A stretch of 34,400 bases of DNA from a virus. The DNA lies in IMG/VR virus record IMGVR_UViG_3300040801_004874, positions 1 to 34,400 of that record. One strand, given 5' to 3'. Position numbers and translations under genes: made by a program. This document shows, piece by piece, positions 1 through 34,400 of this stretch. Numbering within the stretch: position 1 is the first letter of the stretch; every line of letters begins with the position of its first letter. The notes beneath the pieces are model-generated. The model saw only the letters and a program-made list of their open reading frames with translations. It did not search any database and was not told the origin of the DNA.

Positions 1-125
1 ACGCGTCCGTCGACAATTCCACGTCGAATGCTATTGTCTAGCTCAACGTTGCCTAAAAGTACTGGATCGTTGGAAGTTGTTTCTTTTGGTTCGCTTACCA
101 AAGAGAAGAAGTCTAACTGTTTCAT
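1..125 (-). CDS. N-terminus of an unidentified leftward gene (partial)
   Basis: An open frame reads leftward from ATG at 125 to the window edge (41 residues, beginning MKQLDFFSLVSEPKETT). A good ribosome site (GGAG, 5-nt spacer) lies just upstream, which supports a real gene although only its start is visible. Two copies of the dispersed CACCAAAAAGAA-type motif, in inverted orientation at 81-90 and 95-110, are translated here as FFSLVS and PKE. The family cannot be recognised from so short a stretch. It is divergent from the small RNA units that follow, so the promoter must lie in the 126-180 interval or within the first small RNA. Confidence 0.6.
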   Translation of the reverse strand, partial: MKQLDFFSLVSEPKETTSNDPVLLGNVELDNSIRRGIVDGR

Positions 126-148
126 ATGAACTCCATGAATTTATCTTA

Positions 149-254
149 TTGCGACAAAATACACAGAGCTATACAATGAGTTCGCTAGTGTATTTGTGTT
201 GCAGCTTAATTCTAGCACTTAGAGCTTTATAGGGAAACCTGTAAAGCTTTTTTT
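149..254 (+). ncRNA. Putative small RNA, copy 1 (promoter to terminator)
   Basis: A promoter-like pair TTGCGA (149-154), 17-nt spacer, TACAAT (172-177) is followed about 70 nt later by a rho-independent terminator: AGCTTTA (223-229), loop, TAAAGCT (242-248), then a run of T to 254. The predicted transcript starts near 184. There is no ORF of note. The unit is repeated at 268-372 with the same architecture, and the terminator recurs on the other strand at 6304-6337. Function unknown; a trans-acting or decoy RNA is an inference. Confidence 0.5.
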
Positions 255-267
255 ATGCCTAGTCTGC

Positions 268-372
268 TTGACCAAAAATCCACCAGCGACTACAATGAGT
301 TCGCTGGTGTATTTGTTGTCAGCTTTATTCTAGCACTTAGAGCTTTACTTGGAAACGGGTAAGGCTTTTTTT
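268..372 (+). ncRNA. Putative small RNA, copy 2 (tandem duplicate)
   Basis: Promoter TTGACC (268-273), 17-nt spacer, TACAAT (291-296), with predicted start near 303. The terminator is AGCTTTAC (341-348) paired with GTAAGGCT (359-366), followed by T to 372. The DNA around the promoter also has a 9-bp inverted repeat, CACCAGCGA (281-289) and TCGCTGGTG (300-308), which could be an operator. The body is closely similar to copy 1 from TACAATGAG through the terminator, including the shared TTCTAGCACTTAGAGCTTTA. The start of the next gene's own consensus promoter follows 14 nt later. Confidence 0.55.
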
Positions 373-385
373 ATTTGCATGTGAG

Positions 386-414
386 TTGACAAAAAAAGAA
401 AAATATTGTATAAT
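386..414 (+). promoter_or_regulatory. Consensus sigma-70 promoter
   Basis: Exact TTGACA (386-391), 17-nt A-rich spacer, exact TATAAT (409-414). It drives the small gene at 472-846. Positions 391-414 are nearly identical (one mismatch) to 32007-32030 upstream of the helicase gene. The preceding GTGAG is also found directly before the perfect leftward TTGACA near 34004. Confidence 0.85.
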
Positions 415-424
415 TAAATCATAA

Positions 425-442
425 GCAGGGTGATGACCCTGC
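425..442 (+). other. Leader hairpin GCAGGG...CCCTGC
   Basis: GCAGGG (425-430) and CCCTGC (437-442) form a 6-bp stem just after the transcription start of the 386-414 promoter. A comparable stem-loop (GCCTGA/TCAGGC) follows the related promoter at 32025. Both could protect the 5' end of the mRNA or act as regulatory structures. The upstream start codons at 430 and 433 fall inside this hairpin and are unlikely to be used. Confidence 0.5.
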
Positions 443-471
443 GAGCTAAAACTAAAAAACATGAGGATAAA

Positions 472-846
472 ATGGCGCTAAACAACCGAAACCAAGCTCT
501 GGTAAAAGAATTCGAGTCTCGTCTAGCATTTTTCGAGGCATTGCGTAAAAATCCCTATGGCGATGGCACATCCCTAAAAGACCGTGAAGAAATATGTGGC
601 GAAGAAATGGATGCGTTAAAGTACGCTTGCCAGCGCCTAAATAACCATCTGGACAATGTATACACAGGGGTGTACACAGATCGCGGGGATCAATCGATGA
701 AAATTGTAGAGCAATTTAGCGAATTAACCACAGATCAGATCTTATTTATGGGCAAAGTGTGGCGCGACGCTGTTGATTATGCTGCTAATGATCCTGATGA
801 TCACGGTCTACATTATGCATTAGATCGGGTTATTAGATCTCTATAG
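472..846 (+). CDS. Hypothetical early protein (124 aa)
   Basis: This small acidic, helix-rich protein begins MALNNRNQALVKEF. I chose the ATG at 472 because a GAGG ribosome site sits 5 nt upstream and because the earlier candidate starts (430, 433) lie inside a leader hairpin. No family is recognised, and no membrane segment or signal is visible. It stands alone between a perfect promoter (386-414) and a strong terminator (862-894), the arrangement expected of a highly transcribed early phage gene. A host-takeover or replication-accessory role would be guesswork. The same phrase around the ribosome site (ACATGAGG, A-rich, ATGG) recurs at the 22-codon ORF at 5513. Confidence 0.7.
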   Translation: MALNNRNQALVKEFESRLAFFEALRKNPYGDGTSLKDREEICGEEMDALKYACQRLNNHLDNVYTGVYTDRGDQSMKIVEQFSELTTDQILFMGKVWRDAVDYAANDPDDHGLHYALDRVIRSL

Positions 847-861
847 ATCTAATATCGTGTC

Positions 862-894
862 TACCCCAAGCATCCACACGCTTGGGGTATTTTT
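862..894 (+). terminator. Rho-independent terminator
   Basis: Perfect 10-bp stem TACCCCAAGC (862-871) / GCTTGGGGTA (880-889) followed by TTTTT. It closes the 386-846 transcription unit. Confidence 0.85.
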
Positions 895-927
895 GTGCCC
901 AAATTCAAAACCCTCATATTTGCCCTA

Positions 928-947
928 CAATCAACGATCGTTGATTG
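928..947. repeat. 20-bp perfect palindrome
   Basis: CAATCAACGATCGTTGATTG is fully self-complementary with no loop, which suggests a site for a dimeric DNA-binding protein rather than an RNA hairpin. It lies at the left edge of the repeat-rich non-coding region, just beyond the terminator at 862-894. Confidence 0.6.
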
Positions 948-1011
948 GGGGTATATCCACATCCCCCGCTAATAATAAGCTAACACAGGTCAAGCTACGA
1001 TCCCCTATTAC

Positions 1012-1162
1012 GGATCTAGGGTTGTTATTCATACTGCCGTAGCTAATAGGACTTGGTCGTTACGTATTGCCTCGGTTAAAAGGTATGTATAGTTGTGGGT
1101 ATACGGGCAAAACTACACTCCTCCGCCTATTACGCTACTAGATGTTCATCAACCCTAGATCC
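1012..1162. other. Nested inverted repeats: structured RNA or cruciform
   Basis: No convincing ORF. Outer arms GGATCTAGGGTTG (1012-1024) and CAACCCTAGATCC (1150-1162) are a perfect 13-bp inverted repeat. Inside, GTAGCTAATAGG (1039-1050) pairs with CCTATTA-C-GCTAC (1126-1138), 12 bp with one bulged base. An inner stem joins about 1087-1097 (TAGTT core at 1090-1094) to about 1108-1118 (AACTA at 1111-1115). Such nesting over 150 nt is hard to explain by chance and predicts a long rod-like RNA on either strand, or a DNA structure beside the origin. No known RNA family is recognised. Part of the 847-2588 gene-free region. Confidence 0.5.
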
Positions 1163-1224
1163 TATCTAATCTAATTAGACAAGGGAAGACTCACCAAAAA
1201 GAAAAACCCTAGAGTTTCCATTTT

Positions 1225-1336
1225 CAGAAAAAAAGCACACTTCAAATTCCAGAAAAAAAACAAACCTTAAAATCCGATTTCAGAAAAAAAGCACACTTCA
1301 AATTCCAGAAAAAAAGCACACTTTAAAATCCGAAAT
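1225..1336. repeat. Four iteron-like direct repeats
   Basis: CAGAAAAAAAGCACACTT-type repeats begin at 1225, 1250, 1281 and 1306 (spacing 25, 31, 25). They form two tandem 56-bp higher-order units (1225-1280 and 1281-1336). The second repeat is degenerate (GCACAC replaced by ACAAAC). Direct repeats at roughly helical-phase spacing beside an AT-rich segment and a replication gene are the classic layout of an iteron-type origin. The core AAAAGCACACTTC also occurs once inside the primase gene near 2974-2986. Confidence 0.6.
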
Positions 1337-1780
1337 ACTCTACAGACATATGTAGAGCAATATCACCCTACATTTAGCACATGTTTGCCTCCACAAGTAT
1401 ATATGGAGCATATGAAAATTCATACAATACAGAGTTCGCCATTAATTGCATTTATTAAACAAAATTACGCCTTTAAACAGGTACAAAGAAATGGGTCAAA
1501 AATGTGCTAAAAAAAGTGTTTAAAAAAAGAGAAAAAGTTTAAAAAATAGCCATTTGCTATAGCCATTAAAAAACCTAACAAAAAACACGAATTGCTTCAC
1601 ATATATACCTAGAGCATTTCACGTTTTTTATCAATTTCGCCTCAAGCTAAGCAAGGCGAAATTAAAATGGCTCTACAGATATATGTAGAGGCATCAATTT
1701 TGGTGAGGCGAAATTAAAAATACGCAAAATTATTCCCTCACAATATATTGTAGAATATTTGATTATCCAAATACTCTCAA

Positions 1781-1920
1781 AAATTTCGCTTTTCGCCTCA
1801 CCTATAAGACATATTTATTTATTTACATTTTTTTATTTATACAAAACATTTTATTTCTATATAAAATATACAATTATTTAATTAATATTCTGTATATAGA
1901 AGAGGCGAAAAGCGAAATTT
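1781..1920. repeat. 19-bp inverted repeat around AT-rich core: candidate replication origin
   Basis: AAATTTCGCTTTTCGCCTC (1781-1799) and its exact complement GAGGCGAAAAGCGAAATTT (1902-1920) flank 102 bp containing only 12 G or C by my count. That core looks like a DNA-unwinding element. With the iterons at 1225-1336, the palindrome array and the primase gene downstream, the natural reading is an origin of replication. That function is an inference from layout; no known origin sequence was matched. Confidence 0.55.
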
Positions 1921-1935
1921 AAAGAAAAAAACAGC

Positions 1936-1974
1936 AAAAAAAGACCTCATAAACCACTGTGAAGGCTTTTTTTT
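1936..1974. terminator. Bidirectional terminator-like hairpin in the origin region
   Basis: AAAAAAAG-A-CCT (from about 1936) pairs with AGGCTTTTTTTT (1963-1974), with a loop of about 15 nt. The A-run before and T-run after the stem would allow termination in both directions, insulating the origin core from transcription. Stem is short in G-C pairs, so strength is uncertain. Confidence 0.4.
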
Positions 1975-2176
1975 AATTTCGCCTCAAAAAAATAAATGCC
2001 CTCACATATATACATAGAGCCATTTTCAAATTAGAACAACTTCGCTTTAGGCGAAAACAGCCCCCAAAAACACTCTACAAATATACATAGAGCAATTCTC
2101 CAAAAAAAGCAGATCAATAAAACCAAGCGTAATACTTCACAATACATTGTGGAAGCAAAACCACACAAATCAAAGA

Positions 2177-2243
2177 CCCACGGAACCCAAATGTCCTGAA
2201 GTTTCTTCTTTTGGTGAGGCTGAATCACCGAAGGTGGTAAGCG
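2177..2243 (+). repeat. Diverged duplicate of a primase-gene segment
   Basis: This non-coding stretch resembles 2958-3024 inside the primase gene. CCCACGGAACC and TTCTTCTTTTGGT occur in both with identical 26-nt spacing, and both continue with CTGAATCACCGAAGGTGG. The right half is almost identical and the middle has drifted. The copy includes the dispersed TTCTTTTGGTGAG motif. Either a local duplication seeded the leader or both are instances of one mobile or structured element (GGTG/CACC stems). Confidence 0.6.
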
Positions 2244-2327
2244 AGATAGCGAGTGTGCGTATAGTCGTGTTATCTAGGACACGCAACACGGTATGCTGTT
2301 AGCGTAGCGTAATCCCCACACATACCA

Positions 2328-2411
2328 TTTAAACGCCCTAGGATCCACGATCTAGTAAAAGAGGTGAAATCATACCCGTAAACAAATATCTTCGAATACA
2401 GGGCGTTTAAA
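2328..2411. repeat. 12-bp inverted repeat in the primase leader region
   Basis: TTTAAACGCCCT (2328-2339) and AGGGCGTTTAAA (2400-2411) are perfect inverted repeats 60 bp apart. Nothing between them codes. They may be protein sites or a long-range stem in the primase leader. The rest of 2244-2490 shows no gene that I can support. Confidence 0.4.
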
Positions 2412-2492
2412 CGAGAATTAGAAATTATTAATGTAATAGGTAAACAGGCTTGCTAGAAATAGGTGGAGTAGCTAAGATAACGGAGTGCGAGG

Positions 2493-2607
2493 AAATAAAA
2501 AAAGGCTAGCGGGAACCGCTAACCTTAGAACTATGGGATACTTAACCAGAGTATCCCCAACAACTCAAACCCAACTTAAGGATACAACATGAGTGTATTT
2601 TTTGCAA
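2493..2607 (-). ncRNA. Putative antisense RNA against the primase leader
   Basis: On the leftward strand a promoter-like pair TTGCAA (2602-2607), 17-nt spacer, TATCCT (2579-2584) precedes a GGGATAC/GTATCCC stem (2535-2541 with 2551-2557). A strong terminator follows: CCGCTAACCTT region 2516-2526 paired with 2502-2512, then T7 on that strand (A-run 2494-2503). The transcript would be about 75-80 nt and fully complementary to the primase mRNA leader, covering its ribosome site. The two-hairpin form resembles plasmid countertranscript RNAs that control replication proteins. The terminator is clear; the promoter is only a partial match. Confidence 0.4.
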
Positions 2608-5492
2608 ATATAAGCAACATAATATCTGCATTATCATCCCACAATATTCCAGAGCCCCCAAACTTACACGACATACCACCATCTAGTGCGCGTGACAATC
2701 TCACGTGGTATCGCTATGGCGATAGCAGCAAGAGATCGTGCGGGGCTAAGCCTTGCTCAATCGCATACTATGAAGGCACCGACGGTAGCTTAGTTGTATT
2801 TGCCCAAGACTTCAGGACTATGAGCAGTGGCAAGGAAATACTATACGTGCCCGCTAAGCGACGAGAGCCGCTGAGGAGATCATCTAGTCTACCCAAACAA
2901 AAGCACGCTCCCAAAACGCAAATAAACAGCGTTGTTGAGGATTCTACACATGAACAACCCACGGAACCTGAACAAAAGCACACTTCTTCTTTTGGTAAGT
3001 CTGAATCACCGAAGGTGGTAAAGGAAGATAAGCTACAGCAAATAAAGCATCAGCTATCTAAAGCTATAGGACACACACCGCATAGCTATTTAACCAGCAA
3101 GGGATTTGGGTTAGATACGGCCGCTAAGTGGGGGATGGTGGTATACGTAGACGACGTTAAGTGCAACCTCATCATGCCATTGTCTAACGCTACCAAGACA
3201 ATAGACCTCAACAACAAGAAAGATCGTGAGAGTGTTACAGCTATATCCTATGTGTACAAGGGTGAAGACGGCAATCATCTTAAGGGGAACCTAGGCAGCG
3301 CAAAGGGCAAGTGGTTTATCCATGGTGACCTGAACGCAGACGGCGTAATAATTATCTGTGAGGGTGTGGCAACAGGCATAGCGATCAAGGACGCTATCTT
3401 GTCGTACTCTAAGAATACAGTGTGCATGATATGCACACAGGGTACTACGACAGAATGTCAAGCTGAGGCTCTTAAAAGAGCGCTATACGATAGGGTTAAC
3501 AAACAATCAAAGGTTGTCATATGCTCGGATAACGATTGGGCTAACGAATCTTGTAACGCAGGTAAGAAAAGCGGAGAGATGTTGTCCGACATGCTAGACG
3601 ATGCTATTCTGATACTTGCACCTACTGAAAATCTCACTATGCCAACAGGCAAGCCAGCTACAGACTTCCAAGACTACATCGCATTGCGTCATAGCCCGCT
3701 CGACAAGGATCAAGGCAAGCGTGAGGTTTATAACCTCATAGGCGATGCAATACAAGAGTCTCAGCAATTAGACCTAGCTACGGGTGTTTACGCTACGGAC
3801 ACACCATACGAAAGAATAAACAAATACCACGCATCTAACGCTTATCCCAAGCTAGACTGCACATTCTTTCCGCCAGCATTTCTAGAGCTTATAAATATCG
3901 AGGGTCGTGACGTATACGACAATAACTTTGCGACGTACGTTATGTGCAAGATATCACACGATATAGGTATAGTAGGCTCGCAAATGTACACGGTTAACGG
4001 ATCAATACGCAGATACGCAACATTTTCTGTTTTGGTGGTGGCTGGCACAACTTCTGGTAAATCTCACGCTAAGAACTGTGCATCTCATTTAGCATCGCTT
4101 TGTCAGGAAGAGTTGAATGAGTATGTTTCCAATCTTACTGCTTTGATTTTTAATGAAAATAAAAAGTTAAATCAACTAGAAGTTAAGAATAAAAATCTAT
4201 CAAAGAAGAAGGCATCTATATTTGATGATGAAGCATCTATTGCAGAGCAAATAGCTGACGCTAAAGATAAAATAGATATTTACGAAAACGCTATTAAATG
4301 CGCTCAAGAGTGCATGCCATTATCGGAAAACATAACTCAGCAAAAAATTAACTGGAAGCTTCGTTTTTGCAGAACTTTTTGTCTTTCCGTTCATGAATAT
4401 CTGGCTCTAAACGATAGCTTAGCGAACCGAAAAGCCACTAAGGGCGTTGCCACAGACTTAATTAGCGTTATGGGTGGACAAGATACCAGTTGCGAAACTA
4501 AGGGCGAGGGGAACTCTTCTTTCGCCTCTAACTCTGGTATTAGCATTTGCGCTTGCTCGACAGCTAATTCTTTGTCTAAGTGCTTTGGATTGGATGATAT
4601 TGGCTCAGGGTTTGCAGCTAGGTTCTTTTTCTCGTATATAGCCCACAAAAACAAAGATTATGGATCTTTTGTAGCCACTATTGATAATGAGGAAGAAAAC
4701 CTAAAGTATGAGGCTGAAAGTTGTGATGCTTTTGATCGTGTAAGGAGCTTGTGGCGGAACATATTTTATCAGAGAGCAAAAGAATTCTTAATAACAGGAC
4801 AACACAAAGATTATAGAAAAGGTGTGTTCTTTTCAAAAAAAGACTCTATAGCATACAGAGATATACTAACAGAATTTATAAGGAGGCTTGGAACTAGTAT
4901 AGATAATAATGACTTTGGAGCTGGTAAGGATGGTAGCGCAGCTATAGTTTCGCGCAGTCACGAGGCTTTTCACATTTTAGCCTCTTATTTCACGATGCTT
5001 GAGATTGATCGCAGTGAGTTTGACAGTAAATTCTTAATTAATTTAGACGAGTTGGTGAAAGAGACCAAACAAGCTTACGAGACCAATAAATTCAACGAAA
5101 AAAAGATACCTCTACCTTTAGACCCACCTGAGCCGACTGTTATGATGCGTGAAAACAGCGCAAGGGCAGCTGCATCGGTGTTAACATACTCTGCTATGTG
5201 TGCCCGTGAGGTTTACCCTCAGTTTATTTCTGGTCGCAAGATTACGCATATGGATTTGCCTACACCCGCTCAGGTTGTGTGCAATGCGTTTGTTCTCGAT
5301 ATCGTCAAGAGCAGGTACGCTGGCAAAAAGCCTAAGTTATCTAACTACAAATATATCAAACATCTTGTTCCTAAAAAATTCATGATAGGGAACATGGTTC
5401 AGACGGCATTTGAGAGTTTGCTTGAGGATGGAAAGATAGAGGTTGTTAAGGGTGCTGGCTACAAAGGCTCAGACGCTTACAGACCAGTTTAA
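2589..5492 (+). CDS. Primase-helicase: TOPRIM domain plus DUF3987-type ATPase
   Basis: This 967-residue protein most likely makes primers and unwinds DNA at the adjacent origin. The N-terminal part, after a Ser/Pro/Gln-rich linker, resembles phage and plasmid TOPRIM primases: the CEGVATG segment (about 258-264) supplies the catalytic Glu and CSDND (about 305-309) the metal-binding acidic cluster. A linker leads to a DUF3987/YfjI-like C-terminal module with a P-loop, AGTTSGKS, at about 485-492, then a predicted coiled coil (about 515-575). The region around 690 (GLDDIGSGFAARFFF) is typical of that family. No zinc-binding domain is seen at the N-terminus. ATG 2589 has AAGGA 6 nt upstream. The linker (near 2984) holds one dispersed TTCTTCTTTTGGTAAG motif and the segment duplicated at 2177-2243. 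Regulation by the antisense RNA candidate at 2493-2607 is possible. Confidence 0.85.
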   Translation: MSVFFANISNIISALSSHNIPEPPNLHDIPPSSARDNLTWYRYGDSSKRSCGAKPCSIAYYEGTDGSLVVFAQDFRTMSSGKEILYVPAKRREPLRRSSSLPKQKHAPKTQINSVVEDSTHEQPTEPEQKHTSSFGKSESPKVVKEDKLQQIKHQLSKAIGHTPHSYLTSKGFGLDTAAKWGMVVYVDDVKCNLIMPLSNATKTIDLNNKKDRESVTAISYVYKGEDGNHLKGNLGSAKGKWFIHGDLNADGVIIICEGVATGIAIKDAILSYSKNTVCMICTQGTTTECQAEALKRALYDRVNKQSKVVICSDNDWANESCNAGKKSGEMLSDMLDDAILILAPTENLTMPTGKPATDFQDYIALRHSPLDKDQGKREVYNLIGDAIQESQQLDLATGVYATDTPYERINKYHASNAYPKLDCTFFPPAFLELINIEGRDVYDNNFATYVMCKISHDIGIVGSQMYTVNGSIRRYATFSVLVVAGTTSGKSHAKNCASHLASLCQEELNEYVSNLTALIFNENKKLNQLEVKNKNLSKKKASIFDDEASIAEQIADAKDKIDIYENAIKCAQECMPLSENITQQKINWKLRFCRTFCLSVHEYLALNDSLANRKATKGVATDLISVMGGQDTSCETKGEGNSSFASNSGISICACSTANSLSKCFGLDDIGSGFAARFFFSYIAHKNKDYGSFVATIDNEEENLKYEAESCDAFDRVRSLWRNIFYQRAKEFLITGQHKDYRKGVFFSKKDSIAYRDILTEFIRRLGTSIDNNDFGAGKDGSAAIVSRSHEAFHILASYFTMLEIDRSEFDSKFLINLDELVKETKQAYETNKFNEKKIPLPLDPPEPTVMMRENSARAAASVLTYSAMCAREVYPQFISGRKITHMDLPTPAQVVCNAFVLDIVKSRYAGKKPKLSNYKYIKHLVPKKFMIGNMVQTAFESLLEDGKIEVVKGAGYKGSDAYRPV

Positions 5493-5512
5493 ATAAAAAA
5501 CATGAGGGAAAA

Positions 5513-5581
5513 ATGGATGACTTTTTTTTTGATTCTCAATGGAGATTCTACAAAAACCTAACCCCCGCCATTCTAAAATAG
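5513..5581 (+). CDS. 22-codon small ORF after the primase
   Basis: ATG at 5513 is preceded by a good GAGGG ribosome site and opens a 22-residue frame (MDDFFFDSQWRFYKNLTPAI...) ending at TAG 5581, just before the terminator. The upstream phrase ACATGAGGGAAAAATGG closely matches the one before the early gene at 472. Acidic-aromatic composition; no signal or membrane segment. It may encode a micropeptide in the primase operon; coding status is uncertain because of its size. Confidence 0.4.
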   Translation: MDDFFFDSQWRFYKNLTPAILK

Positions 5582-5597
5582 ACTTACCAAAAAAGAA

Positions 5598-5627
5598 CAC
5601 CTCTGCAAAACCAATGCAGGGGTTTTT
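5598..5627 (+). terminator. Rho-independent terminator of the primase unit
   Basis: CCTCTGCA (5600-5607) pairs with TGCAGGGG (5615-5622), followed by TTTTT. It is flanked by inverted copies of the dispersed motif, ACCAAAAAAGAA (5586-5597) and TTCTTTTTGGT (5626-5636), which could extend the stem. Confidence 0.75.
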
Positions 5628-5647
5628 CTTTTTGGTGTGTTAAAATA

Positions 5648-6196
5648 ATGCAAGATTATGTATTGTTTATGTATGCGGGTGATCATAAAAGGAGATGTGG
5701 TTTTATGGAAATAGAATATGTAGGTGGTTATGACGGAGCAACTAGATTTAAATTATCTATAGACGAGTTTATTTCTAGGGAAATGTTTAATTTTGTCGAT
5801 ATAAAATGGCAGGATGTCGAGTTCAAGTTTGAGGATGACGAATTTATTGAATTTTATTTCATATATAATAATTTTAGTCTTAGCTACCTATGTATACCCC
5901 ACGACACATTTTTAAAATTGTATAGTTTTACTTATTTTGATCGAAAAGGAAATGAAATTGAGAAAAAAGGCAATCAATTTGCCGTTAATGATATGGATAC
6001 ATGCTTAAGTATTTTAAATAGAGAGCGAACATTTTTAGCCACATCAAGGGAGGTGAATAACAAGAGAATGTATACTTTGGTCGGCGCTTTCTATCTTTTA
6101 ACTAGATCAGGTGCATGTAATTCAAATATTGCTCGTAAACTACTTAAGAGAATATGTAAGTATTTCAAGAAGATTGGAAAAGCATACCACTCTTAG
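5648..6196 (+). CDS. Hypothetical AT-rich accessory protein
   Basis: This 182-residue frame begins MQDYVLFMYAGDHKRRCGF. The best ribosome site (AAGGAG at about 5690) lies about 10 nt before an internal ATG at 5705, so the true product may be the 163-residue form starting MEIEYVGGYDG. The protein is rich in Phe, Tyr, Asp and Glu in its first half and in Lys and Arg at the end (residues 155-178), with no motif I recognise. The DNA is markedly more AT-rich than the structural genes, as in the leftward cluster that follows, suggesting recently acquired accessory DNA. It sits alone between the primase terminator and the leftward small RNA at 6304. Confidence 0.6.
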   Translation: MQDYVLFMYAGDHKRRCGFMEIEYVGGYDGATRFKLSIDEFISREMFNFVDIKWQDVEFKFEDDEFIEFYFIYNNFSLSYLCIPHDTFLKLYSFTYFDRKGNEIEKKGNQFAVNDMDTCLSILNRERTFLATSREVNNKRMYTLVGAFYLLTRSGACNSNIARKLLKRICKYFKKIGKAYHS

Positions 6197-6303
6197 TTAA
6201 AAATATTATATGGTTCTTTATGAACAATTTTATAGTTAAGTCAGTAGGGAAGCATTATCAAAATTGTATATGGATATAGTAAAACTGTTTGATTATTGCA
6301 CAT

Positions 6304-6415
6304 AAAAAAAGCTTTACCCGTTTCCAAGTAAAGCTCTAAATAATGCTGTAGTGCTGTGGTGAGACTGCATACAGGCATCGAATACATTGTAGTATTTTAT
6401 TTCTTTTTTTGTCAA
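6304..6415 (-). ncRNA. Putative small RNA, copy 3 (leftward)
   Basis: Leftward promoter TTGACA (complement of 6410-6415), 18-nt spacer, TACAAT (complement of 6386-6391). The predicted transcript runs from about 6379 to a terminator whose stem is AGCTTTAC/GTAAAGCT (6310-6317 with 6328-6335), with T-run to 6304. Over about 35 nt the terminator matches copies 1 and 2 on the other strand (one mismatch to copy 2), and the initiating TACAATG.TTCG context is shared. The middle of the RNA differs, as if the specific part varies and the frame is kept. It also closes the leftward gene cluster 8129-6447. Confidence 0.55.
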
Positions 6416-6446
6416 CCTTTGGGCTTCAAAATTTTCATATTTATCC

Positions 6447-6959
6447 TCATGTTGGCATCTCGCTTGCTCTTCTTTTTTCTATATCAGCCCACAGACCTAT
6501 TTCTTTTTCGCCAACAAGCACTTGAGCGTCAAAAACTTTTTCGCTTTCGACAATAACTTTTGAATTTTTGTATATATCCCAACGCACTCCTGAATCCCCA
6601 CCATCAGAATATCGCCCGAATACCGCCCCGTACGTAATGTATAGCCATAGGCATATAGGCATCTTAAATAATTCACCTTCATCAATTATAGATTTTTTTG
6701 AAAAATCTTTTTCTTCGAGAAATTTGTTAATTTTAAATAAATACCCTAATGCTCTTGGATGGTCTTCCGACCCATCTCCAAGGTATTCTCCAAGGTATTT
6801 TTCGCAAGCATTGTCAAAATATGATTTGAGCCAGCCTAAAAACCAGCGCCAGCTAATAGTTTTTCTTGACCCTAATTGACCGATCAAAAAATCGCACATC
6901 CTGTTATTGGCTATTTCCACGCATTTGCTTATTGTCTCCATCACTTCTTTTTCGCTCAT
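6447..6959 (-). CDS. Hypothetical protein (170 aa), last of accessory cluster
   Basis: ATG at 6959 has an AGAGG ribosome site about 6 nt upstream. The protein is mostly alpha-helical by composition. It carries the segment ISWRWFLGWLKSYF (about 35-48), which resembles ISWGDFLIWLYHAF and ISWDELLMCANSAF in the two upstream genes, so it may be a distant third member of the same family with an extra C-terminal half. No catalytic motif is recognised. It is co-oriented with 6970-8129 with short gaps, so probably one operon, ending at the terminator of the small RNA at 6304-6345. Function unknown; location between replication and head genes suggests an accessory (moron) role. Confidence 0.6.
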   Translation of the reverse strand: MSEKEVMETISKCVEIANNRMCDFLIGQLGSRKTISWRWFLGWLKSYFDNACEKYLGEYLGDGSEDHPRALGYLFKINKFLEEKDFSKKSIIDEGELFKMPICLWLYITYGAVFGRYSDGGDSGVRWDIYKNSKVIVESEKVFDAQVLVGEKEIGLWADIEKRRASEMPT

Positions 6960-6969
6960 TTTTCACCTC

Positions 6970-7356
6970 TTATAAAAGCTCATACTGGCAATACAAAAAA
7001 ACACCTCTAGGCACATACTTAAATAGCTTTTCAATATTTTTTTTATTTTTCTTAAATTTAGACGTTGGATCAATCATATCGTGCAACTGCCTAAGGGAGT
7101 CGTCCTTGGCGACAAAATGATCTACGCAATGATCCAAATAATAATTTTTGTCTATACAATCATAAGCGCGTACTGGCCCATCATAATACCGCATCGCCTC
7201 GCATGAAAATGCGTGATACAACCAGATCAAAAAATCACCCCAAGATATCTCTGAGCGCCTAGTGACTAGCGTTAAGTCATACACACACTTACTAAGCAAA
7301 TAGCAGGCATACTCATCAATATCTTCAAGTATTTTTTTGCAATCAATCATATTCAT
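6970..7356 (-). CDS. Hypothetical protein, paralogue of 7367-7759
   Basis: A protein of about 128 residues (MNMIDCKKILEDIDEYA...). Starts at 7362 (TTG), 7356 (ATG) and 7350 (ATG) are possible; I prefer 7356 because it matches the length of its neighbour when the two are aligned. Shared landmarks are LE..DE.AC near the start, the ISW segment (about 37), F.CEA..YYDG (about 50), a D-Y-F rich centre, and K..K.N.EKL.K..PR at the end. This is clear homology from tandem duplication. Family unknown; no membrane segment or catalytic signature seen. Confidence 0.65.
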   Translation of the reverse strand: MNMIDCKKILEDIDEYACYLLSKCVYDLTLVTRRSEISWGDFLIWLYHAFSCEAMRYYDGPVRAYDCIDKNYYLDHCVDHFVAKDDSLRQLHDMIDPTSKFKKNKKNIEKLFKYVPRGVFLYCQYELL

Positions 7357-7366
7357 GCCCAATAGT

Positions 7367-7759
7367 TTAAAAGTGTTTTAGGTATTCGTCCGCAAGTCTG
7401 GGCAAATGCTTGGATAGCTTTTCAAGGTTTTCTTTAGTTTTTTCGAGGGCCGCTGGTGCCTTGATCATCTCGTATAGATCCATAAGGGCTGGATTATCGG
7501 GTATTATCCACTGCGCAAAGTAGTCGTAACATTCATTTTTATCGTCAAAATAATTTTCTACATCCAAACCATCTCGAGCCATGTGCCCATCATATAGCAA
7601 CACAGCCTCTTGGCAAAATGCGCTATTCGCACACATCAATAATTCATCCCATGATATATTATGAAACCCCCTGTCTGAGAATACTGTGTTAAATATAGCG
7701 CAAGCACGCTCATCCATGGCTTCAAGTAGATTTTTATTTAAATATCCGTTTTTAGTCAT
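7367..7759 (-). CDS. Hypothetical protein (130 aa), paralogue of 6970-7356
   Basis: The ATG at 7759 is preferred over an upstream in-frame start at 7798: it follows the previous stop (7761-7763) by one base, the usual sign of translational coupling, and yields a length equal to its paralogue. The sequence (MTKNGYLNKNLLEAMDERACAIF...) ends EKLSKHLPRLADEYLKHF, similar to EKLFKYVPRGVFLY in the neighbour. Function unknown. Tandem diverged copies of a small protein in a phage accessory locus often reflect counter-defence or variation under selection, but nothing here proves that. Confidence 0.65.
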   Translation of the reverse strand: MTKNGYLNKNLLEAMDERACAIFNTVFSDRGFHNISWDELLMCANSAFCQEAVLLYDGHMARDGLDVENYFDDKNECYDYFAQWIIPDNPALMDLYEMIKAPAALEKTKENLEKLSKHLPRLADEYLKHF

Positions 7760-7760
7760 A

Positions 7761-8129
7761 TTACAAACAATCTTTTGAAGCCTCCATAAGCGCCTCATTT
7801 ACGGGCAAAAAAGCAGCGTAAGATTCTTCTTCTTTGTCTTTCAGTACCAAGCCGTAAAACATTTTTGTTAATATGTTCATTCGATGAGTCGAAATGTCTG
7901 GGATATATTTTTCGAGAGTGTCTAGTATAAATCTTATGGATTCGCGCCTACCATCCCATTTGTCAATTTCTTTGTTTGGTTCGGTCGGGTCTATACCCGC
8001 TATGTAAAAATAAGCGTCAACAATTGCTAAAATATAGCCATCGTTAAACCAGCAGACGCTATAAAAAAACTCTGCCATGCTGTGCTTAAGTAAGTTGGTT
8101 TGAACCTTTCGACGCAATTTTTCTATCAT
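7761..8129 (-). CDS. Hypothetical protein (122 aa), first gene of accessory operon
   Basis: ATG at 8129 is preceded by an excellent AGGAGG ribosome site, and a leftward promoter candidate lies at 8167-8195. The protein (MIEKLRRKVQTNLLKHSMAEFF...) is helical with an aromatic stretch FNDGYILAIVDAYFYIAG (about 28-45) that is not hydrophobic enough for a confident membrane helix. No family recognised. The stop at 7761-7763 is coupled to the next gene's start. The cluster can also be reached by read-through from the structural genes to its right, since I see no leftward terminator between 8342 and 8129. Confidence 0.65.
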   Translation of the reverse strand: MIEKLRRKVQTNLLKHSMAEFFYSVCWFNDGYILAIVDAYFYIAGIDPTEPNKEIDKWDGRRESIRFILDTLEKYIPDISTHRMNILTKMFYGLVLKDKEEESYAAFLPVNEALMEASKDCL

Positions 8130-8166
8130 AACACCTCCTATTTTTTCACTCTCCTACCATATAATC

Positions 8167-8195
8167 ATAATACACAACTTGATAAAAAATAACAA
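8167..8195 (-). promoter_or_regulatory. Leftward promoter of the accessory operon
   Basis: On the leftward strand: TTGTTA (complement of 8190-8195), 17-nt spacer, TATTAT (complement of 8167-8172), 38 nt before the ATG at 8129. It overlaps a rightward promoter (8179-8208), so the two polymerases would compete. Confidence 0.5.
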
Positions 8196-8277
8196 AAAAA
8201 TGTATTATAAATATGTCGTCGTGACAAGCCGACGATGCTCAATGTTTCCCTCTACGCACAAGCGTAGGGGGTTTTTA
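8179..8277 (+). ncRNA. Putative 60-nt small RNA with own promoter and terminator
   Basis: Rightward promoter TTGATA (8179-8184), 18-nt spacer, TATTAT (8203-8208). The transcript from about 8215 would fold into a first stem TCGTCG/CGACGA (8216-8221 with 8230-8235), a short linker, then the terminator stem CCCTCTACGC/GCGTAGGGGG (8248-8257 with 8262-8271) and TTTTT. No plausible ribosome site or ORF. It does not share sequence with the 149-372 family. It ends 65 bp before the stop of the leftward MuF gene and is convergent with that operon. Confidence 0.5.
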
Positions 8278-8341
8278 ATTAAAAGGATAGGTAATGATTA
8301 GCGATCCACAGTTAGACTAATCGCTCTGGCTATATGGTAGA

Positions 8342-9265
8342 CTAGTTATTGTCTTTCAAAAAAGGTTTTTCAAGCACCGGCTCGGCTATGCATCGGCACA
8401 TAACATCGCCCGCGGGGTGATTATGGCCGGTGTTAGAGGGTGGATCAGACCAAGAAAACTTTTTGCCCTCATTAGCCCGATGAGTGGGTCTTACCCTCTC
8501 ATCCATTACAGTCCGCCAGATGTAATGGGTAATGCCTATGCTAGTCTGTAGCTCTCGCGTTATAGCACCGTTAAGTTTCGCCGTCTGGTCTCTCGCTATA
8601 TTCTTCGCGCGCCTGTCACATATACCAGCACCCTTACGTATCTCTTCGGCCGTGTCCCTCCAAGGCGTACCAGCTTGAACACCACGCATAATAGACCCCG
8701 ATATCTTATCCACCTGCTCTTGCGACAGGCTATCAATCAGCGCCGTGGATTGCTGCGCGTAAGCATACATCTGTTCGTATAGCTTGGGGTTGTCGGCAAA
8801 AATGTCCACGGCAAAGGATGCTGGCTCTGTTATGCGGGCAAAAAGACTAATCTTAGGTAGCTCTAGAGGTTTCTCTTTTGGTAAGCTCTTCTGCAAGCCC
8901 GCTATGGGCGTAGAACTAACAGGCCTGTATGATGAGACCTTTTTATCAAAAGGTCGATTGTAGAGCAAGTCTATAGGCACCACTCGACCTTTAAAGCCCA
9001 CACTGCCCCTGAAGGCGTTCATACTCCATACGACTGTCTCCATACCAAAAAAGAAAGCCTTTATCGACGCTTCTTTAGCTTCTTTCTGCGCCAAAGCATC
9101 TATAAGAAGGATCGCCTCTTGCAGGTTTATGATTTGAGCGGTCTCTCCACCAGTAACATCTTTGGCGGGGGGATATATGATTAGGTGGGACTTCTGGCGG
9201 ATCGATCGCAACATAGCGATAAGCATCAGGTAGTATTGTCGCTCTATCCTGTAGGGATGCCTCAT
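8342..9265 (-). CDS. MuF-like minor head protein (SPP1 gp7 family)
   Basis: A 307-residue protein whose C-terminal half carries the MuF/SPP1-gp7 signature: RAKNIARDQTAKLNGAITR (about 212-230), then WRTVMDERVRPTHRANEGK (about 245-263) and a final HNHPAGDVMCRC. Proteins of this family sit inside the procapsid near the portal and help head assembly or DNA ejection. The start ATG 9265 overlaps the portal stop (9262-9264), which fits the conserved portal-MuF pairing and translational coupling. Two dispersed motif copies (8871 and 9042) lie inside in opposite orientations and different frames. It is the last gene of the leftward head block; a stretch of 8278-8341 after it contains only a weak hairpin. 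Confidence 0.85.
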   Translation of the reverse strand: MRHPYRIERQYYLMLIAMLRSIRQKSHLIIYPPAKDVTGGETAQIINLQEAILLIDALAQKEAKEASIKAFFFGMETVVWSMNAFRGSVGFKGRVVPIDLLYNRPFDKKVSSYRPVSSTPIAGLQKSLPKEKPLELPKISLFARITEPASFAVDIFADNPKLYEQMYAYAQQSTALIDSLSQEQVDKISGSIMRGVQAGTPWRDTAEEIRKGAGICDRRAKNIARDQTAKLNGAITRELQTSIGITHYIWRTVMDERVRPTHRANEGKKFSWSDPPSNTGHNHPAGDVMCRCIAEPVLEKPFLKDNN

Positions 9266-10758
9266 CGATCGTCCCCTGTGGTCTCCATTTCGGGCTGATT
9301 GTCAAATGCAACCTCAGCAGCTATTTCATTCTGAAATCTGTCATCGGCGTGCAAGTCTTTATCGATTACCGTCTCCATAGAGTATTCGTCACCGCCAAAC
9401 CTGCTGAGGGCTACCTCTGAAGGGGTCAGAACGCCCATCTCTAAGTATATCTTATCCGACTCAGCCATATCCCTGCGGATCTTAGCGCTTTCTAGCTCCG
9501 ACATCTGCTCGAGCGGTGTAAACTGTACCGACCATTGCTTAGGCTCTGCGCCAAAGTTATACTCTTTAGCGGCCATAACGTATTTGGCAAATTGCTTAAT
9601 AGGTGGCTCTAGCACGGCCTTTTGATAAGCGCTGATGCTGTCATACATGTTGCGCGTAGAATAGTCTCCAGAGGCGTTTAGCCCATTGGGCTCAATGCCG
9701 AACAGCATGCCCGAAGGTATCTGCACAACAGCAGATAGCCCTAATGCTATGCGGTCAAACATCTCAGGGTAGCCAGTCAGCTTAACAGCGTCCCGCTCAT
9801 ACTCCTCATCAGCATCAATAACTAGTATGTTATTGTTGCTCGATGATATTGCCATGTTGCTTACACGCGCTTGTAGGCTAGACAAGTCACTAGCCATAAT
9901 AGCCCTTAGATTAGGGCACTTCAAAACACTTTTGACCATATCATTAAATATGGTCGCAATGTTGTTAAGGCTCCCGCAATAGTTGCGTATGTAGGTGTAG
10001 CACGCCGTTAGTATACTCTCTCCCCAACTGTTATTGATAAGACGCATCCTAGGGGGATTTGTTATACCATTAACCCTTAATATCCTCTCGTTGTGCACAC
10101 GGTATATTACACCTGTCATTGGGTCAGATATATTGTATATTATGGGGTTTCCGTAGTTTGGGCTGGAAATATCGAATTCATAGGTGCCTGTAGACGAAAC
10201 GGCCTGAAACCTGTCATAGACGTGCATATAGTCAATGCGCTGTATATTGTTCCAGTCCACAGGCTCATCAGACGCCCGCCCGTCGGCTATACCTAAAAAT
10301 ATAGCTGCTCCTCCATACAACCTAGCCCACATAGCAGCCTGAAAGAGTTTTGCGCTAAAGTTCAAATCCTCCATCACCGACTCAATAATCTTATTGTCGT
10401 CGCCAAGTATGTCAAAGCCCTTCCTAAGTGCTTCGCGGGGGTATATTTCAATAATCTTTTGAGTTATAGGGTCACTGCGATACATCTGATCGAGCAAATA
10501 AGCCGTGAAATATGGATTTGGCTCGAAAAAGAAGCCCGCTTGCTTGTCGCGACCATATATGTTATTGCCCGTAATTTGGTTAACCCAATTGTCTTGGCGA
10601 ATCTTCCCGCGAGTATTTTCGGCCTGTACTTGCTTGTACGCGTCATACATAGTCGCGCCCTTAAAAAGGCCTTGGATTAGCGATGAAGCTGAATCTATAG
10701 AGATATACTTGTTATTTGCGCGGTAATGATTTTTTTGATGCTTTTTATTTTTTTTCAT
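9262..10758 (-). CDS. Portal protein, DUF1073 family
   Basis: A 498-residue protein matching the DUF1073 type of phage portal. Hallmarks are the segment MYRSDPITQKIIEIYPREALRKG (read as two parts at about 90-112), WARLYGGAAIFLG (about 144-156), PSGMLFG..P.GLNASGD (about 345-363), and a C-terminal section with EVALSRFGGDEYS. It forms the dodecameric ring at the capsid vertex through which terminase pumps DNA. The start ATG 10758 overlaps the terminase stop in ATGA. Length is normal for the family. The N-terminus is Lys/Asn-rich. Expressed with terminase and MuF in one leftward operon. Confidence 0.88.
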   Translation of the reverse strand: MKKNKKHQKNHYRANNKYISIDSASSLIQGLFKGATMYDAYKQVQAENTRGKIRQDNWVNQITGNNIYGRDKQAGFFFEPNPYFTAYLLDQMYRSDPITQKIIEIYPREALRKGFDILGDDNKIIESVMEDLNFSAKLFQAAMWARLYGGAAIFLGIADGRASDEPVDWNNIQRIDYMHVYDRFQAVSSTGTYEFDISSPNYGNPIIYNISDPMTGVIYRVHNERILRVNGITNPPRMRLINNSWGESILTACYTYIRNYCGSLNNIATIFNDMVKSVLKCPNLRAIMASDLSSLQARVSNMAISSSNNNILVIDADEEYERDAVKLTGYPEMFDRIALGLSAVVQIPSGMLFGIEPNGLNASGDYSTRNMYDSISAYQKAVLEPPIKQFAKYVMAAKEYNFGAEPKQWSVQFTPLEQMSELESAKIRRDMAESDKIYLEMGVLTPSEVALSRFGGDEYSMETVIDKDLHADDRFQNEIAAEVAFDNQPEMETTGDDR

Positions 10759-13295
10759 ATCAACCCGCGTGCCCTAGCTAATGATTTGTACACAGAATAA
10801 TCTGGCTTACGATCCAGCATGTTAAAAGCCCCTGATAACGCGTCTACCTGATCATCATGCGCACCAAGAGGGAAATTCTCAAGCTCGCTCAAAAACGCTT
10901 TGTTCCAAGGCGCTAATAGCAGCTTTACCCGACCCTGTTCGCTTGCTGCGGACACAGGCTTACATCGCCATTCCTTACTCTTCTCCGCCTTAGCGACCTC
11001 GACATTCGGGAACTCAAGATCACGCTTTAGGTAGTCACACTCAGCAATACCGCTAGCACCGCCTTCTTGCTCTAACCCTACTGTGCACGAGTATCCGTCC
11101 ATCATAGACGCGCTCTTAATCCTTTTCGCCACAAATAGAGGGGTCTCCCTAATCCTGATAACATCGAGCACATAGAATGTATCACCAGATCTACCTAGTT
11201 TAAGCCCTACAGTATAATCGGGGTCAAGTCCTTCTTTTGGTGTGGTCGCTGCCCTGTCCCAATACCTACAACATACCATGTTAATTTCTTCAGCGGGGGG
11301 AACTTTTTCAACGATTTCGAACCAGCTCTCCCTAAAGTACATACCAGCTTCACGCCGAATATTCCAATTGCCATTAAGCAGCTGCTCTCTATCGTAGCGT
11401 GGTAGGGATTTTAAGTTCGCCAAATAGCCGGGGTCATTTTTTAGCAACACCTCATTGTCATATACGCTAGAGTTGATAAACGATATTGTCTTAGCCTCAT
11501 CCCTCCGCTTTATCGGGATATGCTCTAGCTGGTCAAACTGCAATAAAGTGTCCCCATCGCGCACAGCATATCTAATCGCCCCTGATCTTTCTTCCCTTGG
11601 CAAACCATCGCTACCAATCCACCAGTCCACAAGGTCACGCACGAAACCCTCAGTTTGAGGGTTGCATGTAGCTCTGATATATGGGCGCACACCGCACATA
11701 GAGCGGTTACGCGAGAACATGTACGTAAACTGTGTCTCCGTAAAATGTGTCAGCTCATCAAAGAAAATTCCGCAGTTCCTTGAAACAAGCCCTGACTCTG
11801 TGATATAGTGAGAACACGATTCTATCGTGATAGGAATTATTTCACATAATCCAAAGGGTTCACATTTTAAAAGATCAACGCTATATAGGACTTCCGCACA
11901 ATGTTCTTCATCCTTATACGGGTGGACATACCGCAATAAAGGATGGTTACATTTGGGAACTTTGCCCAGATCATCCGAAGGCTGAGAGATTCGGATTCGT
12001 GGCGCAGCATAGACTTGTTGTTGAAAGGAATCTTGGTCGTTATCTTTTAGATGATGAAGTTGTTCATCACATAGATGAGAACCGGAAGAACAATAAGATT
12101 GAGAATCTTCAGGTTGTTTCGAGGTCTGAGCATAGAAAAATTCATTGCCTTCAGAACAGACTTCGAAAGAATGGTTCTTTTGATAATGCAGAGGTAGACC
12201 GCATGTTGCGAGAGCAGGGGTTGAAAAAAACTGCGCAAGCATTGGGAATGTGTTCATCAAACCTTCGGTTGCGATATCCAGACATTGTAAAAAAGTACAC
12301 CAGAAAGTCGCCTCAGAACCCATATTGCCCAGAACTTTCAAAAAAGATTGCTCCACTTGCAGCAGACGAGAAGATAGGTCTTCGTGAGGCTGCAAATGCT
12401 CTTGGGATCTGCATATCGACTGTTTCGAGGTGCTGCAACTTTTATGACATAAAGTGGCGTAAGAAGTCAAAGGTTGGTGAGACTCACTCAAAATATGAGA
12501 AGAGTCAGCCAAGGTATCATGATCACCCGAATGCGATTGAGGCTGTAAAGCTTCTTGCTGCCGACACAAATCTTTTGATTTCTGAGAAGGCTTCAATTCT
12601 TCGAATTTCCAGCTCAGCTTTTTTGGGTCTATGTGCAAAGTTTTCTGTTGTGAACAAGATCCGCGGTAGGGACTCTGGCAAGCCAGTCGTTGACCTAGTT
12701 CAGCCGATGCTAAAATTCTATGGTCGAGACTGCATACTTGGAGCAATTCTTTGCCAGAAAATATTGCTATACACTCTTCTACTCGAGGCTCGCATACTCT
12801 TAAAACTTTTTTTGGGCCATCAAGAGTCATTACTTCGTCTCCGACGCGGATATCTCTTAGGTAAACGAGATCTCCCGAAGCGGTATATACGCGTGTGTTA
12901 GAAGCATCACAAAATTGGCTTCCCTGAAATTGGTTCTTATCTTTCTCATGTGCAAGAGAGTGAAAGCTTATGCACGCGCCAGAAGGGAATTTCCACTTAG
13001 ACCTAGATATGTTATCGTAACCGCCCATCTTAGGGTATATATCCGACGCTAACGCCCATAAGCCCCCCGGGTCAAAAATCTGCTTATAGTTACGTCTGAA
13101 TATTCCACACGTGTAGTTGGGTATGTTCTTGTGTCGTAGAGACTCTAGGATAATGCCGTATGTTTTGCCCCCACCCGCTGCGCCTCCATATATACATAGA
13201 TCTGCGCTAGACGATAAAAACTGCTCTTGCTTACCTCTTTGCGGTCTAAGTGACTCTAGATTACAAGGCCGTCTGCTCTGACAAAACGATGACAT
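10755..13295 (-). CDS. terL: Terminase large subunit interrupted by an intein
   Basis: The packaging motor ATPase-nuclease. The 846-codon frame consists of an N-extein (1-128), an intein (129-507) and a C-extein (508-846); the mature enzyme would be 467 residues, typical of the family. The P-loop GGAAGGGKT is at about 37-45. After splicing, QGSQF joins CGIFFDELTHF, giving Walker B with catalytic Glu at residue 514 of the precursor. The nuclease domain carries YWDRAAT (about 678-684), EQEGGASG (about 742-749) and HDDQVDAL (about 812-819). The +1 extein residue is Cys, as class 1 splicing requires. The start overlaps the end of the preceding gene by 35 nt; an internal start would damage the Q-motif region, so ATG 13295 is kept. 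A HNH gene lies on the opposite strand within the intein. Confidence 0.92.
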   Translation of the reverse strand: MSSFCQSRRPCNLESLRPQRGKQEQFLSSSADLCIYGGAAGGGKTYGIILESLRHKNIPNYTCGIFRRNYKQIFDPGGLWALASDIYPKMGGYDNISRSKWKFPSGACISFHSLAHEKDKNQFQGSQFCDASNTRVYTASGDLVYLRDIRVGDEVMTLDGPKKVLRVCEPRVEECIAIFSGKELLQVCSLDHRILASAELGQRLACQSPYRGSCSQQKTLHIDPKKLSWKFEELKPSQKSKDLCRQQEALQPQSHSGDHDTLADSSHILSESHQPLTSYATLCHKSCSTSKQSICRSQEHLQPHEDLSSRLLQVEQSFLKVLGNMGSEATFWCTFLQCLDIATEGLMNTFPMLAQFFSTPALATCGLPLHYQKNHSFEVCSEGNEFFYAQTSKQPEDSQSYCSSGSHLCDEQLHHLKDNDQDSFQQQVYAAPRIRISQPSDDLGKVPKCNHPLLRYVHPYKDEEHCAEVLYSVDLLKCEPFGLCEIIPITIESCSHYITESGLVSRNCGIFFDELTHFTETQFTYMFSRNRSMCGVRPYIRATCNPQTEGFVRDLVDWWIGSDGLPREERSGAIRYAVRDGDTLLQFDQLEHIPIKRRDEAKTISFINSSVYDNEVLLKNDPGYLANLKSLPRYDREQLLNGNWNIRREAGMYFRESWFEIVEKVPPAEEINMVCCRYWDRAATTPKEGLDPDYTVGLKLGRSGDTFYVLDVIRIRETPLFVAKRIKSASMMDGYSCTVGLEQEGGASGIAECDYLKRDLEFPNVEVAKAEKSKEWRCKPVSAASEQGRVKLLLAPWNKAFLSELENFPLGAHDDQVDALSGAFNMLDRKPDYSVYKSLARARGLI
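11780..11809 (+). promoter_or_regulatory. Promoter candidate inside the intein C-terminal block
   Basis: TTGAAA (11780-11785), 18-nt spacer, TATAGT (11804-11809), each 5 of 6 to consensus, pointing at the antisense HNH gene. It lies within the codons for intein block G, starting five bases from the intein-extein boundary (11775), so it would travel with the element. Confidence 0.5.
11815..11829 (+). promoter_or_regulatory. Inverted repeat at the predicted HNH transcription start
   Basis: CACGAT-TCT-ATCGTG, a perfect 6-bp inverted repeat, covers the expected +1 region of the 11780-11809 promoter. It could be an operator that represses the nuclease gene or a 5' stem-loop. It is also constrained by intein coding on the other strand. 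Confidence 0.35.
11999..12901 (+). CDS. HNH endonuclease encoded antisense within the TerL intein
   Basis: A 300-codon frame (GTG start) lying wholly inside the intein DNA on the opposite strand. Residues 4-50 carry the HNH signature: HRLVVERNLGRYL, EVVHHIDENRKNN, IENLQ, SEHRKIH. Three helix-turn-helix-like repeats follow (about 78-92 AQALGMCSSNLR, 128-142 ANALGICISTVSRCC, 196-212), probably for DNA recognition. The last 70 residues are hydrophobic/Arg-rich and are simply antisense to the intein N-terminal splicing domain. Family-like sequence also continues upstream of GTG (GYIWELCPDHPKAERFGFV, from 11945), with no ATG, GTG or TTG before an in-frame stop at 11831; ATT at 11951 has AAAGGA 7 nt before it. 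Of roughly 70 codons ending TT, CT or TC, none is followed by a codon starting with A, which keeps the TerL strand free of stops; Arg after such codons is always CGN. Likely a homing nuclease for the intein allele. Confidence 0.8.
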   Translation: MAQHRLVVERNLGRYLLDDEVVHHIDENRKNNKIENLQVVSRSEHRKIHCLQNRLRKNGSFDNAEVDRMLREQGLKKTAQALGMCSSNLRLRYPDIVKKYTRKSPQNPYCPELSKKIAPLAADEKIGLREAANALGICISTVSRCCNFYDIKWRKKSKVGETHSKYEKSQPRYHDHPNAIEAVKLLAADTNLLISEKASILRISSSAFLGLCAKFSVVNKIRGRDSGKPVVDLVQPMLKFYGRDCILGAILCQKILLYTLLLEARILLKLFLGHQESLLRLRRGYLLGKRDLPKRYIRVC

Positions 13296-13614
13296 ATACA
13301 GTGTGCCTCTGTTGATATTCTCTAAAATAAGTTGATATTGTCGGAAAATAGTACGGCAGCTCAGTTGTTTTTACTGCTGCCATACACATACTATATTGCG
13401 CCTTTTTGCAGAAATCTGCGGGTAATGCGTCTATAATACGTTGGGCCGATACGGTGTATATAGGTACTGGTGAATTTGGTGTGCAATAGGGTGCATACAG
13501 CATCCCATTTGTTATTACGCGCTGCGAGTTTAGGGTGTAGTAGTGATTGTCTCCACCATTTCTAAAGCAATACTCTACAAGTGTAGAGTACTGCTGAGGT
13601 GTTGTTGTCATCAA
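13261..13614 (-). CDS. Hypothetical protein (117 aa) upstream of terminase
   Basis: The frame begins MMTTTPQQYSTLVEYCF at 13614, overlapping the previous gene's stop by ATGA, and its 3' end overlaps the terminase start by 35 nt. The protein is Tyr- and Thr-rich with no recognised domain. Position immediately before terL would suit a small terminase subunit, but there is no visible DNA-binding helix-turn-helix, and the composition (beta-prone, Tyr/Cys) argues against it. I leave it unassigned. Confidence 0.6.
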   Translation of the reverse strand: MMTTTPQQYSTLVEYCFRNGGDNHYYTLNSQRVITNGMLYAPYCTPNSPVPIYTVSAQRIIDALPADFCKKAQYSMCMAAVKTTELPYYFPTISTYFREYQQRHTVYVIVLSEQTAL

Positions 13615-13811
13615 AATCTCTCTGTGATAGTCACAACAAGTTCATCTATAGGCGGATCTTCGTCCGTAACGTCCGCTGTTATATATACACCAGAATAGTC
13701 TTTATTATACATCAAAATAGCTCCACACCCCGATAAGAGACCGCAAACGCCTACAGCGATAAAAATAAAGAAAGACTGAAAGCAAGACCAAATTAAAGAA
13801 TTAGTTGTCAT
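13611..13811 (-). CDS. Small putative lipoprotein / membrane protein
   Basis: I start this at ATG 13811, which overlaps the stop of the RusA-like gene as TAATG, rather than at an upstream TTG. The 66-residue product has a hydrophobic segment at about 9-27 (QSFFIFIAVGVCGLLSGC in part) ending in LSGC, a lipobox-like sequence with Cys near residue 29, then a short acidic tail with a DxPPxDE stretch. It could be a lipoprotein spanin subunit or a superinfection-exclusion lipoprotein; no partner inner-membrane spanin is recognisable beside it, so the assignment is tentative. Confidence 0.55.
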   Translation of the reverse strand: MTTNSLIWSCFQSFFIFIAVGVCGLLSGCGAILMYNKDYSGVYITADVTDEDPPIDELVVTITERF

Positions 13812-14266
13812 TATAGTACCATATCCATAACTAATTTGCAAAAATCAATTGCCGAATAAGTATTTTCGGCTTGGGCTATATATATCACTGTTTCGTCTTT
13901 TAAGCCCCATCGCTTTATAGAGCCGCCAAAAATAATTTTCGAATCGTCTTCTATGATAGTGTTCTTAAGACGGTTATCTAGGAAATCTTCGCAATTAACC
14001 CTATCGGGCGTAATATCTCTCATAATATCCCCAGACAGCATGAGGGCTTTCTTTTTGGTGGGCGTGCCCTTAGGCACCCTAAAGATAAGTTCATAGAATA
14101 CAAAAACCCCACCAACAAACAGATAGCTGCATTGCTCGAGTATTGCTGCCTCGAACATGTTTTGCTGTGCTAGCTGTTTCTTAGTGAGGTAGTTTGTATA
14201 TCTTCCTCTTACACTATCCCTTTGAGGTATAGGCCTAAATGAGCATGATATCTTCGTTATTTTCAA
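13811..14266 (-). CDS. RusA-like Holliday junction resolvase (tentative)
   Basis: A 151-residue protein with a RusA-type layout: an N-terminal strand with FRPIPQ-R (about 10-17), a beta hairpin FVFYELIFRVPKGTPTKKKA (about 54-73), then D.VN.EDFLDNRL (about 86-97) and IIEDDSKI (about 101-108), which correspond to the D-x-D-N...D-L...DD region that holds the catalytic aspartates, followed by a strand ETVIYIAQ. Such enzymes cut branched phage DNA before packaging, which suits its position upstream of terminase. The match is partial (N-C-E in place of the usual N-L-x-K), hence the caution. It overlaps both neighbours by 1 and 32 nt. Confidence 0.5.
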   Translation of the reverse strand: MKITKISCSFRPIPQRDSVRGRYTNYLTKKQLAQQNMFEAAILEQCSYLFVGGVFVFYELIFRVPKGTPTKKKALMLSGDIMRDITPDRVNCEDFLDNRLKNTIIEDDSKIIFGGSIKRWGLKDETVIYIAQAENTYSAIDFCKLVMDMVL

Positions 14267-15113
14267 CTTTAGCCAGTTTCCTTTGTATTGCTTCGGAAAT
14301 TATATCTAGATCACTAAGGACTCTGCTTATAGAGTCTTTGTAATCAAGATTAAGTTCTAAAGCGTCTTTTATAGGCAATTGACCTATGCCAGCCCCTCTC
14401 GCTGTAAAATCATAGCAAGCGTACAAAACGCAATACAATGTTTTATAGGGAACAGAAAGCGACTTCCAATTAATATCTTTTGGAACCAGAGGGGAAGAGC
14501 CTTTAGCTTTAAAATCCGCCTCTATTTCCTCGAACGCATTGTTAGCAAGAATTTCCAATGCAAGCATGGAATTCTTCATAATGTAACTGTCTACAGATTC
14601 CTTATCTTGATTAGAGCATTGGCTAAATCCAGCTTGAGAACATTTCGTTCCCACAGGTGTATTGACCATGTAGTCTCTAATATCAATTATCTTATCGCTA
14701 CGAGATTTAGTTTCTTTAACTTCTTCAACAGCAGGGGACTTCTCTAAATTGTCGTCTAGATGCTTTTGTATGTGATCAAAGGCGTATAGCAGCTTGGCAA
14801 ATGCCAGCACGCTTTCATCAAGCAATTCAATTTTAGCTTCTTTTTTCTCTGCTGTGTCCAACACAACCTTGTTTACTTCCTCAAACTTCTCTGATAGCCA
14901 CTTTTGGCCGTTATCACTTAAATCAGATATAGCCCTTGAGTTTAGGATTACCAACACAAGAAGCAATACGTTAAAAACTATTTTCATCATACTAGATAAG
15001 CCCTCAATGCCGTTAAGGATGTTGTTGAACAGCCTTTCGATAATATTGTTAGTCACATCATTTTTATTATATTTGCACTTAAAGTTCTCATTATTCTCAT
15101 TAGTCATAATCAT
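14235..15113 (-). CDS. Hypothetical membrane protein (292 aa)
   Basis: Begins MIMTNENNENFKCKYNKND; the second Met (15107) has a slightly better spaced GGA. A single hydrophobic helix around residues 43-60 (MKIVFNVLLLVLVILNS) follows an Asn-rich N-terminus, then a long, charged, largely helical domain with an EKKEAKIE coiled-coil-like stretch (about 88-96). No family recognised. It is the first gene after a good leftward promoter (15174-15202) and overlaps the RusA-like gene by 32 nt, so it leads the operon that runs through terminase to MuF. A role at the host membrane, for example in lysis timing, is possible but unsupported. Confidence 0.6.
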   Translation of the reverse strand: MIMTNENNENFKCKYNKNDVTNNIIERLFNNILNGIEGLSSMMKIVFNVLLLVLVILNSRAISDLSDNGQKWLSEKFEEVNKVVLDTAEKKEAKIELLDESVLAFAKLLYAFDHIQKHLDDNLEKSPAVEEVKETKSRSDKIIDIRDYMVNTPVGTKCSQAGFSQCSNQDKESVDSYIMKNSMLALEILANNAFEEIEADFKAKGSSPLVPKDINWKSLSVPYKTLYCVLYACYDFTARGAGIGQLPIKDALELNLDYKDSISRVLSDLDIISEAIQRKLAKVENNEDIMLI

Positions 15114-15173
15114 CCAAATTATTATTTACGCGTAATGTAATTAGCATCTAGACTACTAGAGCACTCAGGCTAG

Positions 15174-15202
15174 ATTCTATTTAGTCGCCATCATCAAGTC
15201 AA
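15174..15202 (-). promoter_or_regulatory. Leftward promoter of the terminase operon
   Basis: TTGACT (complement of 15197-15202), 17-nt spacer, TAGAAT (complement of 15174-15179), each 5 of 6 to consensus, 60 bp before the gene at 15113. It begins exactly at the end of the Dit-like gene, separating the packaging block from the tail block. Confidence 0.6.
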
Positions 15203-15958
15203 CTAGAAAAGAGATGTTATGAAGGAAGGCAAGCCTATTTTAGAAGATATGGCTTTGAACACGACACCTATTTCACCGCTTCTAGCTCTATTAAGTAGTC
15301 TAAGAGTCTGAGTGCCAGTGCTTATAGATTGAGAGAACCTCTGAACAGTAGCCAAATTTGACATACTCTGAGGGTCTATAGCCAATTCTGATACACTTAC
15401 TGTTGAGGTCATGATCTCAGAGAATTCTAGGTCAAAGAAGAGCGCCCTGCCCGTATTGGGGTCTCTAGGAACAACCATCTTCGTTAGGATCATGTTATTG
15501 TAAACTTTGATACCTGTTACTAGGGTAATAGGTAATCGTTGCTCCTGAAGCTTTATAAGGGCTTCCATAGCTGTTATCGAGTAGGAACCGATGTTTTTCC
15601 AGTTAAGAGCCTTCTCAACGGTGTCCACACCTCGACTAACAGATTCTATGTTGTCAACAATGCTATTGCTGCGCATGTTGAATATTGTTGTTATTGGTGA
15701 GTCAGATACAAGAGATCTCATCCGAACAACCGTAGGGGACTGTATAACGTTATCTATAACAGTGCTGCCAGACTGCACAGGGTATTGAGACGTTTTAGAC
15801 TCATACATGTGCGATTCAGTGATTGTGCAGTAGAGTGGTATACCACCAGCTGAGGGGAAATTATAGACCTTACCAAAAAGAACAGCTGCAAGGTTAGTAA
15901 GCCTTTGGTTGCCCTCTTGTAGGCTAGATAGGATACTGTTGCCGAATATAGATGACAT
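15203..15958 (-). CDS. Dit-like distal tail / baseplate protein
   Basis: A 251-residue protein resembling the Dit-like N-terminal family found after the tape measure gene in contractile phages: a beta-rich centre with ITESHMYESKTSQYPVQSG (about 47-65) and VIDNVIQSPTVVRM, the pattern of proteins that report on tail attachment. Later, KVYNNMILTKMVVPRDPNTGRALFF (in two parts, about 150-174) and LEFSEIM are typical of the family. It probably forms the ring between tail tube and baseplate. Start ATG 15958 has AGGAG within the last codons of the tape measure gene, two bases upstream of which that gene ends. Confidence 0.7.
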   Translation of the reverse strand: MSSIFGNSILSSLQEGNQRLTNLAAVLFGKVYNFPSAGGIPLYCTITESHMYESKTSQYPVQSGSTVIDNVIQSPTVVRMRSLVSDSPITTIFNMRSNSIVDNIESVSRGVDTVEKALNWKNIGSYSITAMEALIKLQEQRLPITLVTGIKVYNNMILTKMVVPRDPNTGRALFFDLEFSEIMTSTVSVSELAIDPQSMSNLATVQRFSQSISTGTQTLRLLNRARSGEIGVVFKAISSKIGLPSFITSLF

Positions 15959-15960
15959 TG

Positions 15961-17190
15961 TTAAGCTCCTGCTCCCACTCCACTACCAACTTGCTGCATA
16001 GCTGTCTGAAGATCAGATTCATATTTACTAGGCATTCCCTCAATTCTGTTTGCCACATCTGCTGCTTCTTCTGGATCTTTCACAATAATAGTTTTTGTGC
16101 TGTTGTCATTTATTTCAGTATAGCTAGATTGATTAGTTGGCATTGTTTCAATGCCTAGCCAATTTAAAAATCTTTGCAATTGATTGGAAACTAAATCAAC
16201 AATTGGTTGTGACACGCCACCTCCAAGCACATGATTTTCAACATAACTGTTTGCAAAATCTGGTAATCCTGTGGTGTCTTTTGTAAAAACTTTAGTTTTT
16301 GTCCCGTTCAAAAAATTAGAAGAAATGTTTGTTAGAAAGGTCATGAATTCAACAACCTTTTGCAGAACTGGCACTAGCCCTATTAAAGAGACCTTAAGTT
16401 CTTCCCAAGAAGCTGATAATTCTCCTAATGCTCTGTTAAACTCGTCAGCTTTAGCTATTGCGTTCTCATAGTTGATAATATCTTCTGGGGTGGCTCCTGC
16501 TGCTAGAATATTATCAATTTCTTTTTCATTAAGCCTAGATATAGAAGGGTCAAGACCAAGAGATCGAGCTATTGCTATAGCTCTAGACCTGTTTTTTTCT
16601 CTGCTTAACCCAACTACCATTCTTTTTACTAGTTCATACGTTGTCATGCCAGCAAGAATTTCTTCAATAGGAATGCCAATTCCCCTAAGCGTAATCGCCT
16701 TATCTCTAGGGAAAATATTATGCATTACAGCGGAAATAGTATTTGAGGCTACATCCATAACGTTTTTTCTAGCTTCATTAGAGACACGAGAACGCCTCAT
16801 AGCTAGATCTAGTGCAAAAAGATCAGCTCCGCTTTCATTAGTTGCTTCACCGTAATTCCTAAAATCCATGACTGTTGACGTGATACTTGTACCCATCTTT
16901 ATAGCTGCATACCCCACAGCAGAGAAAGCAGCAGCAACCCTTGTTGCTGAAGAGGCTAAGGCAATAAGATCATTGGCCATTGACCTAGAATTACGTCGAG
17001 TATTCCTAGAGTTATTATTGAAGTTGTTCTGCTCATCGTTAACCCTAGACATAGCCCTTCTTATTCTTCCCATCAAAATGCTAATCATCCTCTCAGCGCC
17101 CCTAATAGATTGAGTTATTCTATTAAGTCTCTGTAGATTAGCTCTAAACTGGAAATCAACAATAAAGCTTGGTGTAGGAGGTATCGTCAT
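15961..17190 (-). CDS. Tail tape measure protein (short)
   Basis: 409 residues between the chaperone pair and Dit, exactly where tape measures lie. The N-terminal 100 residues are Arg/Asn-rich and helical, followed by a hydrophobic segment (about 72-98, LIALASSATRVAAAFSAVGYAA in part). More helical stretches and a second hydrophobic helix follow near 262-290 (VSLIGLVPVLQKVVEFMTFL). Tape measures set tail length at roughly 0.15 nm per residue, so a tail of about 60 nm is expected; this is short even for small contractile phages. ATG 17190 overlaps the TGA that ends the frameshifted chaperone. Identity rests on position and composition rather than a specific motif. Confidence 0.75.
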   Translation of the reverse strand: MTIPPTPSFIVDFQFRANLQRLNRITQSIRGAERMISILMGRIRRAMSRVNDEQNNFNNNSRNTRRNSRSMANDLIALASSATRVAAAFSAVGYAAIKMGTSITSTVMDFRNYGEATNESGADLFALDLAMRRSRVSNEARKNVMDVASNTISAVMHNIFPRDKAITLRGIGIPIEEILAGMTTYELVKRMVVGLSREKNRSRAIAIARSLGLDPSISRLNEKEIDNILAAGATPEDIINYENAIAKADEFNRALGELSASWEELKVSLIGLVPVLQKVVEFMTFLTNISSNFLNGTKTKVFTKDTTGLPDFANSYVENHVLGGGVSQPIVDLVSNQLQRFLNWLGIETMPTNQSSYTEINDNSTKTIIVKDPEEAADVANRIEGMPSKYESDLQTAMQQVGSGVGAGA

Positions 17191-17758
17191 TTTTTATGCC
17201 TTTTAGCTTGCATGTGTAGATTTTCTATAGTTTCTTTTGCGTCAAGAAGGATATTAAAATCAATCACTTCAGCTAGCGTCCAACATTCCTTAAGTTCTTG
17301 AAGCGAAGCATACTTACCCAAAACCAAACGCCAGAAAAGACCCTTCACAGCTATTTCTTTGGGCAGTTTCTCTAATACAGGTGTACCAACTAAATCTCGC
17401 TTAGGTCTGAAAGTGATTTTTGAAGATCTAAAAAAAAATCACTAAATTGCACCTTAATAGCGATATCGATCATCTTACACCATAAAGCAAGGGGCATATC
17501 GTCTTGAAGGTGCAAGACCCCATCAATAAATATATCCTTAAAGGTAGCGTTGAAAAGCTTTTTCAACGAGTCTCTAACCCTAACAGGGCTAGTACACTTT
17601 TGGGCTATCAGTATGTGGACGCTAATATTATCCTTGATTGCAAGCGATAGAAAGTTCTCGCCTATATTGTTAGAAAGCTCGCAAAACAGCTCGTAAGCTG
17701 GAACGGCCTTCATAACAACTGTTTTACACGTCAAGTTGTCTATAGTCAAATTATCCAT
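17187..17758 (-). CDS. Tail assembly chaperone, -1 frameshift product (190 aa)
   Basis: Starting at 17758, ribosomes that slip -1 on TTTTTTA (17435-17429) read on to TGA 17189-17187, giving 190 residues. The extension (RSSKITFRPKRDLVGTPVLE..., then KGLFWRLVLGKYASLQELKE and WTLAEVIDFNILLDAKE) resembles the C-terminal part of chaperone fusions of the DUF6889 type, where the LWR..L.....L.EL..W...EV.. pattern is usual. Both products coat the tape measure during tail assembly, and the frameshift sets their ratio as in lambda gpG/gpGT. No separate start is seen for the downstream frame, which supports frameshifting. Confidence 0.8.
17390..17758 (-). CDS. Tail assembly chaperone, short form (122 aa)
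   Basis: The unshifted product, beginning MDNLTIDNLTCKTVVMKAVP and ending DLQKSLSDLSEI. Its ATG overlaps the tail tube stop by 8 nt. It is small and helical and lies between tube and tape measure genes, the invariant place of the gpG-like chaperone. There is no specific motif, so the call depends on position, size and the slippery site. Confidence 0.8.
   Translation of the reverse strand: MDNLTIDNLTCKTVVMKAVPAYELFCELSNNIGENFLSLAIKDNISVHILIAQKCTSPVRVRDSLKKLFNATFKDIFIDGVLHLQDDMPLALWCKMIDIAIKVQFSDFFLDLQKSLSDLSEI
17429..17435 (-). promoter_or_regulatory. -1 frameshift slippery heptamer T-TTT-TTA
   Basis: Codon phase places TTT (17434-17432) and TTA (17431-17429) in the ribosomal P and A sites with a preceding T, within a run of nine T. 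Slippage gives TTT TTT AGA and enters the chaperone extension. No upstream Shine-Dalgarno-like stimulator is obvious. Confidence 0.8.
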
Positions 17759-18209
17759 TTACAGCCCCCACAAGGTTTCCGCCTATTTGCATTGTAAGTC
17801 TATCAACATCTATAACCCATTCGCGAGTGCTAAACTCCCTAGAGTACTCAACATCTGGCGGTTTCCTAATCCATCCATTAGCGCTCGTGAATACGCTAGT
17901 ACCAGTCTTGTCGGTAATCTTTACGTTAAAAACTCCAGCTCCATTAACGTTAGAGTTCTCAGCAGCTGAAAGCAGCGCGCTTAGATAATCATTATCTGGA
18001 GATGTTTGCATTAAAGTAATGGTTACGGATCCTGAGAAGTTGTTTGTTTTGGTGCGGGCTACAACGCCATCGGCACCCACATATTTAGAGAAGCTATCTG
18101 CATCACGAGAGATGGAAACGAAAGTTCCATCTGCGTAGCCAGAGATAGATCTAGATCCAACGGTTACAATAACCTGAGCTGGATCGAAAGCTTGAAAAGA
18201 GGTTGTCAT
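17751..18209 (-). CDS. Tail tube protein, DUF3277 family
   Basis: 152 residues matching the DUF3277 phage tail tube protein: F.PAQVIVTVGSRSISGYADGT (about 7-27), D.FSKYVGADGVVARTKTNN (in two parts, 37-55), SVTITLMQTSPDN, then RKPPDVEYSREFSTREW (about 119-135). It polymerises into the inner tube through which DNA passes. Sits between sheath and chaperone as expected. One weak copy of the dispersed motif lies inside in antisense. Confidence 0.88.
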   Translation of the reverse strand: MTTSFQAFDPAQVIVTVGSRSISGYADGTFVSISRDADSFSKYVGADGVVARTKTNNFSGSVTITLMQTSPDNDYLSALLSAAENSNVNGAGVFNVKITDKTGTSVFTSANGWIRKPPDVEYSREFSTREWVIDVDRLTMQIGGNLVGAVNG

Positions 18210-18221
18210 ATTATTATACCA

Positions 18222-20228
18222 CTAAAAAGTTAGAGTTCCTGCAATGTTTACTGTATTTATAGCCCCCGCAAGAGTCGCCGTGAAAGTCACATTATTTAGG
18301 ACTCTAGCTTCTTTTTCTGCGGGTGGGATATCTATAGCGTTAGGCACAGAAACTGTAGGTGTTGGCGAACTAGATAGGTAACCGTTCTCTTCAGCTATTC
18401 TTAATTGTTGCAATATCGTAGAGGCAATAACTTCTATACCCTTATCTGTGTATGGTATCTTTCCAGCTTCTATAAGGGCACCATAAACACTCTCTTGTAT
18501 GCTAGACACAAGCCAGTCAGCCCCCCTAAGAACATCTATATATAAGTAAGCTCCAGATGACAGCGTCCCCCATCGGGTTATAGCAACACCAGAAATCCTA
18601 TAGAATATATTGCAATTCTTGTTGAAGATATTTTGTATTTGCGTGGTGCTAAGCCCTGATGTAGGCGCTATCGCTGCTAGTCTCTTTAATGCCCAGTTTT
18701 GAGCGCCTGGAAGCGTATTAAGCATCCTTCCAAACCAAGCCATTTCGGGGTATGTGTCTGAATAACTTCCCACCGCGTCATTACCTGCGTCTTGGTGATA
18801 CATCACAAAAGATCTGTCTCCGCCAGATATGTTTAGCAAAGCAGCGATGCTGCTTGAGTCGGCACCAGCAGAAAGCGAATATATGTTTGGATCACTAGAA
18901 GCCGTACCAAAAAGAAGCTTATTGGAAAGAGCGAACTGAGCGCATTGCAAGACGTTAGAGACTGTCCTATCTGTAGACGCTAGAGCATAGAAGCTTCTTG
19001 CAGCGTAAATATTGCTTAGGTCTTCTTGTATGTCACCCGTAGCTATAGGATCTTGCAAGTACATCCTAGCAATAATAAATACCCTTTGCGCAGGGAATGT
19101 ATTTAAAATAAATTTATTAGCATTATTAGATATAATCTCTATAAGCTCATTCTGCTGATTATAGGTTACAGTAACGCCAGAAGGGTCACCTTGAATTATA
19201 GCGTTGTATAATCCAACAGAAACATCGCTAAAAGATTCTGTATATTCCGTGCTCACATATTGATATCTAGTGCCGTTTATTATAGCTGCGTATGTGCCAA
19301 CAGTTGATCTTGTCACCACTTGAAGATAGGCTAAATTATAGGAATTGTTTGTTGCGCTAGTAGCAGTGGTGTTTGTTATAAATGTAGAAGCAGATATATC
19401 CCAAGGCAAACCACCAGCAGACTCATTTGTTACAGAGTTAACAACCACATTGCTGCCAGAAGCGGAAGCTGTAACAAGACTTGTAAGGTTTGTATTAGCG
19501 TTTATAGCTTGAGAAAGAAGAACTGCAAGAACCTGAGGAGATGTTTCAAGGGTTGCTACAGCTTGATCGCTAGCCCATGGGACACCCCCTACAAGCACCT
19601 CAAGATCAGTAATTGTCAAAGCGGTAGTAGCCGTTACTTGAGGGGCTATAGAGTAAGTTACTGTGGTGTCTGCTGTGGACTCAAAGGAGACAGCGCCAAT
19701 ATTTGCTGCGCCAGTAGAGACAATTAAAGCTTCTAGTGCTGTGAAGTCTGTAGTGTTTACGCCCGTAGCCGTGTACGTTAAGGCCGCTCCACAAATGTTC
19801 ATGTTCACAACAGCTGCTGCGGGAAAAACAACCGTGGCTCCTGCCTCTGTGTTTACAAAAGTTATCGTTCCCGAACCTGTTGCGGTGCTACCGTCTACCG
19901 TATTAGCAAATCCGTTTATAGTTAATGTGTAGCTATACTCATTATCAACAACGCTTGTAATTGTTGCTGTTACAGAATCAGCAGGTCTGCGCCCTATCAT
20001 CAAAGGAGTTGTTGTAGGCTCTTGTGAAAAGAACGTTTGCGCGCAAACATACTCTGGAGAGGTTGGGGAAAACACATTAGCTATTTCTGTCATATCAGCG
20101 TACAGCTGATATATTTCCGTAAATGCTTTAGTGGAGCTTAGAAGCATACATTGATTGTAAGCTTGTCGAGTTATCCCTTGCGTTTGGACTGCTATTGAAA
20201 CATTTACTATTGACGATATTGCACTCAC
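18222..20228 (-). CDS. Contractile tail sheath protein, DUF3383 family
   Basis: 668 residues starting at GTG 20228 with AGGAGG 4 nt upstream. N-terminal SAISSIVNVSIAVQTQGITRQ and FFSQEPTTTPLMIGRRP (about 67-83), and C-terminal YRISGVAITRWGTLSSGAYLYIDV with DWL, EN, are typical of DUF3383 sheath proteins. It surrounds the tube and contracts at infection. About 250 residues after position 85 are Thr/Ala/Val-rich with repeated VT-T-A patterns and look like one or more extra beta-sandwich domains inserted in the sheath, which makes the protein longer than many relatives. The presence of a sheath makes this a myovirus-type phage. Confidence 0.88.
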   Translation of the reverse strand: MSAISSIVNVSIAVQTQGITRQAYNQCMLLSSTKAFTEIYQLYADMTEIANVFSPTSPEYVCAQTFFSQEPTTTPLMIGRRPADSVTATITSVVDNEYSYTLTINGFANTVDGSTATGSGTITFVNTEAGATVVFPAAAVVNMNICGAALTYTATGVNTTDFTALEALIVSTGAANIGAVSFESTADTTVTYSIAPQVTATTALTITDLEVLVGGVPWASDQAVATLETSPQVLAVLLSQAINANTNLTSLVTASASGSNVVVNSVTNESAGGLPWDISASTFITNTTATSATNNSYNLAYLQVVTRSTVGTYAAIINGTRYQYVSTEYTESFSDVSVGLYNAIIQGDPSGVTVTYNQQNELIEIISNNANKFILNTFPAQRVFIIARMYLQDPIATGDIQEDLSNIYAARSFYALASTDRTVSNVLQCAQFALSNKLLFGTASSDPNIYSLSAGADSSSIAALLNISGGDRSFVMYHQDAGNDAVGSYSDTYPEMAWFGRMLNTLPGAQNWALKRLAAIAPTSGLSTTQIQNIFNKNCNIFYRISGVAITRWGTLSSGAYLYIDVLRGADWLVSSIQESVYGALIEAGKIPYTDKGIEVIASTILQQLRIAEENGYLSSSPTPTVSVPNAIDIPPAEKEARVLNNVTFTATLAGAINTVNIAGTLTF

Positions 20229-20236
20229 AACACCTC

Positions 20237-20830
20237 CTAATCGGTTGTTACCGTAAAATCTTCATTAAAAACTACTTGACCTGTTGGAGACGCTATATTA
20301 GCAGTTCCCGAAACCTCATTGAATGATGATATTGCATTTTTATATTCATTCACTGCACTAAATATAATGTTTTGAGTTAAAGCTCTTGTAAAATATGGGT
20401 CTGTATTGGCCTGAAGTGAAGAAATATCTACAGCGTTGCCATCAAAACGCATAAAAGCAACCTTGCCAAAGAAATAACCTTCAGAAAGATCGGAGTATAG
20501 AACTGTTTGTAGAGCATTTCGAACGATCTGCAAAACTTGCATGCAGGTTACTATAGATCCCGAGTACACTGTAAATGCGAATGTTAGTTCGTATGTGCCA
20601 AAGTTCTTAAAGTCTACCCCTTCCGTGTCGTTAGGATCGTTATAAGTGTAGTCATATCCCACATTTCTTATGTTGGTAAGCAGCATGGTGAATGCCTGTG
20701 CGTATGGCAGAGGGGCTGATGTGTTAGCTTGGTACACAGTTACTGTTGAAGGCGTAACATCATTTATCCATTTGCATAGCCTAGACTCTAGTTCGGCAAA
20801 GTTAGTACCATCACCAAGAAGTGTTGTCAT
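20237..20830 (-). CDS. Neck/tail terminator protein (gp12-like)
   Basis: 197 residues, ATG overlapping the preceding stop (ATGA). The opening with W....(P..V) and the N-x-x-x-P-L-P-Y-A segment (about 31-40, QANTSAPLPYAQAFTMLL) followed by long beta strands (YELTFAFTVYSG, about 80-91) fit the phage neck terminator family that caps the tail tube and joins it to the head. Located directly upstream of the sheath gene, as in related contractile phages. Moderate confidence, from position and pattern. Confidence 0.65.
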   Translation of the reverse strand: MTTLLGDGTNFAELESRLCKWINDVTPSTVTVYQANTSAPLPYAQAFTMLLTNIRNVGYDYTYNDPNDTEGVDFKNFGTYELTFAFTVYSGSIVTCMQVLQIVRNALQTVLYSDLSEGYFFGKVAFMRFDGNAVDISSLQANTDPYFTRALTQNIIFSAVNEYKNAISSFNEVSGTANIASPTGQVVFNEDFTVTTD

Positions 20831-21588
20831 CTTCTAGCGTCTCCTAAAACAGGGTCAACTTCCATTATAGGCAGTATCATGGGTTGGTACTTAGTCACAT
20901 AATATTCGTATTGGGCAACAACACATATTGCCCCTAACGCAGGCACATTAATCCAAGGCCTAGATATATCGACAACATAAACTGTGTCGTCAAAGCTCAC
21001 TTTGTCAGGGTAAGCGCTGTAAGAGTCTTCCCTTGTAACGCTGTTTAGCTTCTGCGTAGTCCACAACCTAAACACTTCCTTATCTCTAAGACCTTCAGGC
21101 AGCACTAAAAGATCTGTGCCTTTTATAGGCTGAATACACGCCTTTATATCTGTTACTATGGGGCTGTTGTAGTAGCTAGGTGGTAGAAATGCTTCTGTGG
21201 GGTTCCCGCTAGAGTCTAGTATCTGGCAATAATCTATAACATATTCTTGTAAGATAGGCTGAGGATATATCCCAATACCGAGCTTACCGAATTTTGTCAT
21301 GGTAGGTGTAGGTGTTGGGGTGAAGAAAGTGCGTATATTAAGTTGAGAGTAAAAAGCCTCTATTATTGCTAGGCTGGTAGTGTAAATATCTTGGTCAAAA
21401 GGAATAGAAATAGTAGCGTCTAGGAGGTCAGCAAAAGACACTTTGAGAGTGTATGTCGGATCAAATATCACAAACTCTAGATTTATCCATGTTCCATTAA
21501 AAAATATGCCTGAGCTTGTGTAGTAACCTTGAGAATAAGTTATTCTTTGTGCTGCTCTTCTGAATGAATAAAAGAAATCTGTTGACAT
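20827..21588 (-). CDS. Head-closure / neck connector protein
   Basis: 253 residues. The C-terminal half, IKACIQPIKGTDLLVLPEGLRDKEVFRLWT (about 145-174, quoted in outline) followed by DKVSFDDTVYVVDISRPWIN, resembles head-closure (stopper) proteins, which combine a viral-qp-eGdR-like strand with a small beta barrel near a W. The N-terminal 110 residues form a separate domain with a TPTPTPTM linker (about 91-98). It is the first gene of the leftward tail block, divergent from 21619; only 30 bp separate them, so promoters must lie within coding sequence. Function assigned by pattern and neighbourhood. Confidence 0.6.
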   Translation of the reverse strand: MSTDFFYSFRRAAQRITYSQGYYTSSGIFFNGTWINLEFVIFDPTYTLKVSFADLLDATISIPFDQDIYTTSLAIIEAFYSQLNIRTFFTPTPTPTMTKFGKLGIGIYPQPILQEYVIDYCQILDSSGNPTEAFLPPSYYNSPIVTDIKACIQPIKGTDLLVLPEGLRDKEVFRLWTTQKLNSVTREDSYSAYPDKVSFDDTVYVVDISRPWINVPALGAICVVAQYEYYVTKYQPMILPIMEVDPVLGDARR

Positions 21589-21618
21589 AGAGACAAAGCC
21601 ATAGTAAAAACTTATTAT

Positions 21619-22116
21619 ATGATTAATATAACATATAAAGTTGAAAACTTAGACTCTATACAACAATTTAGAGAAAATATACAGTACCTTTTAACCCATC
21701 ATATAGAAGTGGGAATCCAATCCTCAACACGCACTAGAGCCACTAGCAGGAAGCGTGGTGGGGAATCAATGGCGGCCATCGCTTTCGAAAACGAATATGG
21801 CAATAGATCTAGACGCATACCAGCACGACCTTTCCGCGCAATAACAATACAGCGATCGCGCACAGAGATGACAACCCTTATAAATTATTACCTTGGCCAA
21901 GTAGTTCTAGGCAGAATGGAAGCTAGAGAGGCCATGACAAGAATAGGTTTTGAGTTTCAAACTCAAATGGTCAGAACTATATTAACCAGTGTTCCACCTC
22001 CAAACGCTCCAATGACTATAGCGTTGAAGAGAAGTAGCAGAACGCTTATAGACACTGGCCAGATGTTGAACTCTATCCGAAGTGTAATCAGAAGGAACAC
22101 TCAGAGGGCGTTATGA
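21619..22116 (+). CDS. HK97 gp10-like tail completion protein
   Basis: 165 residues with the family pattern: HIEVGI (about 32-37), AAIAFENEYGNRSRRIPARPF (about 52-72, in outline), PPPNAPMTIALKRSSRTLIDTG (about 125-146, in outline) and LNSIRS. The NE-G, P-R-F and (S/T)-x-x-x-K-x(4,8)-L-I-D-T-G marks are characteristic of neck or tail-completion proteins, which would normally be transcribed with the head-closure and terminator genes. Here it is on the opposite strand from them, so the neck module has been split by an inversion. No clear ribosome site precedes ATG 21619. Confidence 0.75.
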   Translation: MINITYKVENLDSIQQFRENIQYLLTHHIEVGIQSSTRTRATSRKRGGESMAAIAFENEYGNRSRRIPARPFRAITIQRSRTEMTTLINYYLGQVVLGRMEAREAMTRIGFEFQTQMVRTILTSVPPPNAPMTIALKRSSRTLIDTGQMLNSIRSVIRRNTQRAL

Positions 22117-22535
22117 TTGACGGCACATTGAATGTAAGACACTCATTAGAAAAGCAATCCCTAGAACTTATGGACAACATTTTGCACATGGGTTGCTTCG
22201 AAAGGTTTGCTTGGGCTGGTGCTACAGCTGCAAGGCTAAAAGACTCATTATCGATAATGCTTAAGGGGCTATCAAGGCCAGAATGCCAAGATCAGCTAAA
22301 AGGAAAAGAAGAGCTATTCAACGCTTATCAAGCGGTTATTGAATCACCTACAGAGCTAAACTGGATGGCTCTAGCTAAAGAGGCGCAAAAGTGTCTTATG
22401 GAGATTATGGCCAAAAGAATGGCGATATGCTCAGCGTTAGAGTTCAGAAGAGATGAAGAAAACTATATTGATATAGCTGCAAAAACATTTAATAAAAAGC
22501 GAAAGCTAATGGAAAATGGTTTTGAGAGTGTATGA
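22113..22535 (+). CDS. Hypothetical protein (140 aa)
   Basis: Coupled to the previous gene through ATGA overlap with an AGAGGG ribosome site. Helical, Met/Ala/Lys-rich, no membrane segment or motif I recognise. It is tightly linked to the tail completion gene, which suggests co-expression late in infection; function unknown. Confidence 0.6.
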   Translation: MIDGTLNVRHSLEKQSLELMDNILHMGCFERFAWAGATAARLKDSLSIMLKGLSRPECQDQLKGKEELFNAYQAVIESPTELNWMALAKEAQKCLMEIMAKRMAICSALEFRRDEENYIDIAAKTFNKKRKLMENGFESV

Positions 22536-22561
22536 CTGTTCTCGATGGTTGGCTTGTGAGC

Positions 22562-22590
22562 TTGACAAAATAAATCCATTAGATTTTAAT
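22562..22590 (+). promoter_or_regulatory. Strong promoter of the KilA-N gene
   Basis: Exact TTGACA (22562-22567), 17-nt spacer, TTTAAT (22585-22590). The spacer and -10 box lie within the first of two tandem palindromes (22572-22596), so a protein bound there would block polymerase. Confidence 0.75.
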
Positions 22591-22621
22591 GGATTTAAAT
22601 CCATTAGATTTTAATGGATTT
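22572..22621. promoter_or_regulatory. Two tandem palindromic operators
   Basis: Two identical 25-bp copies, 22572-22596 and 22597-22621, abut. Each has perfect 10-bp arms AAATCCATTA / TAATGGATTT around GATTT. They cover the -10 box and the start site of the KilA-N promoter. A further hairpin CCCACC/GGTGGG (about 22625-22639) follows in the leader. Most likely the operator of a repressor, possibly the KilA-N protein itself. Confidence 0.7.
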
Positions 22622-22668
22622 GTGCCCACCTTAGGTGGGTGGTTGAGAGTAGCAACCACGGAGTAATT

Positions 22669-23397
22669 ATGAAGTTCGTAAAGGGAAAAAACAAGTACAA
22701 TATACTTGGTCTAGAAATTTCTTACATGTATAGCGCAGAATGCAAATATTTAAATATTTCTGATATTGCGTGTATGAAGGAAAGTAAGTCAAATAAAGAT
22801 AGCATCGTTCAAAACTGGCTTAAGTCTAAAAATACAGTTAATTTAATAGCTAACGCTGAAAAGATACAATACGGCACAACATCTATAGAATACAAAGAAC
22901 CGTTCTCTATGGACATATATAAGGACGGAAAATCCATAATCACAAAACGGGGAAGGTCTGGCGGTATATACGCTCAAGAATGGATAGTTTCTAAGTTCTT
23001 AGAACACTTGTTTCCTGAGAAGGGCTATTTAATTGGTCAGCTGTTTGGGGATGAATGCAAAAAAGCTCAAAAACGCATAGAGCTTACCAGAATAAGAGAG
23101 CAGGTAAAATCACTTCTTAGCGAAGTTAAGCCTGATGCCAACTTTTTTCATATGACAAACATTCATGAAATAGTAAACATAGAGATAACTGGTCACAAAG
23201 CAAAAGCTTTTGCAGCGTCTATAGGTGAAGAAGCTGGATATTGCCCAAGCAATGACTTTTCTTTAGATCAACTTAATGAAGCCATAGACATTTACAAGAT
23301 GGCAATTAAGAAACTTAAAAGTGGTGAATATCACTCAAAAGAAATGCTTATTGCTCACAGGAGCAGAAAAAGCGATCTTATGGCTCTTTCTTTATAG
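22669..23397 (+). CDS. KilA-N domain protein, probable phage regulator
   Basis: ATG 22669 is chosen over an in-frame GTG at 22639 because GGAG lies 5 nt upstream and the GTG is within a leader hairpin. The 242-residue product has a KilA-N-like N-terminal domain: YLNISDIACM (the a-D-I-n type helix, about 27-36), IVQNWLKSKNTVNLI (about 45-59), and RGRSGGIYAQEWIVSKFLEHLFPE (about 92-115, in outline), where G-G-x-Y/W-x-h-x-x-h-A-x-x-F is the usual motif. KilA-N proteins are DNA-binding regulators and antirepressors of large phages. The C-terminal half is helical. It is a lone gene with a repressible promoter in the middle of virion genes, typical of an inserted regulatory cassette. Confidence 0.75.
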   Translation: MKFVKGKNKYNILGLEISYMYSAECKYLNISDIACMKESKSNKDSIVQNWLKSKNTVNLIANAEKIQYGTTSIEYKEPFSMDIYKDGKSIITKRGRSGGIYAQEWIVSKFLEHLFPEKGYLIGQLFGDECKKAQKRIELTRIREQVKSLLSEVKPDANFFHMTNIHEIVNIEITGHKAKAFAASIGEEAGYCPSNDFSLDQLNEAIDIYKMAIKKLKSGEYHSKEMLIAHRSRKSDLMALSL

Positions 23398-23440
23398 GCA
23401 GAGTTTCTTCTTTTGGTAAGTCTTTCTCTTTCTCACCAAA

Positions 23441-23471
23441 AAGAAAACCCCCTTCCGTTTAAGGAAGAGGG
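23441..23471 (-). terminator. Terminator of the leftward fibre genes
   Basis: CCCCCTTCC (23448-23456) pairs with GGAAGAGGG (23463-23471) with T-rich tail on the leftward strand. Immediately to its left two dispersed motif copies face each other (23405-23420 and 23432-23447), forming an 8-bp stem between the convergent genes. Confidence 0.75.
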
Positions 23472-23491
23472 CTAATAATAGCAAGATCAAT

Positions 23492-24001
23492 CTACAAAGA
23501 TTGAAAGAACCCGCTAACGCTAGTCACAGCCCAGTTGGCTGTAGCGCCCGCAGAGGATGCATACAAAGAAATTGCTGCGCCTGGCTGAGTTGATTGAATT
23601 GACGCGGACTCGCTAGTCCCTGATGATCCAGAAATAGTTTGTGTTGTTCCAGGCTCAACGATGAAGTTAAATGAGCTTCCAAGGCCAGCACCAGAAATAA
23701 CCACAGTATCTCCAACAGCTGGATCGGCTGGGAGCGTTAAGGTACAAACACCCGTTGAGTTAACTGAATAGCGGTTATTAGAAACAGTTTGTTGCGTTGT
23801 AGCTGTAACTACAATGGTTGGAAAAGATATGCCTGTAGGAAGAGCTGTAGATACGAACTCTCCGTTACCATTGTCTTTAAGGAAATAGTTAGTACCCGCA
23901 GATGCGCTTGCATTAGAATTAATACAAGACGATATGCCGTTCTCTATAGATAGTAATCCATTGCCCGATATGGTACCAATTGCACCAGTGTATATAGCCA
24001 T
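23492..24001 (-). CDS. Fibre-like beta-structured protein (paralogue of 24014-24427)
   Basis: 169 residues, Ser/Thr/Gly/Ala-rich and beta-prone, with no charged core, as in small phage appendage proteins. The segment RYSVNSTGVCTLTLP (about 77-91) followed by VGDTVVISG, QTISGSSG, and the ending W..TSVSGFF parallels GYFLTQGNALVSMLLP, DGDISIIR, QQISISG and W..LEVVGFF in the next gene. So the two are diverged duplicates. Probably a capsid or tail decoration protein or trimeric fibre tip. Function unproven. Confidence 0.6.
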   Translation of the reverse strand: MAIYTGAIGTISGNGLLSIENGISSCINSNASASAGTNYFLKDNGNGEFVSTALPTGISFPTIVVTATTQQTVSNNRYSVNSTGVCTLTLPADPAVGDTVVISGAGLGSSFNFIVEPGTTQTISGSSGTSESASIQSTQPGAAISLYASSAGATANWAVTSVSGFFQSL

Positions 24002-24013
24002 ATGACCCTCTCT

Positions 24014-24427
24014 CTAATTAAAAAAACCTACAACTTCTAATGAACGCCAAGTAGACGTGCTTTCGCTATAAACGAATGTTACTGAAGCCCCAACAAATGG
24101 GGTTGTGAACCCTTGGCCAAATCCTTTTGATATTCCACTTATAGATATTTGCTGACTACCGATGCACGAAACCCCAAAACCAGATATTGCAGGGGTTGTT
24201 GTGGGAACCACACACCTTATAATAGAGATATCGCCATCAGATGGGCTGGAAGGTAAAAGCATGGACACAAGCGCATTGCCTTGAGTTAAAAAATACCCTG
24301 TATTTGGCTGCATAGTGGTATTAGAGTTAACACTTAGCCAAGTTATAATTCCTGATGGTGTTGATTTTGGGATGTTAATAATTGTTGAGCTATTGGCTCG
24401 TGCATTGGAAATTGTCAATACAGACAT
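24014..24427 (-). CDS. Fibre-like beta-structured protein (137 aa)
   Basis: Shares the Y-F-L...L-L-P...G-D-I/T...I-S-G...W...V-G-F-F pattern with its downstream neighbour and starts at ATG 24427. It is divergent from the DUF2213 gene with 78 bp between; that gap holds no strong promoter that I can fix, only a TTAACA with a poor -10 rightward. Likely a virion surface protein; no enzymatic motif. Confidence 0.6.
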   Translation of the reverse strand: MSVLTISNARANSSTIINIPKSTPSGIITWLSVNSNTTMQPNTGYFLTQGNALVSMLLPSSPSDGDISIIRCVVPTTTPAISGFGVSCIGSQQISISGISKGFGQGFTTPFVGASVTFVYSESTSTWRSLEVVGFFN

Positions 24428-24505
24428 ATTTACGCCTATTTATGTAGAAATTTATACCACTCAATTAACACAAAAGTTATTTAGTAGGCATAAGAGGTAA
24501 TAAAT

Positions 24506-25687
24506 ATGGCAAATAATATTTCACAACAACGTTCAGCTAGAATTTGCATTGATTCAATGCAAGCAACAGACGGGAAAGCGTCTATAGATGACAAGGGAAT
24601 CCTTAGGGGTCTATGCCCTGTAACTAGGTGTGGGGTATTTTTATACATGAACCCTGATGGTACCGAGCGAAGGGAGCTTAGACCAAGAGACGAGGTTTTT
24701 TCACCTCATGCGCTTGAAAGCATGAAGATGATACCAATAACCCTAAACCATCCACTAGAAGGATATGTAGATGCTAATATTGCCAAGAGAGACGGTATAG
24801 GCTCTACTGGAGAAACGATTAAAGAAGCTGGAGACTTTGTGTTTTCCAGCATAATGGTTTACGATCCCAAGGCTATAGAGGCAATAAGAACAAATCGCAT
24901 ATGCGAATTGTCTCTAGGATACGTTTCAGACATAGAAGATATTGCTGGAGAATATGAAGGCGAGGTCTATGACTGCATACAGAGGAACATAAAATACAAT
25001 CACTTAAGCGTGGTGGAGAAAGGTAGAGCTGGAAGCAACGTAAGAATAATTACTGATGGAGTGTGTATGTCTAAAAATGACAAGCAAGAGATTCCTAGGG
25101 ATCCTGAATTAAAGGCCCCTATGAGTGCTCAAACTCTTAACAACGAGTTCTTCACAAGCATACAACGGGTAGATTCTCGCGTTGATGCTATAGAGGCCGC
25201 TGTGAAGGGAATAGGCGATAAAGTGGATTCGTTTATCGAGAAAATGGAAAAGAGAAAAGAAGACGAGGAAGAGAAGGAAGACTCATGCGTCCATAGCGCT
25301 GAGAATAAGCTCAAGGAAGATAGCGCCGAAGTAGAGGCTCTTGCAGCTCGACGCGCAAAATACCTTGTAGAAGCTTATTCGAGGATGCCATTCGATGAAG
25401 CTCACAGCCTATCTACCAAAAAAACAAATGAGATTCGAGACGCTGTTATCGCTAGCTTGTGTCGAAACGACTCTATATCTCTTGAAGGAAAGAGCGATGA
25501 TTATATAGAAGCTTTTTTTGATATTAATTTTAAACGCAAAAGTGTTGCTGAAAAAAATGATGGCAAATTTTCCAGCTCAATAAGGGCTAGAGAGAGCATC
25601 GCACCAAAGACAGACTCTACAGAGAAACCAAAAATTAAGTTTGCCAAGGATGTAGTTCCAGCAGCGTTGAATATAGAGAGGGAATAA
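24506..25687 (+). CDS. DUF2213 capsid maturation protein (probable scaffold/protease)
   Basis: 393 residues. The first 180 match DUF2213: GVFLYMNPDGTERRELRP (about 47-64), MKMIPITLNHP (about 75-85), IMVYDPKAIEAI (about 111-122), ELSLGYVSDIE and NHLSVVEKGRAG (about 167-178), with the H-x..S-x..E/G pattern of prohead proteases. The C-terminal 200 residues are charged, with a predicted coiled coil (about 230-275, EKMEKRKEDEEEKED), which suits an internal scaffold. It lies directly upstream of the cement and capsid genes. AGAGGT provides a ribosome site. Confidence 0.85.
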   Translation: MANNISQQRSARICIDSMQATDGKASIDDKGILRGLCPVTRCGVFLYMNPDGTERRELRPRDEVFSPHALESMKMIPITLNHPLEGYVDANIAKRDGIGSTGETIKEAGDFVFSSIMVYDPKAIEAIRTNRICELSLGYVSDIEDIAGEYEGEVYDCIQRNIKYNHLSVVEKGRAGSNVRIITDGVCMSKNDKQEIPRDPELKAPMSAQTLNNEFFTSIQRVDSRVDAIEAAVKGIGDKVDSFIEKMEKRKEDEEEKEDSCVHSAENKLKEDSAEVEALAARRAKYLVEAYSRMPFDEAHSLSTKKTNEIRDAVIASLCRNDSISLEGKSDDYIEAFFDINFKRKSVAEKNDGKFSSSIRARESIAPKTDSTEKPKIKFAKDVVPAALNIERE

Positions 25688-25689
25688 AT

Positions 25690-26616
25690 ATGAGTTTACC
25701 AGTTTATGGCGGGGTAATGGGGCAGACGAAAGTTATTTCCCTATTTAATTCAGCTGTTGCAGGACAAATTAACTATGATTCTGGAGCACACAGAACAATT
25801 AATTCTTTTGCAGCTCTTGAGACTATTTATGCGGGTCTAGCCGTTTACACAGCCCCCGCTTTCGTGCCATCTCCAGCCCAAATAAAGGCTTACAAAGGTG
25901 GAGATTGGTTCGTGCAGCTTCCACGCGCTGCTACAGGAGTTATGACACTGCCAAGCGGTATAAGTGAAAACTCCATAACCAATATAACGCTTAACGGTGT
26001 TGGGCTTACTCCTATAGTGGCTACTTCGACAATCACAAGCGACAACTTAGACCAAGTTGCGAACGCTATAGCAGGTCAGCCAAATATAACGTCTGTAACT
26101 CGAGACTACTCAAACAACACGTTAACAATATTTGCTACCGCGGGGAACACTGTTGATATTAGCGTTGCTACAACGCAAATTGGTGGAGCAACTGGCCCAA
26201 TAGATTACTGGATAGTGTCTTCAAGCGTAGTTGGTACATTTTGGGGTGTTGCTGTTTGGAACGTTAACTCGACAAACACTTACACGCCTCAAGGCTATCC
26301 AGCTGCTATTTCTGGAAGCGTTGTCCCATATTTGCCCGGCCAACCTGTGCAGGTAATGCAATGGGGTAAAATAAACGTGGCTCCAGAGCCTACTAACTCC
26401 AGTTTAGTGGCTTCGCCTGTAACAAATGGCTCTCCAGTATATGTAAGGACGACTGCAACCTCGGTCAACCCTATTATTGGAGCTTTTAGGACTGATGATG
26501 ACGGAGGAACCGCCATATTAGTGCCCGCATACGCAGCTCAATGGGTATACGGTAACGCTTCTCAGCAAGGCGGAACGACAGCTGTTTTGAACGTATCTTG
26601 CATGCAGGGGGGCTAA
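25690..26616 (+). CDS. Structural cement-like capsid protein
   Basis: 308 residues, start 2 nt after the previous stop. The N-terminal SLPVYGGVMGQTKVISLFNS and SFAALETIYAGLAVY resemble phage capsid cement proteins encoded between DUF2213 and DUF2184 genes. A Thr/Asn-rich beta insertion (about 80-165, with ITNITLNGVGLTPIVATS) looks like a surface domain of the same kind as those inserted in the sheath. Probably stabilises the capsid lattice. The call depends on gene order plus the N-terminal pattern. Confidence 0.7.
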   Translation: MSLPVYGGVMGQTKVISLFNSAVAGQINYDSGAHRTINSFAALETIYAGLAVYTAPAFVPSPAQIKAYKGGDWFVQLPRAATGVMTLPSGISENSITNITLNGVGLTPIVATSTITSDNLDQVANAIAGQPNITSVTRDYSNNTLTIFATAGNTVDISVATTQIGGATGPIDYWIVSSSVVGTFWGVAVWNVNSTNTYTPQGYPAAISGSVVPYLPGQPVQVMQWGKINVAPEPTNSSLVASPVTNGSPVYVRTTATSVNPIIGAFRTDDDGGTAILVPAYAAQWVYGNASQQGGTTAVLNVSCMQGG

Positions 26617-26617
26617 T

Positions 26618-27907
26618 ATGGGACATGAAATTGATATAACTAAAGACTTTGAGCGGGAAACTAAGAGCTTTTCCCCTCTTAACATAGATGCAGCAATCGA
26701 CAAAGCTAAAGAGAGATGCGACGGGCTTTCTCCTTTGGTGAGTAAGAAAAAATACTCTATAGCGCTTTCAAACACTTTTAAGTATGGTGTTAAGACAGAT
26801 GCTTCGGGAGTACAAGTACCGATAGCTAACAAGAATATTAGGTCTAGAAAAGAGCAGAAAGAACGCAATGATGCTTTTGTTCGTATGGTTATGAACAATG
26901 ATCCTGAGTATCTTGCACATTTATTGACGAACACTTACGGCTCTCCTCAAGGAAGCTGGCCGCTTGAAAGCCATATATCTGCGTATTCGCCTAATTATCG
27001 ATGCGACTTTGCTGAGGGAAGCATTTACTTCGCTCGAGAGCTTGAGTACTTCCAAGCTGTTTCCAAGGATATCTTGTACCCAGCTGCAAACTACAACCAA
27101 ATTTGGGGGATAGATTCATCGGCTGGTGGTGGTGCTAGTAGGACTACTTACAGCAGCTACGACTTTCAAGGAAGTCCTGCGATAGTGCAAGACAACTCGA
27201 ACGTTACGCCACTTATAAATATGACTGGACAACAGTATTCCATGAATATTTATACGATTAGAGTAGGATTCCTAAAGACCTTCCAAGAAATCCGCGCTGC
27301 TATATTTGCCAATAAGCCTTTTGACACTATGCAAATATCTACCGCTCGTATGGCTGTAGAACAGTACATAGACAAGATGGCGTTCTTGGGCAACTCGCTC
27401 TATGAATTGCCAGGCTTAATGACTATCAACGGGGCTACAGCTTTAGCGCCTTCTGGTGGAACAACTTTCGCTGACAAGATTGCTGCGGGTAATCCAGGCG
27501 GAATTCAAGCAGACCTTCTTGCGGGCGTATCTGCAATAGCTAATGGAAGCTTGATGACTCAAACACCAGATACTCTTATATTGCCTATATCAACATATAT
27601 CCAGTTGTTTGGCACTCCAAGAAGCGATAACTCTGATACCACTATCGGATCATACTTCATGCAGAACAACCCATGCATAACGCGTGTGTTCTGGTCTCAG
27701 TGGCTGTCTGGCGTATCGTCAACAGGAACAGACGCTTACGTTATGTTTGATAGCAGCGAAGAGAGAATTCGCACAGTTATCCCAATGCCTTACACACAAC
27801 ATGCGCCAGTCCTTGAAGATACCGCGTATAAGGTTGTTACAGAAACACGTTTTGGTGGCGTAGCTTGCTACTACCCAAACTCTGTTGCTTACATGGTTGG
27901 CATTTAG
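26618..27907 (+). CDS. Major capsid protein, DUF2184 family
   Basis: 429 residues, starting one base after the cement gene stop. DUF2184 marks include ARELEYFQAVSKDILYP (about 140-156), a QYSMNIYTIRVGFLKT stretch, ARMAVEQYIDKMAFLGNSLYELPGL (about 244-268, in outline), LPISTYIQLFG and the C-terminal TRFGGVACYYPNSVAYM. It builds the HK97-fold shell. A copy of the dispersed motif at 26727-26742 is translated as SPLVSK. The gene is closed by its own terminator, so the DUF2213-cement-capsid trio is one unit. Confidence 0.9.
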   Translation: MGHEIDITKDFERETKSFSPLNIDAAIDKAKERCDGLSPLVSKKKYSIALSNTFKYGVKTDASGVQVPIANKNIRSRKEQKERNDAFVRMVMNNDPEYLAHLLTNTYGSPQGSWPLESHISAYSPNYRCDFAEGSIYFARELEYFQAVSKDILYPAANYNQIWGIDSSAGGGASRTTYSSYDFQGSPAIVQDNSNVTPLINMTGQQYSMNIYTIRVGFLKTFQEIRAAIFANKPFDTMQISTARMAVEQYIDKMAFLGNSLYELPGLMTINGATALAPSGGTTFADKIAAGNPGGIQADLLAGVSAIANGSLMTQTPDTLILPISTYIQLFGTPRSDNSDTTIGSYFMQNNPCITRVFWSQWLSGVSSTGTDAYVMFDSSEERIRTVIPMPYTQHAPVLEDTAYKVVTETRFGGVACYYPNSVAYMVGI

Positions 27908-27938
27908 TCACTAAAAATTGCATTAAATGTAATAATCG

Positions 27939-27973
27939 AAATAGCTCTGCACTAAGTGTTGGGCTATTTTTTT
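27939..27973 (+). terminator. Terminator after the major capsid gene
   Basis: AAATAGC (27939-27945) pairs with GCTATTT (27963-27969) around an inner CACT/AGTG stem, followed by a T-run. Confidence 0.75.
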
Positions 27974-27998
27974 ATATCCATTAATTATGGGAGCTTAT

Positions 27999-28439
27999 AT
28001 GCCAAGAAAGCGAGCTGAAAGCGACACGGAAGAAAAGCTATATTTTGTAAAAAACAAAAGTAAAATGAATCGATGCGCTTCAGGGGACACACCAAAAACA
28101 GAAGACCCGCTAGCAAGCCCATCTTATGAAGTGGTTAGGATAGAGCAAGGGTATAATGCGTTTACACAAGAACAGATGGATATAATAAATAAGTGTTCGT
28201 ATACAAAGGACAAGTTCGGAGAAGGTGAGTTCAAATGGTTCGTCATCATGGACGAAGAAGAGTTTAGCAGTGATAGGCGGATAGAGGCAGTATTAAGAGA
28301 CACAAAGCAAATATCTATGCTCCAATACTTATTAAGCAAAGCTAAGTCATCGACCCTCATTAAAACGATAGAAGATCGAATGCCCGCGCACTTAAACAAA
28401 GAGCAATGGGCGCCTCCTGAGCCTATGTCGTCACTATAG
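27999..28439 (+). CDS. Hypothetical charged protein (146 aa) after capsid gene
   Basis: I choose ATG 27999, 5 nt after GGGAG, rather than the in-frame ATG at 27987. The protein begins MPRKRAESDTEEKL, is strongly charged, and has a central YEVVRIEQGYNAFTQEQMDIIN segment (about 41-62, in outline). No known family. Position after the capsid gene might indicate a head-associated or head-fibre protein. Its stop abuts the stop of the convergent tail collar-like gene within CTATAG (28434-28439), and there is no terminator between them. Confidence 0.6.
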   Translation: MPRKRAESDTEEKLYFVKNKSKMNRCASGDTPKTEDPLASPSYEVVRIEQGYNAFTQEQMDIINKCSYTKDKFGEGEFKWFVIMDEEEFSSDRRIEAVLRDTKQISMLQYLLSKAKSSTLIKTIEDRMPAHLNKEQWAPPEPMSSL

Positions 28440-29036
28440 CTTAATAGCTATAATTCCTATAGAGGTCACAGGCCTCCAAGACCCCCATTGAGGGGCCGAA
28501 TATGTAGCTGTGCTTGTGGTTGATTTCTTGAAGTTTGTTAGATATGGCACAGCATTTCCAATAGTTGTACCCGATTCACCAGCGAATACCGAGGTTATGG
28601 TATGAGAGTGTGGCGTAAGCTGATCAGCGGCCATTTTCCACGAACCAGTTCCTGAAAACTGGGCACCACTATTATATAGTTGAGTCCCTCCTACTGTAAA
28701 TTGTCCATCATCAGAAACAACGCCTAAGATACTATCTCCAGCAGTGTCGACTATTTGCCACCCTACAGGGGCTGAATTGCTGTAGAACCAAGTAGTGGTG
28801 CCTGGCAAGAATCCAACATTAGTTATATCCGTGGTATATGGAAGGCCGCCCCGCCATAACATTATTTTGTCTGAAGGGTCTATAGAGGTAGCTGTAGGGA
28901 ACAATGACAGTGATATAGTCCAAACACTCTGCATAGTGGATCGATAGTCTTGGTTCACACCTCTAGACACTATAATAGCATCTGTAGGTTGAAGGGGTAA
29001 TGGAGCTTGAGGAAGTGCTTGCACTGTTATTGTCAC
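28434..29036 (-). CDS. Tail collar-like short fibre protein
   Basis: 200 residues. The WFYSNSAPVGWQIVDTAGDSILGV stretch (about 84-107, in outline), the GSWKMAADQLTPHSH (about 130-144) and final WGSWRPVTSIGIIAIKL match the phage tail collar fold seen in short tail fibres and receptor-binding tips: A-P-x-G-W, G-D-x-h-L-G, L-x-x-H-x-H, and W-R-P...G-I-I. It may trimerise on the virion surface. Divergent from the baseplate genes at 29095. Confidence 0.75.
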   Translation of the reverse strand: MTITVQALPQAPLPLQPTDAIIVSRGVNQDYRSTMQSVWTISLSLFPTATSIDPSDKIMLWRGGLPYTTDITNVGFLPGTTTWFYSNSAPVGWQIVDTAGDSILGVVSDDGQFTVGGTQLYNSGAQFSGTGSWKMAADQLTPHSHTITSVFAGESGTTIGNAVPYLTNFKKSTTSTATYSAPQWGSWRPVTSIGIIAIKL

Positions 29037-29094
29037 GTATGTACCCTAATAATTATTTAAACTCATTACAATAATACCATAAACAGGAGAGGAC

Positions 29095-29442
29095 GTGCCA
29101 AAAGAAATAATTGTTCCAGACGCTCCTTTCTCATCAACATCTATACTACTTTCTGGAATATCTGTTGTTATTTCTTTTTACTGGAACGAGCCTTTTAGAT
29201 TCTGGTCTATGTCCATATCATTCCAAGATGTGCCTATCATAGAAGGCTTTGCCATCATGACAAATAGCTGTGTAAGCTATTCATGGGGGTACAAGCTACA
29301 GGCAATCAACGAAGACTTTGGCGCAATATACTGCATGAATACAGATCTTTCCGATGATCCAGTAGAGAGGTTTTCTTTTGGTAAGACAGCTTTACTCCTG
29401 TATTATTCGGCAGAAGAGCTGCTAGCGGAGTCTATAGCGTGA
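29095..29442 (+). CDS. Baseplate plug-like protein (DUF6983 type)
   Basis: 115 residues from GTG 29095 with AGGAG 5 nt upstream. The outline matches small baseplate plug proteins: PKEIIVPDAPFSSTSILLSG, then FYWNEPFRFWSMSISFQDVP (about 29-48, in outline), EGFAIMTNSCV and ALLLYYSAEEL. Such proteins fill the centre of the baseplate under the tube. First gene of a tight rightward set (plug, hub, unknown, spike). A dispersed motif copy (29371-29385) is translated as FSFGK. Confidence 0.65.
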   Translation: MPKEIIVPDAPFSSTSILLSGISVVISFYWNEPFRFWSMSISFQDVPIIEGFAIMTNSCVSYSWGYKLQAINEDFGAIYCMNTDLSDDPVERFSFGKTALLLYYSAEELLAESIA

Positions 29443-30386
29443 TCAATTTCGGAAAAGCTTACGAGATAAGGTTTTACAGAAGTGATGATAGATCAAAAGA
29501 TCAAGAGCCATACTTAACAATATTATCAGACCAAAAGAACATGTTAAGGGTAACTTTCGAGGCAAAGAAGAGCTATCTCTCTTCATTGTCACGAAACACC
29601 ATGACTCTAATAATATACAATCTAAAACAAGGCACTAGAGATCTTATAAGAGACGCTAACGACTATGTAGAGTTTAAAGCGGGTTGGAGAGGAAGGCCTC
29701 TAAAGACTGTTTTTAGGGGAATTGCTCTAGCTGTAAATCATAAGGTGTCCCCACCAGATGCCGTAACAGAGATTATATGTTTAGATGAGACTACAGGAAT
29801 AAATTCTTTTAATTCAGTAGGAGAATCTATAGACACATGGAGCTTTTCAGAAAATACGCCTGTTTATTTTGCTGTAGAAAAGATAATAAAAGAGAAGAAT
29901 TTAGATGTTGGATATAACGGAATAAACTTAAACAGTGTTCTTAAAAACGGCTACGCATCATCAGGTGCAAAGCTTGTAGATGTTCTTAAAGATTTAGTAA
30001 GTAGGGCTGAATCTTTTTTAACAATTAATGATGGACAGATAGAAATATACAGAAAAAATCTAGATGATCTTAGCGATGTAGAAACAAGCTTAGGAAGATC
30101 TTCCGCCATAATTGTAGATGAGCAAAACGGTATGATAGGGTATCCGCAGAGATTTGGAAATAACTTCAAAAATCCTTTCTTAATACGAGTTTTAGCGGCC
30201 GACTACAAGAATTCTTGGAGGTCTGTTATTCAGCTAGACGGCTCCATAAGACTATTTAAATATGTTTCAATAACATGTCCAGCTCTAAATGTAAGCAAAC
30301 AAACAGGTATTATTATAGGTATTTTGCATAGAGGGGACACGCACGGAGGCGTATGGCAAACGACAATAGACAGCTTAGGGGTATAA
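29439..30386 (+). CDS. Baseplate hub protein (gpD/gp27-like)
   Basis: 315 residues from GTG 29439, overlapping the previous stop in GTGA, with GGAG 8 nt upstream. N-terminal barrel (LRVTFEAKKSYLSSLSRNTMTLIIYNL, about 36-62, in outline), FKAGWRG, VFRGIALAVNH, then KLVDVLKDLVSRAESFLTINDGQIEIYRK (about 178-206, in outline) and a final IIIGILHRGDTHGGVWQTTIDS (in outline) fit the hub family that binds the spike. Order plug-hub-spike is that of related contractile phages. Confidence 0.8.
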   Translation: MINFGKAYEIRFYRSDDRSKDQEPYLTILSDQKNMLRVTFEAKKSYLSSLSRNTMTLIIYNLKQGTRDLIRDANDYVEFKAGWRGRPLKTVFRGIALAVNHKVSPPDAVTEIICLDETTGINSFNSVGESIDTWSFSENTPVYFAVEKIIKEKNLDVGYNGINLNSVLKNGYASSGAKLVDVLKDLVSRAESFLTINDGQIEIYRKNLDDLSDVETSLGRSSAIIVDEQNGMIGYPQRFGNNFKNPFLIRVLAADYKNSWRSVIQLDGSIRLFKYVSITCPALNVSKQTGIIIGILHRGDTHGGVWQTTIDSLGV

Positions 30387-30844
30387 TATCTATGGAGCAT
30401 TACATTGCTCGATACCGTCGTGTTCATGTTCTGAATGAACGTCTTTACATCGCTGAACAAATAGCCAAGCAAGGCCTGATCCCTAAAGAAATGGCTAAAG
30501 ACCATCTCAAAGAAATAAATAAGATTAAAAAAGAAATAAAAGCAGAGAAGCAGAGAATAAAAGAACGCTCAGGAGGCGGAAGTTTTGAGGGCTGCAATAA
30601 TATCGATAAGCCAGTGCATAAAAAAGCGATGTCTAGAAAAAGAAGCAAATCTTGTAAGACCGATAAGGGTGAAAAAGAAGAGCTTATTGAGAAGGATTTT
30701 GAGCACGATAACAATAATGAAATTATCTTAGATGATAATGATGAGGTCGATGAAGTAAGGTATGAATACGATTGCGAAGAGGAAGTAGACCTAAATTCCG
30801 ATGACTCGAATAGATGGGCGAGGGTGAGAGATGAAGAATATTAA
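30353..30844 (+). CDS. Hypothetical Lys/Asp-rich protein (163 aa)
   Basis: Overlaps the hub gene by 34 nt. ATG 30353 has GGAGG 3 nt upstream; a second candidate, ATG 30392, has AGGGG 10 nt upstream and gives MEHYIARYRRVH. The N-terminal part is a basic helix (about 15-72) and the C-terminal part is very acidic (D/E/N-rich, 105-163). No family recognised. Position between hub and spike suggests an assembly factor or minor baseplate part. Confidence 0.55.
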   Translation: MANDNRQLRGIISMEHYIARYRRVHVLNERLYIAEQIAKQGLIPKEMAKDHLKEINKIKKEIKAEKQRIKERSGGGSFEGCNNIDKPVHKKAMSRKRSKSCKTDKGEKEELIEKDFEHDNNNEIILDDNDEVDEVRYEYDCEEEVDLNSDDSNRWARVRDEEY

Positions 30845-31472
30845 ATATACCCTACTTGATCTTATTAAGATCACTATAGGAAACAGAATAAAAAACCTAC
30901 ACACAGCTAATGTAGGCATTATACAAAGCTATAATCCATCTACACAAAAAGCCGATGTGGCCATATCCTTCTTCGTCGAAAACGCTGATGGAGAATACGA
31001 GAACCCCGTAGTCATACCTAGCGTTCCAGTGTTTGTTTTGTCTGGAGGGCAAGCTTCTATAACAATGCCTATAGAAGTGGGTGACAACTGCATTCTTCTT
31101 TTTGGTGAGCAATCTCTTGATGACTGGAAACAAAGTGCTGGAGGCTTAGTAGTGCCTATAGGTACGGACGCTGAAGCCCTATCAACACACAACCTTACTG
31201 ACGCTATAGCGATAGTAGGCGTTAACCCATTCCCCCTAGCCTACCCGAGCACGGGAACGCTTAGAATTAATAACGGATCCGCATCGGTTAACTTGTCTAC
31301 AACGTCTGTAGGTATAGGTGCTAATGGGATAGAAGCCCTGTCAACCATAGCAAAAGCACTAAATGATGTTGCGCTTGCTCTAGCATTTATCACGCCTGTT
31401 CCGCCTGCTGTGCAAATAGCTTCCATTCAATTCGCTGTCGCACAACTAAACCTAATAGCGGGAAGCTTGTAG
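30831..31472 (+). CDS. Gp138-type membrane-puncturing spike
   Basis: 213 residues starting at ATG 30831 inside the previous gene's end. The OB-fold N-terminus has VGIIQSYNPSTQKADVAISF (about 28-47), VPVFVLSGG and GDNCILLFGEQSLDDWKQSAG (about 83-103, in outline), as in Gp138/gpV spikes, which pierce the outer membrane on contraction. The C-terminus is a repetitive beta region (SVNLSTTSVGIGANG) ending in a hydrophobic helix rather than an obvious iron-binding tip. The dispersed motif (31093-31109) is translated LLFGE. Its stop is followed at once by a motif copy (31473-31490). Confidence 0.82.
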   Translation: MKNIKYTLLDLIKITIGNRIKNLHTANVGIIQSYNPSTQKADVAISFFVENADGEYENPVVIPSVPVFVLSGGQASITMPIEVGDNCILLFGEQSLDDWKQSAGGLVVPIGTDAEALSTHNLTDAIAIVGVNPFPLAYPSTGTLRINNGSASVNLSTTSVGIGANGIEALSTIAKALNDVALALAFITPVPPAVQIASIQFAVAQLNLIAGSL

Positions 31473-31490
31473 GACTCACCAAAAAGAAAA
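31473..31490 (-). repeat. Best copy of a dispersed DNA motif (about 20 in window)
   Basis: GACTCACCAAAAAGAAAA, identical to 1188-1205. Read leftward it is TTTTCTTTTTGGTGAGTC. Other copies, rightward: 81, 2203, 2984, 5626, 8871, 11232, 14048, 23405, 26727, 29371, 31093, 33189; leftward: 95, 1188, 5582, 9042, 15869, 18904, 23432, 34004. Weaker ones: 18044 and 33098. Copies inside genes are read as FGK, PKE, TKK, LVS and so on, on either strand, so selection is not at protein level. Confidence 0.7.
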
Positions 31491-31506
31491 GCCCTGTCGC
31501 ATAAAT

Positions 31507-31535
31507 AAAAAAAGACCCGTTATTGCTAACGAGTC
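31507..31535 (-). terminator. Leftward terminator
   Basis: GACCCGTTA (31514-31522) pairs with TAACGAGTC (31527-31535) around TTGC; the leftward strand then has T7. It ends the 31923-31603 gene. Confidence 0.8.
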
Positions 31536-31602
31536 AAGGTATCGATAAGTGCGAGCTTATGATCAACCAATTTATTTTAACAATATGAATATTTATTCGC
31601 TA

Positions 31603-31923
31603 CTAATTACCTCTATCATTACCAGCAGCTCCCCTCATATCGTTTAGAACAGCTTCTTTCATGGAAGCTGCTTCTCTAATTATGTGACGGCTTTCGCTTC
31701 CAATCCTATATACGTCTCTCATAAAGAGTCTTAGCTCTTCACCGTTTTCCCTCGCCAATGGCGCCCTGTCAATTATCCTGTTAGCTATGGCTATAATATC
31801 CTGAGCTGTTAAGCGCAGCTCGCGGACGAAAGCATCCTCATCCCTAGCAACATCTGATGCTGGAACAATGTCAGGCATATTTAGATTGTAAGCGCCGTTG
31901 AAGGCTCCTTGAATTCTGTCCAT
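31603..31923 (-). CDS. Hypothetical protein (106 aa)
   Basis: ATG 31923 is preferred to a GTG at 31929 since GAGG sits 7 nt upstream of it. The product (MDRIQGAFNGAYNLNMPDIV...) is helical, rich in Arg, Ala and Asp, with no recognised domain. It has its own leftward extended -10 promoter, a palindromic leader (31954-31972) and terminator (31507-31535), forming a monocistronic, probably regulated unit next to the helicase. Confidence 0.6.
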   Translation of the reverse strand: MDRIQGAFNGAYNLNMPDIVPASDVARDEDAFVRELRLTAQDIIAIANRIIDRAPLARENGEELRLFMRDVYRIGSESRHIIREAASMKEAVLNDMRGAAGNDRGN

Positions 31924-31953
31924 TCCCACACCTCATAATTAATATTCCTTAGA

Positions 31954-31983
31954 TTGCGCTATCGTAGCGCAAGAAGGATTGTA
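31954..31983 (-). promoter_or_regulatory. Leftward promoter with 19-bp palindromic operator or leader stem
   Basis: On the leftward strand TGA-TACAAT (extended -10; complement of 31978-31983) is followed by TTGCGCTACGATAGCGCAA (31954-31972), perfect 8-bp arms about a 3-base centre. The -35 is poor. The palindrome would bind a dimeric repressor at +1 or fold as a 5' stem. Confidence 0.5.
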
Positions 31984-32006
31984 TCACAAAAAACATATAG
32001 TACGCT

Positions 32007-32056
32007 AAAAAAAGAAAAATACTGTATAATAAAGACATGCCTGAAGTATATCAGGC
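32007..32056 (+). promoter_or_regulatory. Helicase promoter (-10) and leader stem
   Basis: TATAAT at 32025-32030 within a 24-bp stretch (32007-32030) that differs by one base from 391-414; the -35 here is weak. GCCTGA (32039-32044) and TCAGGC (32051-32056) form a leader stem. The in-frame ATG at 32037 lies in this stem, almost at the transcription start, and is not likely to be the true start. Confidence 0.55.
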
Positions 32057-32075
32057 GTTAAAACAACAGGTAGTC

Positions 32076-33890
32076 ATGAAACTGCGAGATTATCAACAAT
32101 GCGCTCTAGAGGCTATTAGCAAGTCATATGATAGCGGGATAACCCGTCAGATGGTTGTATTGCCCACAGGAGCGGGAAAGACTGTGATAATGGGTCATGC
32201 TATAAAAGCAAGAGAGGGTCGAGCGATATTCTTAGCCCACCGTCTAGAGCTAATCACGCAAGCGGCCAATAGCATAAAGAATATAGTTGGGGACAGTCGG
32301 TCTGTAGCCACATCAAGCGGATACATAGGCGAAGACAGGATTGACGATCCATTACAAGCCGATATATTTATCGGCACGATACAGTCATGTGGAAAAAAGT
32401 TTATAGAAAAGCTCCTTAGCTATGGTGATATAGATACCATGGTGATAGATGAGGCTCACCACTCTAGCGCGCCATCATACCGAAAAGCTATTCAACGGAT
32501 ACTTAAGCTAGACGACAAGTTTAACTTTAAGGAGTCAAAAAAATCCCTGCTAATAGGGTGCACAGCCACTCCAGCGAGGTCAGACGGCGTTACAATTAAA
32601 GGTATATTCCAAGAGATTGTGTATAGGGTATCTATCAAAGATCTTATGGATCTAGGGTATTTAGCTAATGTTGATGCGCGAGTTGTTATGATGCCCATTC
32701 AGGGCGAGAGAGTGTTTAGAACACGCTGTGGAGACTTTGTTGACGCTGACTTAGCCCAGCTTAATACAGTCCCGCGCAACAAGATAATTGTTGACGCGTA
32801 CAAGAGATTGGCTGGAGATAAGAAGGCTATTGCCTTCTGCCTGTCTGTAGACCACTCTGAGAAGCTTGCAAATATGTTTGTTGACAATGGGATTAAGGCT
32901 GAAGCGGTTCATGGCAAAATGCCAAAGAGCGAGAGAAACGGGGTGCTAGCTAGGCTTAAGAACGGAGAGACTCAGGTAGTAACATCTAGAGATGTGCTCA
33001 TAGAGGGCTTCGACGAACCCTCTATATCCTGCGTGCTTATGTGCCGTCCGACTAAATCTAGGACTGTGTACACACAATGTATTGGCAGAGGTCTTAGGAC
33101 TTACCAAAACAAAGAATACTGCATGGTGATAGATTTTTGCGAAATGGGTCACAGCCTTAGAACAGCCTGCCACATGGGCATGATAGACTTTTTCTTTTTG
33201 GTGAGTCTCTCTGTCTTGTGTTGCATACTAAGAGCTATGCTGTATCGCTTAGGGGTTATTATAGGGCTAATAAAAGAGAAGCAGCTTAAAGAGAAGACAG
33301 TCTCTCTAGGCGGGGGCAAAAGACCACAGAACATTGTATCTAGGCGTGTAGGTGAAAGAGAGGTATCTATCATAGATAACAACAATCTATTATGGATTTA
33401 TTTCGACGGCACCTTAATATCACCCTCAAATGATTTCAAGGCAACGATACAAGGTATTGTCGTTGAGTTATGCGAAGGAGGCTACAAGGTCAAATTAGCT
33501 GAAAAAGTCCCAAGTGAGGGTATAGCCAATTACATATTTGTAGATATGCATAAGGATTTAATGGACTATAACCAAGCCATAGACTTGGCAGAAGATATCG
33601 CTGAGCTAAAGATAAAAAATAATAGGATTATGGTTAGCCACACTAAGGACACAACCACAGCCCTATCTAGCACAACAAGCTCACTCAAGTTTATGGGTGC
33701 CACCCCAGAATGCTCTAAAGGGGATATTGTTAAGCTCAGGGCTAATTATAACGCTAAAAAGATCTACAGCTGCTTGAAAGATGAGCCTCCAACACCTAAT
33801 CAATTGTTCTTTTTGAAAAAGTATAAGGTAGTCGCTAAGACAAAGCGACAAGCCTGTGTACTCATAAATGAAATAAAGAATGGAAGGTAA
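32076..33890 (+). CDS. SF2 DEAD/DEAH helicase
   Basis: 604 residues from ATG 32076 (MKLRDYQQ, the usual opening of these proteins); an upstream ATG at 32037 is within a leader hairpin. Motif I LPTGAGKT (about 28-35), motif II DEAH in VIDEAHHSS (about 124-132), motif III CTATPARSDG (about 162-171) and motif VI QCIGRGLRTYQ (about 338-348) are intact, so the ATPase should work. It resembles phage helicases that act in replication or recombination. After motif VI there is an unusual hydrophobic stretch (about 367-400, FFFLVSLSVLCCILRAML...GVIIG) that contains a copy of the dispersed motif (33189-33207); the remaining 200 residues match nothing I know. Confidence 0.85.
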   Translation: MKLRDYQQCALEAISKSYDSGITRQMVVLPTGAGKTVIMGHAIKAREGRAIFLAHRLELITQAANSIKNIVGDSRSVATSSGYIGEDRIDDPLQADIFIGTIQSCGKKFIEKLLSYGDIDTMVIDEAHHSSAPSYRKAIQRILKLDDKFNFKESKKSLLIGCTATPARSDGVTIKGIFQEIVYRVSIKDLMDLGYLANVDARVVMMPIQGERVFRTRCGDFVDADLAQLNTVPRNKIIVDAYKRLAGDKKAIAFCLSVDHSEKLANMFVDNGIKAEAVHGKMPKSERNGVLARLKNGETQVVTSRDVLIEGFDEPSISCVLMCRPTKSRTVYTQCIGRGLRTYQNKEYCMVIDFCEMGHSLRTACHMGMIDFFFLVSLSVLCCILRAMLYRLGVIIGLIKEKQLKEKTVSLGGGKRPQNIVSRRVGEREVSIIDNNNLLWIYFDGTLISPSNDFKATIQGIVVELCEGGYKVKLAEKVPSEGIANYIFVDMHKDLMDYNQAIDLAEDIAELKIKNNRIMVSHTKDTTTALSSTTSSLKFMGATPECSKGDIVKLRANYNAKKIYSCLKDEPPTPNQLFFLKKYKVVAKTKRQACVLINEIKNGR

Positions 33891-33891
33891 T

Positions 33892-34004
33892 AAAAAACCC
33901 TTAGCATCTCTGCTAAGGGAAAACATTAGGAAATCAGAAATATGCGTCAGTAACTGCGACATTAGCTGACCTCTTTATTATACATAACCACATCATTTTG
34001 TCAA
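33892..34004 (-). ncRNA. Leftward small RNA unit with perfect promoter and terminator
   Basis: Exact TTGACA (complement of 33999-34004), 16-nt spacer, exact TATAAT (complement of 33977-33982). About 50-75 nt downstream comes a terminator CCCTTAGCA/TGCTAAGGG (33898-33906 with 33911-33919) with T6. The transcript is about 78 nt, ending at the stop of the convergent helicase gene. A 93-codon frame (33962-33681) begins in it with a GAGG site, but runs through the terminator and antisense to the helicase, so I treat the unit as an RNA, possibly with a truncated leader peptide. Confidence 0.5.
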
Positions 34005-34022
34005 CTCACCAAAGAAGAAATT

Positions 34023-34301
34023 TCACTCTTCTATCTGTTTAATCTGACGAAAGGATGTAATGAATACCTCTAAAGACTTGGCTAGTTGCGCAACTGAATG
34101 CTGCGCTTGTGCAACCTCTTGCCGCAAAGCAAGAGTTTGTGTTTCTTGAGCCACTTGCATTTGTAAGGCCCTACGTGGCGCGCAATCGTGCACCAGCTTG
34201 ACATTACCCTTGTCGTCCTTCCATGCGGTCACAACGTGATTATGACACGTTTCCCGCCTTTTGTAGAACGGACACTCTTTGAAACAGGTATCATCAGGCA
34301 T
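34023..34301 (-). CDS. Cys/His-rich small protein with coiled-coil tail
   Basis: 92 residues from ATG 34301 with AGGAG 5 nt upstream. Residues 6-40 contain C-x4-C-x7-C-H-x-H and a later H-D-C, the makings of a zinc site; residues 45-88 (Gln/Ala/Glu-rich, heptad-like) should form a coiled coil. No known family recognised. It follows another leftward gene whose stop lies 16 nt upstream, so both are in one operon. It ends just before the perfect leftward promoter at 33977-34004. Confidence 0.65.
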   Translation of the reverse strand: MPDDTCFKECPFYKRRETCHNHVVTAWKDDKGNVKLVHDCAPRRALQMQVAQETQTLALRQEVAQAQHSVAQLAKSLEVFITSFRQIKQIEE

Positions 34302-34316
34302 TTGCGCTCCTTGTTA

Positions 34317-34400
34317 TTAGCCTTCGCTCACTACAGCATAAGTTTTTGTTTTATACTTCTTAGAACTATCTGTAGTCGGATCAAGTTGGATCCTTATAAC
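34317..34400 (-). CDS. C-terminal end of an unidentified leftward gene (partial)
   Basis: A frame open from the window edge ends at TAA (34319-34317) and gives 27 residues (VIRIQLDPTTDSSKKYKTKT...). Its start lies outside. Probably co-transcribed with 34301-34023. Too short to identify. Confidence 0.45.
   Translation of the reverse strand, partial: VIRIQLDPTTDSSKKYKTKTYAVVSEG

Follow-up and report, generated by a model that had tools for sequence, protein, structure and literature searches.

The 34.4-kb window, by which we mean the whole stretch of viral DNA analysed, belongs to a tailed virus, whose contractile-tail gene set comprises tail sheath, baseplate hub, portal and major head protein. 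On its minus strand lies the gene for the terminase large subunit TerL (10755..13295, 846 codons including an intein), which is identified by PHROG 979 (E 1.5e-133) and by the Pfam families Terminase_6N and Terminase_6C. The intein separates a 128-aa N-extein on the Walker A side (12912..13295, minus strand) from a C-extein that starts with the Walker B sequence CGIFFDEL (10758..11774, minus strand), and the joined exteins align with intein-less TerLs without any gap at the junction QGSQF^CGIFFDEL. TerL is read as a single unbroken frame (10755-13295), so the host gene does not lie in separate frames; in fractured genes it is reportedly split into separate pieces.

The intein itself (11775..12911, minus strand) extends over 379 aa from Cys1 to Asn379, is followed by a +1 Cys and occupies residues 129-507 of the TerL frame, where its insertion point adjoins Walker B. 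The initial annotation of this DNA had described such an intein, and we could confirm its boundaries as well as blocks A, B, F and G. The splicing residues are all present, namely the residue-1 nucleophile, the block B His, the terminal Asn and the +1 Cys, and positions C1, T6, H64, Y369, G374 and N379 are invariant across 35 family inteins. An intein profile finds the PI-SceI and gp41-1 inteins, and family profiles run on the intein frame match essentially Hint domains only. In the AlphaFold2 prediction the N-terminal Hint half (residues 1-70; 12702..12911, minus strand) reaches a pLDDT of 94-97 up to residue 60 and of 76 at residues 61-70, and in the C-terminal half with blocks F and G (residues 327-379; 11775..11933, minus strand) the pLDDT climbs from 68 to 97, with an overall pTM that is low in the AlphaFold models (0.42 and 0.45). 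Foldseek matches the N-terminal half to domain I of PI-SceI and to the gp41-1 intein; against the PI-SceI splicing domain the E-value goes down to 1.7e-4, and mini-inteins are matched too. Profiles, AlphaFold2 and Foldseek all point to a Hint fold built from both halves. Most of residues 72-310 have a pLDDT below 50, and this long linker is predicted to be disordered. By all the features of sequence and fold that we tested, the element is an intein, and it presumably undergoes protein splicing. As the initial annotation had also stated, there is no endonuclease domain in the intein's own frame: neither profiles nor fold comparison find one in the window, and no nuclease family matches any of the 35 intein frames, for which reason a canonical intein with an in-frame endonuclease was rejected.

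The strand opposite TerL holds a frame that is open from stop to stop over 11834..12901 (plus strand, 355 codons and a stop) and matches Pfam HNH_3 (3.6e-11) and phage HNH PHROGs. The HNH_3 catalytic motif (HRLVVERNLGRYL..EVVHHID..NN..ENL..EH; 12005..12136, plus strand, residues 58-101) contains the conserved His/Asn/His set; positions H78, H79, N87, N91 and H100 are invariant across the HNH family, and the window's protein keeps all 16 residues that are invariant in the 32-member family. Judged by its motif, the antisense protein is an HNH nuclease. In this respect the earlier description stands, but the size of 300 codons that it had given does not: the open frame has 355 codons, and homology sets in around codon 26-37, before the GTG at codon 56 that the initial annotation had used. 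Downstream of the catalytic motif lies a helical region with helix-turn-helix repeats (12185..12451, plus strand), where the predicted model shows helices. Helix-turn-helix Pfam families match 22-27 of the 32 family HNH proteins, and in the window's copy RWP-RK alone is matched (0.0012). The predicted HNH structure has a pLDDT of about 84-98 over residues 34-210, and this confident part is antisense to the disordered linker; the low-confidence tail lies opposite the N-terminal Hint half, with the C-terminus reading on through Hint DNA as far as intein residue 4. The top PDB match of the model is I-HmuI, at an E-value below significance (0.16).

Codon choice in the HNH frame largely follows what the initial annotation had noticed. 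Codons ending in TT, CT or TC, put there at about 70, number 72 when counted from the GTG and 85 in the full frame, and none of them stands before a codon beginning with A. Arg codons that follow them are always CGN, as had been claimed; the further claim that Arg is AGA or AGG elsewhere failed, as AGR and CGN are mixed there. If synonymous codons are permuted within the window's HNH frame, 14.8 +/- 2.6 stops arise in the intein frame, compared to 0 observed, and the same permutation over 62 loci gives 585 expected intein-frame stops in total, again with 0 observed.

These loci come from metagenomic virus contigs, and they are related sequences and as such statistically non-independent. Single-protein searches of viral contigs with the window's HNH and TerL retrieved no useful close relatives, and a strict junction pattern gave zero matches. 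Relaxed patterns succeeded: a C-junction DNA pattern led to four loci (L012, L017, L018, L020), all of them TerL inteins with an antisense HNH. The relative set was then enlarged by an HNH search as well as by the motif pattern NHY[IV]xxxG..[NS][KR]N, which is blind to the opposite strand. No TerL intein was found by junction pattern in the scanned genome contigs, and HNH and intein queries of sequenced phages and plasmids returned no convincing full-length member; the Roseobacter phages CRP-13 and CRP-9 have a TerL close to that of L012, with terL at 78% identity to the L012 exteins and without an intein in the matched part. After removal of identical copies and addition of the window, L012 and L078, the final set consists of 65 complete TerL inteins. 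An intact antisense HNH, always in one phase, is present in all 62 inteins of 311-398 aa, and HNH_3 was found in each of the 32 antisense proteins tested. The other three, with 147, 148 and 178 aa, are mini-inteins that lack an antisense HNH and contain little besides both Hint halves (loci L092, L109 and L133). Across the set there are two insertion points, QGSQF^C.. and QGSQVPLL^CFDEL, which both adjoin Walker B and are separated by about three residues. Mini-inteins at these same sites fit either loss of the nuclease or an ancestral state.

The comparison of relatives allows insights into selection on both frames, as intein codon position 2 corresponds to HNH position 3. In 24 distinct, gap-free inteins of equal length, diversity in the flanks that encode only the intein is low at position 2 and high at position 3 (0.119 and 0.486 in the 5' flank, 0.025 and 0.294 in the 3' flank). 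In the overlap this relation flips to 0.284 at intein position 2 and 0.114 at position 3, and the flip was seen again in other clades. Since variation in the overlap shifts to the position that is the third of the HNH codon, the HNH protein is, on this pattern of diversity, under purifying selection in the relatives. Ten disjoint close pairs agree with this: HNH-silent substitutions (197) are 2.44-fold above expectation, those that change HNH and are silent in the intein (67) reach 0.82-fold, those that change both proteins (62) only 0.46-fold, and none of the substitutions put a stop into the intein frame. This frame, too, is probably under constraint, because HNH-silent, intein-changing substitutions occur at a rate of 21.9 per 1000 weighted opportunities, below the silent rate of 50.8 in the intein-only flanks. 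The observations that the initial annotation had named as contrary to its reading were thus not made: none of the 62 full-length inteins persists beside a broken antisense frame, selection on the HNH is strongly purifying rather than relaxed, and structure comparison, like the profiles, gives no in-frame nuclease.

Codon bias does yield long antisense frames in GC-rich genes, and the HNH frame could in principle be such a chance by-product and no gene at all. The loci listed cover a GC range of 0.35-0.63, and this, together with the HNH_3 match in the window, its recurrence in 32/32 proteins, the codon permutation and the codon-position flip, refutes a chance frame; the probability we leave to it is vanishingly small.

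Besides selection, the relatives also record movement of the element. Among the 24 inteins, many pairs have intein DNA that is 95-98% identical at an extein identity of 67-75%, and extein third positions fall to 37-51% identity in pairs with near-identical inteins; of 276 pairs, 270 are more similar in the intein than in the extein. Joined exteins used as a query led to 80 TerL loci, none of which contains intein DNA, and several of these empty loci are 92-96% identical to intein-bearing ones over 1.8-3.0 kb spanning the site, with few or no gaps (close pairs are L104/L179, L106/L251, L140/L227 and L147/L217). Because near-identical inteins reside in diverged TerLs and closely related alleles are intein-less, this comparison of alleles shows that the intein is mobile between alleles in the relatives. 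Directly before the insertion site, identity to the nearest empty allele drops to 0.77 over 18 nt, compared to about 0.91 farther off, and within these 18 nt most intein-bearing alleles read AATTTA and most empty alleles AACCTC. Such a dip is the mark of a short conversion tract after break repair. Among distant representatives the HNH-Hint-TerL distance correlation (r 0.67-0.84) reflects mostly shared deep history and is uninformative on transfer.

HNH proteins beside terminases are known to assist packaging, and homing in phages can be collaborative, with separate nucleases (PMC10448857). Both precedents suggest other roles for the antisense HNH. It might serve the phage rather than homing, for example by aiding terminase cutting or packaging as HK97 gp74 does, and its constant location within terL would agree with such a role. 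However, the loci fetched from close relatives with intein-less terL contain no HNH, except that in 4 of 80 an HNH-like frame of 187 aa with a weak score lies nearby, no family HNH was found in the mini-intein genome G007, and the element moves horizontally with conversion at the junction. We consider a service to the phage quite improbable. Equally slim is the prospect that a separate nuclease encoded elsewhere makes the cut, as in collaborative homing, and that the antisense HNH is a passenger: the HNH is intact in 62/62 inteins, is under purifying selection and is absent only when the whole linker is absent.

For its expression, the antisense gene may rely on a promoter within the intein. 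A sigma-70-like promoter sequence lies antisense to blocks F and G in a near-constant register throughout the family, and in three loci (L012, L110, L124) it reads TTGACA-16-TATAAT without a mismatch and is accompanied by an upstream TG. The promoter-like score is 10.03 compared to 9.45 in synonymous resampling (z 3.8), although the conserved NHYI..GLIN residues by themselves dictate much of the match. The antisense promoter signal in the intein is in consequence no more than suggestive, and the HNH would be transcribed antisense to terL. In the window the corresponding element is TTGAAA-18-TATAGT with an extended -10 TG (11780..11809, plus strand), inside the intein, upstream of the HNH and near the family register, at 10/12 matches that are not significant alone. 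Shine-Dalgarno-like motifs precede only 23 of the 62 HNH starts, compared to 8% by chance. An ATG near the start is found in 60/62 HNH frames and a GTG in one; the window alone has none of ATG, GTG and TTG there.

Since none of these codons stands at the position where the relatives start, the window's own copy may be weakly expressed or decaying. In the stronger form of this view, the intein would still splice and the nuclease would no longer be made. In the relatives, 62-98 nt separate the ATG from the 3' end of the intein, and in the window no ATG, GTG or TTG occurs upstream of the GTG at 11999..12001 (plus strand), which is the first canonical start codon, lies downstream of conserved N-terminal HNH residues and would remove the conserved N-terminus if used. 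In addition, the window's 379-aa intein is the second longest of the set, with an HNH tail that reads through to intein residue 4. On the other hand, the open frame of 355 codons retains all 16 invariant HNH residues, and if the intein protein alone were preserved, 12.2 +/- 2.5 HNH-frame stops would be expected compared to zero seen, a zero that is partly given by definition as frames were taken from stop to stop. An ATT at 11864..11866 (plus strand), preceded by AAAGGG at 11853-11858 and at a distance from the 3' end of the intein (89 nt) that falls into the family range, is a speculative non-canonical start, and together with the promoter-like sequence at 11780-11809 it could be a substitute for the missing signals. 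On balance we rather doubt that the window's nuclease has been lost, while taking the possibility seriously. The proposal of the initial annotation that the intein homes by a nuclease from its opposite strand is in this sense supported by comparison for the family, and not for the window's own copy, which has no canonical start codon.

Taken together, what resides in these viral terminase genes is very probably a mobile intein with its homing endonuclease encoded on the intein's own complementary strand. Reading of the TerL strand gives two Hint halves joined by a long linker predicted to be disordered, and the intein would splice out. On the opposite strand, the linker DNA and the inner Hint edges encode an HNH-HTH nuclease. 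The likely promoter of the nuclease is located opposite the C-terminal splicing motif (NHYI..GLINKN); as this promoter lies inside the intein, it would travel with the element. The HNH, which we infer to be the homing enzyme, would cut intein-less terL at the site adjacent to Walker B, and repair from an intein-bearing genome would copy the whole intein into the cut terL. The arrangement may have originated from a free-standing HNH gene that inserted in reverse into a mini-intein. With less assurance, we also think it probable that these loci represent a widespread class of phage inteins with the splicing domain and a promoter-driven homing nuclease on opposite strands, in which the C-terminal splicing motif doubles as antisense promoter, so that transcription of the nuclease could be timed independently of terL.

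Canonical homing inteins, such as the PI-SceI type and the TerL inteins of mycobacteriophages (PMC5050341), likewise have a Hint domain that interrupts an essential protein at an ATPase motif, and move into empty alleles. In contrast, their endonuclease domain is part of the intein's own frame, whereas here the linker is predicted to be disordered and it is the opposite strand that encodes the nuclease. Fractured genes and split inteins with free-standing endonucleases (Dassa et al., 2009, cited in PMC6892783) share with our element an endonuclease translated apart from the splicing domain; there the host gene is reportedly in pieces, whereas TerL and its intein form one continuous frame that is overlapped by the nuclease gene. 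The closest published precedent we found is the ShiLan domain, an HNH hidden within methylase genes of phages (Arsenault, Gosselin and Gogarten, 2025, PMC11855218), in which the HNH is also out of the host frame and the stop-free insertion also spreads between diverged phages. However, ShiLan has no splicing domain and few examples are described, compared to more than 60 members here, in which the antisense HNH sits in a Hint intein of an essential gene. On our reading of the term 'third frame', the ShiLan HNH is moreover on the same strand as its host gene (PMC11855218) and not on the opposite one; a ShiLan-type insertion was rejected on account of the Hint domain and the strand of the HNH. 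Same-strand out-of-frame HNH inserts are published, and we found no antisense intein nuclease in our literature searches, with priority uncertain given a preprint on actinobacteriophage inteins of 'non-canonical architecture' (Gosselin et al., bioRxiv 2025.01.02.630785), which, to judge from its title and from PMC11855218 citing it for overlapping frames, may describe related arrangements. HNH endonucleases of the I-HmuI type from phage group I introns resemble the antisense protein in combining an HNH motif with a DNA-binding C-terminal part, but they are carried by an RNA intron, and here the carrier is an intein whose translated frame is overlapped on the opposite strand.

Inteins are taken either to hold an in-frame endonuclease or to be nuclease-free mini-inteins, and scanning of the host frame only would class elements like the one described here as nuclease-free. 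The family is a naturally recurring example of antisense dual coding in which selection can be measured, and roughly 220-355 codons are kept open both ways across very diverged phages. The close empty and occupied alleles make homing directly testable. For the biology of these phages, our findings would mean that the complementary strand can hold the drive of a mobile element, an arrangement that offers regulation of the homing nuclease apart from the host gene.

Since positions 8342-21588 of the window carry genes on both strands, with the terminase, portal and several tail genes on the minus strand and those for the major head protein, protease, baseplate hub, primase and helicase on the plus strand, it is conceivable that the plus strand is transcribed across terL.

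Among the related TerL loci from metagenomic virus contigs, L170 holds the family's longest intein (624-1817; 398 aa), and in its antisense HNH frame additional sequence separates the HNH motif from the helix-turn-helix part; the window's antisense HNH has a similar extension. The L086 TerL gene (2421-4616, minus strand) contains, besides an antisense-HNH intein, a second, separate mini-intein-like insert without a nuclease (junctions NPGGSGH^CVPYGLVRT...SGN^S). In L020 TerL (2399-4147, minus strand), about 80 residues directly C-terminal of the intein are missing compared with L012, so that ELTQHPTPF runs straight into FIPATL, reflecting either a deletion or an assembly fault.

Near TerL in four of the 80 intein-less loci (L202, L233, L234, L247) lies a 187-aa frame weakly similar to the HNH family (E 1e-6 to 1e-8), which is possibly a free-standing relative.
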